The notes under the pieces: generated by a model | Databases searched by the model: none | Told to the model about the DNA's origin: nothing | The model's input: only the letters and a program-made list of their open reading frames with translations | NCBI RefSeq assembly: GCF_003569745.1 | Contig: NZ_AP018498.1 | Span: forward strand, 1,116,001-1,180,000 | Length of the DNA: 64,000 nt | DNA from: Altererythrobacter sp. B11 | Lineage (GTDB): Bacteria; Pseudomonadota; Alphaproteobacteria; Sphingomonadales; Sphingomonadaceae | Reading direction: 5' to 3' | Shown here: positions 1-64,000 of the stretch, piece by piece | Layout of the letters: each line of letters opens with the position of its first letter | How positions within the stretch are numbered: the first letter of the stretch is position 1 | Made by a program: the position numbers and the translations under genes

Positions 1-2
1 GC

Positions 3-497
3 GATTATCGGCCGGTGAGCGACGTGCCCGTGCGCGTGGGTCCGCCCTATAGCGTGCGCGGCACCACTTACACGCCGGCGCCCGATCCGGCCTATGACCG
101 GCTCGGCTATGCCAGCTGGTATGGCCCCGAAAGCGGCAGCCAGACGGCCAATGGCGAGCGGTTCCGGCCTGACGGCATCAGCGCCGCGCACACCACCCTG
201 CCGCTACCCACCTATGTGGAAGTGACGGCGCTCGACACCGGGCAGCGCATCATCGTGCGGGTGAACGATCGCGGCCCCTTCTCCGACAGAAGGCGGATCA
301 TCGACCTGTCGCGCGGGGCGGCGGAGGAACTCGGCATCCGCGCCCGGGGCACCGCGCCGGTGCGCGTCCGCGCGGTGCAGCCTTCGGAGGAAGACCGCGC
401 CCGCCTGCGCGCGGGGAAGCCCGCGGCCGAACTGCCGCCCGTGCCGCAGCGCACGTTGCAGGCCTTGAGGGGGCAGATGGCGGCGGCGGGTTACTGA
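3..497 (+). CDS. RlpA-like double-psi beta-barrel protein, 5' end outside window
   Basis: The frame is open to the left edge, so the N-terminus is missing; about 164 codons are visible and a GTG at 15 is only an internal candidate start. The visible part contains the RlpA-type double-psi beta-barrel: YASWYGPE, then TANGERF, then VRVNDRGPF followed by IDLSRGAAEELG. In the family this barrel belongs to septal or cell-wall associated lytic transglycosylases and rare lipoprotein A; the protein would act in the periplasm on peptidoglycan. No SPOR domain follows the barrel; the C-terminal 40 residues are Arg/Ala/Pro-rich. Family assignment is firm, but enzymatic activity is not shown by the sequence. 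Confidence 0.85.
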   Translation, partial: DYRPVSDVPVRVGPPYSVRGTTYTPAPDPAYDRLGYASWYGPESGSQTANGERFRPDGISAAHTTLPLPTYVEVTALDTGQRIIVRVNDRGPFSDRRRIIDLSRGAAEELGIRARGTAPVRVRAVQPSEEDRARLRAGKPAAELPPVPQRTLQALRGQMAAAGY

Positions 498-524
498 TCC
501 CGCCGCGCGCGGGCCGCCGGCCGG

Positions 525-1061
525 TCAGATCTTCTTGTCGTTGGGATCGATCGGGGCCTCGCTCTTCAGCATGGGGTCCCAATGTTCGGCGATCTTGCCG
601 TTTTCGATCCGGAACAGGTCGAACCAGGTGGAATAATAGGTCTTCCCCTCGGCATCCTTTTCCGGCCGCACGAAGGCGGTCGTCACGAAATTGCCTTCCC
701 CCATCAGGTGGATCAGCGGCAGGTCGAGTGTGTCCTGGATCGGCCGTTCGGGCCGCGTTTTTCGGACATAGTCCACGATGCCGGCCAGACCCTGTGCCGC
801 ATTGGGGTTATGCTGCACATAATTCGTGGCAATGAACTCCCCCGCGCGGTCCGCCCGGCCGGCCTGCAGCACGATGCGGTACATGTCATAGACGAGCCGC
901 TTGTTGGCTGCGACCTGCGGATCATCGCTGGCGAGCAGGGCGGAATGATCCGCAGGAATCTGCGGTTTTTCGTAAGACAGTGGCATATCCTCTCCCCAGG
1001 CGGCGGTCGTGCCGGCGGCCAGCAGGGCCGCGAGTGCAAGCGTCAGTCGGCGCATCGGCAT
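525..1061 (-). CDS. Secreted SnoaL-like (NTF2-fold) protein
   Basis: A 178-residue protein with a clear Sec signal peptide (MPMRRLTLALAALLAAG, cleavage after TAAWG). The mature part has the SnoaL/NTF2-like pattern: DMYRIVLQAGRADRAGEFI, YVQHNP, then a C-terminal sheet with FVTTAFVRPEKD and WFDLFRIENGKIAEHWD. The NTF2-like fold is a cone-shaped pocket used by polyketide cyclases, isomerases and many uncharacterised binding proteins, so the substrate cannot be named. I chose the ATG at 1061 because GGAGAGGAG lies directly upstream and the signal peptide then starts properly; an in-frame GTG 15 bases earlier is less likely. It is transcribed away from the TonB receptor that follows. Confidence 0.8.
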   Translation of the reverse strand: MPMRRLTLALAALLAAGTTAAWGEDMPLSYEKPQIPADHSALLASDDPQVAANKRLVYDMYRIVLQAGRADRAGEFIATNYVQHNPNAAQGLAGIVDYVRKTRPERPIQDTLDLPLIHLMGEGNFVTTAFVRPEKDAEGKTYYSTWFDLFRIENGKIAEHWDPMLKSEAPIDPNDKKI

Positions 1062-1160
1062 TCTCCTCTCCCCCACTTCCTGCCAAAGGAGGGGTGACGC
1101 GGCAAGCGCCAGCCGCTATCGGTTCGGACAAACGCAATTTCAACCGGGTAGAACTGTCTC

Positions 1161-3161
1161 ATGCGCCTGCAATACCTCCTCCTGGCATCCTTGATTCTGC
1201 CCGTGGCAGCCCATGCGGAAGAGGAAGGCCCGGTGATCGTGGTCACCGGGCGCGGGCTCGATGCCACCCCCGCCACCCCGGCTTACGATACGGTGGTGCT
1301 GGATCGGGAAGAGATCACCCGCACCGCATCGGGCCGGCTGGAAGATGCGCTGTCCAACATCGCCGGGTTCCAGCAGTTCCGCCGTTCCGACAGCCGATCC
1401 TCCAACCCCACGGCGCAGGGCGCCACGCTGCGGGCACTGGGCGGCAATGCCACCAGCCGCGCGCTGGTGCTGCTGGACGGCGTACCGATGCTCGATCCCT
1501 TCTTTGGCTATGTCCCCTTTTCCGCCATCGCGCCGGAGCGGCTGGACTCCATTCGCGTCACGCGCGGGGGTGGCTCCGGCCCCTTCGGCTCGGGCGCGCT
1601 GGCCGGAACGATCGAGCTGGACAGCGCCAATGCCGCGACGCTGGGCCTGCTGAACGGGCAGGCGCTGGTGAACAATCGCGGGGAGACGGAGCTTTCCGGC
1701 ACGCTGGCGCCGCAGGTGGGCGATGGTTTTGCCGTGGTCAGCGGCCGGTGGGATCGCGGGCAGGGCTTCTACACCACGCCGGACAATCAGCGCGTGCCCG
1801 CCACCGCTCGTGCGCGCTATGATAGCTGGTCCGCCAGCGGCCGGCTGGTGCAGCCGCTGGGCGACAGTCTGGAGCTGCAGCTGCGCGGCCTTGCCTTCGA
1901 AGACAATCGCACGCTGCGCTTCGATGGGGCGGACAGCGGCATCACCGGGCAGGATGTCAGCGCCCGGCTGGTCAGCCGCGGGCCGTGGCAGGTGGATGCC
2001 GTGGCCTATGCGCAATGGCGCAATTTCAGCAATATCGTGATCTCTTCCAGCCAGTTCACGCCGGTGCTGGACCAGAAGGACACGCCCGCTTCGGGGCAGG
2101 GCGGCAAGCTGGAAGTGCGCCCGCCGGTCGGGCCGGATCATGTCCTGCGGCTGGGTGCCGATTTCCGCCGTGCCGAAGGCGATCTGAAAGAAGATGCCCT
2201 GTCCGCCTTCAGCGGGCTGCGGACGGAAGAGCGCTTCGCCGGCGGGGTGAACACCGATCTCGGCCTGTTCGTGGAAGATGACTGGACGATCGGCCGGCTG
2301 GTGCTGACCGGCGGCCTGCGGGCCGACCGCTATCGCATCATGGATGGCTATTACCGCGCCTATAGCGGCAGCACGGGTGCCCTCGTGGCGGACGAGATCT
2401 ATCCCGACCGCGCCGATTGGGAGGTGTCCTATCGCGCGGGCGTGGCCTTTGACGCGACCGATGCGCTGCGCCTGCGCGCCGCCGCCTACAGCGGCCTGCG
2501 GCTGCCGACGCTGAACGAGCTGTACCGCCCCTTCGTGGTGTTCCCGGTCACGACAGAGGCCAATGCCGCGCTGGAGAACGAGCGGCTGGAAGGCTTCGAG
2601 GCCGGAGTGGACTGGCGGCCGATGGAAGGCGCCAGCCTTTCGCTCACCGCCTTCGACAACAAGGTGAAGGACGCCATCACCAATGTGACGCTGGAGCCGA
2701 ACCTGCGCCAGCGCCGCAATATCGACGCGATCGATGCGCAGGGCGTGGAACTGGGCGGCCAGCTGGAATTGGGGCAGGTGAGCTTCGACGGCACGCTGGC
2801 CTATACCGACGCGACGATGAGCGGCACGGGTCTGGCGGCCGATCTCGACGGCTTCCGCCCCTCGCAGACGCCGAAATGGGCGGCCAGCGCCACGCTGGGC
2901 TGGCACCCGCGCGAGGGCTGGAATCTTGCCGCCACGTTGCGCCATGTCGGCCGTCAGTATGAGGACGATCAGGAAACCGATGTGCTGCCCGCGGCCACTA
3001 CGGTCGATCTCTTCGCCCAGGTGCCGCTGGCGCGCGGCGTCAGCTTCGTGGGCCGGGTGGAAAATCTGTTCGACGAGGAAATCGTCACCCGCAACCAGGG
3101 CGGATCGATGGACCTGGGCACGCCCCTCACCGTCTGGGGCGGCTTCCGCTACGGCTTCTGA
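1161..3161 (+). CDS. TonB-dependent outer-membrane receptor (vitamin B12/siderophore type size)
   Basis: 666 residues with a signal peptide ending AAHA, a short TonB-box-like segment (VIVVTGRG, about residues 24-31), a plug domain (residues 40-150, with LLDGVPMLDPFFG and VTRGGGSGPFGSGALAG), and a 22-strand-type barrel ending in the terminal aromatic GGFRYGF. It would import a scarce ligand across the outer membrane using TonB energy. The length (about 650) fits the smaller cobalamin/siderophore/metal class rather than the 900-residue carbohydrate class found elsewhere in this window. No riboswitch or Fur-like box was recognised in the short upstream region, so the ligand is unknown. No transporter is adjacent. 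Confidence 0.9.
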   Translation: MRLQYLLLASLILPVAAHAEEEGPVIVVTGRGLDATPATPAYDTVVLDREEITRTASGRLEDALSNIAGFQQFRRSDSRSSNPTAQGATLRALGGNATSRALVLLDGVPMLDPFFGYVPFSAIAPERLDSIRVTRGGGSGPFGSGALAGTIELDSANAATLGLLNGQALVNNRGETELSGTLAPQVGDGFAVVSGRWDRGQGFYTTPDNQRVPATARARYDSWSASGRLVQPLGDSLELQLRGLAFEDNRTLRFDGADSGITGQDVSARLVSRGPWQVDAVAYAQWRNFSNIVISSSQFTPVLDQKDTPASGQGGKLEVRPPVGPDHVLRLGADFRRAEGDLKEDALSAFSGLRTEERFAGGVNTDLGLFVEDDWTIGRLVLTGGLRADRYRIMDGYYRAYSGSTGALVADEIYPDRADWEVSYRAGVAFDATDALRLRAAAYSGLRLPTLNELYRPFVVFPVTTEANAALENERLEGFEAGVDWRPMEGASLSLTAFDNKVKDAITNVTLEPNLRQRRNIDAIDAQGVELGGQLELGQVSFDGTLAYTDATMSGTGLAADLDGFRPSQTPKWAASATLGWHPREGWNLAATLRHVGRQYEDDQETDVLPAATTVDLFAQVPLARGVSFVGRVENLFDEEIVTRNQGGSMDLGTPLTVWGGFRYGF

Positions 3162-3518
3162 GCGTCTGCCGCTTGCGCTGCGGGCGCGGGCGTGATTTTC
3201 TCCTGCTCCCCAGGGCTTGGCGCTGGCCGGCCAAAAGAAGGGAGAGGATATGGCAGCAGCAGCCTCCGCACGGGCGGGGCAGGATCGCCTGTGGTCGCAT
3301 TGCGCGACGATGGTGCGTGTGCTTTCCTACGGGGCCATTCGCCGGGCAGTTCGGGCGGATGCGTGCGCCTTTCCTCCCCTCTTCTGCCCCGCTGCGGCGG
3401 CCTGCGCGGCACAGCCCGGTTTTCTGCCAAATAACCCTGTTCCACGGCGTTCCAAGCGTGCTGCAGCTGCGACGAACCGAGTGGCGAGAAGCCCAAGAAC
3501 AATGACAGGAGAGGTCGC
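3162..3518. other. Intergenic stretch, no gene supported
   Basis: 357 bases between the TonB receptor and the hydrolase. A frame from 3250 to 3522 has a good-looking ribosome site (GGGAGAGGAT) and its stop overlaps the hydrolase start, but its translation is Arg/Ala-rich with no recognisable domain, so I do not call it. No clear terminator or operator was seen. Confidence 0.5.
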
Positions 3519-4397
3519 ATGAATGCCGAACTGCGCGCGAAGCTGGCGGCGCTGGGGCGCGAATTGACGCCCCAGATGCTCAGCGGAACCCACGAGATCT
3601 TTGCCGGGCTCAATCACGGGATGGACCCGGCCACGCGGGTGACGCGCGATCACGCCTATGGCCCCGATCCGCGCAACCGGCTGGACCTGTTCCGGCAGGA
3701 CGGCCTCAGCGGCGCGCCGGTGCTGCTGTTCCTGCACGGCGGCGGCTTCGTGATGGGGGACAAGCATACGGAGGGCAGCCCCTTCTATTCCAATGTCGGC
3801 GATCTCGCCGCCCGGCGGGGGATGCTGGGCGTGACCATGACCTATCGCCTCGCCCCCGCGCACCGCTTCCCCTCCGGCCCGGAAGATGTGGCCATGGCGG
3901 TGGGCTGGCTGCGCGATCATGCGGCCGAGCATGGCGGCGACCCGCAGCGGATCGTGCTGGTGGGCCAGTCGGCCGGCGCGGCGCATGTGGCGGGCTATGT
4001 CGCCCATGCGCGCTTCCATGTGGTGCCGGGCGGCGGCATCGCCGGGGCGATGATGATGTCGGGCATCTATGACACGCTCACCTGCCGGCCCAACAATTTC
4101 AATTCCGCCTATTACGGGGAAGATCGCAAGGCGTGGGGCGCCGCTTCCTGCATGGCCGGGCTGCTGAACGCGGATGTGCCGTTGTGCTTCACCATCTCGG
4201 AACTCGATCCGCAGGATTTCCAGACGCAGGCGGCGCAGCTGGTGGGCAATTGGGGGCTGGCCCATGCCGCCTATCCCGAAATGCACCTGCTGGCGGGGCA
4301 CAATCACCTCTCCCCCACGCTCAGCATCGGATCGGGGGAGCGGGAAATCGAACGGCTGGTGTCCGGCTTCGCCCGGCGGGCGGCGCGGCAGGCCTAG
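3519..4397 (+). CDS. HSL-family alpha/beta hydrolase (esterase)
   Basis: 292 residues with the hormone-sensitive-lipase family signature: oxyanion-hole HGGGFVMGD (about residues 74-82), nucleophile elbow GQSAGA with Ser151, a candidate acid in SELDPQDF and the general-base His in AGHNHLS near residue 262. There is no signal peptide, so it is probably cytoplasmic. Family members hydrolyse short-chain carboxylic esters; the natural substrate is not indicated. Start chosen at ATG 3519 because AGGAGAG lies 6 bases upstream. Its stop codon overlaps the stop of the convergent channel-like gene (TAG on both strands at 4394-4397), so the two genes have no space for a terminator between them. Confidence 0.85.
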
Positions 4398-4837
4398 TCG
4401 TTACCCTTCCGGAATTCGTCGCCCCAGATCGAATAGACCAGCGTGGCGGACCAGGTGATCAGCATGAAGCCGCCCAGCGCCTGCAGCATCACCAGCAGCC
4501 GCACCGGCCCGCGGGCATCCTGCCCGGTGAAGCCCAGCGTGGCGAAGTTGATGCCGGAGAAATAGAGCAGCCCCGCCGCCCGGCTGCCGCCGACATGGCT
4601 GATGGAGCCGGTGTCGGGGAAGGACAGGGCGAGGGCATAGGCGCCTGCGCCGAGCACGATTTCGCTGAAGTGAAGGAGGACCAGACCCCAGAACGCCACC
4701 ATCACCGCCAGATAGGGGCGGCTGTCGGACACCGGGCGCACCCGCCGGATCAAGTGGATCCCGGCCATGTGCCAGGCCCCCAGGAGAAACAGCATGGCGA
4801 GGCCCGCCACCAGCATGATCCATTCCGCATTCGCCAC
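4394..4837 (-). CDS. Small ion-channel-like membrane protein
   Basis: About 147 residues from the GTG at 4837 (an ATG at 4816 is the alternative). Three hydrophobic segments are visible: [33 protein letters not shown] and [20 protein letters not shown]. Between the last two lies a pore-loop-like stretch, [16 protein letters not shown], which resembles the P-loop of two-TM potassium channels (TVGYG) but with the filter degenerated to TLGFTG. It would sit in the inner membrane. Ion selectivity cannot be inferred. The frame continues further upstream, but that part runs antisense to the lysine-tailed gene and is unlikely to be translated. The gene is convergent with the hydrolase, stops overlapping. 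Confidence 0.7.
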
Positions 4838-4964
4838 GCTGACGGAATGGCTGCGCGCGGCGGCGGTTCCGGCCGGCGGGCAGCTTCTCCACGAAAGCCG
4901 CCGCAGGCCCGGGGGGCGGACCTGCGGCGGTACAGTTGCTTCCGGCGACCCGGAAGGACCCGAG

Positions 4965-5330
4965 CTATTTTTTGGATGTCTGCCCGGGAATCTTGGCCAG
5001 CTTGCGCTTCTTGCCACCGCGCTTCTTTTTCTTCTTCTTGGCGGCAGCGTCGGGCTTGTCAGCCTTCTTATCGTTCGCTGGCTTGGCTTTGTTCGGTCTG
5101 GCTTTTGTCGGCTCTACCTCTTCCGGTTGGACGGGGGCTTGCCGCAAGCCTTCCTGCTGCGCAAGCACCGCTTCGGCCAGACAGCGGATATCGGCCACGC
5201 GTGGCCGCAATTCGCGTGCCAGGATCGCGCGGGCAATCTCCGCCGCATTCCGATCCTGCCTGTCCTTCGCCGGCCGCGGGGTCTTTCCACCCGCTGGTGC
5301 CCTGTCCTGTCGTTCTCCTGCCACTGCCAT
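4965..5330 (-). CDS. Conserved-looking hypothetical protein with poly-lysine tail
   Basis: 121 residues; not recognised. The middle (residues 28-65) looks helical, with AAEIARAILARELRPRVADI and LAEAVLAQQEGL. The last 50 residues are Lys/Ala/Pro-rich and include KKKKKKRGGKKRKLAKIPG. Such basic tails are common in nucleic-acid-binding or ribosome-associated proteins, but no DNA-binding domain is visible, so binding is a guess. The start is supported by a strong ribosome site (GAGGGAG) upstream of ATG 5330. A short hairpin lies just upstream, between this gene and ppx. Confidence 0.65.
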   Translation of the reverse strand: MAVAGERQDRAPAGGKTPRPAKDRQDRNAAEIARAILARELRPRVADIRCLAEAVLAQQEGLRQAPVQPEEVEPTKARPNKAKPANDKKADKPDAAAKKKKKKRGGKKRKLAKIPGQTSKK

Positions 5331-5342
5331 GCGTCTCCCTCG

Positions 5343-5362
5343 GGCTTCGAAAAATCGAAGCC
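5343..5362 (-). terminator. Short hairpin between ppx and the lysine-tailed gene
   Basis: Perfect 8-bp inverted repeat GGCTTCGA/TCGAAGCC around AAAA (TTTT on the minus strand). It follows the ppx stop by about 70 bases and precedes the next gene. No U-run follows, so it could be a weak terminator or a 5' leader hairpin. Confidence 0.4.
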
Positions 5363-5433
5363 GGGAGTCTGCCCTCTGCGCTGGCGAGGCAAGAAGCCTT
5401 AGTCGCCGTCACAAAACTGTCAAAAAACCTGGA

Positions 5434-6954
5434 TCAGTTTGCGCTAACGAAATCCACCGGTTCGCCAATCCGCATCTCGTGCTCCAGCCCCAGCCACTGG
5501 GCCAGCGCCTTGAGATCACCGGCGACGCTATCGGTGGCGAGTTGCCGACGGCTTTCGTCGATCCACAGCACCAGCGTGCCGTCCCGCCGCTGCAGGCGGC
5601 TGGTGAGTACCGATACGCGCGAGCCGCCACCCAGCCGGCGGCACAGCCGGATGGCGAGGCCCCAGCCCACGGCTTCGCGCAGCAGCGGCTCTTCGGCCAG
5701 CTTCAGAAGTTCGGGCGGTATGCCGGGCTTGCCGCAGGCGGCGCGCACTGCGGCGGCGATCCGCGCGCGTTCGGCAAAGCCGATGCCCAGCCACCGCTTG
5801 TCCATGGCCCAGGCATAGGCCGTGGCGAGGCGCAGGTTCGGTTCGATCCGCGCGGCGGCGAGCGAGAGCATGGTCGCGGCCAGCCGCAGGCGTTCGCCGC
5901 CGCTGCCGGTGCTGCCCACCGCGCCCGCCGTCCAGGCGGCCACCAGCGTTGCCAGTGCGGCCGACCCGCCGCGGGGAATGGTGAAGTGGCTCATCGCCGC
6001 GGTCAGCGGATCCTGGCTCCGCGCCGCGTTGGGCAATTCCAGGAACAGCAGCCCTTCGCGCAAGCCCCAGCTGGAAAACACCACGCCATCGGGCCGCAGT
6101 TCGGCCAGCATGATGCGCAGCATCGACGCCGCATCGGGCAGGCCCGCGGCGCGAGAGGAGGAGATGCCCGGGACCGGCGACAGCGCCGCCGGTTCCATCC
6201 GCGCGACCTTCTTGGCGAGGCGATCCGCCGCTTCGCAATCGAGGTGAAGGCTATGCGGGTCGGTAAGCGGAAAATCGCCCTTCTCCATGGCGTAGGCTGC
6301 GAGCGCCCGCCATGTGCCGCCGACCATGTAGAGCGGCCCCGGATGCTCCGCCGCCCAGCCGGCCCGGGCCATTTCGCCTTCCACAGCGGCGCGGAACGCC
6401 GCTGGTCCCTGTTCGCGGAGAGCGGGCAGGCGCAGGGTGCCGAGCGGCAGGCTTACGCCCGCCTGGCAATCGCCGTTCTGGATCTGCACCAGTTCCAGGC
6501 TTCCGCCGCCGAGATCGGCCACCGTGCCCTGCGCGCCGGGGAAGGCGCCGATCACACCGAAGGCCGCGGCCCGCGCTTCCTCTTCCCCCGAAAGCAGGCG
6601 CGGATCGAGGCCGAGCGCGCGCACGGCGTCGAGGAATTCGGCCCCGTTGGATGCATCGCGCACCGCCGCCGTGGCGACGGTCTGCACCCGTTCGATTCCC
6701 ATGTCGGCAACGATAGTGGCGTAGCGGCCGAGCGCCGAAAGGGCGAGCTGCATCGCCTTTTCGGGCATTTGCCCGGTCGCTGCCAGATCGCGCCCCAGCC
6801 GGGCGCTGACCTTCTCGTTCAGCCACACATCGGGGGCGCGGCTGGACCCGGAATAGATCACCAGGCGCACCGTGTTGGACCCGATGTCGATCACCGCGCG
6901 ATCGGGCCGGTCACCGGCCGGTTGCAACCGGCGGGCTCCAGACTTTGCAATCAT
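5434..6954 (-). CDS. ppx: Exopolyphosphatase / guanosine pentaphosphatase (Ppx/GppA)
   Basis: 506 residues. The N-terminal actin-like ATPase-fold domain shows the Ppx/GppA signatures: VIDIGSNTVRLVIYSG near residue 21, the acidic LLSGEEEARAAAFGV segment, and VADLGGGSLELV. The C-terminal part (about residues 310-500) is a helical HD-like domain. The enzyme removes terminal phosphate from polyphosphate and possibly from pppGpp in the cytoplasm. Its ATG overlaps the stop of ppk1 (ATGA), so the kinase and the phosphatase that make and degrade polyphosphate are translationally coupled. The frame continues upstream into ppk1, but that part is a shadow. Confidence in the family is high; Ppx and GppA specificity cannot be separated by eye. 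Confidence 0.92.
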   Translation of the reverse strand: MIAKSGARRLQPAGDRPDRAVIDIGSNTVRLVIYSGSSRAPDVWLNEKVSARLGRDLAATGQMPEKAMQLALSALGRYATIVADMGIERVQTVATAAVRDASNGAEFLDAVRALGLDPRLLSGEEEARAAAFGVIGAFPGAQGTVADLGGGSLELVQIQNGDCQAGVSLPLGTLRLPALREQGPAAFRAAVEGEMARAGWAAEHPGPLYMVGGTWRALAAYAMEKGDFPLTDPHSLHLDCEAADRLAKKVARMEPAALSPVPGISSSRAAGLPDAASMLRIMLAELRPDGVVFSSWGLREGLLFLELPNAARSQDPLTAAMSHFTIPRGGSAALATLVAAWTAGAVGSTGSGGERLRLAATMLSLAAARIEPNLRLATAYAWAMDKRWLGIGFAERARIAAAVRAACGKPGIPPELLKLAEEPLLREAVGWGLAIRLCRRLGGGSRVSVLTSRLQRRDGTLVLWIDESRRQLATDSVAGDLKALAQWLGLEHEMRIGEPVDFVSAN

Positions 6955-9116
6955 ACTGCGCCCTTGCGCAGGGTAAGCTTTGGCACGCGACTTTCCTTGA
7001 GCGCTCCCCCGCGACCGGAGAGCGAGGGGTTGGTCATGAAATATTCGTGGAGATTGAAGCCTTCGCCGTCGCTCTCCACCCGTTCGTATTCGCCGTCCTC
7101 GCCGTCGAGCAGCCAGCTTTGCTCGGTATCCAGCAGATTGGCCAGCAGCACTTGCTCCAGCACCTGATCCTGCACGGTGGCGTTGCGGATCGGCACCAGC
7201 GCTTCCACCCGGCGGCTGAGATTGCGGCTCATCGCATCGGCGCTGGAGATAAAGACCTTCGCCCGGCCGCTGGGCAGGTTGTAGCCATTGGCAAAGGCCC
7301 AGATGCGGCTGTGTTCCAGGAAGCGGCCGATGATGGATTTGACCGTGATGCCTTCGGAAAGGCCGGGCACGCCGGGGCGCAGGCAGCAGATGCCCCGGAC
7401 AACCAGCACGATCTGCACACCGGCTTGGCTCGCTTCGTAGAGCCGGTCGATGATGCCTTTCTCGGTAATCGAATTGAGCTTGGCCCAGATAGCCGCCGGG
7501 CGCCCTTCGCGCGCATTGGCAGTCTCGTGGTCGATCAGTTCGTAAAGCGTTTCGCGCAGGTTCAGCGGCGAGATGGCCATCGCCTCCGTCTCCTGCGGCT
7601 CGACATAGCCGGTCACGAAGTTGAACAGCCGCGATGCGTCGCGGCCCAGCTTCGGATCGGCAGTGAAATAGCTGAGATCGGTGTAAATCTTGGCCGTCAC
7701 AGGGTGATAATTGCCGGTGCCGAAGTGGCAATAGGTGCGATAGCCGTCATCCTCCCGCCGCACGACCATGGAGACCTTGGCGTGGGTCTTCCAATCCACG
7801 AAGCCATAGATCACCTGCACGCCGGCGCGTTCCAGCTCGCTGGCCCATTTGAGGTTCTGCTCCTCGTCGAAGCGGGCCTTCAGCTCCACCACCGCCGTCA
7901 CGGACTTGCCCGCTTCGGCCGCGGCGATGAGCGCGGCGATCACCGGCGACTGGTTGCCCGCGCGATAGAGCGTCTGCTTGATGGCGATCACGGCGGGGTC
8001 GGCCGCCGCCTGCCGCAGGAAATCCACCACCACCTCGAAACTCTCGTAGGGGTGGTGGATGATGATGTCCTTCTCGCGGATGGCGGCGAAGCAATCCCCG
8101 TCATGCTCCAGCACCCGCTCCGGATAGCGGGGGGAATAGGGAGCGAACTTCAGGTCCGGCCGATCCTCGTCCACCACGGCGGAAAGGCCGCTGATGCCGA
8201 TCATCCCTTCGGTCTTGGTCACCATCGCATCGTCCAGCACCAGCTGCTCGCGCAGCAGTGCTTCCGCTTCGGCATCGAAATCGCGATCGATCTCCAGCAG
8301 GATCACCTTGCCGCGCCGCCGCCGCTGGATCGCGGTGCGGAAATAGCGGACCAGATCCTCTGCCTCTTCCTCCACTTCGATGTCGCTGTCGCGCAGCACC
8401 CGGAACACGCCGTCGCCCATCACTTCGAAGCCGGGGAACATCAGATGGGCGAAGCGGCACACCAGCCGCTCCACCGCGATATAGGTCGCCTCCTCGCCCG
8501 GAATGCGCACGAAGCGCGGCAGCATGCCCGGGATCAGCACCATCTCCACCAGATGGTTGTTGTCTTCCTTGCGCCGCAGGTTGAACAGCGCGCCGATCCC
8601 CTGGTTGTTCACGAAGGGAAACGGGTGTGCCGGGTCGATCGCCTGCGGGGTCAGGACCGGCATGATCTCCTGCAGGAAATAGGTCTTCAGCCAGCGTTCG
8701 GCCGCGGCGTCGATCCGCGCCTCCCCCGCCAGATGGATACCCTGGGCGATCAGCAGTGGCTCCAGCTCGCGCAGCGTTTCCTGCTGCACCCGCTCCAGCT
8801 CGCGCACCTTGGTGTGGATCGCCGCCAGTTGCTGGCTCGGCGTCTTGCCGTCGATCGAGGTCTGCCCCACGCCGCTGCGCACTTGCCCGGCGAGGCCGGC
8901 CACGCGGATCATCACGAACTCGTCGAGATTGCTGCCCGAGATCGACAGGAAGCGCAGCCGCTCCAGCAGCGGGTAAGCAGTGTTGCAGGCTTCCGCCAGC
9001 ACGCGGCGGTTGAACGAAAGCCAGCTCAGTTCGCGATTGAAATAGCGGTCCTCCGGCGCGGTGAGCCGGGGCGGGGCGGGCGGAACATCGGGCGCGGCGC
9101 TGCTCATCGCGTCCAT
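6951..9116 (-). CDS. ppk1: Polyphosphate kinase 1
   Basis: 721 residues, normal length for PPK1. The N-terminal domain begins YFNRELSWLSFNRRVL, the classic PPK1 opening. The catalytic core carries CHFGTGNYHPVTAKIYTD, whose His (about residue 464) corresponds to the autophosphorylated histidine, plus the second conserved His in LEHSRI (about residue 602) and the acidic/basic stretch VVELKARFDEEQN. It polymerises the gamma-phosphate of ATP into polyphosphate, at the inner membrane. ATG 9116 is used; an ATG three codons later is equally possible. It is the first gene of the ppk1-ppx pair, and its ATGA overlap with ppx implies co-translation. It lies 68 bases downstream of virB11, so transcription from the secretion operon could read into it. 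Confidence 0.96.
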   Translation of the reverse strand: MDAMSSAAPDVPPAPPRLTAPEDRYFNRELSWLSFNRRVLAEACNTAYPLLERLRFLSISGSNLDEFVMIRVAGLAGQVRSGVGQTSIDGKTPSQQLAAIHTKVRELERVQQETLRELEPLLIAQGIHLAGEARIDAAAERWLKTYFLQEIMPVLTPQAIDPAHPFPFVNNQGIGALFNLRRKEDNNHLVEMVLIPGMLPRFVRIPGEEATYIAVERLVCRFAHLMFPGFEVMGDGVFRVLRDSDIEVEEEAEDLVRYFRTAIQRRRRGKVILLEIDRDFDAEAEALLREQLVLDDAMVTKTEGMIGISGLSAVVDEDRPDLKFAPYSPRYPERVLEHDGDCFAAIREKDIIIHHPYESFEVVVDFLRQAAADPAVIAIKQTLYRAGNQSPVIAALIAAAEAGKSVTAVVELKARFDEEQNLKWASELERAGVQVIYGFVDWKTHAKVSMVVRREDDGYRTYCHFGTGNYHPVTAKIYTDLSYFTADPKLGRDASRLFNFVTGYVEPQETEAMAISPLNLRETLYELIDHETANAREGRPAAIWAKLNSITEKGIIDRLYEASQAGVQIVLVVRGICCLRPGVPGLSEGITVKSIIGRFLEHSRIWAFANGYNLPSGRAKVFISSADAMSRNLSRRVEALVPIRNATVQDQVLEQVLLANLLDTEQSWLLDGEDGEYERVESDGEGFNLHEYFMTNPSLSGRGGALKESRVPKLTLRKGAV

Positions 9117-9184
9117 TCAACTCTCTGCCGTGGGGCCAGTGCCGCCTCCGTTAGCCGTTTGGCCCATGCTTGCAAGGCCGCGAA

Positions 9185-10198
9185 TCAAAGAAGGTCGCTG
9201 CTGCGCGCTATCGTGCTGATGCCACGCTTGCCCGATGTGCGATCGAGCTGGACGATCACGTCGATCACCGATGCGGCATAGGCGATGGTGTCGCTGCGGC
9301 TGAGGCCGATCCCGGTCTGCATCACCATCAGCGAAAGCTGTTCCAGCGCCCCGCGCAGCGAATTGGCGTGGATGGTGGAAAAGCTGCCCGGATGGCCGGT
9401 GTTGATCGCGCGCAGGAAGCTGACGCTTTCGGCGCCGCGCAATTCGCCCAGCACGATGCGGTCCGGCCGCAGGCGCAGCGCGGATTGCAGCAGTTCGTTG
9501 GCCGTCACCTTCGCTTCGCCCAATTCGCCCTTCACCGCGACAAGCCCCACGCCATTGGCGCCGGGCAGGCGCAGTTCCGGCGTGTCTTCCACCAGCACCA
9601 CCCGTTCCTGCACCGGGATTTCACCCAGCATGGCGTTGAGGAAAGTGGTCTTGCCCGTGGAGGTGCCGCCGGAGATCAGGATCGTCTTGCGCGCGGCGAT
9701 GGCGGCGCGGAGGAAGGCGATGGGCTGCTCGACCGGATCGGGCATCTCGGGCTCGACCGCGGTGTGAAGCGGGCCGGAATCATAGGCATCCAGCGGCAGG
9801 TCCAGCCGGCGGTGGCGGCGGATCGCCATGGCCCAGTGCTTGCGCGTGGCGGGCGGGCCGCAGAACTGCACGCGCGCGCCATCGGGCAGGGTGGCGCCCA
9901 GCAGCGGATGTTCGCGGTTGATGCCCTGATGGCTCACCCGCGCCACCTGTTCTGCCAGGCGCTGCACCAGCTTGTCGTCGATGCCGGGATCCTCGATCCG
10001 CTGCATTCCCGGTTGCGCCGCGTCTTCCACCCACAGTTCGCCGGGGCGGTTGACCATGATCTCGGTCACCGTGTCCCGCTCCAGCCATTCGCGGAACGGG
10101 GCGAGATAGGCGTCGAGATACACGCTGCCGCTGGCGGCGCGGGGCACGCTCGGCTGATCCTCGCCCATGGCGGCCAGCTGGTGGATTTCGGCGCTCAT
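9185..10198 (-). CDS. virB11: VirB11-type secretion ATPase
   Basis: 337 residues. The N-terminal domain includes TEIMVNRPGELWVED, and the RecA-like domain carries Walker A GGTSTGKTTF (Lys183), an Asp box VVLVEDTPELR and a Walker B/His-box region with VLGELRG and the HANS motif (FSTIHANSLRGAL). VirB11 proteins are hexameric cytoplasmic ATPases that power pilus assembly and substrate transfer together with VirB4. Start ATG 10198 was chosen because it follows the virB10 stop by 7 bases; an upstream in-frame start lies inside virB10. This is the last gene of the eight-gene type IV secretion operon. Nothing looks degraded. Confidence 0.95.
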   Translation of the reverse strand: MSAEIHQLAAMGEDQPSVPRAASGSVYLDAYLAPFREWLERDTVTEIMVNRPGELWVEDAAQPGMQRIEDPGIDDKLVQRLAEQVARVSHQGINREHPLLGATLPDGARVQFCGPPATRKHWAMAIRRHRRLDLPLDAYDSGPLHTAVEPEMPDPVEQPIAFLRAAIAARKTILISGGTSTGKTTFLNAMLGEIPVQERVVLVEDTPELRLPGANGVGLVAVKGELGEAKVTANELLQSALRLRPDRIVLGELRGAESVSFLRAINTGHPGSFSTIHANSLRGALEQLSLMVMQTGIGLSRSDTIAYAASVIDVIVQLDRTSGKRGISTIARSSDLL

Positions 10199-10205
10199 CA
10201 GGGCC

Positions 10206-11336
10206 TCAGAGGCGCGGGGCCTGGCTGAAGTCCAGATCACGCGCGGTCACCACGCGGATCGGTTCGCCGGGGCGCACGCGTATGGTCGGGCTGATCTGGC
10301 CGTTCTGCTGCAGCGCGGTGGAGGCGGCGCTCTGTCCGCCGCCCAGCACCACGGAGGTGCCGCCGCTGGCGACCGCCGTCAGCCCGTCGATCACCGAAAG
10401 CAGCATGGCGGAGCCGAAGCGCTGGAAGAAATGCGAATCCACCTTGCCCGGCAGGCCGCCCGACCCGTCGAAGGCCGTTCCCGGCGAAGCGAGCGAGACG
10501 GAAACGCCATCGGGCCGGATCAGCCGGGTCCAGATCACATAGGCGCGCTTCTGCCCGGCCTGCAGCCCGCTCTGGTACTGGCCGATCAGGCGGCTGGACC
10601 GCGGCACCAGCACGCGGCGGCCGTCGAAGCTGCGCACGTCCTGGCTGACGACGGCGCGGACATAGCCGGGCACATCGGTGTTGATCGCGGTTTCCAGCAC
10701 CGCCGGAATCATCGTGCCGGTGGCGACGGTGGTGGCGGGATTGATGTCGCTGCGGGCCACGGCCGGGGCGCCGCCCACGCCGCCGATGCGCGCGGCGAAA
10801 TCGCCCGCGCCGCCGGCCCCGGCGGGTGCCGAGCCCGGTTGGGCAGGCACGGCCGCCTCCGGCGCCACGGCGGTTTGCGGCATGGCCGCGGTGCTCTGGT
10901 CGAACACCATGGCCGGGGACGCATAGGGATTATCCGCCGGTGCGCTCTGCACGCCGGGCGCGGTGGACAGCACCGGCGTGGGCGCGGGATCGGTGCGCGC
11001 GCCGGGCACGGCATTGGCCAGCGGCAGGTTTTCCTCGCCCGATTGCGCGGGGCTGGGGACATAGGCGGGCGCGGGCTGCGTAGCGGCAGGTGCCGCCTGT
11101 TCGCTATCCGCGGTGCGCGAGGCATTGAGGCCCCACAGCGTCGCGGCGCCGAGCACGGCGACGAAGCCGATGCCGAGCGCGAGGCCCACCGCATCGGAAC
11201 TGCCCTTGCGGGTCGCCACCGCCGGATAGGCGGTGCGGCTGGCGAGGTCGATCACCTCGGCGCTGGCTTCCTCGCGCGGGTCGCGATCCTCGCCCTGGCG
11301 GCGGGTCTTTTCCGGAAGACGCATGGCAAGTTTCAT
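10206..11336 (-). CDS. virB10: VirB10/TrbI-family inner/outer-membrane bridge protein
   Basis: 376 residues. A short cytoplasmic tail is followed by one TM segment (AVGLALGIGFVAVLGAATLWG), then a Pro/Ala-rich periplasmic linker (residues 80-200) and the conserved TrbI domain with VLETAINTDVPGYVRAVV, GRRVLVPRSSRLIGQY and AYVIWTRLIRPDG. VirB10 spans from the inner membrane to the outer-membrane pore and senses ATPase energy. The ATG at 11336 begins 4 bases after the virB9 stop; the longer frame upstream overlaps virB9 and is rejected. All conserved blocks of the C-terminal domain are visible, which suggests a functional channel component. Confidence 0.95.
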   Translation of the reverse strand: MKLAMRLPEKTRRQGEDRDPREEASAEVIDLASRTAYPAVATRKGSSDAVGLALGIGFVAVLGAATLWGLNASRTADSEQAAPAATQPAPAYVPSPAQSGEENLPLANAVPGARTDPAPTPVLSTAPGVQSAPADNPYASPAMVFDQSTAAMPQTAVAPEAAVPAQPGSAPAGAGGAGDFAARIGGVGGAPAVARSDINPATTVATGTMIPAVLETAINTDVPGYVRAVVSQDVRSFDGRRVLVPRSSRLIGQYQSGLQAGQKRAYVIWTRLIRPDGVSVSLASPGTAFDGSGGLPGKVDSHFFQRFGSAMLLSVIDGLTAVASGGTSVVLGGGQSAASTALQQNGQISPTIRVRPGEPIRVVTARDLDFSQAPRL

Positions 11337-11340
11337 CGGA

Positions 11341-12156
11341 TTACCTTCGCTTGTCCGGGCCCGCCTGGGCCAGGGCCGATTGGTCGCCCTGCGGCGCCTT
11401 GCGCACAGGGCCTTCATTGGTCAGCGTGGCGACATCGCCGCCCGAACGCAGCACGAACTGGCGCGGCACGCCGTCCACGACGATGGTATCGCCGCGCACG
11501 GCATAATTCACCGGGCCTTCGTCGCCCGCCGCATTCAGCACCAGGATCGCCGGCAGCGGCGTGTCGCGCGGCCAGGTCATGAAGGTGGCGTCGCCATCGT
11601 CATAGATGCGCACCGGCAGCAGCTTGGCATCGCCCTTGGATCCCCAGGCGAAGTTCAGCTCGGCCGGGTCCACCACGGCATAGGGATCGGTGGCGGCGGC
11701 CACTTCGACCGGATTGGCCGCCTCCCCAGGCACGGGCGAGGCCACCGGCTCGGCGTCGGCCTCCTGCACCTCTTCCAGCTCCTTGGGATAGCTGAAGGCG
11801 AGGACATAGAGCGGATTGCGATTGGCCGGGCTCGCCACCAGATCGAACAGATAGGTGTGCTTGCTGGTGACCACCGTCATATTGGTGGCCGCCCGCTCCG
11901 CCAGCGGCTTCACGAACAGCAGATTGGCGCGCTTGTTGGGCGTCACCTGCCATTTCTGCGAATCGCCGATGGCGACATTCTCGATCGTTTCGTCCTCGCC
12001 GAACTGGATCGTGGCCTGGACATTCGCCTTGCCGTGGATCGTCACCACCTGATCCGGATCGTAGAGCCGGTCCACCAGGCGCGGATCGCTGGCACCGGCG
12101 GGGGCCGCCAGCGCGGCGGAGGCGAGGAGCGCTGCGGGAAGCAGGGCGCGGATCAT
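11341..12156 (-). CDS. virB9: VirB9/TrbG-family outer-membrane core protein
   Basis: 271 residues with a signal peptide (LLASAALAAPAGA). The N-terminal domain has the VirB9 pattern of beta-rich binding (YDPDQVVTIHGKANVQATI) and WQVTPNKRANLLFVKP; the C-terminal CagX/TrbG domain has LNFAWGSKGDAKLLPVRIYDDG and ATFMTWP. In canonical systems VirB9 forms the outer-membrane ring with VirB7 and VirB10. A VirB7 lipoprotein is not seen here. Its start overlaps the virB6 stop (ATGA), and virB10 begins 4 bases after its stop. Confidence 0.95.
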   Translation of the reverse strand: MIRALLPAALLASAALAAPAGASDPRLVDRLYDPDQVVTIHGKANVQATIQFGEDETIENVAIGDSQKWQVTPNKRANLLFVKPLAERAATNMTVVTSKHTYLFDLVASPANRNPLYVLAFSYPKELEEVQEADAEPVASPVPGEAANPVEVAAATDPYAVVDPAELNFAWGSKGDAKLLPVRIYDDGDATFMTWPRDTPLPAILVLNAAGDEGPVNYAVRGDTIVVDGVPRQFVLRSGGDVATLTNEGPVRKAPQGDQSALAQAGPDKRR

Positions 12157-13340
12157 TTGAACTTCTCCGTGGAACGTGCGGGGGCGGCGCGGAAACGGCT
12201 GCCGATGCCGCGCGCGCGCGCAGGGCCGGCACCGGCTGCGCCGGGCGCGGCAGGCCCGGAGCCTGCCAGGATGGTGGTTTCGCGGCGGGTGCTGCCGACG
12301 GGGCCGCTGTCGTTGGCGGCCATGGGCATGCCGCTTGCGGTCACGCGGATCTGGCGCGAAGCGGCTGCGGCGGCACCGCTGCGCGGCTGCTCCGCCCGGG
12401 GGGCAAGCGGGGCGATCGCCGGGGCAGGCGGCCGCGGCGCGGCGGAAGCGCGGCCGTCCGCGCTATCCGCGGCGGAGCCGGCGAGGCCGAAGACGCTCCA
12501 CCCCGCAACCATCGTGCCTGCGACCTTGAGCACCATGACCATCAGCGCGGCATGGACCGCGCCGATCATGAAGAAGGCCATCGCGGCGCGCGGGTCGATC
12601 TTGCCCGGCACCACGGCGATCGCGCCCAGCACCGGCACGGTCAGTTCCAGCATCAGCGACCCGCCCAGCACGGCGAAGAGGGGGGTTATCGCCAGCATCA
12701 CCACGCCCTTGAGCCAGCCCACGAACAGGCCGCGCGTCCCGGCGAACAGCGCCATCACCACGAATATCGGGCCAAGCGCGAGCAGCACCGCCAGTGCGAT
12801 CTTGCACACCGCCAGCAGACCCACCGTGCCGAGCAGCAGCAGCGTACCGCCCATCCACAACAGGCCGGGGGGCGAAAAGGTGGAGGCCGCGCCCTGCTGC
12901 ATTGCTTCAGGGCCGGAGGCGTTGATCAGCGCGGCGAACACCACGTCGATCTTCTGGGCGAAGATGTCCGTCGCCGAACCGTCGGAGCCCATGAGGATGG
13001 AGGCGATGTAGTCGGGCGCGCCGCCCGCCAGGTTCCAGAACACGCTTTGATAGGCGGCCCAGCTGGTGGCGAAGGTCACCACCAGGCCCAGCGTGACCAT
13101 GCGCGGCGTCAGCGTGGCGATGCCGATCCGGCTGCGCCCGGTGATCAGCAGGAAGCCGAAGAAGGCGATGAAGATCGTCAGCAGGATGGTCAGCGCCGGC
13201 ATCAGCGCGCCTTCGGTGCCGAACAGGCGGCCGAATGCGGCCTGCGCCGTGGCCGTGGCGGCACAGTCCACCGCCTTCAGGCTGGCGGCCACGCCCGCGC
13301 CCACGCCTTCCAGCGCGCGATCGCACATGGCGGCGTTCAT
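12153..13340 (-). CDS. virB6: VirB6/TrbL-family polytopic channel protein
   Basis: 395 residues with at least five hydrophobic segments, for example ALTILLTIFIAFFGFLLI, TLGLVVTFATSWAAYQSVF, LLLLGTVGLLAVCKIAL and AFFMIGAVHAALMVMVL. The conserved VirB6 centre, LALGPIFVVMALFAGTRG followed by FVGWLKGVVM, is present. After the last TM there is a roughly 110-residue Ala/Pro/Arg-rich tail (from about residue 280) that canonical VirB6 lacks. VirB6 forms part of the inner-membrane translocation pore. The start overlaps the virB4 stop and the stop overlaps the virB9 start, both as ATGA. Confidence 0.9.
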   Translation of the reverse strand: MNAAMCDRALEGVGAGVAASLKAVDCAATATAQAAFGRLFGTEGALMPALTILLTIFIAFFGFLLITGRSRIGIATLTPRMVTLGLVVTFATSWAAYQSVFWNLAGGAPDYIASILMGSDGSATDIFAQKIDVVFAALINASGPEAMQQGAASTFSPPGLLWMGGTLLLLGTVGLLAVCKIALAVLLALGPIFVVMALFAGTRGLFVGWLKGVVMLAITPLFAVLGGSLMLELTVPVLGAIAVVPGKIDPRAAMAFFMIGAVHAALMVMVLKVAGTMVAGWSVFGLAGSAADSADGRASAAPRPPAPAIAPLAPRAEQPRSGAAAAASRQIRVTASGMPMAANDSGPVGSTRRETTILAGSGPAAPGAAGAGPARARGIGSRFRAAPARSTEKFK

Positions 13341-15769
13341 TCCGCTGCCTCCCAGGCAGCGAAATCGCCATCGGCGCCGTCATCGGTGCGCTGGCCCGGC
13401 CAGGCACGGCCGGTGAGGGCGGGATACCATTCGGATGGCGCATCGCCGACGGCCTCGCGCAGCAGGTCCAGCCGCCGCACCGCGCTTTCGCGGCCGGACA
13501 GGATGGTCAGCACCTCGGGTGCGTTGGACAGGTCCAGCCGCACCACCACACTGGCATCGGGCTGGCGCACCAGGAAGCAGCGGCTGTGCGCCGGCAGGCT
13601 GCGGATCAGGGCAAACTCATGCTCGGTGAGGCCAAAGCCTTCGCAATAATCCTCCGGCCGGGCGCGGGCATTGGGCATGAAGATCATTGTGGCCGTCTGT
13701 TCCACCAGCGCGGTGGAGATGCGGCTTTCCAGCGCATCGCGCGCCGATTGCGTGGCGAAGCCGACCAGCGCGTTGCGCTTGCGCAGCGTCTTCAGCCAGT
13801 CGCGGATGCGGGCGGCAAATACCTCGTCATCCAGCGCCTTCCACCCCTCGTCGATCAGGATCATGGTGGGGTCGCCGTCCAGCCGCTCGTCGATGCGGTG
13901 GAACAGATACATCATGGTGGGGGTGCGCAGGCGCGCGTTTTCCAGCAGCGCCGTCATGTCGAAGCCCATCACCCGGGTCGACAGGTCGAGCCGGTCGGTC
14001 GCGTTGTCGAACAGCCAGCCATGCTCGCCATCCTCGATCCACGGGGAAAGCCGATCGGCGAGGTCACCCGGTTGCGGGCGCCGTGCGCCGGAAACCAGCT
14101 CGCGGAAATAGCGCAGCCGGCGCAGCGAGGAATCATTGCCATAGGCGGCGTCTACCGCCCCGGCGATCGTCGCCAGTTCCTCCGGCCCTTCCGCCTTCAG
14201 CAGCACGCCCAGCCATTCGCGCAGGAAGGCACGGTTGCCGGGGGTATCGGGCAGCGCCAGCGGGTTGAAGCCGGTCGGCTCGCCCGCGCGGATCCGGTCA
14301 TAACTGCCGCCGATGCCGCGAATGAACAGCTCCGCCCCGCGATCCTTGTCGAACAGGATCGTGCGCGGGCTGAACTTCTGTGCCTGCGCGGCGAGGAAGT
14401 TCATCACCACCGTCTTGCCCGAGCCCGAGGGGCCGATGACCGAGAAATTGCCCAGGTCGCCGTGGTGGAAATTGAAGAAGAAGGGCGTGGCGCTGGTGGT
14501 TTCCAGCAGGGTCACCGCATCGCCCCAGTGATTGCCCTCCGCCTGGCCCAGCGCGAAGCCGTGCAGGCTGCCGAAGCCGGCCATATTGGCGGTGGAGATC
14601 ATCGCCCGGCGGACCAGATAGCCCTCATTGCCCGGGAACTGGCCCCAGAAGGCGGGCTCCAGATTGGTATCCTCGCGCACGGCGATCGCGCCGGTGTCGG
14701 CCAGCGTGGCGCCGACCGCCGCGGTCGCATCGTCCAGCCGGGCCAGATCGCGTTCGCGCACCAATACGGTGAGGTGGTGATCGCCGAAGGCCACTGCCCC
14801 GCTGCCCAGCCCGTCGCGCGCGGCGAGCATGTCCGCCCGCTCGGCCATGGCCTCTTCATCGGCGGAACGCAGGCGGCGCAGGGCGAGGTCGATCCGTTCG
14901 CGCGCGGTCTGCCGTTCCTGCGGGGCGAAGCTTTCGCTCACCACCATTTCGAAGGGCAGGCGCAGCATCGCATCCAGCAGGCCGGGCGAGGTCGCGTCCG
15001 GATAGTCCTTCAGGCTCAGCATCGCGGCGAAATCGGGCGCCGCGGCGCCGCGCAGCTCCATCGCATCCAGCCCGAAGCTGGCGCGGCGATAGGGCAGCAT
15101 GCGGCCGATATCGGCATCGTCTTCCGGCCGGCGGACGGGGCGCATCTCGCCATTGTAGAGTGCGCTCAGCAGCTCCAGCAGCTCGTTGTTCACATGCCCG
15201 CTGGTGCCGTTGTAATCGCCCAGCATCTGCGCGCCATACTGGCCGAGCGAGGCGGCGAGCGCCTGGACCGCGGCGCGCAGCGTGCGCAGATCCTTCGGGT
15301 CCGCATCCGGCCCTTCCGCCCCGCGCCGGCGGACGAGCTTGCCCATCCGTTCCGCCATGCCCGCCTTGCCGCGCGCGGTGCGGCGCACCAGCGTGACGAA
15401 CTGATCGTTCACGAACAGCGATCCGCTGGACAGCTTCTCGCGCCAGCGGCGGTCGATATGCGCGGCCAGGGGATCGTCGAACTGCGCCGGAAGCTCCACC
15501 GCCACGCGGCGGCGGATCACGTGATGATACATGACGAAGCGCGCATCGAGGTTGGAGCGCAGCATCACTTCGCGCGTGGCAGCATGGGCATTCAGCGCGT
15601 CGGTATCCTCCGTCTCGAACAGCAGGCCCGGCACTTGCAGCGAGCTCATCAGCGAGCCGTCGCGCAGCATCAGCGTGTGCTGATCGACCAGCCGCGCATA
15701 GGGCAGGCGATCGCCGGCATGCGCTTCCTTCGCGCTCCATGCGGCGGCTCCGAGCCACTTGGTCTTCAT
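13337..15769 (-). CDS. virB4: VirB4/CagE-family secretion ATPase
   Basis: 810 residues, typical length. The N-terminal CagE/TrbE domain spans about residues 1-400. The C-terminal RecA-like ATPase has Walker A GPSGSGKTVVMNF (Lys452), the switch-like ILFDKDRGAELF, Walker B region TMILIDEGWKALDD and the downstream GFATQSARDAL motif. VirB4 powers pilin dislocation and assembly at the inner membrane. The gene starts 33 bases after the virB3 stop. It overlaps virB6 by four bases. All nucleotide-binding motifs look intact, so the system is not obviously decayed. Confidence 0.96.
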   Translation of the reverse strand: MKTKWLGAAAWSAKEAHAGDRLPYARLVDQHTLMLRDGSLMSSLQVPGLLFETEDTDALNAHAATREVMLRSNLDARFVMYHHVIRRRVAVELPAQFDDPLAAHIDRRWREKLSSGSLFVNDQFVTLVRRTARGKAGMAERMGKLVRRRGAEGPDADPKDLRTLRAAVQALAASLGQYGAQMLGDYNGTSGHVNNELLELLSALYNGEMRPVRRPEDDADIGRMLPYRRASFGLDAMELRGAAAPDFAAMLSLKDYPDATSPGLLDAMLRLPFEMVVSESFAPQERQTARERIDLALRRLRSADEEAMAERADMLAARDGLGSGAVAFGDHHLTVLVRERDLARLDDATAAVGATLADTGAIAVREDTNLEPAFWGQFPGNEGYLVRRAMISTANMAGFGSLHGFALGQAEGNHWGDAVTLLETTSATPFFFNFHHGDLGNFSVIGPSGSGKTVVMNFLAAQAQKFSPRTILFDKDRGAELFIRGIGGSYDRIRAGEPTGFNPLALPDTPGNRAFLREWLGVLLKAEGPEELATIAGAVDAAYGNDSSLRRLRYFRELVSGARRPQPGDLADRLSPWIEDGEHGWLFDNATDRLDLSTRVMGFDMTALLENARLRTPTMMYLFHRIDERLDGDPTMILIDEGWKALDDEVFAARIRDWLKTLRKRNALVGFATQSARDALESRISTALVEQTATMIFMPNARARPEDYCEGFGLTEHEFALIRSLPAHSRCFLVRQPDASVVVRLDLSNAPEVLTILSGRESAVRRLDLLREAVGDAPSEWYPALTGRAWPGQRTDDGADGDFAAWEAAE

Positions 15770-15802
15770 GTCATGCTCCCTGCCGCCAGGCGGCGGTTCA
15801 GC

Positions 15803-16084
15803 TCAGGCGGTGTAGCTGTTGCAGCCCCACCGCCGGAAATTCCTCACCCGCGGGCACTTGCTGACCTTGGTGATCCACAGGTCGAAAATGCGCGGTTCGC
15901 GCAGGCAGGCGAAATAGCCCACCGCATGCATCACAAACGGGATGGGGATGATCCACAGGCTCTTGAAGATCAGGAACATCTCCGTGGTCACCAGCCCGTT
16001 GATGATGAAATAGTTGAACGTCACCCCGGCGAACATCTGCGGGCGGGTGAGCGCGCGGTGCACGGGGTGGCGGACCAGCTCCAT
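15803..16084 (-). CDS. virB3: VirB3-family inner-membrane protein
   Basis: 93 residues from ATG 16084 (MELVRHPVHRALTRPQM). The VirB3 signature is the short N-terminal VHRALTRPQMFAGV, then two hydrophobic stretches (FNYFIINGLVTTEMFLIF and IPIPFVMHAVGYFACL) and a C-terminal DLWITKVSKCPR. VirB3 is an inner-membrane partner of VirB4 in pilus biogenesis. The start follows the virB2 stop by 4 bases; the frame is open further upstream only because it runs through virB2. Confidence 0.9.
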   Translation of the reverse strand: MELVRHPVHRALTRPQMFAGVTFNYFIINGLVTTEMFLIFKSLWIIPIPFVMHAVGYFACLREPRIFDLWITKVSKCPRVRNFRRWGCNSYTA

Positions 16085-16088
16085 GGCC

Positions 16089-16394
16089 TCAGCCCACCGC
16101 CGCGGCGGACTGGATGCCCGAAACGATCGAGGCGGCACCGAACAGGATGAAGCAGCCGATGATGACGGTTGCGCCGAAGCGCCAGTTCATCCGCCCGGTC
16201 AGCATCATGAAGCCCACGGCGGCCACGGCCATCACCGCCACGGCGGTGGCGACATTGCCCAGCAGCGTGCCCTGCATCCAGCCCAGCGCGGCCACGATCG
16301 GGCCGGAGCCGGCGGGATCGACGCCCTGTGCGAAGGCGGCGGAGGGGAACAGCAGCGCCAGCGTGGCGGCGGCAAGGCGGGAAAGCGAACGCAT
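16089..16394 (-). CDS. virB2: VirB2-type pilin
   Basis: 101 residues. A long signal peptide (LAAATLALLFPSAAFA) is followed by a short mature protein with two hydrophobic helices: WMQGTLLGNVATAVAVMAVAAVGFMML and FGATVIIGCFILFGAASIV (each quoted in part), separated by a positively charged turn (GRMNWR). This is the VirB2/TrbC pilin layout. The product would be the extracellular pilus subunit. Its ATG abuts the stop of the transglycosylase gene directly, consistent with tight translational coupling. Confidence 0.9.
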   Translation of the reverse strand: MRSLSRLAAATLALLFPSAAFAQGVDPAGSGPIVAALGWMQGTLLGNVATAVAVMAVAAVGFMMLTGRMNWRFGATVIIGCFILFGAASIVSGIQSAAAVG

Positions 16395-17039
16395 TTACTC
16401 GGAACTCCGGGATTGGTCGGACAAGCGGCCCATGATGGCCGAAACATATTGGCGGGTTTCGCGGATCGCGGGGACGCCGCCGGCGGTGATCACCCGGCCG
16501 GGGCCGGCGTTATAGGCGGCCAGCGCCTTCTCCAGATCGCCGTCGAAGCGGTCGATCTGTTCGCGCAGATAGCGGGCGCCGCCTTCCAGATTGGCGAAGG
16601 GATCGTCGGGATTCACGCCCAGGTAGCGGGCGGTGCCGGGCATCAGCTGGGCAAGCCCGCGCGCGCCGGCTGAAGAGCGGGCGCCCTCGCGCCAGCGGCT
16701 TTCCTGCCACACCAGCGCCTCGATCAGCGCGGGGCTGAGATCGAAGCGGGTGGCAACCTCCGCGACCTTGGCGGAATAGGCGGCGGGGATCGGTGCCGCG
16801 GCGCTGGCCGGCCGGGCAGCGGCATAATCGGCAGTGAGCGCCACTTCGGCGGGAACTTCAGCCAGCGGCGCGGATTGGGGGATGGCAGCCTCGGCCACGC
16901 CGAGTGCATCGCTTGCGCCCGGCCCGGCGACCCAGCGGGCTTCCCCGCCGCTCACTTCGAGCACGTCGGCATAGGCCGGAACCACGCCAAGCGTGGCCAG
17001 CGCCAGCGCGATCGCGGCTCTCGTGGCAATTAGAATCAT
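16395..17039 (-). CDS. VirB1-like lytic transglycosylase (SLT domain)
   Basis: 214 residues from ATG 17039, with a signal peptide (AAIALALATLGVVPAYA). The C-terminal half is a soluble lytic transglycosylase domain: catalytic Glu in LVWQESRW, then GARGLAQLMPGTA, then NLEGGARYLREQ and ALAAYNAGPGRV. It would cut peptidoglycan so that the secretion channel can cross the wall. ATG 17039 is preferred over 17081 because GGAGGG precedes it and the signal peptide starts there. It is the first gene of the secretion operon, and it is the only candidate for the VirB1 role. Confidence 0.9.
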   Translation of the reverse strand: MILIATRAAIALALATLGVVPAYADVLEVSGGEARWVAGPGASDALGVAEAAIPQSAPLAEVPAEVALTADYAAARPASAAAPIPAAYSAKVAEVATRFDLSPALIEALVWQESRWREGARSSAGARGLAQLMPGTARYLGVNPDDPFANLEGGARYLREQIDRFDGDLEKALAAYNAGPGRVITAGGVPAIRETRQYVSAIMGRLSDQSRSSE

Positions 17040-17107
17040 CCGACCCTCCAAGCCCTTGGCTTTGCTTACCGTAAATGACATCGGCGTGACAGTCGCCCGA
17101 TAAGCAG

Positions 17108-17141
17108 CACGCCCCGGGCGGCCTGAGCTGCCCGAGGCGTG
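17108..17141 (-). terminator. Hairpin downstream of the TPR gene
   Basis: Inverted repeat CACGCCCCGGGC... / ...GCCCGAGGCGTG with a 6-base loop around CCTGAG, 57 bases past the TPR stop and about 70 bases before the start of the secretion operon. The strong stem has no long U-run, so termination is likely but not certain. Confidence 0.55.
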
Positions 17142-17197
17142 TATTTGCCCGTCTGGGTGTGTCCGCGCGGCATCATGGGCGCGCGCGGAAAAGAGGG

Positions 17198-17572
17198 TCA
17201 GCGCAGGGCGATGGTGCCGCCGGCCTCCAGCTGGCTGAGCGCCTGCCGTGCGGCGTGGCGCGAATCCACCCAGCGGCCGTCGGCCAGTTCCAGCTTGTAG
17301 CGCGTGCGGCTGTCGATTGCCGCGCGATAGGCGCCGGCCGCCCGCTCCAGGTCGCCGGTCTGGCGATAGGCGGTGCCGAGATTGATAAGCAGGGCGGGGT
17401 CTTCGGGCTCGCTCCGCAGCTCAGCCTGCAATTGCGCGATGGCAGCGCGCGCATCGCCCGCGGCCACCTGTTCATAGGCGGCGTCTTTCTGTTCCAGCTG
17501 GGCGGTTTCGAAAGCCGGCGAAACGGTCATGGCCTGTGCGACGAGGAGCGCCGCGGTCATGGTGACGGACAT
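17198..17572 (-). CDS. Secreted tetratricopeptide-repeat protein
   Basis: 124 residues with a signal-peptide-like start (MTAALLVAQAMTVSPAF). One clear TPR follows: LLINLGTAYRQTGDLERAAGAYRAAI, preceded by a partial repeat (YEQVAAGDARAAIAQLQAEL). TPR helices mediate protein-protein contacts; the partner is unknown. ATG 17572 was selected because GGGAGA sits 7-9 bases upstream. The longer frame to 17758 lacks features of a real N-terminus. It is divergent from the lipoprotein gene at 17835, and the 262-base space between them carries a Pho-box-like repeat. Confidence 0.75.
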   Translation of the reverse strand: MSVTMTAALLVAQAMTVSPAFETAQLEQKDAAYEQVAAGDARAAIAQLQAELRSEPEDPALLINLGTAYRQTGDLERAAGAYRAAIDSRTRYKLELADGRWVDSRHAARQALSQLEAGGTIALR

Positions 17573-17751
17573 CTGCAATCTCCCTCTTCTATTCGTATCT
17601 GACAGGAGAATGCGCCCCGTGCAGGCGTGCTGCAATGAAAATGTAATATTGTCATAAAAGTGCAACGAATGGCGAAGCCGCGCCGGAAAACTGCGAAGCA
17701 GAGCGGCTGCCGTCTTGCCGCGCAGCGGAAATCCTTGGCCGTGCAAAGAAA

Positions 17752-17769
17752 CTGTCACGTCGCGGTCCT
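17752..17769 (+). promoter_or_regulatory. Pho-box-like direct repeat upstream of lipoprotein/TonB pair
   Basis: CTGTCAC-GTCG-CGGTCCT: two 7-mers with an 11-base period. Compared with the classical half-site CTGTCAT they match 6/7 and 5/7. It lies 66 bases before the lipoprotein start. The match is by eye, so treat it as a candidate PhoB site. Confidence 0.45.
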
Positions 17770-17834
17770 AGCGAGCGACTTGCGATCAACGATTTCGCAT
17801 TCCTGATTCTCGGTTTTTGAGGGGACCGCTCGCT

Positions 17835-19406
17835 GTGACTCACCTTTCTCGCTCGCTTATCCTTGGCTGCAGTGTCCTGGCGCTCGCCGCCTGCGGCCCG
17901 GAAGAACTCGCCTCGCCCGGCACCGGCGGCGACATCATCATCGAAAACCCCGCGCCGACCCCCACGCCGACACCCACCCCCACGGGCGGCACGGGCACGG
18001 TTACGCCGGCGGCCGGCTGCCCGACGATCGGCACCAACGCGCTGGTCGATGACGGCACGATCACGAGCCCCAAGGGTGACTATCGCGTCTGCACGTTGCC
18101 CTCGACCTTCACCGCCGATGCCACGCTGCCCTATGTCGCAGGCGTGGTGTACCGCATGAACGGCCGCGTGAACGTGGGCGTGGACGATGGCGCGACCGCC
18201 GATGCCACCGATGGCGTCACCGGCACGAATGTGAACCTCACCATCGAACCCGGCGCGATCCTCTATGGCGCCGAAGGCGTCGGCGGCGGCTCCTACATGA
18301 TCGTCAATCGCGGCAGCAAGCTGCTGGCCAACGGCACTGCCGCACGCCCGATCATCTTCACCGCGCAGAGCGACATTCTCGGCACCGCGCAGGATGATAC
18401 CAGCGCCCTGTGGGGCGGCGTGGTCATGCTCGGCCGCGCGCCGGTGGCGGACTGCTTCGCCGGCGGCATCAACCAGAGCGACCAGACCAAGTGCGAAATG
18501 CGCGTGGAAGGCATTGCCAACGACATCCCGTTCTTCGGCGGCAACACGCCGACCGACAGCTCGGGCAGCGTGCAGTATGTCCAGATCCGTTACTCCGGCT
18601 TCACGCTGGACCTGGGCGGCGAACTTCAGTCGCTCACGCTGGGCGGCATCGGCAGCGGCACCACCATCGACCACGTCCAGTCCTACAACAGCTCGGATGA
18701 CGGCGTGGAGTTCTTCGGCGGCCATCCGCAGGTGAAGCACTTCGTCGTGGTCGGCGCCGAGGATGACTCCTTCGACGTGGACAGCGGCGCGCAGCTGAAC
18801 CTGCAGTATGCCCTGGCCGTGCAGCGCGCCAATGTCGGCGACCGGGTGCTCGAGAACGACTCCCCGGCGGACGACAAGGGTTCGGGCACGACCATCCCCG
18901 ACGCTCTGCCACGCACGCTGACCCAGATCTCCAACTTCACCTTCTGGGCGGCCAGCGGCGCCAACACGATCAACGCGCGCGGTGCGGGTGACATCACCCT
19001 TGCCAACGGCGTGATCTACCAGCCGGCTTCCTCGCAGTTCTGCATCAACGATGCGGGCCATGTGGGCGGCGGCCGCGGTTCGATCCTCAAGTTCTTCTCG
19101 CTTGAGCTGGCCTGCGTGGCCAATGCCGCGACCAACACGGCGGTCGCCAACGGCAACGGCAGCGCCAACGTGTTCACCACCACGACGCTGGCGACCAAGT
19201 ATCTGAACGGCGACAAGGAAATGAACTTCACGCCGATCTATAATGCGACGACGCTGTCCAGCTTCTTCGATGCCACGGCCTACATCGGCGCAGTGGCACG
19301 GCCGGCTGGCAGCGACCTGGCGTGGACCCGCGGCTGGACCTGCGACAGCACGACCGTGTCCTTCGGCAGCGGCGTCTCCTGTAAGTCCCTGCCGGTTTAT
19401 AACTGA
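17835..19406 (+). CDS. Surface/periplasmic lipoprotein with parallel beta-helix-like repeats
   Basis: 523 residues. The lipobox is LALAAC (Cys about residue 20), followed by a Thr-Pro linker (PTPTPTPTPTGG) and a large domain rich in Gly/Asp/Asn turns: WGGVVMLGRAPVADCF, VQYVQIRYSGFTLD, DDGVEFFGGHPQVKHFVVV, AEDDSFDVDSGAQ. This resembles a family of repeat proteins seen next to TonB receptors in Bacteroidetes and gammaproteobacteria; I recall it from genome contexts and its function is not established. Start: GTG 17835 with GAGGGGA 8 bases upstream; an in-frame TTG 18 bases earlier is less likely. It is followed by the TonB receptor at 19513, so the two probably act together as an outer-membrane uptake pair. 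Confidence 0.8.
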   Translation: MTHLSRSLILGCSVLALAACGPEELASPGTGGDIIIENPAPTPTPTPTPTGGTGTVTPAAGCPTIGTNALVDDGTITSPKGDYRVCTLPSTFTADATLPYVAGVVYRMNGRVNVGVDDGATADATDGVTGTNVNLTIEPGAILYGAEGVGGGSYMIVNRGSKLLANGTAARPIIFTAQSDILGTAQDDTSALWGGVVMLGRAPVADCFAGGINQSDQTKCEMRVEGIANDIPFFGGNTPTDSSGSVQYVQIRYSGFTLDLGGELQSLTLGGIGSGTTIDHVQSYNSSDDGVEFFGGHPQVKHFVVVGAEDDSFDVDSGAQLNLQYALAVQRANVGDRVLENDSPADDKGSGTTIPDALPRTLTQISNFTFWAASGANTINARGAGDITLANGVIYQPASSQFCINDAGHVGGGRGSILKFFSLELACVANAATNTAVANGNGSANVFTTTTLATKYLNGDKEMNFTPIYNATTLSSFFDATAYIGAVARPAGSDLAWTRGWTCDSTTVSFGSGVSCKSLPVYN

Positions 19407-19422
19407 GCAGGCGTGAAACGGA

Positions 19423-19451
19423 GGGAGGCGCTCGCGTGGCGGGCGCCTCCC
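19423..19451 (+). terminator. Hairpin between lipoprotein and TonB receptor genes
   Basis: Perfect 9-bp stem GGGAGGCGC/GCGCCTCCC with an 11-base loop, starting 17 bases after the lipoprotein stop and followed by TTCTGC. It may attenuate transcription, so the two genes can be expressed in unequal amounts. Confidence 0.6.
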
Positions 19452-19512
19452 TTCTGCACTTGGGCCGCAGCCCATTCAAATCACAGGCCTTAAAATGAGG
19501 GGGTCTTTCGTC

Positions 19513-22314
19513 ATGACCACTGGCAAGCAGTTGGTTGGGCTGCTCTTGCTCACCACCGCACTTACGTTTCCCGGCATGGCGTCCGCACAGGGCACCACCG
19601 GTCCCGCCAGCCCGGCGGGCGCCGCGCAGGCGCCGACCGAGGCCAGCAGCGACCAGGAACTGCTCGATCAGGTGGAGGGCACCGATGCCGCCGATGCCCA
19701 GGCGGAGGAGCCCGAGATTTCGATCCCCGGCGGCGCGATCATCGTGACCGGGCGCGTGCGGCGCGATCCCACCCGCGATTCCACGCAGGTGGTCTCGGTC
19801 CTCTCCACGGAGCAGATCGCGCGCACGGGCGAAGGCGACATCGCCGGCGCGCTGGGCCGCGTCACCGGCCTTTCGGTGGTGGGCAACGGCCGCGTCTATG
19901 TGCGCGGCCTCGGCGATCGCTACTCGCTGGCGCTGCTCAACGGCCTGCCGCTGCCGAGCCCCGAACCGCTCAGCCGCGTGGTCCCGCTCGACATCTTCCC
20001 GACCAATGTGATCGCCTCCACGCTGGTGCAGAAGACCTACTCGCCCAATTTCCCGGGGGAATTCGGCGGCGGCGTGATCAACCTGACCACCCGCGCCGTG
20101 CCGGATGAGAGTTTCCTCACCATCGGCGGCGGCATCAGCGGCGATACCGAAACCACCTTCCAGAACAGCTATGCCTATTTCGGCAGCCAGACGGACTGGA
20201 CCGGGTTCGACGATGGCACGCGCGACCTGTCGCCCCAGCTCAGCCAGTATCTGTCGGATTCCATCGCCAACGGCACCTCGCTCGGCTCCATGTCGCAGGC
20301 GGAGCGGGAGAATATCGCCCGCACGCTCACGCCGCCGCAGTTCGCCGGCCTGCAGATCATCGACAAGACGCGCGCCAATTTCTCCGCCGGCCTCACCGCA
20401 GGCACCGCCTTCGACGTGGGCGGCGATGCGCGGCTCGGCCTCGTGCTCACTGGCAACCTCAGCAACAAATATCGCAATCGCGACATCACGCGCCAGGAAG
20501 CCGGCAATACCAACACCAGCTATTCGCGCAACGAGAACGACTTCGTCACCGACAACAACATCCTCGCCAATGCGCTGTTCAGCGCCGGCCTGGAATTCGG
20601 TGAGCATACGGTCCGCTGGACGAACCTGTTCATCCGCGACACCGTGAAGCAGGCGCGCCTTTCGTCCTACAAGATCGCCGATGTGGAGGAGGCCGATTTC
20701 CTCCGCCAGAACACCGCATGGTACGAACGCCAGCTGATCGACACGCAGCTGGTGGGCGAGTTCAAGTTCGGCCCCCTCAGCCTCGATCTTCGCGGCGGCT
20801 ACGCCCGCACCGATCGCGAGGCGCCGTACAACCTCACCTATACCTACGCGCGCACGAACAACCCGGCCGATCGCTTCGGCGACGTCTATCGCATCGATCT
20901 CAGCGGCGCGGGGCAGCAGGCGCTGCAGGAAAGCGGCGTCTCCGTCTCCTTCTCCGACCTCAACGAGACGCTGTGGTTCGGCGGGCTGGATGCCAGCTAT
21001 GAAGTGATGCCCGACCTCACGCTGACGGCGGGCTATGCCTATACCGACACCGATCGCTATACCGAGCGGCGCGCATTCGAAATTCGCGCCACGGTGGACC
21101 GCAACTTCAACAACCCGAATGGCGATCCCAGCATCCCGCCGATCGACCCTTCGCTCGTCCCCGCGCTGAACCAGGCGCTGGCGGCGGTGGGGGCGCGGCG
21201 GCCGTTCGAAATGCTGAACGGGGCGGTGTACAATCTGTTCGACGTGAACCTGCTGGAATCGGGCAGCACTACGCCTGCATTCAGCGCCGCGTTGAAGGTC
21301 CATGCCGGCTACGGCCAGCTGCAGTGGGCGCCGACCGCGGAAGTGACCGTGCAGGGCGGCGTACGTTATGAAAGTGCGGAGCAATCCTCCATCCCGCTGG
21401 GTGCCAACAACACGTCGAAGCCCCGCACGAACAAGAAGGATTACTTCCTGCCCGCCCTTACGGTGACGTGGGAACCGATCGACGATCTTCAGCTTCGGGC
21501 CAGCGGGTCGCGCACTCTGGCGCGGCCGCAGTTCCGCGAGCTGATCTCGCAGCTCTACTACGATCCGGAAACCAACCGTTCCTACAGCGGCAACCCGAAC
21601 CTCAATGACAGCAAGCTGCTGAACTTCGAGGCGCGGGCGGAATATTACCTCACCAGCCAGAGCCGGCTTTCGCTGGCGGGCTTCTACAAGAAGATCGACA
21701 GCCCGATCGAAGCCTTCATGACGGGCGACGGATCGATCTCCTACGCCAACGCGCCCGAGGCCAATCTGTATGGTGCGGAACTGGAAGCCCAGTATTTCTA
21801 TGATCTGGTCGATTGGGGCGGGTGGTTCGAAACCAAGCAGCTCGTGCTGATCGGCAACTACACCTACACGCAATCCAAGCTGAAGGTGGGTGACGAGACG
21901 ATCCTGATCGACCAGGGCGGCAATGCCAGCCAGTTCCCGGCGAACCAGATCTTCACCGATGGCGCGCCGCTGGTCGGCCAGTCCGATCATCTGTTGAACC
22001 TGCAACTGGGGCTGGAGGATACCGACAAGCTGCAGCAGCTCACCCTGCTGGTGTCCTACGCCAGCAAGCGGCCGACCTTCCGCAGCCAGGGCGGCCTGCC
22101 CGACGTGATCGAGAAGCCGGGGGTCAGCCTGGATGCGGTGGTCCGCCAGGGCTTCACGCTCAAGGGAACCGAAGCAGAGCTGAAGCTGGAGGCGCGCAAC
22201 ATCCTCGGCACGCGCCATCAGGAATATCAGGTGAACGCCAACGGCCTGCGGATCGACAACAACACCTACGACGTCGGCCAGACTTTCGCGGCTTCGCTGT
22301 CGTTCACCTTCTGA
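19513..22314 (+). CDS. Large TonB-dependent receptor paired with the beta-helix lipoprotein
   Basis: 933 residues. Signal peptide ends FPGMASA; an acidic linker (residues 25-70) leads to the TonB-box-like GGAIIVTGRVR, then the plug (VYVRGLGDRYSLALLNGLPL, IFPTNVIASTLVQKTYSP, FPGEFGGGVINLTTR) and a long barrel ending LSFTF. The length fits the large class that handles carbohydrates or other bulky ligands. ATG 19513 is preferred to 19495 because GAGGGGG lies 9-13 bases before it. It ends with a strong intrinsic terminator. Possible partner: the lipoprotein just upstream; possible control: the Pho-box-like site at 17752. Confidence 0.9.
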   Translation: MTTGKQLVGLLLLTTALTFPGMASAQGTTGPASPAGAAQAPTEASSDQELLDQVEGTDAADAQAEEPEISIPGGAIIVTGRVRRDPTRDSTQVVSVLSTEQIARTGEGDIAGALGRVTGLSVVGNGRVYVRGLGDRYSLALLNGLPLPSPEPLSRVVPLDIFPTNVIASTLVQKTYSPNFPGEFGGGVINLTTRAVPDESFLTIGGGISGDTETTFQNSYAYFGSQTDWTGFDDGTRDLSPQLSQYLSDSIANGTSLGSMSQAERENIARTLTPPQFAGLQIIDKTRANFSAGLTAGTAFDVGGDARLGLVLTGNLSNKYRNRDITRQEAGNTNTSYSRNENDFVTDNNILANALFSAGLEFGEHTVRWTNLFIRDTVKQARLSSYKIADVEEADFLRQNTAWYERQLIDTQLVGEFKFGPLSLDLRGGYARTDREAPYNLTYTYARTNNPADRFGDVYRIDLSGAGQQALQESGVSVSFSDLNETLWFGGLDASYEVMPDLTLTAGYAYTDTDRYTERRAFEIRATVDRNFNNPNGDPSIPPIDPSLVPALNQALAAVGARRPFEMLNGAVYNLFDVNLLESGSTTPAFSAALKVHAGYGQLQWAPTAEVTVQGGVRYESAEQSSIPLGANNTSKPRTNKKDYFLPALTVTWEPIDDLQLRASGSRTLARPQFRELISQLYYDPETNRSYSGNPNLNDSKLLNFEARAEYYLTSQSRLSLAGFYKKIDSPIEAFMTGDGSISYANAPEANLYGAELEAQYFYDLVDWGGWFETKQLVLIGNYTYTQSKLKVGDETILIDQGGNASQFPANQIFTDGAPLVGQSDHLLNLQLGLEDTDKLQQLTLLVSYASKRPTFRSQGGLPDVIEKPGVSLDAVVRQGFTLKGTEAELKLEARNILGTRHQEYQVNANGLRIDNNTYDVGQTFAASLSFTF

Positions 22315-22361
22315 TGCTTTGCGCCGGCTGCCCCGCGCGGGTGGCCGGCCTTGTTGAATAG

Positions 22362-22390
22362 CCGCTTGCACATATCGTGCAGGCGGTTTT
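22362..22390 (+). terminator. Intrinsic terminator of the TonB receptor gene
   Basis: Ten-base-pair stem CCGCTTGCAC/GTGCAGGCGG (one T-G pair) with loop ATATC, followed directly by TTTT and a pyrimidine-rich tract. It lies 48 bases past the stop, and the next gene is convergent. Confidence 0.8.
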
Positions 22391-22438
22391 CCCCTTTCTT
22401 GCGCTCTGCTTGCGCGTGGCGCACAATCGGCGGACGGG

Positions 22439-23113
22439 TCACATCAGGTCGAGCACATAGCCCTTGCCGTGGACGGTGCGCAGCAGCTGGCTGGCGCCGG
22501 CATTGCGGAGGCCGAAGCGCAGCCGCTTGATCCATACGTCCACGGTGCGCAGGTAATCGGGATCGCCCGCCTTGCCCAGCGCGTGGACCAGCTCCTGCCG
22601 GGTCAGCACGCGGTTGGGGTTTTCCACCAGGAAGCGCAGCACGCGGAATTCATTGGGGCGCAGGGGGATCAGCTTGCCTTTCCAGCGCGCCTGCTCCCCG
22701 GCCACATTGATCTGCAATTCGCCCAGTTCGATCGTCTGCGCGGCGGCGCGGTGGCGATCATTGGCGTGCAGCGCCAGCACGCGGTCCAGCATTGCCTGCC
22801 GGTTGAGCGGGCCGACCGCGTAATCATCGGCGCCCGCCTTCAGCGCGCGGCGGCGGTCCTCCGGATCGTCATGCTCCAGCACCATGGTGATATGCGCCTC
22901 GCGCATCCTGGGATCGGCGCGCAGCCGGCGGCACATTTCCAGGCCGGAAAGCTCGTCCATCACCCAGTCCACGAACACCCAGGCGCCGCCTTCCACCAGC
23001 CGCGTCGGCCCTTCGGCCGTCAGCAGGGCGAAGGCGAACACCGTATCGCCATGCGCGAAGTCCTCGAAGCGGGCAGCGCCCGCGTTGGACGTGAAGATGG
23101 TGACGCGCTTCAT
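22439..23113 (-). CDS. Response regulator with degenerate receiver and OmpR/PhoB winged helix
   Basis: 224 residues. The N-terminal half is receiver-like, with VFVDWVMDELSG placing an Asp at residue 49, but the usual N-terminal acidic pair is absent (VTIFTSNAGA) and the conserved Lys after GADDY is replaced (GADDYAVGPL). The C-terminal half is a trans_reg_C winged helix: IPLRPNEFRVLRFL, NRVLTRQELVHAL, TVDVWIKRLRFGL, LRTVHGKGYVL. It probably binds DNA, while control by phosphorylation is doubtful. Start ATG 23113 is chosen because the domain begins there; the frame beyond runs antisense to the peptidase. No kinase is adjacent. It is divergent from the M49-like gene. Confidence 0.85.
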   Translation of the reverse strand: MKRVTIFTSNAGAARFEDFAHGDTVFAFALLTAEGPTRLVEGGAWVFVDWVMDELSGLEMCRRLRADPRMREAHITMVLEHDDPEDRRRALKAGADDYAVGPLNRQAMLDRVLALHANDRHRAAAQTIELGELQINVAGEQARWKGKLIPLRPNEFRVLRFLVENPNRVLTRQELVHALGKAGDPDYLRTVDVWIKRLRFGLRNAGASQLLRTVHGKGYVLDLM

Positions 23114-23287
23114 CCCTGCCTTCGCCCCTATTGGTCTCAGGGATTTCCTGCCGCCGTGATGTGACTCGGTTATGACGGAGCACGCGGATCGCCGCAGCTG
23201 CGGCAAAGGACGCAGGGCTGGCTCCGTGACACGGCGCCCGGGCGCGGCTAAGCCGTTGGAAAGCTCCCCAAGCCCCGGAGAATGGAC

Positions 23288-24967
23288 ATGCGCACCGCCA
23301 TCATCCCGCTCGCTCTTTCGCTCGCTGCCTGCGGGCAGATGGCCAGTCCGGATACGGTGCCGCCGCCCCCCGCGGCAGAAGCGCCGGGCGACAATTATGA
23401 TCTCGCGGCGCAGCAGGCGAAGATGGCGGAAATCCGCATGGAGCCCGACACCTCCTATCTCACCGCGGAGGAGCGGGACGTGGTCAATCTGCTGATCCGG
23501 GCCTCGGGCCTGATGAGCGAGATCTATCTGCGCCAGCGGGACCCGGAGAATCCGCAAATCCGCACGGCCATTTCCCGCTCCCGCCGGGCCGATCGCGACC
23601 TGCTGCTCGACATGTTCGATCGCAATTTCGGCCCGTGGGACGAGATTGCGGAGCGGCATCCCTTCTGGGGCACCACGCCCATGCCGGAAGGCGCAGGCTT
23701 CTATCCGCATGATCTCACGCGCGAGGAATTCACCGCCTATCTTGCCGCCCATCCCGCGCAGAAGGATGCGCTGACCAGCCCCTATACGGTGGTGAAGCGC
23801 GAGGGCGACCGGCTGGTGGCCGTGCCCTATTCGATCGAATATGCCGAATGGCTGCGGCCGGCGGCCGATCTGCTGCGCCAGGCGGCCGCGCGCACCAGCA
23901 ATGCCAGCCTGCGCAAGTTCCTGCAGCTGCGCGCGGACGCCTTCCTCAGCGACGATTATTTCGCCAGCGAACTCGCGTGGATGGACCTTTCGGGCACGCC
24001 CATCGAAGTCGCGATCGGGCCGTATGAGGTCTATACGGACGGGCTGTTCGGCACCAAGACCGCGTTCGAAAGCTTCGTGACGCTGAAGGATCCCGAAGCC
24101 TCCGCCGCGCTCGACAAGTACAAGCGCTATCTGCGCGATATGGAGGCGAACCTCCCGATCGAGGATCGCTACAAGAACTTCCAGCGCGGCTTCGAAAGCC
24201 CGATCGCCGTGGCGGATCAGGTGCAGGGCGGGGGCGACAACGTGCCCGGCGTCCAGACCATCGCCTTCAACCTGCCGAATGACGAGCGGGTGCGGGAGGC
24301 GAAGGGCGCCAAGAAGGTGATCCTGGCCAATGTGCTGGGCGCCAAATACGACCGCATCCTGCAGCCCATGGCCGAGATCGTGCTGGAGCCGGCGCAGGCG
24401 CGGCTGGTGGCGAAGAAGTATATGGAGCTGGAGACGCTGTTCCATGAACTGTCGCACAGCCTGGGGCCGGGCACGATCACCGTGGACGGGCGCCAGACCA
24501 CCGTGGGCGAAGAACTGCGCGATCAATATTCGGCGCTGGAGGAATCCAAGGCCGATGTCGCCGGGGTTTGGAACATCCTGTTCATGATGAACAAGGGGGA
24601 ACTGCCGGCGGCGGAGAAGGACCAGCTGTGGCCGACCTATTTCACCGGCATCTTTCGCGCGATGCGCTTCGGCACCGGGGAGGCGCATGGGCGCGGGGCG
24701 GCGGCGCAATATGGCTATCTGAAAGCCAAGGGCGCCTTCGCCTGGGACGCGGCCAGAGGCGCTTACGTGATCGACCCGGCGCGGATGGAAGCGGGGCTGC
24801 GCGATCTCCTGCATGACGAGCTGATGCTGGAGGCCACGGGCGATTACGCCGGCACCAAGGCCTTCCTCGATCGCTGGGCGGTGCTGGACGAGCATGCCGA
24901 GGCGGCCATCGCGCGCATGGCGGCGATCCCGGTGGATATTCGCCCGATCTATCCCGACCATATCTGA
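23288..24967 (+). CDS. M49-like (dipeptidyl-peptidase III related) zinc metallopeptidase lipoprotein
   Basis: 559 residues. The short signal MRTAIIPLALSLAACG contains a lipobox, so the protein is likely anchored in the outer or inner membrane facing the periplasm. The zinc site is FHELSHSLGPG (His386, Glu387, His390) with a second motif ALEESKADVAGVW (Glu418/Glu419, Asp423), matching the HExxH plus EE-x-x-A-D arrangement of M49-like enzymes. True DPP III has a six-residue HExxGH; here it is five residues. Family members sometimes carry Nudix labels in databases. ATG 23288 is preferred to 23282 because GGAG lies 7 bases upstream. A role in peptide scavenging is inferred. Confidence 0.8.
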   Translation: MRTAIIPLALSLAACGQMASPDTVPPPPAAEAPGDNYDLAAQQAKMAEIRMEPDTSYLTAEERDVVNLLIRASGLMSEIYLRQRDPENPQIRTAISRSRRADRDLLLDMFDRNFGPWDEIAERHPFWGTTPMPEGAGFYPHDLTREEFTAYLAAHPAQKDALTSPYTVVKREGDRLVAVPYSIEYAEWLRPAADLLRQAAARTSNASLRKFLQLRADAFLSDDYFASELAWMDLSGTPIEVAIGPYEVYTDGLFGTKTAFESFVTLKDPEASAALDKYKRYLRDMEANLPIEDRYKNFQRGFESPIAVADQVQGGGDNVPGVQTIAFNLPNDERVREAKGAKKVILANVLGAKYDRILQPMAEIVLEPAQARLVAKKYMELETLFHELSHSLGPGTITVDGRQTTVGEELRDQYSALEESKADVAGVWNILFMMNKGELPAAEKDQLWPTYFTGIFRAMRFGTGEAHGRGAAAQYGYLKAKGAFAWDAARGAYVIDPARMEAGLRDLLHDELMLEATGDYAGTKAFLDRWAVLDEHAEAAIARMAAIPVDIRPIYPDHI

Positions 24968-25107
24968 TCCGGCGGCGCGGTGCCGCTTGACCGGCGCGGC
25001 GCATCTCCGTATTCGTTATTGCGAGGCATTTGCAAAAGAGAGTCGCAAATGCGCGGAGATCAGCGCCCGGCGGCCCAGTGGGTCGGGGCGCATCGCGGGA
25101 GGTGCGC

Positions 25108-25512
25108 ATGTATCACTATATCGATCGGCCGCTGGGCCAGCTGGCGGCGCATGAGCAGTTCCTCGTCGCCTCGATGCGCCGCTGGGTGATGGCGCGGCAC
25201 ATGGGGCGCTGCGCGGTGCGCGCGGCGGAGCCATTGTTCCGCATGCGCGAGGCGCAGACGGCGCTGGGCGCGTTCCACTGCCTGATGTCGGTGCTCGCCT
25301 GCCACGCGGCCTGCCCGCTCAGCTTCGCGGCGCCGTGCTGCCTCAATGTGTCGGAAGGGGAGGCGCTGCTGCTCTCGCTGATCGAAGCCGCGCGCGAAGT
25401 GCCGCAGGAGGAACTGACGAGCCGCTGCGAAGGCGTGATCGGCGCGGATCGCGCGGTGGAGCTGGCCTTCGTGGTGGACCGGCTGGCGGGGGCGCTGGCC
25501 GAAGCCGGCTGA
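25108..25512 (+). CDS. Hypothetical Cys-containing helical protein
   Basis: 134 residues; family not recognised. It looks wholly alpha-helical with seven Cys residues, five of them clustered (FHCLMSVLACHAACPL and APCCLNVSEG). There is no signal peptide or TM segment, so it is probably cytoplasmic. The ribosome site is excellent (GGAGGT 6 bases before ATG 25108), which is the main reason to accept it over longer starts. The stop is six bases from the convergent PiT gene stop, leaving no obvious terminator. Confidence 0.65.
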   Translation: MYHYIDRPLGQLAAHEQFLVASMRRWVMARHMGRCAVRAAEPLFRMREAQTALGAFHCLMSVLACHAACPLSFAAPCCLNVSEGEALLLSLIEAAREVPQEELTSRCEGVIGADRAVELAFVVDRLAGALAEAG

Positions 25513-25518
25513 CGCGGC

Positions 25519-27132
25519 TCAGAACAGCGCGTTCAGCACCAGGAAGCCGCCCGCGCCCAGCAGGCCGGCGGCCGGCACGGTGACGACCCAGGCCAGCGCG
25601 ATCGGCTTCATCAGCGCCCAGTTGGTCTGCCGGTTGACGATCCCGATACCGAGCACGGCGCCGATCAGGATGTGCGTGCTGGACACCGGGATGCCGAAGG
25701 TGGAGGCGAGCATGACCACCGCGGCGGCGGACAGCTCCGCGGAAAAGCCGGAGGCCGGGTGCATCTGCGTGAGCTCCTGGCCGACCGTGCGGATCACCTC
25801 CTTGCCGATGAACCACAGGCCGGCGATCAGCGCCACGCCGAAGGTGATCATGGCGACGCTGGGGATGGCGGCGGTGCTTTCCATCGTGCCGCTGCGCAGC
25901 ACGTCCATGATCGCGGCGAAGGGGCCGATGGCGTTGGCGATGTCGTTCGCGCCATGGCTGAAGGCGAAGCCGGCGGCGGTGAACACCTGCATCCAACTGA
26001 ACAGCAGGAAGGTCGAACGATCGAGCGATCCGTTGCGCAGCGAGCGCACGAACACGAAAGTCGCCATCCACGCGGCGGCGGCGATCATCGCCATGATCAG
26101 GTAATTGTGGAGGGTGGAGATCTCCAGATGCATGTTCTTCAGGCCCTTGAAGAGCAGCATGGAGGAGATGATCGCGGAGCCCGCCGCCGCCACCAGCGGC
26201 ACCCAGTTCTGCAAGGCCTTGTGCGCGGCGATGCTTTCGCGCCGGCGCTTGATCTCCACCAGTTCGCGGAAATAGTCGGACTCCAGCTCCTCGGGCGAGA
26301 AGTCCTCCTCGCGCAGGGCCACGCCGTCGCGCACCATGGTGTTGGTGTAGGAGATCTTCTGGATGTCGCTCAGCTTCTCGAAGGCGCTGCGGTGGCGTTC
26401 GTTCAGCTTGCGCCGTTCCTGCCGCAGCAATTGCAGCTGCTGCTTGGCGCGTTCGTTGTAGCCGAGGATGTGGGTCTTGATCTGGTAGTAGAGCAGATAG
26501 GACACGACCCCGCCCAGCAGCGGGGAAAGCACCCAGGACAGCACGATGGTGCCGATCTCGTCCCACTGCACCAGCGCCAGCGCCGCACCGCCGCCGCTCA
26601 GCAGCATGCCCAGCGCGATGGAGGCGCCGACGATCCCGCCGACGATGGAATGGGTGGTGGAGACGGGCCAGCCGTTGCGGCTGGCGAACAGCAGCCACAG
26701 CGCCGCCGAAAGCAGCGCCGCCATCATGATATAGACGAACTGCATCGGCTCGACCGCGGTGGCGGACAGATCGACGATGCCGCTGCGGATCGTGTCCGTC
26801 ACCTCGCCGCCCGCGATCACCGCACCGCTCACTTCGAACACCGCCGCGATCATCAGCGCCTGCTTGATCGACAGCGTGCCCGCGCCCACGCTGGTGCCGA
26901 AGGAATTGGCCACATCGTTGCCGCCGATGTTGAAGGCCATGAACACGCCGAACAGCGTGGCCAGCACGAACAGCATCACATGCGCGTGATTGGTGTAATC
27001 GAGGCCCCAGAACAGGAAATACCCGGTCATCCCCACGAACAGCACGCCGAAGCCAAGGCTGGTCCAGCTGAGCCCGAAGGGCAGCACCGGTGCGGCGGAG
27101 GGCTCGTCCGGAGACACGGATATGTCCTGCAT
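25519..27132 (-). CDS. Inorganic phosphate transporter, PiT family
   Basis: 537 residues from ATG 27132 (AGGAAC upstream). Both halves of the PiT signature are present: [19 protein letters not shown] near residue 65 and [18 protein letters not shown] near residue 390, together with two PVSTTH-type motifs ([13 protein letters not shown] and [13 protein letters not shown]). About ten TM segments surround a central charged cytoplasmic loop with a helical stretch ([19 protein letters not shown]). It imports phosphate, often as a metal-phosphate complex, driven by the proton gradient. It lies 142 bases downstream of the phosphonate operon on the same strand, which fits a common role in phosphorus supply. 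Confidence 0.95.
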
Positions 27133-27274
27133 GCGCGTTCCTGCTCTGAATCGCCGCCGGCGGGCGGTGGCCGGATGGCCGGGCTGCCGCCGGAAGGCGA
27201 CAGGCGCGCATCTCATGCAATCTTTGCGGGAGTGTGACTGCGATGGGGCAGGGCCGCGGCGCACCCCCACCGCT

Positions 27275-28090
27275 TCAGGCCGGCGCGGGCTGGCCGATCG
27301 GCAATTCCGCCAGCGCCGCCGGCAGATCGGCGACGCTGTCGATCACCCGATGCGCGCCGGCCGCGCTCAGCCGCGCCCGCGCGGCGGCAAGGCGCGCCTC
27401 CCGCTCCGCCGCAGGCAGGGCGGCGAGATCGGCGGCCGAAAGCCCCAGCGCATTGCCGGTGGCGGCCACCGCCACGGTCCACAGGCCGGCATTGCGCCCT
27501 TCGGCCAGCCCCACCTCGGTATCGTCCACCTTCACGCAGGCACCCGCGGGCCAGGCGCCCAGCTCCACCAGGTTCTTCCACGCCATCAGCGGGGACGGCC
27601 GCCCCTCCGTCGTTTCCCCCGCACACACCACGCAATCGGGGCGATAGCCCTGCTCCGCCGCCAGGGGCAGGATCGCCGCCATCATCTCGCGCGTGTAGCC
27701 GGTGCAGGATCCGATCTTCACCCCCGCCTGCTGCAGCACCCCCGCCACCTCCGCCGCGCCGGGGATCAGCACGGCACAATCGCGCGCCGCTTCCGTCATG
27801 GCCGGCCCGATCCGGTCGAACAGCATCCGCGCATCGGTTTCGACCGGGGGCGCGCCGTGGGCCTCCGCCCATGCGGCGGCAATGCGCGGCTTGGCCAGCA
27901 GGCAGGCGATGTGATCCCACTTGGCGCGGCCCATATCCTCCTGCGCCTCCGCCTCGGTAATCGGCACCTCATGGTCGGCAAACAGCCGGCACAGCGCAAT
28001 CACCGGGGCGCGGCTGCCGAAATCGATCATCGTCCCGGCCCAGTCGAAGATCACGGCCTTGAGATTTGGGTGCACGATGCTGCCTTTCAT
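27275..28090 (-). CDS. phnX: Phosphonoacetaldehyde hydrolase (phosphonatase)
   Basis: 271 residues, HAD superfamily. The phosphonatase-specific motif is [13 protein letters not shown] (nucleophile Asp16, with Ala18 in the place of the usual second Asp). The Schiff-base lysine is in [10 protein letters not shown] (Lys57). Later motifs are [11 protein letters not shown] and [14 protein letters not shown]. It cleaves phosphonoacetaldehyde to acetaldehyde and phosphate in the cytoplasm, the last step of 2-aminoethylphosphonate breakdown. The usual partner aminotransferase PhnW is absent; the FAD oxidoreductase, whose stop overlaps this ATG, probably takes its place. It is the last gene of a five-gene overlapping operon. 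Confidence 0.93.
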
Positions 28091-29214
28091 GTCGGGAAGA
28101 GGGAGGAGAGGGTGTCTTCCGCCAGCGCGAAGGCCGTGGAAGCGCCGGTGCCACTGGTGACGACGACCAGCGTCACGCCGGGCAGCGGAGTGCGCCGGAT
28201 GCTGTGATCCGGCCCGCTGGCATAGGTGCCGGTCCAGCGTTCGATCACTGGCGGCGCGGCACCGAACAGCGCGGCATATTGCGCCAGCATGGCCTGATCC
28301 ACCGCGGCGGAGGCGAAGGGTTCGGGGGTGGCGGCATAGACATGGCTGTCCCCCAGCACGATCGATCCATCGGCGCTCTGCACGGCGATCAGATGGATGC
28401 CATAGCCCAGCGCCTCCGCCTCTTCCTGCTCCAGCCTTCGGCGCAGGGGCTCCGCCTCGGGCAGCTCGGCATAGCCGAGATAGCGGACCAGGCTGAGATC
28501 GCTCATCACCGGATGCGGCAGGCGCCAGCCCGGCGGGGCCAGCCGCAGCATCTGCAGCTGGCAGCGGGTGATGCCGGCATCGGCACAGGCGGCGGGGAAC
28601 AGGCCCGCCCAGTCATCGCCCGGGCAGGCGATCACCTGCCCCGCGGCGATGCGGCTGCCGTCCGCCAGCACCACCGCGCCGGGCTCCACCTCGCGCACTG
28701 CCTGGCCGCGCAGGAAGGTGACGCCGCGGCTTTCCTCCAGCCAGCGCGCCAGCAGCGGGATGGCGCTGCGCGATTCCACCCGCAGATCGGCGGTGGAAAG
28801 CAGAGCGGCAGCGGGCTGGCCGCGCAGCGCGGGGGCCAGTTGCCGTGCCTCCCGCCCGCTCAGCACGCGGCAGCCCTCACCCATCGGCGTATCCGCAAAG
28901 GCTTCGATCACCAGCGCCGCCTCCGCCCGCTGGGCCACCAGCAGCAGCCCTTCCTGCTCGATGGCGATGCCGGCCTGCGGCGCCACTTCCCGCCAGATGG
29001 CGGCGCTGCGGCGCGCCAGCTGCCACACGCGCCCGCTCTGCTGCCCGGTGACGGTGACGAAGCCGAAATTGCGGATGGAGGCGCCATTGGCCTGCGCATC
29101 CCGATCCACCACCGCCACGCGCAGCCCGCGCCGCGTGGCGGCCAGCGCATGGGCGAGGCCGACGATGCCCGCGCCTACGATGGCAAGGTCAAACTGCTGC
29201 GGCTGTGCGGACAT
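28087..29214 (-). CDS. FAD-dependent oxidoreductase of phosphonate-associated (TIGR03364-like) family
   Basis: 375 residues of the DAO fold: dinucleotide-binding FDLAIVGAGIVGLAHALA at the N-terminus, VAVVDRD at the end of the second strand, GASIRNFGFVT (covalent/near-flavin region) and C-terminal TSGTGASTAFALAED. Flavoproteins of this type recur beside phnX and are thought to oxidise 2-aminoethylphosphonate or its N-methyl or hydroxy forms to phosphonoacetaldehyde, releasing amine and peroxide. That role is from family knowledge and the substrate here is inferred. Its start lies 26 bases inside the end of the MFS gene and its stop overlaps phnX (ATGA), so it is tightly coupled to both. Confidence 0.85.
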   Translation of the reverse strand: MSAQPQQFDLAIVGAGIVGLAHALAATRRGLRVAVVDRDAQANGASIRNFGFVTVTGQQSGRVWQLARRSAAIWREVAPQAGIAIEQEGLLLVAQRAEAALVIEAFADTPMGEGCRVLSGREARQLAPALRGQPAAALLSTADLRVESRSAIPLLARWLEESRGVTFLRGQAVREVEPGAVVLADGSRIAAGQVIACPGDDWAGLFPAACADAGITRCQLQMLRLAPPGWRLPHPVMSDLSLVRYLGYAELPEAEPLRRRLEQEEAEALGYGIHLIAVQSADGSIVLGDSHVYAATPEPFASAAVDQAMLAQYAALFGAAPPVIERWTGTYASGPDHSIRRTPLPGVTLVVVTSGTGASTAFALAEDTLSSLFPT

Positions 29215-30538
29215 GATGCGTGCCAAGACGGAAGTGGAAATAGAGCGCCGAACAGATGGTGAGCAGCGCCACGGCGGCGGAGGCGACATAAGCCGCGTCG
29301 ATGTAGAAGGAGAGCCAGTCCATCCGCGCCGCGCCGAAGCTGCGATATAGCAGCAGCGCCACGCTGCCGACATAGCCGGAGCTGTCCGCCACATAGATCA
29401 GGAAGCCCGCATTGCCGGCATGGCCGATGGCGGCGATCATCCGGTCGAACAGCATGGCGTTGAACGGGGTATAAGCGAAATAGAGGCCCGCCCCGGTCAG
29501 GATCATATAGGGCAGCGGGTGCAGCAGGCCCATCTGGAAGGCCAGCGTGGAAAAGCCCAGCAGCAGCGCGCCCAGCAGGATGATGCCATGCATCGCCAGC
29601 AGCGCGCGCATATTGTCGCGGATCAGCATCAGCCCGCCCAGCGCCGCCAGCGCCACTGCGGCCACCGGCAATTCGCTGGCGGAAAAGACCGATGCGACGC
29701 CGCCATAACCCATCGCGCCCCACAGTTCGGCGGCGAAATTGTCGCGGAAGTCGCGGATCGCGGTCAGCAGCACATAGCCGGAAACCAGCAGCACCATGGC
29801 GAGGCCGTAATTGCGCAGGAAAGCCAGCCGCGCCGCGCGCAGCATGGGGACACGCACGGTCCGTTCCGCCTCGTCGCGTCTATCGGGGGCCGGCATGCGT
29901 TCCAGCAGGAACAGCGCCAGGAACAGCACGGGGAAGAACAGCGCGCCGGTGACGGCGGGCATCCACATCTCGCTGACGCCGCGGTCCATCACCAGCACCG
30001 CCACCGATTTCACCGCGCCGGAGGAGATGATGAAACTGGCGCAGAGCACCGCGCCCAGCGCTTCGGACACGCGGCGCCCTTCGATATAGCTGAACACCAG
30101 CCCCCAGATCATGCCCAGCGGCAGGCCGTTCAGGAACAGGCAGGCGATATTCCACGGCGCGGGGATCAGCGCGAACAGGATCAGCGCCAGCCAGGCCGTG
30201 CCGATCAGCGCCAGGATCGCCAGTCCGCGCCCCTGCCGGCCGAATTCCGCGATCACGCGGATGCCGATCAGCTTGGACAGGGCATAGCCCATGACCTGCG
30301 CGATCAGCAGCGCCGTCTTGTAATCAAGCCCGCCCAGCAGCGCCGGATGATCGGCAAAGGTCGCCGCCGCAAAGGGTTTGCGGAAGGCATACATGGCGAA
30401 ATAGGCGCTGAAGGCAGCAAGCCCGCCCAGCGCGATCATCAGGCTGCGCCGGACCGGTGCGGGCGGGGGCGCAAGTGCGGGAGACTCCACGATCACCTCT
30501 GGAACGGGGGTGGGGCTGAAGGCGGCGGGCGCGCTCAT
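29189..30538 (-). CDS. MFS permease, DUF5690-like, probable organophosphonate/phosphoester importer
   Basis: 449 residues, about 12 TM segments. It resembles the DUF5690 subgroup of major facilitators: AAFSAYFAMYAFRKPFAAATF at the start (quoted to 20), DYKTALLIAQVMGYALSK, LPLGMIWGLVFSYIEGRR, SEMWMPAVTGALFFP and FRDNFAAELWG. The N-terminal motif YFAMYAFRKPF is also like sugar-phosphate antiporters. Substrate is unknown; its position between a secreted phosphoesterase and cytoplasmic phosphonate enzymes suggests import of a released phospho- or phosphono-head group. Start ATG 30538 overlaps the stop of the metallophosphoesterase (ATGA). Confidence 0.82.
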   Translation of the reverse strand: MSAPAAFSPTPVPEVIVESPALAPPPAPVRRSLMIALGGLAAFSAYFAMYAFRKPFAAATFADHPALLGGLDYKTALLIAQVMGYALSKLIGIRVIAEFGRQGRGLAILALIGTAWLALILFALIPAPWNIACLFLNGLPLGMIWGLVFSYIEGRRVSEALGAVLCASFIISSGAVKSVAVLVMDRGVSEMWMPAVTGALFFPVLFLALFLLERMPAPDRRDEAERTVRVPMLRAARLAFLRNYGLAMVLLVSGYVLLTAIRDFRDNFAAELWGAMGYGGVASVFSASELPVAAVALAALGGLMLIRDNMRALLAMHGIILLGALLLGFSTLAFQMGLLHPLPYMILTGAGLYFAYTPFNAMLFDRMIAAIGHAGNAGFLIYVADSSGYVGSVALLLYRSFGAARMDWLSFYIDAAYVASAAVALLTICSALYFHFRLGTHHVRTAAAV

Positions 30539-32463
30539 CGGCGGGGCTCCGCACTTTCGCCGCCGGCCTCGCAGCGCCGGGCGGCGATCGCGTGCGGGGC
30601 CAGGGCGAAGCTGTCGCGCAGGCGGCCTTCGGCATCGCGCATCTCGATCTCCAGCCGGTCCTGCCACAGTCGCGCCAGCAGGAAATGGAAGCCGCTGTGC
30701 AGCGTGGCCGCGGTGGGGCTGGCGGCGGGGGCGGCCCGCTCGCTGTCGCCGCCGCCCCCGCCGCTGACGACATAGGTCACTCCGCCGCAGGCGGGCTTGC
30801 CCGCGCGCAGCGGCCAGGATCGCTCGTAGCCGTGGATATGGCCGGAAAGCGCGAGATCGACGCCGTGCCGCTCGTAAAGATCGACGAAATCGGCGCGGAT
30901 TTCAGGATCGCCGCCGGTGGTGGGGGCGGCATAGCCGTTGCCATAATCGTCGTCGTCGGAACTGTAGGCCGGCTGGTGGTGCAGGGCGATCTTCCACCTT
31001 GCGGTGGATGCGCCCAGCGCCTGATCCAGCCAGGCGCGCTGCGCCTTGCGGAAGCCGGGCTCCTGCCGCTCGCGCAGGGCCAGATTGCCGTCCAGCACGA
31101 AGAATTCGGCATCGCCGATGCGATAGGAATAATAGCCGCGGCCCTCGTCGGGCTGGTTGTGATAGCGATCGAAATTGGTGAACAGGCGCCGGTCCTGCGC
31201 GGGGTCCACCACATCCACATCGCCATTGCCGCGCACGGCGAGCGCGGGAACCCGCTCGACCAGCGGGCCCATGCCGGGGAAGAACTCGTCGGTCCAGTGC
31301 CAGCGCCGCTCGTCCTCCTCGCCGCCAACCAGATCGCCGGCGAGCACCACGAATTGCGGGCGCTGTTGCCAGATCAGCCGGCTGAGGCGGGCGTTGATGA
31401 AGGGCCGTTCCTGCGTGTCGCCCACCACCGCGAAGACCAGCGGCCTGCCCTCCGCCGGCATGGTGCGGAAGGCCAGCGTGCCGCTGTCCAGCACCTCGCC
31501 GGCGGCATCGCGTGCCGTGACGCCGTAGAAATACTTGGTCGCGGGGGCGAGGGCGGGCAGGGTGGCTCGGTGCAGCCGCGCGGCATCCGTGAATTCCAGC
31601 GCATGGCCGAAGGCTGCGGTCGGCCCCCATTCCACGCGGCCGGTGGCGGGGCGGTCCGTCTCCCACAGTAGCTTCTGCTCGCGCGTGCCCGGCGGCGTCA
31701 GATAGGGGCCGGCGGTGAAGCGCAGTTGCTTGCCCGTGCCGCGCGTGGCCGCCGCAATCTCGGCGGTGCGGGCGGCGAAGGCGGCCTGCGCCCCGGCGGC
31801 ATCTATCGCCTGCCCATGCAGCCATGCGCCGCGCAGCAGATTCGCCATGCGCATATGCGGCTCCGCGGCCAGATAGCCGGCCATATGCACCGCGCGGAAT
31901 GGTCGCGCTGCGCCCTCAGCCTCGGCCACCAGCACGCCGTTATGGAACAGCCGCCAGTGGTGCCCGTCGAAACTGCCCACGATATGATGCAGATAGCTGC
32001 GATAGGGGGCAAAGCGCGGCGCGGCGCGATCGGGCAGCCATTCCAGCGGGCCGAAGCGCAGCGCGGGATCGCCGGTGAACTTGCCGTTGCCCAGCAGGCT
32101 GAAATAGCCGAGCGTCCAGGCGGGCGCCCCATCGCCGTCTACCCCGGCGGCGAGCAGGCCCACCGGGTGGTTCACATGGTCCGCAAGCCATAGCTCCACG
32201 CTGAAGGGGCCGTCCGCCACTTCGGGCAGCGAGGCCCAGTCCTGCCGCACTTCGGAAGGGGGCTGGCCGAACAGCAGCGGCGGCGCCCAGGGCGCGGGGG
32301 CGATCATCGGCGGCGCCGGCGGGACGGCGGGCTCCTCCGGTATGTCAGGCGGGATCACCAGCGCATAGCTCGGATCCGGCCGCCACACGGCTTCGGGCGG
32401 GGATGCGCCGCCGGCCGCCAGCGCCAACAGCGCCAGTGCCGGCCGGCTGAGGCCCGGCGTCAC
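30535..32463 (-). CDS. Exported metallophosphoesterase with LamG-like and purple-acid-phosphatase-type domains
   Basis: 642 residues starting at GTG 32463, which overlaps the phospholipase stop (GTGA). A signal peptide is visible (LSRPALALLALAAGGAS). Residues about 70-220 look like a LamG/concanavalin-type sandwich (GPFSVELWLADH, YRSYLHHIVGSFDGHHWRLF). Then comes an FN3-like purple acid phosphatase N-domain (REQKLLWETDRPATGRVEWG) and the metal-binding domain: AVVGDTQ, LAGDLVGGEED, RGNGDVD, IALHHQPAYSS and SGHIHGYERSW. It should hydrolyse phosphoesters outside the cytoplasm. The usual GNHD is GNGD here. It likely removes phosphate from products of the upstream phospholipase. Confidence 0.88.
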   Translation of the reverse strand: MTPGLSRPALALLALAAGGASPPEAVWRPDPSYALVIPPDIPEEPAVPPAPPMIAPAPWAPPLLFGQPPSEVRQDWASLPEVADGPFSVELWLADHVNHPVGLLAAGVDGDGAPAWTLGYFSLLGNGKFTGDPALRFGPLEWLPDRAAPRFAPYRSYLHHIVGSFDGHHWRLFHNGVLVAEAEGAARPFRAVHMAGYLAAEPHMRMANLLRGAWLHGQAIDAAGAQAAFAARTAEIAAATRGTGKQLRFTAGPYLTPPGTREQKLLWETDRPATGRVEWGPTAAFGHALEFTDAARLHRATLPALAPATKYFYGVTARDAAGEVLDSGTLAFRTMPAEGRPLVFAVVGDTQERPFINARLSRLIWQQRPQFVVLAGDLVGGEEDERRWHWTDEFFPGMGPLVERVPALAVRGNGDVDVVDPAQDRRLFTNFDRYHNQPDEGRGYYSYRIGDAEFFVLDGNLALRERQEPGFRKAQRAWLDQALGASTARWKIALHHQPAYSSDDDDYGNGYAAPTTGGDPEIRADFVDLYERHGVDLALSGHIHGYERSWPLRAGKPACGGVTYVVSGGGGGDSERAAPAASPTAATLHSGFHFLLARLWQDRLEIEMRDAEGRLRDSFALAPHAIAARRCEAGGESAEPRR

Positions 32464-34607
32464 GCCAGCACGCGCATGGCGCCGATGCCCGGATCGGTCA
32501 GGCCGGGCCGGCCGTTCTCCACCTTGCCGGCGAAGCGGCGCAGGAAGCGCTCGTCGCCCGCCACGGTCACCGTCAGATCGTACCAGCCCTGGCTCGGGGC
32601 GAGCGGCCAGGCCAGGCTGGCGGACCTGCCCGGCGCCACGCGCATTTCGCGCTGCACCGGTTTGCCCCCGGCATAGGCCCCGTCCATCACCGCGACGAAG
32701 GTGATCCACTCGGCGCCATCGTTGCGCAGCTGGAGCGCCAGCGCCTGTTCCGCTTCGCGTTCGCGCATGTTGGCTTCGGCCGGAAGGCGATCGCTGCCGA
32801 GGGTGCCGGCATAGCGGCGCCAGTAGCCGTTCGGGCCGCGCAGGGTCATATCGTATGCCCAATCAATTGCACTGTCCGTCTGCCATGCTTGCGTGGCGTG
32901 TGCGTCGCCCGTGCCGAGGGTGAAATGCAACGGTTCCTCGCGGTCCAGATTGTCGTGCAGCGTCAGCGTCGCGCCCGTCAGGCCCTTGTTTTCCATGGTG
33001 ATTGTGAGGCGGCCATCGGCCCCCACCGCGGTTTGGGTGACCAGCCGATAGGGCAGCGGCCGATGCGGCCGGCGCCCCTCCATTTGCTCTCCAGGCTGTT
33101 GTTTTTGCGGGATTTCGTTCGCCTTCCCCGCATGCGAGGCGGCGACCCGGATGGCGAAATCCGCAGTATCCGGCAGCCCCAATTCCCCCAGCCCGGCAGT
33201 GGCACTGGCGAAGTCGAAAGCGGAGGTCAGATCGCCGCACACCGCCCGGCGCCAGTGGCTGATATTCTCCTCCCGCACCCCGAAGCGCCGCTCCATCAGC
33301 TGCAGGACCGAGGTGTGATCGAACAGTTCGGAGCAGACGAAGCCGCCCCGGCTCCACGGGGAAACCACCACCGCCGGCACTCTTATGCCGAGGCCGATCG
33401 GGTGCGGCCCGCGGACCTTCTTGGCCTCCGGCCCCCAGACCTTCGTCTCTCCGTCGATCGGGACGGTGGAATGGCCGCGGTAATCCCCCACCGGCGGCAC
33501 GGGCGGGGCCATATGGTCGTAGAACCCGCCCGCCTCGTCATAATTGAGGATGAAGGCGGTGCGCGCGAAGACCTCCGGATTGTCCACCAGCGCGGCGATC
33601 AGGCCGGCGGTGACATGCTCCCCCTTGGCGGGTTCCGCCTGCGGATGTTCGGACAGATCCGCCGCCGTGACGATCCAGCTGATCTGCGGCAGCTTGCCCG
33701 ATTCCACGTCCGACCGGAACGCCGCGACCAGCTGTTCGCCATCGGACCGGGTGCGATCGGCGCCCTCCTTGTGCTCGCTCACCCATGAGCGGCCCCGGCG
33801 ATAGAGCTCGGAATCCTCCGGGCAGGGGCGGAAGGCCGGGAAGACGGACAGCAGATTGTCGCCGAAATTGTCGTATTCCTGATAGACCTTCCAGCTTACC
33901 CCGGCCTTCTGCAGACGCTCGGCATAGGTGGACCATGTGTAGGCGTCCGGCCGCAGCGGCTGATCCGTGCGCATGTCGGCGCTCGGCGTCTCGTCCTCGC
34001 CGTAATTGTGCATTTGCGGATCGCCGCCGACCGTGCCGCCGCCGTTGCAGCCGGTGAACAGGTGCAGCCTGTTCGGATAGGTCTGCGTCATGGTGGAGCA
34101 GTGATAGGCGTCGCATACGGTGAAGGCGTCGGCCAGCGCGTAGTAGAAGGGCAGATCGCCCGCCGCATAATGCAGCATGCGGTTGTGCAGCTCGTCCGTG
34201 TGACCCCAGCGATCGTATCGCCCGCGGTTGAAGATCACCATGTTCTCCTGGTGCGACTGGTCGGCGCCATCGACCTTGAAGGAGCGGGTGGTCTTCGAAT
34301 CCCCGTGATAGGGCAGCACGTATCCGTCGGGATGCTGGCTGGAGGGCTGCGCCCAGACCGAGCGCCCGCCCGGCAGCCGCAGCGGGCGGGGATCGCCCAG
34401 CCCGCGCACGCCGTTGAGCCTGCCGAAATAGTGATCGAAGGAACGGTTCTCCTGCATGTGGACGACGATGTGGTCGATGTCGTTCAACGTGCCTGAGCGG
34501 CGGGCAGGGGCGATCGCCAGCGCGCGGCTGATGAGGTCCGGATAGAGCGAGGCGATCGCTGCGCCGCCGGTCAAGCCGAGGAAATTCCTGCGAGAGCCGC
34601 GAATCAT
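32460..34607 (-). CDS. Tat-exported phosphocholine-type phospholipase C
   Basis: 715 residues. The start MIRGSRRNFLGLTGG carries a twin-arginine signal. The phosphoesterase domain has the family motif MQENRSFDHYFGRLNG (residues 51-66), FNYD-like ILNYDEAGGFYDHMAPP and GIRVPAVVVSPWSRGG, and the C-terminus holds two domains of the bacterial PLC type (for example ITMENKGLTGATLTL and ARSASLAW-like RSASLAWPLAPSQGWYDL). This is the TIGR03396-like phosphocholine-specific phospholipase C family, which cleaves phosphatidylcholine or sphingomyelin. It is first in the operon, preceded by an operator-like palindrome at 34649. In this context it may also act on phosphonolipids; that is inference. Confidence 0.93.
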   Translation of the reverse strand: MIRGSRRNFLGLTGGAAIASLYPDLISRALAIAPARRSGTLNDIDHIVVHMQENRSFDHYFGRLNGVRGLGDPRPLRLPGGRSVWAQPSSQHPDGYVLPYHGDSKTTRSFKVDGADQSHQENMVIFNRGRYDRWGHTDELHNRMLHYAAGDLPFYYALADAFTVCDAYHCSTMTQTYPNRLHLFTGCNGGGTVGGDPQMHNYGEDETPSADMRTDQPLRPDAYTWSTYAERLQKAGVSWKVYQEYDNFGDNLLSVFPAFRPCPEDSELYRRGRSWVSEHKEGADRTRSDGEQLVAAFRSDVESGKLPQISWIVTAADLSEHPQAEPAKGEHVTAGLIAALVDNPEVFARTAFILNYDEAGGFYDHMAPPVPPVGDYRGHSTVPIDGETKVWGPEAKKVRGPHPIGLGIRVPAVVVSPWSRGGFVCSELFDHTSVLQLMERRFGVREENISHWRRAVCGDLTSAFDFASATAGLGELGLPDTADFAIRVAASHAGKANEIPQKQQPGEQMEGRRPHRPLPYRLVTQTAVGADGRLTITMENKGLTGATLTLHDNLDREEPLHFTLGTGDAHATQAWQTDSAIDWAYDMTLRGPNGYWRRYAGTLGSDRLPAEANMREREAEQALALQLRNDGAEWITFVAVMDGAYAGGKPVQREMRVAPGRSASLAWPLAPSQGWYDLTVTVAGDERFLRRFAGKVENGRPGLTDPGIGAMRVLA

Positions 34608-34648
34608 CTTTCCAACCTCCAGTCGCTGCGCTAACTGCGGCGCTCGCT

Positions 34649-34664
34649 TTTGGTATAGTCCAAA
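34649..34664. promoter_or_regulatory. GntR/HutC-type operator candidate 1
   Basis: Perfect palindrome TTTGG-TATAGT-CCAAA in the divergent region between the phospholipase operon (starts 34607, minus) and the PhnZ-like gene (starts 34751, plus). The core TGGTATAGTCCA matches 11 of 12 bases of the core of site 2 at 35520 (read on the minus strand). Similar TGG-N6-CCA sites are used by HutC/DasR-type GntR regulators. Confidence 0.65.
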
Positions 34665-34750
34665 GACTACAGTTCTGCGTCACTTCGGGGAGTTTGCCAG
34701 CGCGGCCTTCCTCCCCGCACGGGGTGACATTCGCGAGTGATGGCCAGCCG

Positions 34751-35302
34751 ATGATCGATTCCATCTTTGCCCTGTTCCGCCGCTTCGGGGAGGAACATTA
34801 CGGGGAGAATGCATCCCAGCTGCAGCATGCGTTGCAGTGCGCGCAGCTGGCGCGTGAGCACGGCTGTGCCGACAGCCTGGTGGCGGCGGCATTGCTGCAT
34901 GACGTGGGCCAGTTCCTCAACGACGCCGGCAATGCGGCGGTGAAGCTCAACCGCGACGCACGGCACGAGATCACCGGCGCCGCTTTCCTTGCGCGCGGCT
35001 TTCCTCGCGAGGTGACGGAGCCGGTGCGGCTGCATGTGGATGCGAAGCGCTATCTCTGCACCGTGCAGCGCGATTACGAAGCGGGGCTGAGCGAGGCGTC
35101 ACTGCTGAGCTATCGCCTTCAGGGCGGCCGCATGAGCGAGGAAGAGCTGGCTGCATTCCGCAATGAAGACTTCTTCGAGGAAGCACTGCTGCTGCGGCGC
35201 TTTGATGATTCCGGCAAGCGGCCGGATTGGGCGGTTCCCGGCCTGGAAAGCTACCGCGACCTGCTGCAATCGCTGCTGCTGGCCGATCATCCCGCCGCCT
35301 GA
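34751..35302 (+). CDS. PhnZ-like HD-domain mixed-valence di-iron oxygenase (TIGR03276-like)
   Basis: 183 residues. HD-type metal ligands are visible: YGENASQLQHALQCA (Tyr17, His26), LLHDVGQFL (His50-Asp51), HEITGAAFLARGFP (His near 71), LHVDAKRYL (His and Lys near 94-98) and a late Asp in RRFDDSGKRPD. This is the phosphonate-associated HDIG family that includes PhnZ, which oxidatively cleaves 1-hydroxy-2-aminoethylphosphonate to glycine and phosphate. No PhnY hydroxylase is encoded here. ATG 34751 gives the normal N-terminus (DSIFALFRRFGEEHYGE); an upstream TTG at 34694 is less likely. It is divergent from the phospholipase-phnX operon and shares its control region. Confidence 0.85.
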   Translation: MIDSIFALFRRFGEEHYGENASQLQHALQCAQLAREHGCADSLVAAALLHDVGQFLNDAGNAAVKLNRDARHEITGAAFLARGFPREVTEPVRLHVDAKRYLCTVQRDYEAGLSEASLLSYRLQGGRMSEEELAAFRNEDFFEEALLLRRFDDSGKRPDWAVPGLESYRDLLQSLLLADHPAA

Positions 35303-35497
35303 GGGCGGGGCCGCTGCTCACCATCCTCAAATCCTGACGCTGCTGACGGCCGGCGGTCGCATGCGAAGCTGCGCGCCCGAGCGGCGCACGGCCGTGCGCT
35401 AGGCGCATGCCGCGCTTCGCGGGTGCAACAAAAAATTTTCCTTCCTTTCCATGTGTGTGCGTGCCGTCGCGGTGAAATTAACCGGCTGCCGCTCGTC

Positions 35498-35515
35498 CTG
35501 TCACGCAGCTGTAAT
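35498..35515 (+). promoter_or_regulatory. Pho-box-like direct repeat
   Basis: CTGTCAC-GCAG-CTGTAAT: two 7-mers, 11-base period, each 6/7 identical to the CTGTCAT half-site. Only 4 bases separate it from the GntR-type palindrome at 35520, so phosphate starvation and a specific regulator may be read together. Confidence 0.6.
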
Positions 35516-35519
35516 CGGT

Positions 35520-35537
35520 AACTGGCCTATACCAGTT
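35520..35537. promoter_or_regulatory. GntR/HutC-type operator candidate 2
   Basis: Perfect 6-bp arms AACTGG-CCTATA-CCAGTT. Read on the other strand the centre is TGGTATAGGCCA, one base different from site 1 at 34649. It lies 138 bases before the receptor ATG, where a repressor could block the promoter. The likely ligand is the GntR protein encoded at 38615. Confidence 0.68.
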
Positions 35538-35675
35538 TGAAAGACAAAGACCGAGTCGCGGGCTTCGGGGGTGGATCGAGTGCGGACCAACACGGTTCCC
35601 GCAGCGCGATCTTGCACGCCCGGTGCAAGCAAGTCTCTGACTTTTCATGAATCTTGGACAACATTGAGGGAAATC

Positions 35676-38492
35676 ATGAAACGCCATGTCTCTTGCGCCG
35701 CGCTGAAGCGGCACCTTCTCCGCACTGCTGCGCTCGGCACGCTCGCTGTCGCCGGCACTGCGCATGCCGAAGCCGATGATGCGGCCACCGACGCCGACCA
35801 GATCGTGGTCACCGGCCAGAGGCTCAGCCGCGAAAGCGCGATCGCCGCCAAGAAAGAGGCCGACACCGTGATCGACGAGATCGCGGCGGATGATCTGGGC
35901 AAGCTGCCCGACGCCAACGTGGCCGATGCGCTGGCGCGGCTGCCGGGTGTGAACGTGGTCGTCAACCAGGATACTGGCGAGGGCGAATATGTCACCATCC
36001 GCGGCTTTTCCGGCACCTATAATGCTGTGACGATCAATGGCGTGCGCGTGGCGCAGACCGACCCTTCCAGCCGTGACGTGTCGCTCAGCGTGCTGCCTCC
36101 CAATGGGCTGGCCGCCATCCGCGTGACGAAGACGCTGACGCCCGACGTGGATGGGGATGCGATCGCTGGCGTGATCGATTTTCGCACGCCTACGGCCTTC
36201 GACTTCAACAAGCCCACGACGCTGCGCCTCTATGCCACGGGCGGGATCAATGGCCGCGCTCATTCCGCCGACGAGGATTCTGGCGTTTATCAGGGCCAGC
36301 TCGATTTCGCGCAGAAGTTCGGAGACGGGCAGTTCGGCATCTTCGCCTCGGTCAATTACGGCGTGACCCACGGCAACGCGCAGGAGACCGAGAACGACGG
36401 CGAGTGGGAGCCCTATGTTTGGCGGAAGAACTCGACCGAGACGATCTCCGAAGACAATATGCATTTGCCGGGCATCGACCTTGACTATCGCCGCGTGAAG
36501 CAGACCCGCTACGGCGGCAATATCTCGCTGGATTATCACGGGGATGCCACGCAGCTTTATCTCCGCGGCCAGTATGCGCGGCAGGAACTGCGCGGCACGA
36601 ACGATTACACCGACTACCGCAATCGTCCGACCGCGCGGCTCACCCAGGTGGACCCCGAAGACACCAGCCTGCTGCAGCCGGAAGACATGATCACCGGCAG
36701 CGATCCGACGCTGGGCAGTATCTACGGCTACACGACCGGACAGATCGTGGACGAGGATGGCGATGGCATCATTTCCGACGCCGATCGCAATTCCAGCAAA
36801 TATTGGTCGCTCAACGGCCGCTCTGGCGTGTGGAACCCGCAGGCGTTCCAGTTCGCTCGCAACTTTGGCACGATCGACGTGAACCAGACCCTCGCTACCG
36901 TCGAGTTTGGTGGTGAAAGCAAGATGGACGCGCTGACGCTGACCTACAGCGCCAGCTATTCGGGCGGCACGCGAGAGAACCCCGATGGCTACTCCGTCGG
37001 CTATAATTGCGACAAGTGCACCTTCCCGCTCGATGCCACGGGGATCGACTGGGTTTCCAGCGATCCGCGCTTCCCTCATGCGGGCATGCCGGCTTTCGCG
37101 GAGTTCGTGGAGCGCGACAGTTCGCTGCTCCCCTTCGATGGCGCGAGCCATGAGCGTTGGAAGCAGAAGGATGACCGGATCGCGTTGAAGCTGGACGCAC
37201 GCTACGACATGGATGGTGTGCTCAGCTATGTGCAGGCGGGCGCCAAATGGCTGCGCTCCAAGCGCGATTACGATTACACGCCGCTGTATGACGGCGATTT
37301 CGCCGGCACTCCGCTGGACGGTCTGAACCTGGAGGAATCGGGGCTGGTGGACAAGGAAGTCACCAGCATGCTGGGCGGCGAGTATTATTATGGCGACGTG
37401 TTCGATCGCGCCGCCGTGGTCGCCGCCATCCGCGCTGCGGAGGCGGCCAATGGCGGCGACGTCAGCGAAGAAGATCTCCTGCAGGACGACAAGAAGGGCA
37501 GCGAGAACGTCTATGCCGGTTATGCGCTGGCAAATTTCGACTGGGACGCCTTCCGCCTGATCGCCGGCGCCCGGCTGGAGCACCGCACCATCCACAACGA
37601 CTTCTGGGTGGACGACGGTGACGAGAGCGGCTTCGGCAGCAGCGATTCCAGCTACACGATCTTCCTGCCCAGCCTCACCGCCACCTACCGCCCGAGCAAC
37701 CGAGTGGCGATCCGCGGTGCCCTGTGGACCGGCTATTCCGCGCCGGAATATGGCAACATCTCTGGCGGCCAGAGCATCACTCGCGACCCCGTGACGGATG
37801 AAATTATCGCCATCAGCCAGGGCAATCCGGATCTGAAGCCGGCGAAGGCCTATAACGCCGATCTTTCGCTGGAATATTATCCCGATCCCACCAGCGTCGT
37901 ATCCGTCGCCGCCTACTACAAGCACATCAAGAACTTCATCTTCACCAACGGCAATCAGGTGGATGCGGCGACGACGATCGGGACGATCGAAATCACCCAG
38001 CCGAAGAATGGCGAGACGGCCAAGGTCTATGGCGTGGAGCTGAACCTGATCAAGGGGTTCGACGGGCTGGCTGCGCCCTTCGATGGCTTCGGCTTCGAAG
38101 GCAATCTGACGCTACAGCACAGCGAGGCGGAGAGCGGGCTGGACTATCGCGAGGGCGACAAGATGCGCCTCGTGAACACGCCGCATATCCTCTACAACGC
38201 GGCGCTGACCTTCCAGAAATATGGCTTCGAAGCGAAGCTGTCCTATAATTACCGCGGCAAGTTCATCGAAGACCTGCGGGACAATGCGGTGGACAAGTGG
38301 GTGCGGCCCAACCGCAGCCTCGATCTCCATACGCGCTACAATATCACCCCCAGCCTGGCGATGGACTTCGACGTGGGCAATTTGCTCAACGACTGGAAGT
38401 ACTACACCACCAAGGGCGACAATCCTTCGTACCAAAAGGACTATATGGAGCCGGGCCGCACCTATCTGATGCGCCTCAGCTACGTTTATTGA
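35676..38492 (+). CDS. TonB-dependent receptor, probable organophosphorus uptake
   Basis: 938 residues with a long signal peptide (RHLLRTAALGTLAVAGTAHA), a TonB-box-like DQIVVTGQRLS, and a plug with DDLGKLPDANVADALARLPG and NVVVNQDTGEGEYVTIRGFS, the pattern of large sphingomonad/Caulobacter receptors. The barrel ends YLMRLSYVY. The ATG at 35676 was chosen for the signal peptide and the GAGGG ribosome site; a GTG frame start at 35571 is only an extension. The ligand is unknown. The Pho-box and GntR-type sites upstream, the latter matching the phospholipase operon site, suggest a phosphorus-bearing compound such as a phospholipid head group or phosphonate. Confidence 0.9.
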   Translation: MKRHVSCAALKRHLLRTAALGTLAVAGTAHAEADDAATDADQIVVTGQRLSRESAIAAKKEADTVIDEIAADDLGKLPDANVADALARLPGVNVVVNQDTGEGEYVTIRGFSGTYNAVTINGVRVAQTDPSSRDVSLSVLPPNGLAAIRVTKTLTPDVDGDAIAGVIDFRTPTAFDFNKPTTLRLYATGGINGRAHSADEDSGVYQGQLDFAQKFGDGQFGIFASVNYGVTHGNAQETENDGEWEPYVWRKNSTETISEDNMHLPGIDLDYRRVKQTRYGGNISLDYHGDATQLYLRGQYARQELRGTNDYTDYRNRPTARLTQVDPEDTSLLQPEDMITGSDPTLGSIYGYTTGQIVDEDGDGIISDADRNSSKYWSLNGRSGVWNPQAFQFARNFGTIDVNQTLATVEFGGESKMDALTLTYSASYSGGTRENPDGYSVGYNCDKCTFPLDATGIDWVSSDPRFPHAGMPAFAEFVERDSSLLPFDGASHERWKQKDDRIALKLDARYDMDGVLSYVQAGAKWLRSKRDYDYTPLYDGDFAGTPLDGLNLEESGLVDKEVTSMLGGEYYYGDVFDRAAVVAAIRAAEAANGGDVSEEDLLQDDKKGSENVYAGYALANFDWDAFRLIAGARLEHRTIHNDFWVDDGDESGFGSSDSSYTIFLPSLTATYRPSNRVAIRGALWTGYSAPEYGNISGGQSITRDPVTDEIIAISQGNPDLKPAKAYNADLSLEYYPDPTSVVSVAAYYKHIKNFIFTNGNQVDAATTIGTIEITQPKNGETAKVYGVELNLIKGFDGLAAPFDGFGFEGNLTLQHSEAESGLDYREGDKMRLVNTPHILYNAALTFQKYGFEAKLSYNYRGKFIEDLRDNAVDKWVRPNRSLDLHTRYNITPSLAMDFDVGNLLNDWKYYTTKGDNPSYQKDYMEPGRTYLMRLSYVY

Positions 38493-38614
38493 TTGCGGGC
38501 GCGGGGGTCGGCAGCCATGCCGGCCCCCGCCCTGCCGTGGCCGGTTGCCAAGGCGCCCTGCAGGAGGCACCAAGCGACCAGACGCGTCACCCAATGCAGG
38601 GGATACCATCCACT

Positions 38615-39382
38615 ATGCCGGCGAGGAAAAGCTCCGCTGACGCTCGCGGAAAGCCTCCGCCTGCCGCGGAGGCGGCGGTGCCGCAATATCTCGCCCTGCG
38701 CGACAGGATCGCCGAAGGCATCGAGATGGGCAAGCTGGCGCCCGGCGCCCGGTTGCCGTCGGAACGGCAATTGCAGACGGACAGCGGCGCCGCGCGCGGG
38801 ACCATCCGCGAAGCGCTGTTCCAGCTGGAAGCGGAGGGGCTGATCTATCGCCGCGATCGCAGCGGCTGGTACGTCTCGCCCCCGCCCATCACCTATGACC
38901 CGACGCGCTGGGCCGGTTTCATGAGCTATGTCGCGGATCAGGGGCGGACGCCGGAAACGCGCACGTTGCTGAAGGAGGAGGTGCCCGCCCCGCCAGCCAT
39001 CGCCGATATCTTCCGCGTGGCCCCTGGCGCTCGGCTGTATGTGATCTCGCGCCGCCGCTCGATCGACGGGCGGCCTGTGCTGGTGGAGCGCATTACGGTC
39101 GATCCCAAGCTGGCTCCCGGGCTGTTCGACCATTCGCTCGACGGGTCGCTGACCCAGGTGCTGACGCAGGCCTACAAGCTTTCAGTGGCGCGCAACCGGG
39201 TGAGCATGCGCCCCTGTGCGCTGGTGGGCACGGCGGCGGAGCAGCTCGGCGTGAAAAGCGGCACTCCGGGGCTGGAAGTGGTGCGCACCAGCTTCGACCC
39301 GGCGGGCCGGGTCGTCGAGTACGATCAGGAATACTGGCGGCACGACGCCATACGGGTGCATGTGGACCTGAACGTGGCCTAG
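38615..39382 (+). CDS. GntR-family (HutC/UTRA) transcriptional regulator
   Basis: 255 residues. The winged helix spans about residues 25-90: YLALRDRIAEGIEMGKL, GARLPSERQLQTDSG, RGTIREALFQLEAEGLIYR and RSGWYVSPP. The rest is a UTRA ligand-binding domain: RLYVISRRRSIDGRPVLVE, and C-terminal LEVVRTSFDPAGRVVEYDQE. HutC-type regulators sense small metabolites such as sugar phosphates or phosphonates. ATG 38615 gives a compact N-terminus; ATG 38594 is an alternative. It lies 122 bases after the TonB receptor and reads the same way. The natural target sites are probably the two TGG-N6-CCA palindromes nearby, though this link is inferred. Confidence 0.88.
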   Translation: MPARKSSADARGKPPPAAEAAVPQYLALRDRIAEGIEMGKLAPGARLPSERQLQTDSGAARGTIREALFQLEAEGLIYRRDRSGWYVSPPPITYDPTRWAGFMSYVADQGRTPETRTLLKEEVPAPPAIADIFRVAPGARLYVISRRRSIDGRPVLVERITVDPKLAPGLFDHSLDGSLTQVLTQAYKLSVARNRVSMRPCALVGTAAEQLGVKSGTPGLEVVRTSFDPAGRVVEYDQEYWRHDAIRVHVDLNVA

Positions 39383-39589
39383 CGCGGCGCGCCGGTGGCG
39401 GCGCATCACTCGGCACGCCGAGATTTCGGAACTCGCGCCGTCATGGCGAATTACAGCAACGGCAAGTGAGAAGCCCTGCGCTCGCTGTCGATCACCGGTG
39501 ACTGGTTCGAAGTCCTTGGCTTCGTCCCTTTCGATCGTGATCGCCACCCGTGCTCCGCCAGCCCGCCTGCGATGACAAGAGGATCCGTC

Positions 39590-41983
39590 ATGGATGATAT
39601 AGCCCCCCGCCGCCGCAGCTTTGCCGCAATGATCGTGGGGGCGCTCGTGGCTCTCATCGGCACCGTACTGACGATTGGGGGCGGGTGGCTCGTGATCCTC
39701 GACGGATCACCCTATTATCTGCTCGCTGGCCTGGCGATGCTCGCCTCCGGCATCCTCCTGTTTCGGCAGCGCCTGCTGGGCGGCTGGGTGTATATCGCAG
39801 TATTCGCCGCGACGGTAATCTGGGCCTTCTGGGAAGTGGGCGCCAACGGCTGGGCGCTGGTCCCGCGCCTGATCGCGCCGCTCGTCCTGCTGATCGCCGT
39901 GGTGCTCGTCATGCCGGCGCTCACCCTTGCTCATCGCCGCTGGACCTTTGCCTTTGGCGGGCTCGCCGCGGTGTTGCTGGTGTTCATCCTCGGCGGCGTG
40001 ATCATCGGCAAGGAGAACGAGCACGAAGTTCTGGCCGAACTCCCCGCAGAAGGCAGCGGCATGGCCGATCCTTCGCCCTTGCATGCGGATAGCGACTGGC
40101 CTGCCTATGGCGGCTCCTACGCCGCGCGCCGTTACACGCCGCTCAGCCAGATCACTCCCGCCAATGTCTCCAAGCTCGAGCGGGCGTGGCTGGTGCACAC
40201 GGGCGACATGCCTTCCTCCAAGGAGGTGGCGGGCAAGTATGGTGACGAGAACACGCCCCTGAAGGTGGGCGATACGCTGTATGTCTGCACGCCGAAGAAC
40301 TGGATTCTCGCGCTCGATCCCGCCACGGGCAGGCAGCGCTGGAAGTTCGATCCAAAGGTCCCGGACGCAGCGATTCCCTACACCGCCGCGTGCCGCGGGG
40401 TGAGCTATTACGAGGTGCCCGGAGCGGCCGGGGACGAGCCTTGCGCCCGGCGCATCATCTTCGGCACGCTGGACGCGCGGCTTTTCGCGCTGGACGCGGC
40501 AACCGGGCGCCCGTGCGAGGATTTCGGCACTAACGGGCAGGTGGATACGACAATCGGCATGGGCCAGACGCGGCCGGGCTATGTCTCGATCAATTCCCCG
40601 CCCACCATTGTCCATGGTGTCGTGGTGACCGGGCATCAGGTGCTCGACGGACAGGACCGGTGGGAGCCCTCGGGCGTGATCCGTGGCTTCGACGCCGTTA
40701 CCGGCAAGCTCGACTGGGCGTGGGACATGATGCACCCGGACTGGAATGGCTATCCGCCGCCGGGTGAGGAATGGGCGCGCGGCACCCCCAATATGTGGAC
40801 GATTGCGTCGGGTGACGAGGATCTCGGCCTCGTCTACCTCCCCATGGGCAACTCCGCAGCCGATTACTGGAGCGGCAAGCGCCGCCCGCCGGAGAACTTC
40901 TATGCCACCTCGCTCGTCGCGCTGGATGTGGACACCGGCAAGCCCCGCTGGCGCTTCCAGGCGGTGAAGAAGGATGTGTGGGATTACGATTTCGGCGCGC
41001 AGGCGACCCTGATCGACTACAAGGGTACGCCGGCGCTGGTGCTCCCTAGCAAGCAGGGCGACATCTACATCCTCGACCGTCGCACCGGGAAGCCACTGAC
41101 GCCCGTGGGCACGATCCGCGCCCCGATCGGAGGTGTGGAACCACAGGAGCGGGCAGAAACGCAGATCGTTTCGCGCTGGCAGACGCTGCGAAAGCCGGAC
41201 CTGACCGAACAGGACATGTGGGGCATGTCCCCGATCGACCAGATGATCTGCCGCATCCAGTTCCGCAAGGCGAGCTATGACGGCTTCTATACGCCTCCCA
41301 CGGCGGATCGGCATTCGATCGAATACCCGGGCTATAATGGCGGCACCGACTGGGGTGGTATCGCGGTGGACCCGCGCCGTGGGGTGATCGTGGCCAATTA
41401 CAATGACATGCCGAATTACGTGCGACTGGTTCCGCGCAAGAAGGCGGAGGAACTCGGCTGGGCGCCGCGTGGCGAGGCCCGGGGCGGGATCGGCGGAGCG
41501 GAAGGCGCGGGCGATCCACAGCTCAACACGCCCTATGCAATTGATGTGAACGCCGGATGGCGGCTGCCCCTCACGGGTATGTTGTGCAAGCAGCCGCCCT
41601 ATGGCGGGCTGCGGGCGATCGACATCGCAACCGGGAAAACGCTGTGGGATCGCCCGTTCGGCACGGCGCGCACCAACGGCCCGTTCGGCATTCCGTCCAT
41701 GCTCCCGCTGACGATCGGCACGCCGAACAATGGCGGGGCGGTGGTGACAGCCAGCGGCCTCATCTTCATCGCAGCGGCAACCGACAATCTTATCCGTGCG
41801 GTCGATCTCGCCACAGGCAAGACCCTCTGGACCGACAAGCTGCCGGCGGGCGGCCAGGCCACCCCCATGGTCTATCAGCAGAACGGGCGCGAATATCTGG
41901 TCATCGTGGCGGGCGGCCATCACTTCATGGAGACGCCGATTGGCGATGAGGTAATCGCCTATGCCCTGCCGCAGAGCGGGTGA
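39590..41983 (+). CDS. gcd: Membrane-bound PQQ-dependent glucose dehydrogenase
   Basis: 797 residues. About five N-terminal TM segments (residues 15-140; MIVGALVALIGTVLTIGGGW, LLAGLAMLASGILLF) anchor it in the inner membrane. The periplasmic eight-bladed propeller starts DWPAYGGSYAARRYTPLSQI and includes the PQQ/Ca site region (RRIIFGTLDARLFALDAATG, MHPDWNGYPPPG, PNNGGAVVTASGLIFIAAAT). It oxidises aldoses to lactones and passes electrons to ubiquinone; gluconate made this way also dissolves mineral phosphate. ATG 39590 has AAGAGG 7 bases upstream and is preferred to ATG 39572. No pqq biosynthesis genes lie in the window, so cofactor supply is elsewhere or external. Confidence 0.95.
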   Translation: MDDIAPRRRSFAAMIVGALVALIGTVLTIGGGWLVILDGSPYYLLAGLAMLASGILLFRQRLLGGWVYIAVFAATVIWAFWEVGANGWALVPRLIAPLVLLIAVVLVMPALTLAHRRWTFAFGGLAAVLLVFILGGVIIGKENEHEVLAELPAEGSGMADPSPLHADSDWPAYGGSYAARRYTPLSQITPANVSKLERAWLVHTGDMPSSKEVAGKYGDENTPLKVGDTLYVCTPKNWILALDPATGRQRWKFDPKVPDAAIPYTAACRGVSYYEVPGAAGDEPCARRIIFGTLDARLFALDAATGRPCEDFGTNGQVDTTIGMGQTRPGYVSINSPPTIVHGVVVTGHQVLDGQDRWEPSGVIRGFDAVTGKLDWAWDMMHPDWNGYPPPGEEWARGTPNMWTIASGDEDLGLVYLPMGNSAADYWSGKRRPPENFYATSLVALDVDTGKPRWRFQAVKKDVWDYDFGAQATLIDYKGTPALVLPSKQGDIYILDRRTGKPLTPVGTIRAPIGGVEPQERAETQIVSRWQTLRKPDLTEQDMWGMSPIDQMICRIQFRKASYDGFYTPPTADRHSIEYPGYNGGTDWGGIAVDPRRGVIVANYNDMPNYVRLVPRKKAEELGWAPRGEARGGIGGAEGAGDPQLNTPYAIDVNAGWRLPLTGMLCKQPPYGGLRAIDIATGKTLWDRPFGTARTNGPFGIPSMLPLTIGTPNNGGAVVTASGLIFIAAATDNLIRAVDLATGKTLWTDKLPAGGQATPMVYQQNGREYLVIVAGGHHFMETPIGDEVIAYALPQSG

Positions 41984-42052
41984 CCCAGGCCGCGTGCTTG
42001 ATTATCCCGGCCGCACTGCCTATCTCGGTCGCGGCCGGCATGTGCCGGCTGA

Positions 42053-42196
42053 CGTTCTCAGGGCGGGGTGAAATTCCCCACCGGCGGTAATTGCGCTTAT
42101 GTGCATCAGCCCGCGAGCGCCCGTGGCCTAGGCTGCGGGGTCAGCAGACCCGGTGTGACTCCGGGGCCGACGGTATAGTCCGGATGGAAGAGAACG
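42053..42196 (+). promoter_or_regulatory. FMN riboswitch (RFN element)
   Basis: The classical RFN sequence is present: it opens with TTCTCAGGGCGGGGTGAAAT, continues with CCCCACCGGCGGTAA, has the internal GACCCGGTGTGACTCCGGGG block and closes with TAGTCCGGATGGAAGAGAAC. It sits 88 bases before ribD, so FMN should switch off the riboflavin operon, probably by translation or early termination. Confidence 0.95.
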
Positions 42197-42283
42197 ATGA
42201 TGGCTGGCGCGCGCCTTCCTATGGGAGGCGTGCCAGTGCTGTCATGCGCCCTGGGCTGCGTCCGTTGTTTGAGTCGGAGCGGC

Positions 42284-43327
42284 ATGGGCAGGTTCGAGAC
42301 ACTCGACAAGCAGGCGGGGGCGGCATGGATTGCCGATGCCTTCGCGCGTGCGATCGAGTGTGCGCGTGCCTTTGAAGGCGCCACCGCACCCAATCCCCCG
42401 GTCGGTTGTGTGCTGCTCGACGACGAGGGGCGGCAACTGGCCGCCGCGGCGCATCAGAAGGCGGGCGGCCCCCATGCGGAGGCGCTGGCGATCGAAGCCT
42501 GCCGCGCCAACGGCACGACCCCGCAGGTCCACACTGCAGTCGTTACGCTGGAACCCTGCAACCACCATGGACGCACGCCGCCCTGCAGCGAAGCATTGCT
42601 GGCCACGCCCGTGCGCGTGGTGTGGATCGCCTGCCGCGATCCCAATACGCAGGTCGCCGGGGGCGGTGCGGAGCGGCTGGCGGCCGCGGGCCTTGCCGTG
42701 CATTTCCTCGACGAGCTGGATGATCCCCGCGCGTCATCGTTGAAGCGGGCGGCAGACCGGCTGATCGCGCCCTTCGCGCACCGGATGCATACGGGCCTGC
42801 CCTTCGTGACCGTCAAGCAGGCGGTGACGGGCGAAGGAAGCATGATCCCGCCGGCCGGCAGCAAGACCTTCACCTCCTCCTCGTCACTACGCCTCGCCCA
42901 TGTCCTGCGGCGCAGGGCGGATGCAATTCTGACGGGCTCCGGCACCATTCTGGCCGACGAGCCTCTCCTTACCGTTCGCCATGTGGCGGATCATCCCGGC
43001 AAGCACCGGATGCTGGCGATCCTCGACCGCCGCGGGCGCGTGCCGCCGGCTTATCTTGAAGCGGCGCAGGCACGCGGCTTTGTGCCGATCATCGCCCGCG
43101 ATCCAGCTGAGGCGCTTGCCGCGCTGGGCGACGCCGGAGCGCTGGAAGTGCTGGTGGAGGCGGGCCCGCGCGTGACCGAGGCCATGCTGTCACGCGGCCT
43201 GTGGGATGAGCACGTTCTCATTGAGAGCCTGCCCGCCGCAGAGGGCGGTGACAGGATCTCCGTCCGCCGGCGTGATGCGGCGGGGGACATTTCGGAAGGG
43301 GGCGTGGATGTTCTCGGGTATTATTGA
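42284..43327 (+). CDS. ribD: Bifunctional riboflavin deaminase/reductase
   Basis: 347 residues. The deaminase part (1-145) has APNPPVGCVLLDD, the zinc ligands GGPHAEALAI and TLEPCNHHGRTPPC. The reductase part (about 155-345) has LPFVTVKQAVTGEGSM, DAILTGSGTILADEPLLTVR and EVLVEAGPRVTEAML. It catalyses the second and third steps of riboflavin synthesis. ATG 42284 has GGAG close upstream; a longer frame from 42197 overlaps the riboswitch end and is rejected. The stop lies 20 bases inside ribE, showing coupling. Length and motifs are complete. Confidence 0.95.
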   Translation: MGRFETLDKQAGAAWIADAFARAIECARAFEGATAPNPPVGCVLLDDEGRQLAAAAHQKAGGPHAEALAIEACRANGTTPQVHTAVVTLEPCNHHGRTPPCSEALLATPVRVVWIACRDPNTQVAGGGAERLAAAGLAVHFLDELDDPRASSLKRAADRLIAPFAHRMHTGLPFVTVKQAVTGEGSMIPPAGSKTFTSSSSLRLAHVLRRRADAILTGSGTILADEPLLTVRHVADHPGKHRMLAILDRRGRVPPAYLEAAQARGFVPIIARDPAEALAALGDAGALEVLVEAGPRVTEAMLSRGLWDEHVLIESLPAAEGGDRISVRRRDAAGDISEGGVDVLGYY

Positions 43328-43919
43328 ATGCACGGCGCCGGTGCTGGCCGCCGGGGCGCGGGAGGGTTCGCTCTCGCTGCGGCTCGCGACCGGCTTCCCC
43401 GATCTGGATCTGGGCGAAAGCGTAGCGGTGAACGGCGTTTGCCTGACCGTTACGGAGCGGGACGCTGCCGGGGAAGCGCTATTCTTCGTCGGCCCGGAAA
43501 CACTGGCGCGAAGCAATCTGGGCGCTCTGACTACCGGGGGTCTCGTCAACCTTGAACGTTCGGCCACGCTTTCCTCGCGCCTTTCGGGCCATCTCGTGCA
43601 GGGGCATGTGGACGGGCTCGCCCGCCTTTCCGGCCAGAGTGAAGACGGGGGGACATGGCGCCTGCGCTTCACCGTCCCCGAAGATCTTTCCCGCTACTGC
43701 GTGGAGAAGGGTTCGATCGCGCTCAACGGCGTCAGCCTGACCCTCAACGCAGTCGAAGCTGCCGGGCAGGGCGAGAGCGACCTGCACGTGGCGATCATCC
43801 CCCACACCTGGGAACACACCAATCTGCACCGGCTGACGCCGGGCGATGCCGTCAATGTCGAAGTGGACGTGATGGCCAAATATGTGGAGCGTCTATGTCA
43901 GCCCTATCAACGGCCCTGA
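43308..43919 (+). CDS. ribE: Riboflavin synthase alpha chain
   Basis: 203 residues with two lumazine-binding beta-barrel repeats. Repeat one starts MFSGIIECTAPVLAAG and includes DLGESVAVNGVCLTVTE; repeat two starts GHLVQGHVDGLARL and includes EKGSIALNGVSLTLN. C-terminal helix follows. It dismutates lumazine to riboflavin, probably as a trimer with the ribH capsid. It overlaps ribD by 20 bases and ribBA by 25 bases. Confidence 0.95.
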   Translation: MFSGIIECTAPVLAAGAREGSLSLRLATGFPDLDLGESVAVNGVCLTVTERDAAGEALFFVGPETLARSNLGALTTGGLVNLERSATLSSRLSGHLVQGHVDGLARLSGQSEDGGTWRLRFTVPEDLSRYCVEKGSIALNGVSLTLNAVEAAGQGESDLHVAIIPHTWEHTNLHRLTPGDAVNVEVDVMAKYVERLCQPYQRP

Positions 43920-45115
43920 ACCAGTTGCGGCAGGGCGGCATGATCGTCCTGCTCGACGACGAGGATCGCGAGAACGAAGGCGATCTGGTGCTCGCCGCCG
44001 AATTCGCCACGCCCGAAGCGATCAACTTCATGGCACGGTTCGGGCGCGGCCTGATCTGCCTGGCCTTGGCCGGGGAGCAGGTGGACCGGCTCGGCCTCAA
44101 GCCGATGGTGGCCGTGAACCAGGCACGCCGCTCCACCGCCTTCACGGTCTCGATCGAGGCGCGCGAGGGGATCACCACCGGCATTTCCGCACATGATCGC
44201 GCGCGGACGATCCGCGTAGCCATCGACCCCGCTTCGGGGCCGCAACACATTGCCTCCCCCGGCCACGTCTTCCCGCTGCGCGCGGCGGAGGGCGGGGTGC
44301 TGGCGCGGAACGGCCATACCGAGGGCGCGGTGGACCTGATGCGGCTTGCGGGGCTGCAGCCGGCGGGGGTGATCTGCGAGGTGATGAAGGATGACGGCAC
44401 CATGGCGCGGCGGGATGACCTGAGGGCTTTCGCACGCGAGCATGACCTGCCGATCCTGACCATTGCCGAGATCGCTGCGCATCGCCGCGCGAACGAAGTG
44501 CTGGTGGAGGAAGTCGCCCGCTCCACGCTTCCGACCGAATTTTCCGCCAGCCCGTTCGAAATGCGCGCCTTTCGGGGCCTGCATGACGGGGTGGAACATC
44601 TGGCGTTGCTGCGCACGCCGCTGGGCGATGCGCCGCTGGTGCGGGTTCATTCCGAATGCCTGACCGGCGATGCGCTGGGATCGCTGCGCTGCGACTGCGG
44701 GGCGCAATTGCGCGAGGCGCTGCAACTGATCGATCAGCAGGGCGGCGCGCTGCTCTATCTGCGCAGCCAGGAAGGGCGCGGCATCGGCCTTGCCAACAAG
44801 GTGCGTGCCTATTCGCTGCAGGATCAGGGGCACGACACGCTGGAGGCCAATCTTGCCCTCGGCTTCGCGCCGGATGCGCGCGAGTACGGCGTGGCTGCGC
44901 AGATGCTGCGAGCTCTGGGCATCACGCAATTGCGCCTGCTGACCAACAATCCCGAAAAGTCGCGCGCTCTGGTGGCGGCCGGCCTCGACGTGCGCGAGCA
45001 GGTGCCATTGATCGTTCCCGCCAATCCGTTCAACGCTCGCTATCTTGCCACCAAGCGCGACCGCTTCGGCCACACGCTTGCCCATGACCATACGACCGAG
45101 GACCATCATGCCTGA
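43895..45115 (+). CDS. ribBA: Fused DHBP synthase / GTP cyclohydrolase II
   Basis: 406 residues. The N-terminal half (about 1-200) is RibB: MIVLLDDEDRENEGDLVLAA, ARRSTAFTVSIEAREGITTG, SPGHVFPLRAAEGGVLARNGH (motifs each within 20 residues). The C-terminal half is RibA: LVRVHSECLTGDALGSLRCD with Zn cysteines in ECLTG and CDCGAQL, LYLRSQEGRGIGLANKV and LLTNNPEK. The two halves make the two precursors of lumazine. The RibA active-site pattern looks complete, although RibA halves in alphaproteobacterial fusions are sometimes inactive. Start ATG 43895 lies within the ribE end, with GGAG before it. Confidence 0.93.
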   Translation: MSALSTALNQLRQGGMIVLLDDEDRENEGDLVLAAEFATPEAINFMARFGRGLICLALAGEQVDRLGLKPMVAVNQARRSTAFTVSIEAREGITTGISAHDRARTIRVAIDPASGPQHIASPGHVFPLRAAEGGVLARNGHTEGAVDLMRLAGLQPAGVICEVMKDDGTMARRDDLRAFAREHDLPILTIAEIAAHRRANEVLVEEVARSTLPTEFSASPFEMRAFRGLHDGVEHLALLRTPLGDAPLVRVHSECLTGDALGSLRCDCGAQLREALQLIDQQGGALLYLRSQEGRGIGLANKVRAYSLQDQGHDTLEANLALGFAPDAREYGVAAQMLRALGITQLRLLTNNPEKSRALVAAGLDVREQVPLIVPANPFNARYLATKRDRFGHTLAHDHTTEDHHA

Positions 45116-45563
45116 TCCGATTCAACCCCGCATCGCGCTGGTCGTTAGCCAGTTCAATCCCGAGGTCACGGATGGCCTGCGCGATGGCGCGCTGGCTGCG
45201 CTGGCGGAGCGGGGAGTAAAGGTGGCGGACGCCGACATTCATAGCGCCCCCGGCGCCTTCGAAATCCCGCTGCTCGCCCGGGCGCTAGCCCACTCCGGCT
45301 ATGACGGGGTGGTCGGCCTGGGCTGCGTGATCAAGGGCGATACGGCGCATTTTGAATATATCAGCCAGGCGGCCAGTATCGGCCTGATGCAGGCGGGGCT
45401 GGAGACAGGCAAGCCGCTCACCTTCGGTATCATCACCGTTTATACGGAAGAGCAGGCGGTTGAGCGGAGCCGCGCCGATGCCCACAACAAGGGGCGCGAA
45501 GCGGCGGAGGCGTGCTACGCCGCGCTGCAGACGCTCGCGGCGATCCGCGCACGCGGCAAGTAG
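45108..45563 (+). CDS. ribH: 6,7-dimethyl-8-ribityllumazine synthase
   Basis: 151 residues. Motifs: RIALVVSQFNPEVTDGL, HSAPGAFEIPLLARAL, VGLGCVIKGDTAHFEYIS, FGIITVYTEEQAVERS. It condenses the ribB and ribD products to lumazine and forms pentamers or icosahedral shells. ATG 45108 overlaps the ribBA stop by eight bases. It is the last gene of the operon and is followed by a strong hairpin. Confidence 0.95.
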   Translation: MPDPIQPRIALVVSQFNPEVTDGLRDGALAALAERGVKVADADIHSAPGAFEIPLLARALAHSGYDGVVGLGCVIKGDTAHFEYISQAASIGLMQAGLETGKPLTFGIITVYTEEQAVERSRADAHNKGREAAEACYAALQTLAAIRARGK

Positions 45564-45574
45564 AACTGCGAGGG

Positions 45575-45598
45575 CAGGGGCGCCGCTTGGCGTCCCTG
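45575..45598. terminator. Hairpin between ribH and sulP (convergent genes)
   Basis: Stem CAGGGGCGCC/GGCGTCCCTG (one G-T pair) with loop GCTT, 12 bases after the ribH stop and 10 bases from the sulP stop on the other strand. It probably terminates both convergent transcripts. Confidence 0.7.
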
Positions 45599-45607
45599 CT
45601 GTGCGCT

Positions 45608-47101
45608 TTAGTGCGGCACGGCGCCCAGCTCGAAGCCGGTCTTGTCGTGCAGCGCGAAGCGATCGACCAGGTCGGCGCTGGCCCTGTTGTAACCGATCAC
45701 TTCCATCGGGCAGCCATCGCGGCGCAGCCGGGCGACGACCTTGTCGAGCGCGGCGACGGCGGAGATATCCCAGAAGTGGGCGGCTGATACGTCGATGGTG
45801 ACGCGCTGCCCCGCCTCAGGAGCGAAGGCGCGGGTGAAGCGGTCCACGGAGGCGAAGAAGATTTCTCCGCGGACGCGATAGGTCACCGGCCCGTCCCCAC
45901 TAATCGGCTCGCGTTCCACAGCGAACATGCGGCGGACCTTCCCTGTGAAGAAAATGCCGGACAGCAGCACCCCGGCGAGAACGCCCTGCGCCAGATCGTG
46001 CGTTGCCACCACCACCGCGACGGTGACCAGCATCACCACAGATGAGGTGGGTGGATGGCGGCGAAGGTTGGGGATCGAATTCCAGCTGAAGGTACCGATC
46101 GAAACCATGATCATCACGGCGACCAGCGCCGGCATGGGAATGCGCCCCACCAGCGGCCCCAGCACTGTCAGCAGGAACATCAGGAACGCGCCGGCGGTGA
46201 AGGTGGAGAGCCGCTTTCGCCCGCCCGAGGTGACGTTGATGACCGACTGGCCGATCATGGCGCAGCCGCCCATGCCGCCGACCAGCGCCGCGGCGATGTT
46301 GGCACCGCCCTGACCTGCGCATTCGCGGCGCTTGTCGCTTTCGGTGTCGGTCATGTCATCGACGATCTGCGCAGTCATCATCGATTCCAGCAGCCCCACC
46401 GCGGCCATGGTCAGCGAAAAGGGAAGGATGATCCGCAGCATTTCCAGCGTGAAGGGCACCTGCGGAAGGGCTAAGGAGGGCAAGCCTTCGGGCAAGCGCC
46501 CCATGTCGCCCACGGTGCGCACCGGCAGGTCGAGAGCAATGCTTAGCCCGGCGAGCACAACGATCGCCACCAGTGGGGACGGCACGGCTCGGGTAAGGCG
46601 AGGCAACAGGTAGATGATTGCGAGCCCCGCTGCGACCATCCCATAGGTGTGCCACGTCACCCCCGAGAGCTGAGGGATCTGGGCGAGGAAGATGAGTATC
46701 GCGAGTGCGTTCACGAAGCCGGTGATGACCGACCGGGAAACGAACTGCATCAGCAGGTCAAGCCGCAGGAACCCTGCAACGATCTGGATTATCCCCATCA
46801 GGATCGTGGCGGCGAACAGGTACTCGACGCCGTGTTCGCGAACGAGCGGAGCCACCACCACGGCAACAGCTGCGGTCGCGGCCGAAATCATTCCCGGCCG
46901 CCCACCCAGCAGCGAAATGACGATTGCAATCGCGACGGAGGCATAGAGCCCCACGCTGGGATCCACGCCGGAGATGATCGAGAAGCCGATGGCTTCGGGG
47001 ATGAGCGCCAAGGCTACGACGACGCCGGCGAGAATATCGCGGCGCGCTTCGCCAGCGTCGGCGGCCCATTCGGCGCCGAATCGGGACAGGATTTTGTTCA
47101 T
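45608..47101 (-). CDS. SulP-family anion (sulfate/bicarbonate) transporter with STAS domain
   Basis: 497 residues. The SulP core begins DILAGVVVALALIPEAIGFS, followed by SVGLYASVAIAIVISLLGG, VSRSVITGFVNALAILIFLA and PSPLVAIVVLAGLSIAL; the NTD tail has the C-terminal STAS domain (about 390-490; RVTIDVSAAHFWDISAVAAL). It is probably a sulfate importer in the inner membrane, though related proteins carry bicarbonate. The gene is downstream of a sulfatase cluster on the same strand, so it may take up freed sulfate. A tiny upstream ORF overlaps its ATG, and a structured leader precedes that. Confidence 0.9.
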   Translation of the reverse strand: MNKILSRFGAEWAADAGEARRDILAGVVVALALIPEAIGFSIISGVDPSVGLYASVAIAIVISLLGGRPGMISAATAAVAVVVAPLVREHGVEYLFAATILMGIIQIVAGFLRLDLLMQFVSRSVITGFVNALAILIFLAQIPQLSGVTWHTYGMVAAGLAIIYLLPRLTRAVPSPLVAIVVLAGLSIALDLPVRTVGDMGRLPEGLPSLALPQVPFTLEMLRIILPFSLTMAAVGLLESMMTAQIVDDMTDTESDKRRECAGQGGANIAAALVGGMGGCAMIGQSVINVTSGGRKRLSTFTAGAFLMFLLTVLGPLVGRIPMPALVAVMIMVSIGTFSWNSIPNLRRHPPTSSVVMLVTVAVVVATHDLAQGVLAGVLLSGIFFTGKVRRMFAVEREPISGDGPVTYRVRGEIFFASVDRFTRAFAPEAGQRVTIDVSAAHFWDISAVAALDKVVARLRRDGCPMEVIGYNRASADLVDRFALHDKTGFELGAVPH

Positions 47102-47160
47102 TCAACAGTCTTGCGCACAGCACATGCCGATGCCCGGAACGGGTGTTGCTTTGATGGCAT
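47098..47160 (-). CDS. Twenty-residue upstream ORF coupled to sulP
   Basis: Reads MPSKQHPFRASACAVRKTVE; its TGA overlaps the sulP ATG (ATGA). GGGGAAA lies 6-9 bases before the ATG and is partly inside the 3' stem of the leader hairpin at 47171-47191. sulP itself has no good ribosome site, so the small ORF may drive its translation. Real translation is inferred, not shown. Confidence 0.45.
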   Translation of the reverse strand: MPSKQHPFRASACAVRKTVE

Positions 47161-47165
47161 GTGGA

Positions 47166-47244
47166 GTTTCCCCGGCGGATCGGCGGCCGGGATAGCCACC
47201 CGGATTTGCACCGGGTCCTTGCGAATGCGGCGCTGATAGCCGCA
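47166..47244 (-). promoter_or_regulatory. Structured leader RNA candidate upstream of sulP
   Basis: On the minus strand three hairpins follow each other: TGCGGC-loop-GCCGCA (47226-47244), ACCCGG-loop-CCGGGT (47198-47216) and CCCGGC-loop-GCCGGG (47171-47191). The sequence GGCTATC occurs twice. The last stem touches the ribosome site of the 20-residue ORF. A motif called sul1 is described upstream of sulfate transporters in Alphaproteobacteria; I could not compare sequences, so identity is only possible. Confidence 0.5.
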
Positions 47245-47474
47245 ACCGCTACGCCAAGGCAAGGCCGGCGCGGGGCGCGAGCGAGGCAACGCTTGTCAGC
47301 AATGCGTCCTTCCCCGTCCGGAGGCGAAGATGGGGAAGGGTTAGACCAGCCAGACCGAAGAACGACGGACGAACGTAAAAACGATCGGCGAAAATCGGAT
47401 CGCATAGGCAAGGCTGCAGAAAGGGGGATCCGTGCGCACGAGAGATTGATATTCACTCTTCCTGCGTCCGTCGA

Positions 47475-48081
47475 TTAGACCGGCAGCGCAGGGAGCCGAT
47501 CACGCGGCGGCGCCAGATACGATAGCTGCGGCGCTCGACTCCGCCACACCCTTGAGGCCCCATCGCTTAACCGATGCCAAACTCTCATCGCAGGAAAAGT
47601 TCTGGGATCGCATGTCGCGGCGAAAGCTCCGGCTGTTTCTTTCTCCGATATGGGGAATTCCTCCAACGGATCTGCCGTAACATCGTAATATTTGCAGACG
47701 GCGCCTTCGCCTTCCGCTTTGATGTTCAGCAGCTTGTACCTTTCATTTCGTAACGCGATCTGGCGTTCGTGATTCTTCAGCGGAATCACCGTTTCGCAAA
47801 TGATGACGCCGGTCTGTGGATCCCGGGTTCTGGCCTCACCGTCCTTCAGGACGGGCAGAAGCGATACGGAATCCAGTGCAACCATCTGTCCGTCGCTGTT
47901 TGGCACCTGCGCGGGTTTCTCCACCTTCGCGAGATCCAGGATGGTGGCGTGGGACGTCCACAACGTGGGTGACGGCATCGGTATAGCCCGGCGTGATGCC
48001 GGGGCCTGTCACAAGCATGGGAACGCGGACGCCACTTCCATAACCGGTGCCTTTGGCGCGGCCCTCGGCGGTAAGATACGA
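47475..48081 (-). pseudogene. Remnant of a sulfatase gene (C-terminal part, frameshifted)
   Basis: The translation from 48081 shows sulfatase-like sequence SYLTAEGRAKGTGYGSGVRV, then VPMLVTGPGITPGY and THVVDV; near 47960 the reading frame shifts and continues as HATILDLAKVEKPAQV, ALDSVSLLPVLKDG, ALRNERYKLLNIK and YYDVTADPLEEF. These are the usual sulfatase C-terminal elements. The N-terminal two thirds, including the catalytic Cys box, are missing. It sits just past the intact sulfatase and reads the same way. The 230 bases from 47245 to 47474 hold nothing I can support. Confidence 0.75.
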
Positions 48082-48144
48082 GAGTGACCGACGAGGTGTC
48101 GCCGGGCGGGCCCTGGTGCAGGCCCACTCCGGCGTACGCCTCGA

Positions 48145-50445
48145 TTATCGGGGTAATTTCTCGAAAACCACGCGGTCGATTGCGAGTTCGGACATGGCCG
48201 GTTCGGCCATATCTTTGAGTAGCGTACGCACGTTGTAGCGCCCGATCACCCCGGATCCGCGGAGCGGATAGTACACCGCGACATCTGCCGACTGCGCCAC
48301 CTTACCGTCCACGATCATCGAAATCTTCGCCGCTCGTGGCCCGATGTCCGGCGCTGCCGCCACCGAAATGGCGATCTCATGCTGCCCCACCGAGAGCTGC
48401 CCGCCCTCCAGGCGAACACGCTCTGCCTCGCGTCCGCTGGGGTTGTACAGGTAGGAAGGGCGTCCATCGCGGATGATCAGCCCGCCACCACCGGCTTCGT
48501 CACCGATGATGACCACTGGACCTGCAGCATTACTGCTGGCGGTGGTGAGCGAAGCCCGCATCGACCACCCGGAACCGAGGCCCGGGAAATTCCCCTGGGG
48601 GTAACGGGCGGGTCCCGGATAATAGGTGAACTGATCGCGTCCGTCGACGAGCGATGGCCGCTTGCCGGCGCCCACGCGGCCAATCAGGTCAGCCTGTATG
48701 GGATAGACGTGATACCGCTTCGCAGCCTCTGCGAACCCTTGCTGCAGTTCCGCGAGCTTCGCAGGATTTTGAGCGGCCAGATTGCGAGACTGGGAATAGT
48801 CCTGCGACAGGTTGTACAGTTCCCACTCGAATTTCGAGGGATCGAGCGGGGTGGTCGACCTGTCGAACGGCGCGCGCGGCGGGGTCGTCGATGCAATCCA
48901 GCCATCCTTGTAATAGGACCGGTTGCCCAGCATCTCGAAATACTGCTCCCGCCGGGTGGAAGGGGCGGCGGCATTGGCGAAGCTGTAGACCATGCTGACG
49001 CCGTCAATTGGCTGCTGCTTCACGCCGTCGACCTCAGTCGGCGGGGTTACGCCCGCCGCTTCGTAGATGGTCGGCGCGATGTCGATCACATGGTGAAACT
49101 GGCTGCGCACTTGCCCGGTGGCCTTGATGCGTTGGGGCCAGCTGATCACCAACCCATCGCGCAAGCCGCCGAGGTGGGAAGCGATTTGCTTCCCCCACTG
49201 GAAGGGTGCGTTCTGCGCCCATGCCCATGCGGCGTTATAGTTCGAGTAGCTGTGGGGCGTGCCGTTCTCGCTCCATGTCTCGATCAGTTCTTCTTCCGAA
49301 GGCTCGATCCCGATCAGGCTCTGCAATTCCTGAACCGCGCCCCGCCGGCTGTCCATGCTGGCGCCGTTGTCGCCCTGCAGATAGATGATCATCGTGTTGT
49401 CGAGCTGGCCGTTCGCCTCCAGCTCGTCGATCACGCGGCCCAGCTGATAGTCGAAATAGGCCAGCTGAGCGGCCGCGACTTCCATCTGGTGTGCATAGGT
49501 CCGCTTTGCTTCCGGGCTGAGACTGTCCCAGGCGGGCAAGGCATCGGGCCGCGGGGTCAGCACCGCATTGGCAGGGATGATGCCAGCTTTCTTCTGCCGG
49601 GCGAAGATCTGCTGGCGCAGCTCGTCCCAGCCCATGTCGAAGCTGCCTTTGAAACGGGCAATCCATTCGGTTGGCGCCTGATGGGGCGAATGCATGGTCC
49701 CGGGCGACACATAGACGAAGAACGGATTATCCGGCTTCTGGCTCCACTTCACGTGCAGCCAGTCGAGCACGTGATTGGTCATGTCCTTGTCGAAAATGTA
49801 GTCGCCGGAGGCGGGCGGTTCTATCGCATTGCGATTTTCAATCAGTTCAGGGCGAAACTGGTCGCTGGCGGCTGCATTGAAGCCATAGAAGTAATCGAAA
49901 CCCCATCCGTTCGGCCAGCGATCGAAAGGCCCCATCGGTCCGGTTTCCCACACCGGGGTGTTGTGGTTCTTCCCGAAGAATGCGGTATCATAGCCGTTAT
50001 CGTGAAGAACGCGGGCTATCGTTGCGGCGCTCTTCGGGATGACGGAAGTGTAGCCCGGTTCATCGATGGCGACATTGGTGATCGCACCGGTGGCAACCGC
50101 GTGGGAATTCCGGCCGGTGAGCAGGGCAGCCCGGCTCGGAGAACACATCGCCGTCGTGTGGAACTCGTTGTACTTGAGGCCGCGTTTCGCGAGTGCGTCG
50201 AAGGTTGGGGTGGGGATCGGCCCGCCGAAGGTGCTGGCCGATCCGAAGCCGACGTCGTCCGTCATGATCAGCAGCACGTTCGGCGCGCCCTTCGGGGCGC
50301 GCTTTGGCTCTTCGAAATAGCGCCAATGGGGTGCTTCGTCGCGGGTGGTGCCATCCTTGGCCACGGCCATGCCTGCGTGAGCCACGACAAGTGAAAGTGC
50401 GGTAGAACCGGCGATACGGGCAATTCGTGACTTCAGGGGCATCAT
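48145..50445 (-). CDS. Exported type-I sulfatase (arylsulfatase family)
   Basis: 766 residues with a signal peptide (STALSLVVAHAGMAVA). Metal site NVLLIMTDDVGFGS; the modification box MCSPSRAALLTGRN with Cys101, which formylglycine-generating enzyme would convert; then GFFGKNHN-like AFFGKNHNTPVWE and LQGDNGASMDSRRG. Its C-terminus (after 600) is a beta-rich extension. It hydrolyses sulfate esters, probably in the periplasm. The enzyme that activates it is encoded directly upstream in the same direction (50480), and a TonB receptor lies before that, which supports a scavenging pathway. Start could be ATG 50445 or 50442. Confidence 0.93.
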   Translation of the reverse strand: MMPLKSRIARIAGSTALSLVVAHAGMAVAKDGTTRDEAPHWRYFEEPKRAPKGAPNVLLIMTDDVGFGSASTFGGPIPTPTFDALAKRGLKYNEFHTTAMCSPSRAALLTGRNSHAVATGAITNVAIDEPGYTSVIPKSAATIARVLHDNGYDTAFFGKNHNTPVWETGPMGPFDRWPNGWGFDYFYGFNAAASDQFRPELIENRNAIEPPASGDYIFDKDMTNHVLDWLHVKWSQKPDNPFFVYVSPGTMHSPHQAPTEWIARFKGSFDMGWDELRQQIFARQKKAGIIPANAVLTPRPDALPAWDSLSPEAKRTYAHQMEVAAAQLAYFDYQLGRVIDELEANGQLDNTMIIYLQGDNGASMDSRRGAVQELQSLIGIEPSEEELIETWSENGTPHSYSNYNAAWAWAQNAPFQWGKQIASHLGGLRDGLVISWPQRIKATGQVRSQFHHVIDIAPTIYEAAGVTPPTEVDGVKQQPIDGVSMVYSFANAAAPSTRREQYFEMLGNRSYYKDGWIASTTPPRAPFDRSTTPLDPSKFEWELYNLSQDYSQSRNLAAQNPAKLAELQQGFAEAAKRYHVYPIQADLIGRVGAGKRPSLVDGRDQFTYYPGPARYPQGNFPGLGSGWSMRASLTTASSNAAGPVVIIGDEAGGGGLIIRDGRPSYLYNPSGREAERVRLEGGQLSVGQHEIAISVAAAPDIGPRAAKISMIVDGKVAQSADVAVYYPLRGSGVIGRYNVRTLLKDMAEPAMSELAIDRVVFEKLPR

Positions 50446-50479
50446 CTCTGTCTCTCGTTCTTGTCACCTGGCCATTTCG

Positions 50480-51385
50480 CTAAGCATCACGTGCGCAGCG
50501 AAAACCGATGTGGCTGGTGGAGGTGTCTATCGTCTGCGGGTAGCGGCTGGCTGGTCGATAGCGGCGGCAGTAGTTTTCAGCGCACAGGTGGGATCCACCT
50601 TTCAGTACCTTGCGCGGAAAGCCGGTCGTGCCGTTTTCATAGCTTCGGTCCCGTTCGCCGCCGCGCGGATTTTCAGGCACACAACACCCGGGGCCCGTGG
50701 CGACCGCTGCGCCTTCGGCATACCAGTCCGAAGTCCATTCCCACACATTCCCGATCATATCGTAGAGGCCGAAGGGGTTGGCCGGATATGTTCCGATCGG
50801 GGAGGTGCGCAGGTATCCGTCTTCCAGGCTGTTTTGCCAGGGGAACGAACCCTGCCAGAAATTGGCGAGCATCTTGCCGCCGGGGGTCAGTTCTTCTCCC
50901 CATGCATAAGCTGTTCCCTCAAGGCCGCCTCTGGCCGCGCGTTCCCACTCTGCTTCGGTAGGGAGGCGCTTGCCGGCCCATTCGGCGTATTGGCTGGCAT
51001 CTTCATGAGAGACATGAACCACCGGATGGTCGGCCAACCCCTCTATATCGCTGTCCGGACCATAGGGGTGCTTCCACGAGGCGCCGGCCTCGAGCCGCCA
51101 CCATGCAAACGGATTATGCAATGGAACGGGCTGCTGAGGCGGCACGAAGAGCGATGAAGCTGGTCGCAGAAGCGATGGGTCCGCATCAGGATAGTCTTCC
51201 AGCTTAGGTGCCGTTTCAGCAGTCGTCACATACCCGGTGTCCGCGACAAAGGCTGCAAATTCAGCATTGGTGACCGGGTGAGTATCCAACCAGAACGAAC
51301 TGACTTTCACTTTTCTCGCCGGAGCTTCCTCCGGATAGTGATTGTCGGAGCCCATCGTAAATATTCCGCCGGGTATCAACTGCAT
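50480..51385 (-). CDS. Formylglycine-generating enzyme (SUMF1-type)
   Basis: 301 residues, C-type-lectin-like FGE fold: IPGGIFTMGSDNHYPEEAP, SSFWLDTHPVTNAEFAAFV, VSHEDASQYAEWAGKRLPTE, MIGNVWEWTSDWY. The catalytic Cys pair is in SHLCAENYCRRYRP (Cys268 and Cys273). It oxidises the Cys of the CxPSR box to formylglycine using oxygen. No signal peptide, so it acts before export, which raises the question of how the neighbouring sulfatase (with a Sec-like signal) is modified; sulfatase activation usually precedes Tat or Sec export. SD GAGG precedes ATG 51385. Confidence 0.93.
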   Translation of the reverse strand: MQLIPGGIFTMGSDNHYPEEAPARKVKVSSFWLDTHPVTNAEFAAFVADTGYVTTAETAPKLEDYPDADPSLLRPASSLFVPPQQPVPLHNPFAWWRLEAGASWKHPYGPDSDIEGLADHPVVHVSHEDASQYAEWAGKRLPTEAEWERAARGGLEGTAYAWGEELTPGGKMLANFWQGSFPWQNSLEDGYLRTSPIGTYPANPFGLYDMIGNVWEWTSDWYAEGAAVATGPGCCVPENPRGGERDRSYENGTTGFPRKVLKGGSHLCAENYCRRYRPASRYPQTIDTSTSHIGFRCARDA

Positions 51386-51443
51386 GAAAATATCCTCAGG
51401 TGATCCTGCCGCCCGGAGGGAGGGCCGGGCGGCAGGAAGGGGG

Positions 51444-53804
51444 TCAGAACGCCCGCCGCACCGTGAGCGACCATTCCCGAGGAGCGCCAGGAGTGCCGAT
51501 AACCAGCCCGATCGGGAGGCGGGTCTTATTCTGGTAATAGAATTTGTCGGTCAGGTTCGTGACCGCAAGCGAGACCGTCCAGTCCTCATCATAGGATCGC
51601 CAGGTCACCCGGCCGTTGAGCATCGTATATGCCGGCACCAGCGAGGCCGGATTGTTGTCGGCGTTCGTAAAGAACGAAGACTGGTATGCCATGTCGATAC
51701 GCGGCGTCAGCGTGCCCGCCCGCCCGATCAGGAAATCGTATTGCGCACCGGCACTTACCTTCCATTCGGTGACGAACGGCGCGATGGAGTCGATCGTCAC
51801 CCCTGCGATCGTGGCACCTTCCGCGCCCAGCCGGGTCAACTGGAAGTCGAGATAGCTGACGCTCCCGTCGATCGAGAGGTGGTCGATCGGCTTCGCAGTG
51901 AGTTCGGCCTCGAATCCCTTGAAGCGTGCGTCTCCCGCATTGGTCGGCGTTGCATTCTGCGGCGTGAGGACGACCCCGTTGACTACTGTCGGCGCAGTGT
52001 TGGAGAATATGATATCCTTGTAATTGTTGATGAAGGCTGAGGCGTTCAATCTCACTGCCCGGCCAAACAGATCGCTCTTGAACCCAACCTCATAGGCATC
52101 GAGCGATTCCGGTTGGAACGGAACGACCTGCTCGATCACGAAGGGGCGGGGGTTGACGCCGCCACCGCGGAAGCCCGTGGAGAATTGCGCATAGACCATC
52201 AGATCGTCGGTCAGGCGATAGTCGATATTGGCCCGATAATCCCATCGTTTGCCGCGGAAATTGCCTTCCGCACCATCAATCAGTCGCTGAGCGGTATAGC
52301 TTGTCTCGCTCGGATCAAACGGGTTCAGGCGGCGGAAGCGGTAATCCTTCCTGTCGTCGGTGTAGCGTATCCCGCCCGTCAGATTGAGCCGATCGGTGAC
52401 ATGCACTGTGGCATGCGCGAAACCAGATATGCTGCGCGCCGGGATGGTATCGTCGGAATAAAATACCGAAGAGAACGCAGCGCCCGGGGCAATGATGCTG
52501 CCGCCCTCGATGTAGCTGGTAGCCTTGTAGTAGAAACCGCCCACCGTCCATTCGAGCAGGTCTGACAGGCTAGTGCCGTTCAGGCGGACTTCCTGCGTGA
52601 ACTGATGATGGCGGTTGGTGGTGTTCCCGGTGTTGATGCCGAAGGGCGTGGTGTCGAAGTCCGTGCCATAGCGCCCAGAAATGCTCTGGTAGGAGGTGAT
52701 GGACTTGAGGGCGAGGTCCGGCCCCAGATTCCAGTCGACCGTACCAGACGCTTCCCAGGTGCGCAGGCGGGTGTTCGGTTGCCATACGACAGTGTCATGC
52801 GTGCCGCCGGCATCGGTGAAGGCCGGCGTCGTGTAAGTCGCGTAGTTGGAGTAATCCTCAGCTCCCGTGATGAAGACGCTGCGGTCCGGAACGCCCGGCG
52901 TGAGCACGGGCGATACGGAGATGGCCAGCAACTTCGTCGCGCTGGGTTCAGAATCGTCCACCAATCGGCTGGCCGCCAAGTTGACCTCGATGTCATCGGT
53001 GGCGATCCACCGCAGGGCGATACGCCCGGCGGTGTATTTGGTGCCGCCTTCATGACCAATCACGCAATCCTTGCCGGCCGCTGCAGAGCGCGGGAACACA
53101 CCGTTGTTCGGATTGACGCAGCCAAAATCCAGCCGGTCGAGATAGCCTTCCTTGCTCCGCGTTGCGCCCGACACGCGCACATACACCTTGTCCGGTACGA
53201 TGCTGAAGTCGGCTGCTCCGCGAAAATCGAGCCGGTCGAAGCTCCCCGTCGTCGCTTCGATGAAGCCGCCTTCACCTGACGGCTTCTTGGTGAACAGCTT
53301 CACCGCACCGCCGATCGAGTTCTTGCCGGCCAGGGTGCCCTGCGGGCCGCGGAGAATTTCGACCCGCTCAAGATCGAGCAGATCGAGCTGAGACCCAAAC
53401 ACAGTGCCATGATACACGTCATCGACATAGAGGCCGACGCCCGGCTCATAAGCGAAATTGGTATCCGCTTGACCGACACCGCGAACATAGATCGCCGCGC
53501 CGGGGCCGAAGGCCGATGTCGTAGGTTTCAGGACGACGTTGGGGGCGCTGTTGGTTAGATCGGTTACCGTGGTGTAGCTGCGCGCCTCCATCATGGCGCT
53601 ATCCATCGCCGTGATTGCGATCGGCGTATCCTGAAGGCGCTGGGACCGAAACTGGGCCGTCACAACGATATCGTTGACGCCCGAAGTTGCATCGTCTGCC
53701 GAAGTCTCCACCGGCGCCTGTTCCTGCGCGATGGCAGGCGTGACGGCGGATACGGCGATTGCAGCGACGCTGGCGCGCACAAGCAGAGTCTGGAACGTGA
53801 TCAC
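51444..53804 (-). CDS. TonB-dependent receptor of the sulfatase cluster
   Basis: 786 residues. Signal peptide ends AVTPAIA; TonB-box-like NDIVVTAQFRSQ; plug with DTPIAITAMDSAMM, GAAIYVRGVGQADTNF and VEILRGPQGTLAGKNSIGG; barrel ends WSLTVRRAF. This layout (IVVTAQ, GPQGTLAGKN) is that of the sphingomonad/Erythrobacter receptor class for steroids, aromatics or siderophores. Its location upstream of FGE and sulfatase suggests a sulfated ligand. The divergent LysR gene at 53945 may regulate it. Confidence 0.9.
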   Translation of the reverse strand: MITFQTLLVRASVAAIAVSAVTPAIAQEQAPVETSADDATSGVNDIVVTAQFRSQRLQDTPIAITAMDSAMMEARSYTTVTDLTNSAPNVVLKPTTSAFGPGAAIYVRGVGQADTNFAYEPGVGLYVDDVYHGTVFGSQLDLLDLERVEILRGPQGTLAGKNSIGGAVKLFTKKPSGEGGFIEATTGSFDRLDFRGAADFSIVPDKVYVRVSGATRSKEGYLDRLDFGCVNPNNGVFPRSAAAGKDCVIGHEGGTKYTAGRIALRWIATDDIEVNLAASRLVDDSEPSATKLLAISVSPVLTPGVPDRSVFITGAEDYSNYATYTTPAFTDAGGTHDTVVWQPNTRLRTWEASGTVDWNLGPDLALKSITSYQSISGRYGTDFDTTPFGINTGNTTNRHHQFTQEVRLNGTSLSDLLEWTVGGFYYKATSYIEGGSIIAPGAAFSSVFYSDDTIPARSISGFAHATVHVTDRLNLTGGIRYTDDRKDYRFRRLNPFDPSETSYTAQRLIDGAEGNFRGKRWDYRANIDYRLTDDLMVYAQFSTGFRGGGVNPRPFVIEQVVPFQPESLDAYEVGFKSDLFGRAVRLNASAFINNYKDIIFSNTAPTVVNGVVLTPQNATPTNAGDARFKGFEAELTAKPIDHLSIDGSVSYLDFQLTRLGAEGATIAGVTIDSIAPFVTEWKVSAGAQYDFLIGRAGTLTPRIDMAYQSSFFTNADNNPASLVPAYTMLNGRVTWRSYDEDWTVSLAVTNLTDKFYYQNKTRLPIGLVIGTPGAPREWSLTVRRAF

Positions 53805-53901
53805 GAAATCTCCCCCATGTATTGATCTCCGCCTTGCATATGTGTGGCGGTTTGATCGTCAGTTCGGGACAAATCGCTTGTGAAGCAATGTACTAAAGCA
53901 C

Positions 53902-53914
53902 TATCACGGTGATA
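53902..53914. promoter_or_regulatory. Palindrome in the LysR/TonB divergent region
   Basis: TATCAC-G-GTGATA is a perfect 6-bp inverted repeat, 98 bases from the TonB receptor start and 31 bases before the LysR start. It could be an operator. It has the dyad symmetry but not the T-N11-A spacing typical for LysR sites. Confidence 0.35.
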
Positions 53915-53944
53915 ACCAAAAGGCTGTCAGCGGGGAGTAGAGGC

Positions 53945-54832
53945 TTGGCGACGATCCGACAGATGGAAGTGTTTCTGGCGGTGGTGAGGGAAGGGGGATT
54001 CCGCCGTGCCGCTGATGCTCTGGAGATAAGCGAAGCATCTGTGAGCAAGCAAATCAAGGCATTGGAACGGGTCTGTGGCGCTGCGTTGTTCAGGCGGGCG
54101 GCTGGAAAGTCTCCGGCTCTTACGGAAGAGGGCCAGCAAACACTCGCAGTTGCAAATGAAGCGGTCCTTTTGCAGCGAAAGATGCGCTCGTGTGCGAAGC
54201 CTTCAATGGAGGACCGCGAGCTGGAATTCATTACACGGCCGTATTTCTTTCAAACCTTCATCAAGCCTAACATCGCAACAATCATCGAGGAGTTGCGGCC
54301 TAGCAATGTCAGGTTTACGATTTTGGAGTCAACGTCCGAAATATTGAGCAGACTGATATCTAACAGAAAATCTTTTGCGATTGTGAGGATGTACGCCCAG
54401 AGTCACGAAAGGATCAGCTTTTCGCAACTCAAAGAAGCGCGGGCTTCGATATACATTCCGGCGGCGTTGCATCCCCTGTATATGAGCGGTTCTTTAGCAC
54501 TCAAGGACATTCCCTCGGTCACGCCGAGCTTCAATCACGATTTGAATGAGATTTGCATGAGGGAGATCAACGCCAGGAGTATGAACGATGTTCTGATCCA
54601 GGCGCAGGTTTTTACCGAGCAAATCATAGAGGAAGCCCTGACGAAGGGCGCAAAGACCTTCCTCTTGGATCACCATGCGCGCGAGGCTGTCGCGAGTGGA
54701 AAGATCGTGAAGATTGAAAATGAAGATACCAAATTCTGGGTGACTTTTGCATGCGCTAAGGACAGTTCCGATGACATGCACGGAAGAGTTCTGAGCGTGG
54801 CGAAACGCATCATCAAGAACCACACATTTTGA
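53945..54832 (+). CDS. LysR-family regulator with unusually low GC
   Basis: 295 residues from TTG 53945 (GGGGAG upstream); ATG 53963 or GTG 53909 are alternatives. The helix-turn-helix is TIRQMEVFLAVVREGGFRRA followed by ASVSKQIKALERVCGAALFRR. The effector part is poorly conserved but has the usual two-lobed pattern. Two 60-base stretches I counted (from 54241 and 54661) are about 45% and 52% GC, below the surrounding genes, and codons such as AAA, ATA and TTT are frequent. This suggests recent acquisition. It is divergent from the TonB receptor of the sulfatase cluster. Confidence 0.8.
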   Translation: MATIRQMEVFLAVVREGGFRRAADALEISEASVSKQIKALERVCGAALFRRAAGKSPALTEEGQQTLAVANEAVLLQRKMRSCAKPSMEDRELEFITRPYFFQTFIKPNIATIIEELRPSNVRFTILESTSEILSRLISNRKSFAIVRMYAQSHERISFSQLKEARASIYIPAALHPLYMSGSLALKDIPSVTPSFNHDLNEICMREINARSMNDVLIQAQVFTEQIIEEALTKGAKTFLLDHHAREAVASGKIVKIENEDTKFWVTFACAKDSSDDMHGRVLSVAKRIIKNHTF

Positions 54833-54886
54833 TGAGATTGCAAGCTGGCGACCGGGTTATCAAAGTGGTCACGTGGCTGACGGCTA

Positions 54887-54924
54887 GCCCGGCACTTCCG
54901 TCGAGACGCCGACTTGTGCCGGGC
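54887..54924 (+). terminator. Hairpin downstream of LysR gene
   Basis: Perfect 9-bp inverted repeat GCCCGGCAC/GTGCCGGGC with a 20-base loop, starting 54 bases past the LysR stop. No U-run, so it is a moderate terminator candidate; it could also mark a recombination remnant. Confidence 0.4.
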
Positions 54925-55026
54925 CGCGAGGCTAAGGCGTGGTGTGCGTTTCGAGGTGAAGATGGCGCTGGCTAAACAGATCATGGCGCCAGGACAGGCC
55001 CCTTCTGCGCGTGCTAGCCAAGTGAT

Positions 55027-55270
55027 ATGGTAAAGATCGGCTTGGGGCCGCCTACACGACCGGTGGGGCTAGGCGAGGCCGATCTGTGCGCACTGGCGGC
55101 GGGCTATGTTCAGGGCACGGCGCGTAACGACCCGTTCGTCGACAGCAATAAGCGCACCGCATGAGGGAACTGGCGCGTTTGTTGCCTGCACTGAACGACG
55201 TGCAGATCGGCTTCGCGCCGGGGAAAGCCATTTACATGGTTTCAGTGATGAATCCGGTCAGGCGGAGTGG
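55027..55270 (+). pseudogene. Remnant of a Doc/Fic-type toxin gene
   Basis: The reading frame at 55027-55164 ends ADLCALAAGYVQGT then ARNDPFVDSNKRTA followed by a stop. This is the Fic/Doc signature (HPFVDGNKRTA) with the catalytic His changed to Asp and Gly to Ser. After a shift of frame the downstream part continues as AFVACTERRADRLRAGE and DESGQAEW, matching the C-terminal helices of Doc. No antitoxin frame is supported (a 23-codon frame at 54962 is too short). The 54833-55026 part of this gap holds the hairpin above and nothing else recognised. Confidence 0.65.
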
Positions 55271-55276
55271 TCACCG

Positions 55277-56713
55277 TCAGCGGCCCAGCAGCGTCGGTGC
55301 GTCAATGGTGAACTTGAAGCCAAGTACCAGCGCGTCTCGAATGTCTCGGGTCCGTTCCGGCGCGCCGGTCTGATCGGGATGGAGGATGTACTGGATATTG
55401 GGCGAGACGCGGATCGCGGACGTCAGATGCACGCCATAGGCCAGCTCCAACATATATTGATGCCGGTTGATATCGCTATCGCCGCCCGCCGCAACGCGCG
55501 CCGAGCGCATGCGCTCCATCGCCAGATCGGAGAAGCGCTGGTCGCTGATGACGAAGCCGATCGTATCCCGGTCGCGCCCGGCAAAGGTGCCCGTCTGCAC
55601 GATGCCGAAATCGAGGAAATGGCTGAGCTCCACCCGGCCTGAAAGATTGGTCATCGCCACGCCGAACAGCGAAAGCCCGCGGGGATCGTCGCCGCCCTGA
55701 CCGGTGACCTGCTGCTGCGCGCGGAAATAGATGCCCGAGCGGCCCTTGCGGGTCGCCGGAGCGCGGCCGGATAGGATGGCGATGCCGCCCGCATCGTCCA
55801 GCAGCGGATCGGCATAGTCGCCCCGGTCGATCCAGCCGCCGATGATATAGCTTCCCGGCAGACCGGTGCCGCCCAGATCGGCGGGTCGATACTCAACCTC
55901 CCATGGCACGATGTAGCCCGTCGCCCCGCGCAGGTTGAAGGTGAAGCCGTTATCGTCGGGCCGCTTGCGCTCGGGATTGACTTCGTAAATCCCGGCATGG
56001 ACGTGGAAATCGCGGCCGATCCGCGTTTTTGCCTGCGCCATCCAGCTCGACGCCGGGAAGTAGGTGAAATTGCTGTTCTTGAACACGAAGGTCGGGTTGC
56101 CGCAGACCGCGTTGCTCTGAAAATTGCAATAGAGCGGCGAATTCAGGAAATGGATGTTCGCCTGACTCTTGCCCGCTTCCACCGTCAGGCGGCCGTTCAG
56201 CAATTGCTGTTCCCAGGTGAGGATGGCGAGATGGGTATTCTGCGTACCGAAGATTTCCTGCACCGACGTGTTGTTGCCGATCGCCAGCGCGGACAGGCTT
56301 TCCCCGTGCCGGTTGGTCACCGCCGCATGGATGGTCGCGCCGCCGATGCCGGCAATCCGGTCCATGTCCAGATCCGCACCGACATAGACCTGCCCAGCAT
56401 AGGCCGCGCTTTGCCGCAGACCGCCGATGGGATTGGCGGCCGCTTCGCCGGTATAGTTCAGCGCAAGGGTGATACCCGCATCAGCGAAGGGCTGGAAAGG
56501 CTCGACTTCTTGCGATCCGGGTGTGGGCAAGGCCGGCTGTAACGGTTGCTGCGGGTCGGAAACCGTACTGGTGTCCTTGTCCTGCGTCGTCTGGGCGTCC
56601 GCGGGCGAGGGCAGGGCGAGCGCGGCGGCAGCGATCAGCGCCGCAGCCATTCGCGCAGGCAAGCCGGGGGCGTCGGCGCCGCCACGGGCGCCGTGAAGGA
56701 TGGATACGGTCAT
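55277..56713 (-). CDS. OprB-family carbohydrate-selective porin
   Basis: 478 residues with a signal peptide (RMAAALIAAAALALPSPADA). OprB features: FADAGITLALNYTGEAAANP, GQVYVGADLDMDRIAG, FGTQNTHLAILTWEQQLL, PASSWMAQAKTRIGRDFHV and a terminal strand DALVLGFKFTID. It lets sugars diffuse through the outer membrane. The stop is close to the truncated doc gene. GGAGAT lies before ATG 56713. It is last in the fructose gene cluster, 26 bases after the fruA stop, so it is probably co-transcribed with the PTS genes. Confidence 0.9.
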   Translation of the reverse strand: MTVSILHGARGGADAPGLPARMAAALIAAAALALPSPADAQTTQDKDTSTVSDPQQPLQPALPTPGSQEVEPFQPFADAGITLALNYTGEAAANPIGGLRQSAAYAGQVYVGADLDMDRIAGIGGATIHAAVTNRHGESLSALAIGNNTSVQEIFGTQNTHLAILTWEQQLLNGRLTVEAGKSQANIHFLNSPLYCNFQSNAVCGNPTFVFKNSNFTYFPASSWMAQAKTRIGRDFHVHAGIYEVNPERKRPDDNGFTFNLRGATGYIVPWEVEYRPADLGGTGLPGSYIIGGWIDRGDYADPLLDDAGGIAILSGRAPATRKGRSGIYFRAQQQVTGQGGDDPRGLSLFGVAMTNLSGRVELSHFLDFGIVQTGTFAGRDRDTIGFVISDQRFSDLAMERMRSARVAAGGDSDINRHQYMLELAYGVHLTSAIRVSPNIQYILHPDQTGAPERTRDIRDALVLGFKFTIDAPTLLGR

Positions 56714-56739
56714 GAGCTATCTCCGAGAAGGAAGCGGAA

Positions 56740-58467
56740 TTACATCGCCGTTTCGATTGCTGCGGGGGGCGCGGTGCGCTTGAGAAGGCCGATCAGCACC
56801 GCGCTCAATAGCGTGCCTGCCAGGATCGAAAGGGTGTAGAGCCCCAGATGGGTGACGGCGCCGGGGATAGGCAGCACGAACACGCCGCCATGCGGCACCC
56901 GCAATTGCGCGCCCAGCGCCATGGACAGTGCGCCCGCAAGCGCGGAGCCGCCGATAAAGGCGGGGATCATCCGCAAGGGATCGCGAGCGGCAAAGGGGAT
57001 CGCCCCTTCCGTGACGAAGGCGAGCCCGAGCACCGCCGCGGCGCCACCGGCCTCGCGCTCTTCGGGCGAGAAGCGGCTCCTGAACAGCCGCGTCGCGAGC
57101 GCCGCGGCCAGCGGCGGGCACATGCCGGCGGCCATTACCGCCGCCATCGGTCCGTAAATGCCGCTCGTGAGTACGCCGATAGCGAACGCATAGGCAGCCT
57201 TGTTGACAGGGCCGCCCATATCGAGCGCCATCATCGCCCCCAGCAGTGCGCCGAGCAGGAGAGCGCTCGATCCCTGCATTGCGCGGAGCCATTCGGTGAG
57301 CAGAGCGACCGCCGAGGCGACGGGGGTGCCGACAACATAGATCATCAGCAGCCCGGTCGCGAACGTGCCCAGCACCGGCAACACCAACACCGGCATTAGT
57401 CCGCGCAGATTCTTGGGCAGGACGATCATACGGTTCAGCCAGTGAACGGCATATCCCGCCACGAACCCGGCCAATATCCCGCCCAGGAACCCTGCGCCCA
57501 GCGAATTGGCGAGCAACCCGCCGACCATGCCCGGCGCGATGCCGGGTCGGTCGGCGATGGAAAAGGCAATGTATCCCGCCAGCGCCGGCACGAACAGCGC
57601 AAACGCGCCTTCCGCGCCGATCCGGAACAGCGCATTCGCGAAGGTGCCTCGCGCCGCCTCGGCGTTGACGTCGATGCCGCCAAGCGCGAAGGCCATGGCG
57701 ATAAGGAGGCCGCCCGCCACCACGAAGGGCAGCATGAAGGAGACGCCCGTCATCAGATGTTTGTACGGCCCGGTGCGTTCCTGCTCGCGGGCAGTCCCGC
57801 CGGCATCTGCCGCAGTCGCTTCCGCCACCACTCCGGCTTGCGTCTGCGCCTCCGTCAGCGCGCGCTCGATTAGCTGCGCGCCACCTGAAATGGCGGGCTT
57901 GGTGCTGGAGGTGAAGACCCGTTTGCCGGCGAAGCGCGCCCGGTCCACTTCGCGATCGGCGGCGATGATGACGATGTCGGCGGCTGCGATCTCTTCGGCG
58001 GTGAGCGGCGTGCCCGCGCCGACCGACCCCTGCGTCTCGACGCGGATATCATGGCCCAGCCGCTCCGCGCCTTCCTGCAGCCCCTCGGCCGCCATGAAAG
58101 TGTGCGCGATGCCGGTGGGGCAGGACGTCACCGCGACAATGCGCTTTCCGGTCGCCGCTTCGGCAGCATAGTCACTCGGATCGCCAAGGGCGCCCTGGGG
58201 ATTGGCAAGCACGGCATCGAGCGTGAGATGGCGATCGGCGCGGGCGGCGAGCGCTTCGTCGCCCGCCCCGGCAGGTCCGACCAGCACCAGAACGTCCCCA
58301 TGGGTGGGCGCGCCGTCGGGAAGAGCGCCGACCACGCCCTGCTCGCTGCGTACTTCGACAGTAATGGCGCGTCCGCTCCCTTGCGCGGCTTGGCGCAGGG
58401 CTTCGGCCGCCAGAAAGGCGCGCACGCCCGCCTGCGCATCGTCGACGATGGCATAATATCGGCTCAC
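56740..58467 (-). CDS. fruA: PTS fructose-specific enzyme IIBC
   Basis: 575 residues. Residues 1-100 are a degenerate IIB' module; residues about 105-205 are IIB with the phosphoryl Cys in AVTSCPTGIAHTFMA; residues 240-570 are the membrane IIC part (GVSFMLPFVVAGGLLIAMAF, MVGGLLANSLGAGFLGGIL, PHGGVFVLPIPGAVTH). It takes up fructose and makes fructose-1-phosphate. Its ATG overlaps the fruK stop. Operon order is fruB-fruK-fruA-oprB on the minus strand. Confidence 0.95.
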   Translation of the reverse strand: MSRYYAIVDDAQAGVRAFLAAEALRQAAQGSGRAITVEVRSEQGVVGALPDGAPTHGDVLVLVGPAGAGDEALAARADRHLTLDAVLANPQGALGDPSDYAAEAATGKRIVAVTSCPTGIAHTFMAAEGLQEGAERLGHDIRVETQGSVGAGTPLTAEEIAAADIVIIAADREVDRARFAGKRVFTSSTKPAISGGAQLIERALTEAQTQAGVVAEATAADAGGTAREQERTGPYKHLMTGVSFMLPFVVAGGLLIAMAFALGGIDVNAEAARGTFANALFRIGAEGAFALFVPALAGYIAFSIADRPGIAPGMVGGLLANSLGAGFLGGILAGFVAGYAVHWLNRMIVLPKNLRGLMPVLVLPVLGTFATGLLMIYVVGTPVASAVALLTEWLRAMQGSSALLLGALLGAMMALDMGGPVNKAAYAFAIGVLTSGIYGPMAAVMAAGMCPPLAAALATRLFRSRFSPEEREAGGAAAVLGLAFVTEGAIPFAARDPLRMIPAFIGGSALAGALSMALGAQLRVPHGGVFVLPIPGAVTHLGLYTLSILAGTLLSAVLIGLLKRTAPPAAIETAM

Positions 58468-59450
58468 TTTTTCTCTCCCCGTTCACCCGGCCGATCGTTG
58501 AGCGCTTGCGCCGGCCCGGGAAGCCATTCGACCACCACCTCCCGAGCCAGGGCCTGCACGGTGCCCAATTCAGGCAGGTTCGGCCCGGCCATGCCCAGCT
58601 TCGCCACCGCGAAAGCGGTGGAAAGTCGAGCGATCCGTTCGAGGCCGGCGCCCTCGGCGAGTGCGGCGGCGATACCCGCCACCATCGCATCGCCCGCGCC
58701 CACCGTGCTGGCGAGGTCGCCAATCTGGAGTCGGCCCGTGAGCGCCCCCTCATTCGAGGCGAACAGCGCCCCGTCCTCGCCGGCCGAGATCACCACCAGT
58801 TCCACTCCGTCCGCGCGCAGGCGGTCGACGGCCTTCAGCAGGTCTTCGCGTGTCTCGATCGGCCGACCGAGCCATTCGCTCAGCTCGTGTCGGTTCGGCT
58901 TCACCGCATCGGGCAGGATGTCCGCCGTGAGCGCGAGCCGCCAGGGTGTACCGCTGGTATCGAGGAGCACGCGGGCGCCCGCGCGCTTCGCCATTGCCGT
59001 GATATCCGCGTAAAGATCGGGGCGCGCGCCGGGCGGCAAGCTGCCCGAGAGGATCAGAAGGTCGCCCGCCTGCAGCCGGCGCCGCAGGGCCTCCGTCATT
59101 TCGTGCGCGACTTTCCCATCAATCGCGATGCCTGCCATGTTGATGTCTGTGGTTCCGGCATCGTCGACGATCTTCAGATTGACGCGGGTCGAGCCCGGAA
59201 TCCGGATCATCCGATCCCCGATAGCCTTGGCCGCGAACAGCGCATCGAAGGAAGCGGCATTGTCCGCCCCCAGCAAACCGTGTGCCTCGACGGGCGTACC
59301 CCAGTCGGCGAGGCAGGAGGCGACGTTCACGCCCTTGCCGCCTGCATTCTGGCGTACCTGACGCGCGCGGTGGACCGCGCCGACTTCCAGTCGGTCCAAC
59401 ACCACCGTCTCGTCGATGGCGGGGTTGAGGGTGACGGTGAGGATGTTCAT
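58464..59450 (-). CDS. fruK: 1-phosphofructokinase
   Basis: 328 residues, PfkB family. Motifs: VTLNPAIDETVVLDRLE at the N-terminus, the sugar-binding QNAGGKGVNVASCLADWG, GSLPPGARPDLYADI, VKPNRHELSEWLG, and the catalytic DLASTVGAGDAMVAGIAAAL. It phosphorylates fructose-1-phosphate to the 1,6-bisphosphate. ATG 59450 overlaps the stop of the fused EI gene (ATGA); frames open beyond 59450 are shadows of that gene. Confidence 0.95.
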   Translation of the reverse strand: MNILTVTLNPAIDETVVLDRLEVGAVHRARQVRQNAGGKGVNVASCLADWGTPVEAHGLLGADNAASFDALFAAKAIGDRMIRIPGSTRVNLKIVDDAGTTDINMAGIAIDGKVAHEMTEALRRRLQAGDLLILSGSLPPGARPDLYADITAMAKRAGARVLLDTSGTPWRLALTADILPDAVKPNRHELSEWLGRPIETREDLLKAVDRLRADGVELVVISAGEDGALFASNEGALTGRLQIGDLASTVGAGDAMVAGIAAALAEGAGLERIARLSTAFAVAKLGMAGPNLPELGTVQALAREVVVEWLPGPAQALNDRPGERGEKK

Positions 59451-61996
59451 TCGCAGCTTCCCGCTGCGCCAATGTTCTGTTCGTCGAGCGCGCGCACCTC
59501 GCCCGGATCGGACGCGGCGAGGGCGCGCTGCGCCAGGTCGCGCAGTTCGGCCATCGCGGCGCGGCGCAACCGCGCTTTCACCGCAGGAATATCGCGCGGG
59601 GTCATCGATAATTCGCCGACGCCCAGCCCCGCCAGCAACGCCGCGCCGAAGGGATCGCCGGCGATCCCGCCGCATACGCCCACCGGGCGGCCATGGGCCT
59701 TCGCACCTTCCACGCAGGTTGCGATGAGGTTGAGCACAGCAGGGTGCAGGCTGTCCGCCTCGGCGGCAAGCTCCGGGTTCTGGCGATCGATGGCCAGCGC
59801 ATATTGGGTGAGATCGTTGGTGCCGACCGAGAAGAAGTCGGCATGCTGCGCCAGTGCGCGCGCTTGCACGGCTGCCGCGGGAACCTCGATCATGATGCCC
59901 ACGGGGACCTTGGGCGCGTCCAGCGCTGCGCGAATCTCCTCGCACCGTGCGCGCAGCCGCACCAGTTCCCATACCGATGTGATCATCGGGAACATGATCG
60001 ACAGGCCGCCGCCATCGGCGCCCGCGTCCTTTGCCGCGCGGTAAAGCGCGCGCAATTGCGGATCGAGCAGATCAGGCCGGCGCAGCAGCAGCCGCGCGCC
60101 GCGCACGCCAAGAAATGGGTTTTCCTCTTCCGGCAGGTCGAGATGCGGCACCTGCTTGTCGCCGCCGATATCCAGCGCGCGCACGATCAGCGGCCGACCT
60201 TCCAACGCATCGATCATGCCGCGATAGGTCGCATATTGTTCGTCCTCGTCCGGGCTGTGTCGCGCTTCGAGGAACAGGAATTCGGTGCGCATCAGGCCCA
60301 CGGCCTCGCCCCCCTGCGCGAGCGCGAAGGGCACCTGATCGGGACGGTTCACATTGGCCGCGATTTCGATCTGCACGCCGTCCGTGGTCGTTGCCGGGCG
60401 ACCACGTTCCGCCTCTTCGGCGGCGCGGCGCTCTTGCTGCGCAGCGATCCACGCCCGCGCGGAAGCGAGATCGGCCTCTGTCGGATCGATCCACACCCGC
60501 CCGCCATCACCATCGACGATGGCGGTGGTGCCCGATGCCACTCCCAGCAGCCGCGCGCCGCCCGCGACCACCGACGGCAGTCCGAGCGTGCGCGCGAGGA
60601 TGGCGCTATGCGATGTCGGCCCGCCCAGCACGGTGGCGATGCCGGCCACACGCGCGGGATCGAGCGTCGCAGTATCTGACGGAGACAAGTCCGATGCCAC
60701 CAGGATGGCGCCCTCGTCGGGCAGGTCGTCCGACGTTCCTATGGCGAGCGACGAGTCGATCTGCGCGAGTACCCGGCGGCCGACATCGTGGAGATCGGCG
60801 GCCCGGGCCGCGAGCACCGGATTGCCCAACGCCGAAAGCTGGCCGGCCACGCGCCCCACCGCCTCGTGCCAAGACCATGCGACGCCGTGGCCCTGCACCA
60901 TCAGCTGACAGGTGAGTGTGATGAGGTCGGTATCGTCGAGCAGTTCGGCCTGGGCACGGAAGATCGCGGCATCGGAAGCGCCCAGCCGCCGCGTCGTATC
61001 ATCGATCAGCGACTTCATCTGAGCGCGCGTGCGCGTCAACGCCTCGTCAAGTTCGGCCCCGCCAGCGACGAGATCGACCGGCGTATCGGGCACGTCGAGA
61101 TCGGGCGCGGCGAGGACGTGGATGGTGCCGATGGCGATGCCGGGGCTGGCCGCGACACCGGCGATCATAGCTATATCCCCTTCCGGCTTCCATCCCGTCA
61201 CTGGCGCGCGTTGCTTCTCCGCCGCGAGTTCTGCGTCGCGGCGCTCACGCGCGGTGAGGTTGCGCGCGGTCTTCACCAGCGCGTCAAGCGCCGCGCGTGC
61301 ATCCGTCCCCTCGGCAGAGAGTATCAGCCGGTCGCCTTCGCGCAATCCAAGCTGGAGCAGCGATATGAGGCTGCGCGGATCGGCCACATAATTCCCATGA
61401 CGCACTCGCAGGCGCGCCTCGGTGCCCTTCGCCGTCTCCACCCAGGCCGAAGCGGGGCGGGCGTGAAGGCCGGCGGGATAATCGACCGTCCATTCCGCGG
61501 TTTGCGCATAATCGGTAGCCGCCTCGGCGGGCGCGGCGGCGGTTTCCTCGCCTTCGAGCGCGCGGGCGATCGCTTCGGGATCGTCGCTCGCGATCAGCGC
61601 TTCGAGCCGGGCTTCGTCCTGAATCAGTCGGGTCAGCCGCCGCAAAATGGCGATATGGCTGTCCGAATTGGCGGCGATGCCCACCACGAGGCGGGCGGTC
61701 TGCCCCGGATTCCATTCGACGCCGTCCGGCACCTGCAGCACGGCAATGCCATCGTGGCGAACCAGCGCGCGATCTTCCTTCAATCCGTGCGGGATGGCTA
61801 CGCCTGAACCCAGGAAGGTGTTGGCCACGTCCTCCCGCGACAGCATCGACTGGACGTATCCGGCCTCGACCGTGCCGGCCGCGACGAGGATCTGGCCGGC
61901 TTGCCGGATTGCATCCTCTTTCGACGCGGCCTCAGCCCCGATTCTGACATGGGTGGTGCCCTCGGCACCGCGGACCCGAGCGCTATCTGCCAACAT
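59447..61996 (-). CDS. fruB: Fused PTS EIIA-HPr-Enzyme I (multiphosphoryl transfer protein)
   Basis: 849 residues. EIIA-Fru (1-145): LGSGVAIPHGLKED with the phospho-His. HPr (about 165-255): YPAGLHARPASAWVETA. Enzyme I (about 270-845): ILVASDLSPSDTATLD, the phospho-His in GGPTSHSAILARTLGLP, EFLFLEARHSPDEDEQYATY, GVRGARLLLRRPDLL, FSVGTNDLTQYALAIDRQNP and PVGVCGGIAGDPFGA. One protein thus carries the phosphate from PEP to FruA. ATG 61996 has GGAGAG just upstream; GTG 62008 is an alternative. The 16-bp operator at 62029 lies just ahead. Confidence 0.95.
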   Translation of the reverse strand: MLADSARVRGAEGTTHVRIGAEAASKEDAIRQAGQILVAAGTVEAGYVQSMLSREDVANTFLGSGVAIPHGLKEDRALVRHDGIAVLQVPDGVEWNPGQTARLVVGIAANSDSHIAILRRLTRLIQDEARLEALIASDDPEAIARALEGEETAAAPAEAATDYAQTAEWTVDYPAGLHARPASAWVETAKGTEARLRVRHGNYVADPRSLISLLQLGLREGDRLILSAEGTDARAALDALVKTARNLTARERRDAELAAEKQRAPVTGWKPEGDIAMIAGVAASPGIAIGTIHVLAAPDLDVPDTPVDLVAGGAELDEALTRTRAQMKSLIDDTTRRLGASDAAIFRAQAELLDDTDLITLTCQLMVQGHGVAWSWHEAVGRVAGQLSALGNPVLAARAADLHDVGRRVLAQIDSSLAIGTSDDLPDEGAILVASDLSPSDTATLDPARVAGIATVLGGPTSHSAILARTLGLPSVVAGGARLLGVASGTTAIVDGDGGRVWIDPTEADLASARAWIAAQQERRAAEEAERGRPATTTDGVQIEIAANVNRPDQVPFALAQGGEAVGLMRTEFLFLEARHSPDEDEQYATYRGMIDALEGRPLIVRALDIGGDKQVPHLDLPEEENPFLGVRGARLLLRRPDLLDPQLRALYRAAKDAGADGGGLSIMFPMITSVWELVRLRARCEEIRAALDAPKVPVGIMIEVPAAAVQARALAQHADFFSVGTNDLTQYALAIDRQNPELAAEADSLHPAVLNLIATCVEGAKAHGRPVGVCGGIAGDPFGAALLAGLGVGELSMTPRDIPAVKARLRRAAMAELRDLAQRALAASDPGEVRALDEQNIGAAGSCE

Positions 61997-62028
61997 CCTA
62001 CTCTCCACGATCTCTACGTCGTTATTTT

Positions 62029-62044
62029 GAGAAAACGTTTTCTC
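62029..62044. promoter_or_regulatory. LacI-type operator 1 (fructose regulon)
   Basis: Perfect 16-bp palindrome GAGAAAACGTTTTCTC with the central CG typical of LacI/FruR-family sites. It lies 33 bases before the fruB ATG at 61996 and 97 bases before the lacI-type gene, so it controls the PTS promoter directly. Confidence 0.75.
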
Positions 62045-62127
62045 TACTCTGTTGTCAAGGGTGGTTGCGAAAAGATTGACGAATCTTCATGATGTCGCGC
62101 GAAAGTTTACCAGACATCGGCGCAGGT

Positions 62128-62143
62128 GAGAGAACGTTTTATG
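62128..62143. promoter_or_regulatory. LacI-type operator 2, at the regulator start
   Basis: GAGAGAACGTTTTATG matches 12 of 16 bases of operator 1, including AACGTTTT. It overlaps the ATG of the regulator gene, an arrangement that fits autoregulation. Distance between the two sites is about 84 bases. Confidence 0.5.
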
Positions 62144-63139
62144 GCTGTCGGCATACGCGATGTGGCGCGAGAGGCCGGGGTTTCTCCCGCCACCGTCTCG
62201 CGCGTGCTTGCCGGAAAGGCGGTCGATCGCTCCATGCGCGAGCGCGTGCTGGCAGCGGTGACGGCAACCGGATATCGTCCCAATCTGGCCGCACGGCGTC
62301 TGCGTTCGCAGCGATCCGAGACGATCGGGCTGATCGTCGCCGATATCCGCAATCCCTTCTTCACCGCCGTTTCGCGAACCATCGAGATGATCGCGGCGGA
62401 GCGTGGACTGCGGCTGATTCTCAGCAATACGGACGAGGACTCGGCGAAGGAGGCTGCCTACCTTGACCTGATGGAGCAGGAACGGGTCAACGGCGTGATC
62501 CTTGCTCCCGCGCGGTCCACCGACCGGCCGCCGGAACATGACTTTCCGATGGTGCTGATCGACCGCAACGTGCCCGGCAGCGCGCTCGATTGCGTGACAC
62601 TCGACAACGAAGCGATGGCCGCCGCGCTGGTCGACCATCTCGCCGCGAACGGCCACCGGCGCATCACGGGGCTGTTCGGCGCTGATAGCGATACCGGTCG
62701 CGCGCGCCGCATCGGCTTCGAACGCGCCGGCGCCCGACTCGGCCTCACCACGATGGGACACGCCGTCCCCCACGCCGAATGCGAGGGCGCCGCCACGCTG
62801 CGCGCACTTCTCGAAGGAAGGGAACGGCCGGATGCGATTGTCGCTAGTAACGGTGTGATGCTTTTGAACGCGCTACGCGCGCTGCGCGAGATCGGTCTAC
62901 GGGTGCCCGACGATGTCGCCCTAGCGGGTTTCGACAACAATGACTGGATGGAATTCGTCGGTGGCGGACTGACTGTAATCGAACAGCCCGTCAACGAGAT
63001 CGGACGCACAGCGATGACCATGCTGCTGGACCGGATAGCGAACCCCGGCGTACCCGCCCGCAAGGTGGTGCTGCAGGGCCGCATGATAGAGCGCGGCTCG
63101 TCCGTACGACATACACAGGGCGCCTGGAGCAAGGAATGA
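62141..63139 (+). CDS. LacI-family regulator of the fructose cluster (FruR-like)
   Basis: 332 residues. HTH: AVGIRDVAREAGVSPATVSR with hinge RPNLAARRLRSQRSETIGLI; ligand domain includes LIVADIRNPFFTAVSR, MVLIDRNVPGSALDCVTLDN and DDVALAGFDNNDWMEFVGGG. It should repress fruBKA until a phosphorylated fructose signal binds. ATG 62141 fits the HTH; a GTG at 62126 is the alternative. The stop overlaps the ATG of the following SdhL-type gene (ATGA). Confidence 0.92.
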   Translation: MAVGIRDVAREAGVSPATVSRVLAGKAVDRSMRERVLAAVTATGYRPNLAARRLRSQRSETIGLIVADIRNPFFTAVSRTIEMIAAERGLRLILSNTDEDSAKEAAYLDLMEQERVNGVILAPARSTDRPPEHDFPMVLIDRNVPGSALDCVTLDNEAMAAALVDHLAANGHRRITGLFGADSDTGRARRIGFERAGARLGLTTMGHAVPHAECEGAATLRALLEGRERPDAIVASNGVMLLNALRALREIGLRVPDDVALAGFDNNDWMEFVGGGLTVIEQPVNEIGRTAMTMLLDRIANPGVPARKVVLQGRMIERGSSVRHTQGAWSKE

Positions 63140-64000
63140 CGGACATGGCAGATCGCCGGCTACGCACGAAGCCGCCTATCGGGCCGGACACGAAATTGTG
63201 TATCTCACTCTCCGGCCGGCCTGGGCGGTCGGGCACGCTGCTCCACAACCGGCTTTACGAAACGACGGGTCTCGACTTCGTTTATAAATCCTTCGGCACG
63301 CAGGATCTGGCGGGCGCCGTCGCTGGTATCCGGGCGCTGGGGATCCGCGGCTGCGGCGTTTCCATGCCATTCAAGGAAGCGGTAATCCCGATGCTCGACG
63401 CGCTGGAAGGATCGGCGCGCGCTATCGACAGCGTCAACACCATCGTCAACGACGATGGTGTGCTGACCGGCTACAATACCGATTTCATCGCGGTGCGCGA
63501 CCTTTTGGCGGCGGACGGCATTGATCCGGCGACGCCGTTCGTCCTGCGCGGCAGCGGGGGGATGGCGAAGGCGGTGGCTGCCGCCCTTCACGATCTGGGC
63601 TTCGCGAACGGCATCATCCTGGCCCGCAACCGAGGCACCGGACCTGCGCTTGCACAAAGCTATGGCTATGCATGGAGCGAAGACCTGCCGGACACCGGCG
63701 CACCGCTGCTCATCAATGTAACGCCTGTCGGCATGGCGGGCGGGAATGCGGGCGAACTAGCCTTTCCCAAAGCCTGGATCGCGGCATCCGACCTCGCCTT
63801 CGACGTCGTGGCGCAGCCCGCCGAAACCCCGTTCATCCTGACCGCGCGCGATGCGGGCAAGCGCGTTATCTCGGGCGCGAGCGTGATCGTACTCCAAGCC
63901 GTCGAACAATTCGCGCTTTATACGAGCATTCGCCCCGCTGCCCACGAGATCGTCGAAGCGGCCGCCTTCGCCCATGGCGATGCCGTGGCGACGCAGGTTC
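63136..64000 (+). CDS. SdhL-type (HI0607-like) shikimate/quinate dehydrogenase-like protein, 3' end outside window
   Basis: 288 codons are visible before the right edge; only a few should be missing. N-terminal: CISLSGRPGRSGTLLHNRLY, with the shikimate-binding S-x-S positions of AroE replaced (RSG). Then GCGVSMPFKEAVIPM (catalytic Lys), TGYNTDF (catalytic Asp), the nucleotide site LRGSGGMAKAVAAAL, INVTPVGM and FDVVAQPAETPF, ending with VIVLQAVEQF. The sequence resembles the SdhL subgroup of the AroE superfamily more than true AroE, so the substrate is uncertain. It is coupled to the LacI-type gene by an ATGA overlap. Confidence 0.87.
   Translation, partial: MTDMADRRLRTKPPIGPDTKLCISLSGRPGRSGTLLHNRLYETTGLDFVYKSFGTQDLAGAVAGIRALGIRGCGVSMPFKEAVIPMLDALEGSARAIDSVNTIVNDDGVLTGYNTDFIAVRDLLAADGIDPATPFVLRGSGGMAKAVAAALHDLGFANGIILARNRGTGPALAQSYGYAWSEDLPDTGAPLLINVTPVGMAGGNAGELAFPKAWIAASDLAFDVVAQPAETPFILTARDAGKRVISGASVIVLQAVEQFALYTSIRPAAHEIVEAAAFAHGDAVATQV

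Follow-up and report, generated by a model that had tools for sequence, protein, structure and literature searches.

A phospholipase C clade preceded by predicted PhnR-type operators in Altererythrobacter sp. B11 and related bacteria: a probable regulon for phosphonolipid use

Gene cluster

The window, i.e., the whole stretch of 64,000 nucleotides of Altererythrobacter sp. B11 that was analysed, contains five overlapping genes on the minus strand, which encode a phospholipase C (PLC), a metallophosphoesterase, a DUF5690 transporter, a PbfD-like flavoprotein and PhnX. The features of the cluster are the following:

25519-27132, minus strand: Pit-type phosphate transporter, behind PhnX (PF01384, 357 bits)
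27275-28090, minus strand: PhnX phosphonoacetaldehyde hydrolase (TIGR01422, 334.9 bits, cut-off 220)
28087-29214, minus strand: PbfD-like FAD oxidoreductase, predicted to convert AEP / N-methyl-AEP to phosphonoacetaldehyde (TIGR03364, 394.5 bits, cut-off 285.1)
29189-30538, minus strand: DUF5690 transporter, candidate aminophosphonate:phosphate exchanger (PF18943, 510 bits)
30535-32463, minus strand: metallophosphoesterase, GTG start (PF00149, 60 bits)
32460-34607, minus strand: PLC of the phnR-linked clade, twin-arginine-like start (TIGR03396, 717.2 bits, cut-off 580.25, residues 5-708 of 715)
34650..34663: predicted PhnR-type operator TTGGTATAGTCCAA, in the shared upstream region of the diverging PLC and HD genes (score 20.6, the highest of 20 genome pattern matches)
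34751-35302, plus strand: HD-domain oxygenase, PhnZ/TmpB superfamily (TIGR03276, 196.9 bits, below the curated cut-off of 214.6)
35522..35535: second predicted PhnR-type operator CTGGCCTATACCAG, in front of the gene for the TonB receptor (score 17.0, the second highest in the window)
35676-38492, plus strand: TonB-dependent receptor (TIGR01782, 581 bits)
38615-39382, plus strand: PhnR-like GntR/UTRA regulator (TIGR03337, 249.4 bits, below the curated cut-off of 296.75; PF07702 and PF00392 above theirs)

The overlapping operon described by an earlier sequence-only reading is present: the PLC/metallophosphoesterase junction is a GTGA overlap, the metallophosphoesterase/DUF5690 and flavoprotein/PhnX junctions are ATGA overlaps, and the DUF5690 and flavoprotein genes overlap by 26 bases. 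That reading was silent on the divergent HD oxygenase, the TonB receptor, the PhnR-like GntR regulator and the downstream Pit-type phosphate transporter. Pit gave no match in the related loci scanned for it, and the membership of the window Pit gene in the cluster is putative.

The Tat signal noticed earlier on the PLC corresponds to a twin-arginine-like start (SRRNFLGL), export being putative. The N-terminus of the metallophosphoesterase is hydrophobic and this enzyme is likely exported; its LamG-like and purple-acid-phosphatase-N-like regions are weak, both below cut-off. In relatives, the place after the PLC is taken by a PAP2 phosphatase or by no gene.

Catabolic route for aminophosphonates

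The flavoprotein passes TIGR03364, in agreement with the earlier assignment of a TIGR03364-like flavoprotein beside phnX. In the consulted part of PMC10590968, PbfD1 of A. baumannii carries the TIGR03364 annotation, and PbfD is therefore the best assignment for the flavoprotein; this type of enzyme has already been characterised. According to the same part of that paper, AEP and N-methyl-AEP are turned into phosphonoacetaldehyde by PbfD, after which PhnX gives phosphate. PhnX is the sole copy over cut-off in the genome, where no protein reaches the PhnW cut-off and neither PhnJ nor PEP mutase has a match. PbfD-PhnX is therefore the obvious route for AEP, and the cell would not itself make a phosphonolipid; turnover of such a lipid of the cell itself was dropped for lack of a PEP mutase match in the genome.

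The cluster resembles the PbfD-PhnX pathway (PMC10590968, consulted part) in that a TIGR03364-type flavoprotein adjoins phnX without phnW, and differs from it by additional genes for a lipase, a phosphatase, DUF5690 and HD. PMC10590968 does not use the word phospholipase in its main text, and no description of a lipase-phosphonatase cluster of this kind was found in the open-access literature searched.

The HD oxygenase has TmpB (6npa) and PhnZ (4mlm) as solved relatives. It misses the TmpB equivalog (163.8 bits, cut-off 300) and is placed outside the TmpA-linked clade. TmpA has no match in the window's genome and is absent from 18/18 tested genomes with a PLC of the clade described below, while present in both positive controls. 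Identity with TmpB was thus rejected, i.e., no TmpA and a separate clade. Two PhyH proteins are encoded elsewhere in the genome, one of them an ectoine hydroxylase and the other unassigned; there is no convincing PhnY. Since the genome has neither TmpA nor a convincing PhnY, the HD oxygenase may act directly on (R)-1-hydroxy-AEP. It shares with the TmpA-TmpB and PhnY-PhnZ pathways an HD-domain diiron-type oxygenase, but no 2-oxoglutarate hydroxylase is adjacent in the window. An active-site Tyr-to-His change suggested by pairwise alignment was rejected, as the multiple alignment gives a one-residue gap beside the conserved Tyr.

Regulator and common operator

TIGR03337 is still the best model in the list for the PhnR-like regulator, although its cut-off is not reached; the GntR and UTRA domains pass theirs. 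The palindromic operator TGGTATAGTCCA is localized between the divergent PLC and HD genes. The second operator of the window ranks fourth among the 20 genome pattern matches, and the same receptor-upstream site is found in loci L066, L067 and L070. A metallophosphoesterase relative (42% identical) in L070 also has an operator, 68 bp upstream.

The operator matrix, built from 10 sites in five loci outside the window, was applied to 78 loci, i.e., 28 with PhnR in view and 50 without. Where PhnR is in view, all clade PLCs (20/20) have an operator upstream. For HD genes the values are 21/24 in loci with PhnR vs. 0/9 in those without, and for DUF5690 genes 23/28 vs. 1/49. In loci with PhnR, site density is 2.19 sites/kb upstream of regulon genes vs. 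0.022/kb elsewhere. Among 200 column-permuted matrices, three reached 23, 29 and 40 upstream matches vs. 65 observed. Over the whole genome the pattern gives 20 sites vs. 7 for the reversed pattern. Seven of the 20 score at least 15, two of them in the window; four of the other five fall within open reading frames and the last one is in an intergenic region with no clear target, hence no further regulon member is claimed. Common PhnR control of the PLC, HD and phosphonate genes, as predicted from these sites, is well supported.

The regulator is of the GntR/UTRA repressor type, like PhnR and PhnF, and PhnF binds sites within a bidirectional promoter (PMC7866108, consulted part). It differs by its score below the TIGR03337 cut-off, and the operator here precedes lipase and phosphatase genes too.

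The same gene order had been proposed as a search criterion in relatives. The association recurs, but, of the loci examined, only the one in this genome has precisely these five genes, metallophosphoesterase included, in this order. This last point would fit a PLC that merely lies beside the phosphonate operon by chance or hitchhiking. Such an explanation is very improbable and was dropped, because the clade PLC occurs in 21/80 DUF5690 loci, in rearranged order and with a conserved operator.

Phospholipase C clade and its partners

The PLC belongs to a clade of 27 distinct sequences from Sphingomonadales, Caulobacteraceae and Acetobacteraceae. All of them (27/27, of which 3 sites belonged to the matrix training set) have an operator 35-91 bp upstream, across different gene orders. 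Outside the clade, 35/39 PLCs are without operator and four carry one. Like bacterial PC-PLC (solved relatives 9gy2, 9gye, 8yk5), the window PLC matches TIGR03396 over its full length and has the residues shared by all 66 PLCs compared; it differs by its separate clade and by three substitutions where the 39 others do not vary, i.e., Q117, F347 and G360 in 27/27 instead of H, W and D in 39/39. These three residues need not mean phosphonate specificity, since they are absent from the four operator-carrying PLCs outside the clade.

Among 396 genomes of the order Sphingomonadales, 8/15 with PhnX and 0/381 without it showed the clade PLC (Fisher p 4.6e-13, kinship ignored). This survey scored at most two PLC candidates per genome, therefore copies can be missed. 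A third copy in genome G146 was found only in locus L032. Of the 44 PLC matches listed, 39 entered the tree, window PLC included. The remaining five, which were weak, truncated or frame-broken, were compared by tblastn only; they are nearer to non-clade PLCs and have no operator in the stretch.

The suggested check of whether the PLC always travels with phnX gives a recurrent link, but PhnX is not a constant partner: 7/15 PhnX genomes of the order showed no clade PLC, which is against the phosphonolipid reading, and two Gluconacetobacter genomes with a clade PLC have no PhnX match at all. In the 21 DUF5690 loci with a clade PLC, PhnR is in view in 21/21, HD in 19/21 and PhnX in 15/21. PhnR and HD are the steadier partners. 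Four clade PLCs distant from phnX keep the operator, with PhnR within 20 kb in 3/4.

It is fairly likely that these genes form a PhnR-controlled regulon by which aminophosphonate head groups are freed from phosphonolipids and imported, and their phosphate released. Another explanation is a general scavenging of lipid phosphorus, in which PLC and phosphatase take phosphate from phosphatidylcholine or phosphatidylethanolamine while PbfD, PhnX and HD serve free aminophosphonates, the regulator being shared only because all these genes supply phosphorus. It would explain the membership of the PLC in TIGR03396 (phosphocholine-specific PLC), the phosphatase beside the lipase (metallophosphoesterase here, PAP2 in others) and EutB adjoining DUF5690 in 3/80 loci, which would fit ethanolamine-type head groups. 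However, the operator accompanies a GntR gene of phosphonate type and is lacking in most non-clade PLCs, and the order survey showed the clade PLC in PhnX genomes only; we consider this explanation rather unlikely. Against the phosphonolipid reading, TIGR03396 is named for phosphocholine lipids, the operon phosphatase attacks P-O-C esters, which are absent from free aminophosphonates, and HD and PhnR score below the cut-offs of their closest models; the DUF5690 loci without phosphonate neighbours and the non-exclusive fold rank of DUF5690 (see below) also count against it.

TonB receptor and PI-PLC genes

Relatives of the receptor are found in 11/21 clade-PLC loci, some only 28-46% identical, and the operator is present at 7/13 and 3/7 receptor genes. 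In loci L071, L076 and L138 an operator immediately precedes the PI-PLC-C1 gene; for the PI-PLC-C1 matches of L198 and L201 it lies near the 5' end of the match. The operators at receptor and PI-PLC genes would agree with a protist surface phosphonoglycan as target (e.g., that of Acanthamoeba), the membrane-bound glycan being freed by PLC or PI-PLC and imported by the TonB receptor. In the consulted parts of the sources, Acanthamoeba polysaccharide contains AEP and hydroxy-AEP (PMC8154272) and the lipophosphonoglycan of Acanthamoeba belongs to the GPI type (PMC3964302). On the contrary, no PI-PLC is part of the five-gene operon or of its divergent partner, and receptor substrates are not readable from sequence. 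Such a target appears improbable.

DUF5690 transporter

The AF2 model of DUF5690 has a pLDDT of 90.8. Its first four matches among solved structures are human G6PT/SLC37A4 (TM 0.63-0.68), but sialin and the galactonate carrier DgoT score similarly (TM 0.62 and 0.66), i.e., the fold rank is not exclusive. By sequence, the profile has no match among solved chains up to E 10. With hhalign, DUF5690 vs. GlpT/UhpT/UhpC gives p 0.0024 at a probability of only 12%; this low-probability alignment places R53-K54 and K89 on R45-K46 and K80 of GlpT. The LacY control gives p 0.68; GlpT alone and UhpC alone give p 0.08 and 0.32.

From fold and neighbours, DUF5690 is a candidate importer of aminophosphonates, probably in exchange for phosphate. 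In 19/80 DUF5690 loci none of FAD, PhnX, HD, PhnR and TauD is seen, and DUF5690 is absent from all papers of the open-access literature searched. AepP, a GlpT-like AEP permease (PMC8316502, consulted part), is likewise a major-facilitator importer, akin to organophosphate:Pi antiporters and serving AEP use; DUF5690 is a separate Pfam family.

Proposed mechanism and significance

A phosphonate signal would lift the repression by the PhnR-like GntR regulator at the two predicted operators. The exported PLC would cleave the ester bond to the glycerol or ceramide, freeing the head group, and the exported phosphatase would strip phosphate from accompanying ordinary phosphate-ester head groups. Aminophosphonates, resistant to phosphatases, would enter via DUF5690, probably against phosphate. 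By family, the PbfD-like enzyme would oxidise AEP and N-methyl-AEP to phosphonoacetaldehyde, from which PhnX would release phosphate; the HD oxygenase would handle a (R)-1-hydroxy-AEP head group directly.

The idea of PLC, importer and phosphonatase as one system holds insofar as it recurs in other genera and families with the PLC under the predicted operator of a phosphonate-type regulator; it does not hold for PhnX as constant partner. These results suggest that the bacterium feeds on unusual phosphonate lipids of other organisms. According to the consulted parts of the sources, lipids and glycans contain built-in phosphonates (PMC8316502), N-methyl-AEP occurs in sphingophosphonolipids (PMC10590968) and hydroxy-AEP in a Bdellovibrio stolpii lipid (PMC8154272). 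More tentatively, a dedicated phosphonolipid-cutting PLC clade, PI-PLCs and exchangeable phosphatases may together constitute a PhnR regulon of alphaproteobacteria feeding on phosphonolipids and phosphonoglycans of protists and predatory bacteria, with DUF5690 as a new aminophosphonate:phosphate antiporter family and a partnerless HD oxygenase taking hydroxy-AEP.

In the consulted parts of the literature, the phosphonate catabolic gene clusters described start from a free small molecule. A regulon in which lipases are combined with the cleavage of C-P bonds would provide the first step that is missing there, would give DUF5690 a testable role and would allow phosphonolipid use to be traced by marker genes in genomes and metagenomes.

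Organization of the locus

A five-gene overlapping run on the minus strand, from 34607 down to 27275, had been described in the sequence-only reading, and the gene ends do overlap in that manner. Beyond the start of the phospholipase C (PLC) gene, where that reading stopped, a short intergenic stretch is followed by a divergent HD-domain gene.

Genes of the window locus
32460-34607, minus strand: phospholipase C, first gene of the run (TIGR03396, 717 bits; twin-arginine-like start)
Minus strand: metallophosphoesterase, second gene of the run (likely signal peptide)
Minus strand: DUF5690 protein, TIGR03364 flavoprotein and PhnX, the remaining three genes of the run (family models)
25519-27132, minus strand: Pit-type phosphate transporter, behind PhnX
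34751-35302, plus strand: HD-domain protein, divergent from PLC (PhnZ/TmpB oxygenase superfamily; 197 bits, just below the model cut-off of 214.6)
Plus strand: TonB receptor, after the HD gene
Plus strand: GntR/UTRA regulator, after the TonB receptor (best model PhnR, 249 bits, cut-off 297)

The Pit transporter could serve for the uptake of phosphate set free outside the cell; it had no match in the two sets of comparison loci scanned. A membrane-bound PQQ glucose-type dehydrogenase gene (39572-41983) lies immediately downstream of the PhnR-like gene. In the fetched comparison loci (numbered L), TonB receptors frequently come as a pair with a TPR protein ending in a Sulfotransfer_3 domain (L046 12699-17601, L047, L192, and many of L066-L145).

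PhnR-type operators

The PLC-HD intergenic stretch of the window contains the palindrome TGGTATAGTCCA, and a second one, TGGCCTATACCA, is located upstream of the receptor gene. Both closely resemble what we take to be the operator of mycobacterial PhnF. They are the two top-ranked sites of the window when scanned with a matrix trained on 10 sites from 5 other loci, the window being left out.

The test set comprised 78 loci (80 fetched minus 2 repeating training genomes), 28 with a PhnR gene in view (PhnR+) and 50 without (PhnR-), several being truncated by contig ends. In PhnR+ loci, a site is present upstream of PLC genes grouping with that of the window («clade PLC») in 20/20 cases, HD in 21/24, DUF5690 in 23/28, PI-PLC in 2/2, PhnR in 12/27, metallophosphoesterase in 1/2 and other PLC genes in 1/4; receptor genes have it in 7/13 cases for one type and 3/7 for another. 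The values for PhnR- loci are 1/49 for DUF5690, 0/9 for HD, 0/3 for other PLC and 0/4 for the receptor. Expressed as density, sites reach 2.19/kb upstream of tested genes vs. 0.022/kb elsewhere in PhnR+ loci, and 0.055/kb vs. 0.007/kb in PhnR- loci. With 200 column-permuted matrices, the mean number of upstream matches in PhnR+ loci is 0.6 vs. 65 observed, the five top counts being 4, 4, 23, 29 and 40.

Phospholipase C clade and its partners

The PLC tree contains 66 distinct sequences, taken from the fetched loci and from a survey of Sphingomonadales genomes. The window PLC belongs to a single clade of 27 (SH-aLRT 100), and each of these genes is preceded by an operator at a distance of 35-91 bp (minimum score 15.9; 3 of these sites come from the training set). 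Only 4 of the 39 others have a site scoring at least 15, all four within one small second clade. The hosts of clade PLCs are Sphingomonadales, Caulobacteraceae and Acetobacteraceae, with varying gene orders. At positions 117, 347 and 360, clade PLCs have Q, F and G vs. H, W and D in all 39 others compared; the operator-bearing PLCs outside the clade retain these usual residues.

The 21 named loci with a clade PLC all show PhnR and, because the search was built on it, DUF5690; HD is visible in 19 of them, the flavoprotein in 16 and PhnX in 15. In 16/21, PLC and HD stand side by side in divergent orientation; in 9/21, PLC precedes DUF5690 on the same strand, either directly or separated from it by a single unqueried gene. 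Six of these loci show no PhnX: L068, L102 and L120 belong to genomes that encode it at another place, the two Gluconacetobacter genomes (L099, L118) have no PhnX match, and L066 is cut off by its contig end. Thus PhnR and HD are steadier partners of the PLC than PhnX is. Clade PLC also lies away from phnX in four survey genomes (L197-L200), whose 20 kb stretches contain PhnR in L197, L198 and L200 and HD in L197, L199 and L200.

Of the 396 genomes surveyed, 15 have PhnX, 22 have DUF5690 over cut-off and 33 have a match to TIGR03396; only two PLC candidates were scored per genome, i.e., further copies may be missed. Clade PLC was seen in 8/15 PhnX+ vs. 0/381 PhnX- genomes (Fisher p 5e-13, kinship ignored) and DUF5690 in 13/15 vs. 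9/381 (p 6e-17, kinship ignored), within about 10 kb of PhnX in 12 of the 15. In two of the PhnX+ genomes (G171, G273), PhnX is a more distant relative (44-45% identity) and stands without any of the other queried genes in its 20 kb stretch.

From this regulation and gene company, we infer a phosphonolipid specificity of the PLC. No description of a lipase-linked phosphonate gene cluster was found in the open-access papers searched.

DUF5690 transporter

In 80 DUF5690 loci, at least one of FAD (i.e., the flavoprotein), PhnX, HD, PhnR and TauD is found in 61 and none in 19. FAD plus PhnX are in view in 44 (one also with a TmpA-like gene), a TmpA-like gene without PhnX in 4, and EutB in 3. In L096, L104, L119 and L142, DUF5690 (near 10001-11320) is followed by TmpA-like and HD (TmpB-like) genes; in L096 this TmpA-like gene proves to be a true TmpA (532 bits against a cut-off of 400), and this identity was confirmed for the L096 and L104 genomes. 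This succession suggests that DUF5690 also imports trimethylaminoethylphosphonate. In L041 (9279-14279), L078, L101 and L114, DUF5690 is followed by the ethanolamine ammonia-lyase EutB, with EutC and an ethanolamine permease beside it in L041; no queried phosphonate gene is in view in these four. In L031 (10600-11970) DUF5690 adjoins a PhoX-type alkaline phosphatase.

For the AF2 model of DUF5690 (pLDDT 90.8), the four top-ranked solved structures are all human G6PT/SLC37A4 (TM 0.63-0.68), with DgoT (0.66) and sialin (0.62) close behind. Comparison with a joint GlpT/UhpT/UhpC profile places R53-K54 and K89 on GlpT R45-K46 and K80, with p 0.0024 but a probability of no more than 12%; GlpT alone or UhpC alone is weaker, and LacY gives no signal at these residues. 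R53 and K89 are invariant in 45 sequences and K54 nearly so. A precedent for such transport in aminoethylphosphonate (AEP) use is AepP, a GlpT-like permease (PMC8316502).

Catabolic genes

According to PMC10590968, PbfD enzymes oxidize AEP and N-methyl-AEP, A. baumannii PbfD1 is annotated as TIGR03364, and PbfD genes not belonging to the PbfD1 group mostly have only phnX nearby. The window flavoprotein is likened to PbfD through this annotation. The window genome has no PhnW over cut-off and no PhnJ or PEP mutase match. TmpA was found in none of 18 tested clade-PLC genomes, both positive controls being detected, and none of the four TauD proteins of the window genome is TmpA. One of its two PhyH proteins is an ectoine hydroxylase; since the second fits no assigned identity, PhnY may be encoded elsewhere in this genome. 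An HD oxygenase without hydroxylase partner could act when (R)-hydroxy-AEP is supplied: PhnZ is specific for (R)-alpha-hydroxyphosphonates (PMC10574752), and hydroxy-AEP is reported from Acanthamoeba polysaccharide and Bdellovibrio stolpii lipid (PMC8154272).

Phosphatases and lipid range

PI-PLC-C1 (PF16670) genes occur in operator-bearing loci (L036 13821-15317, L071 19223-20290, L138, L198, L201), some of which also have a PAP2 phosphatase. A PAP2 gene lies beside PLC or PI-PLC in L197, L198, L199 and L201. In L070, a relative of the window metallophosphoesterase is preceded by an operator of its own at -68; another relative, in L144, has none by matrix scan.

The slot between PLC and DUF5690 is occupied by the metallophosphoesterase in the window and by a PAP2-family phosphatase in L069, L072, L079, L081 and L093, and is too short for a phosphatase gene in L066, L067 and L075. 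This occupation of one slot by different phosphatases suggests that lipase-released phosphate monoesters are also used; the regulon may thus handle a mixture of lipids.
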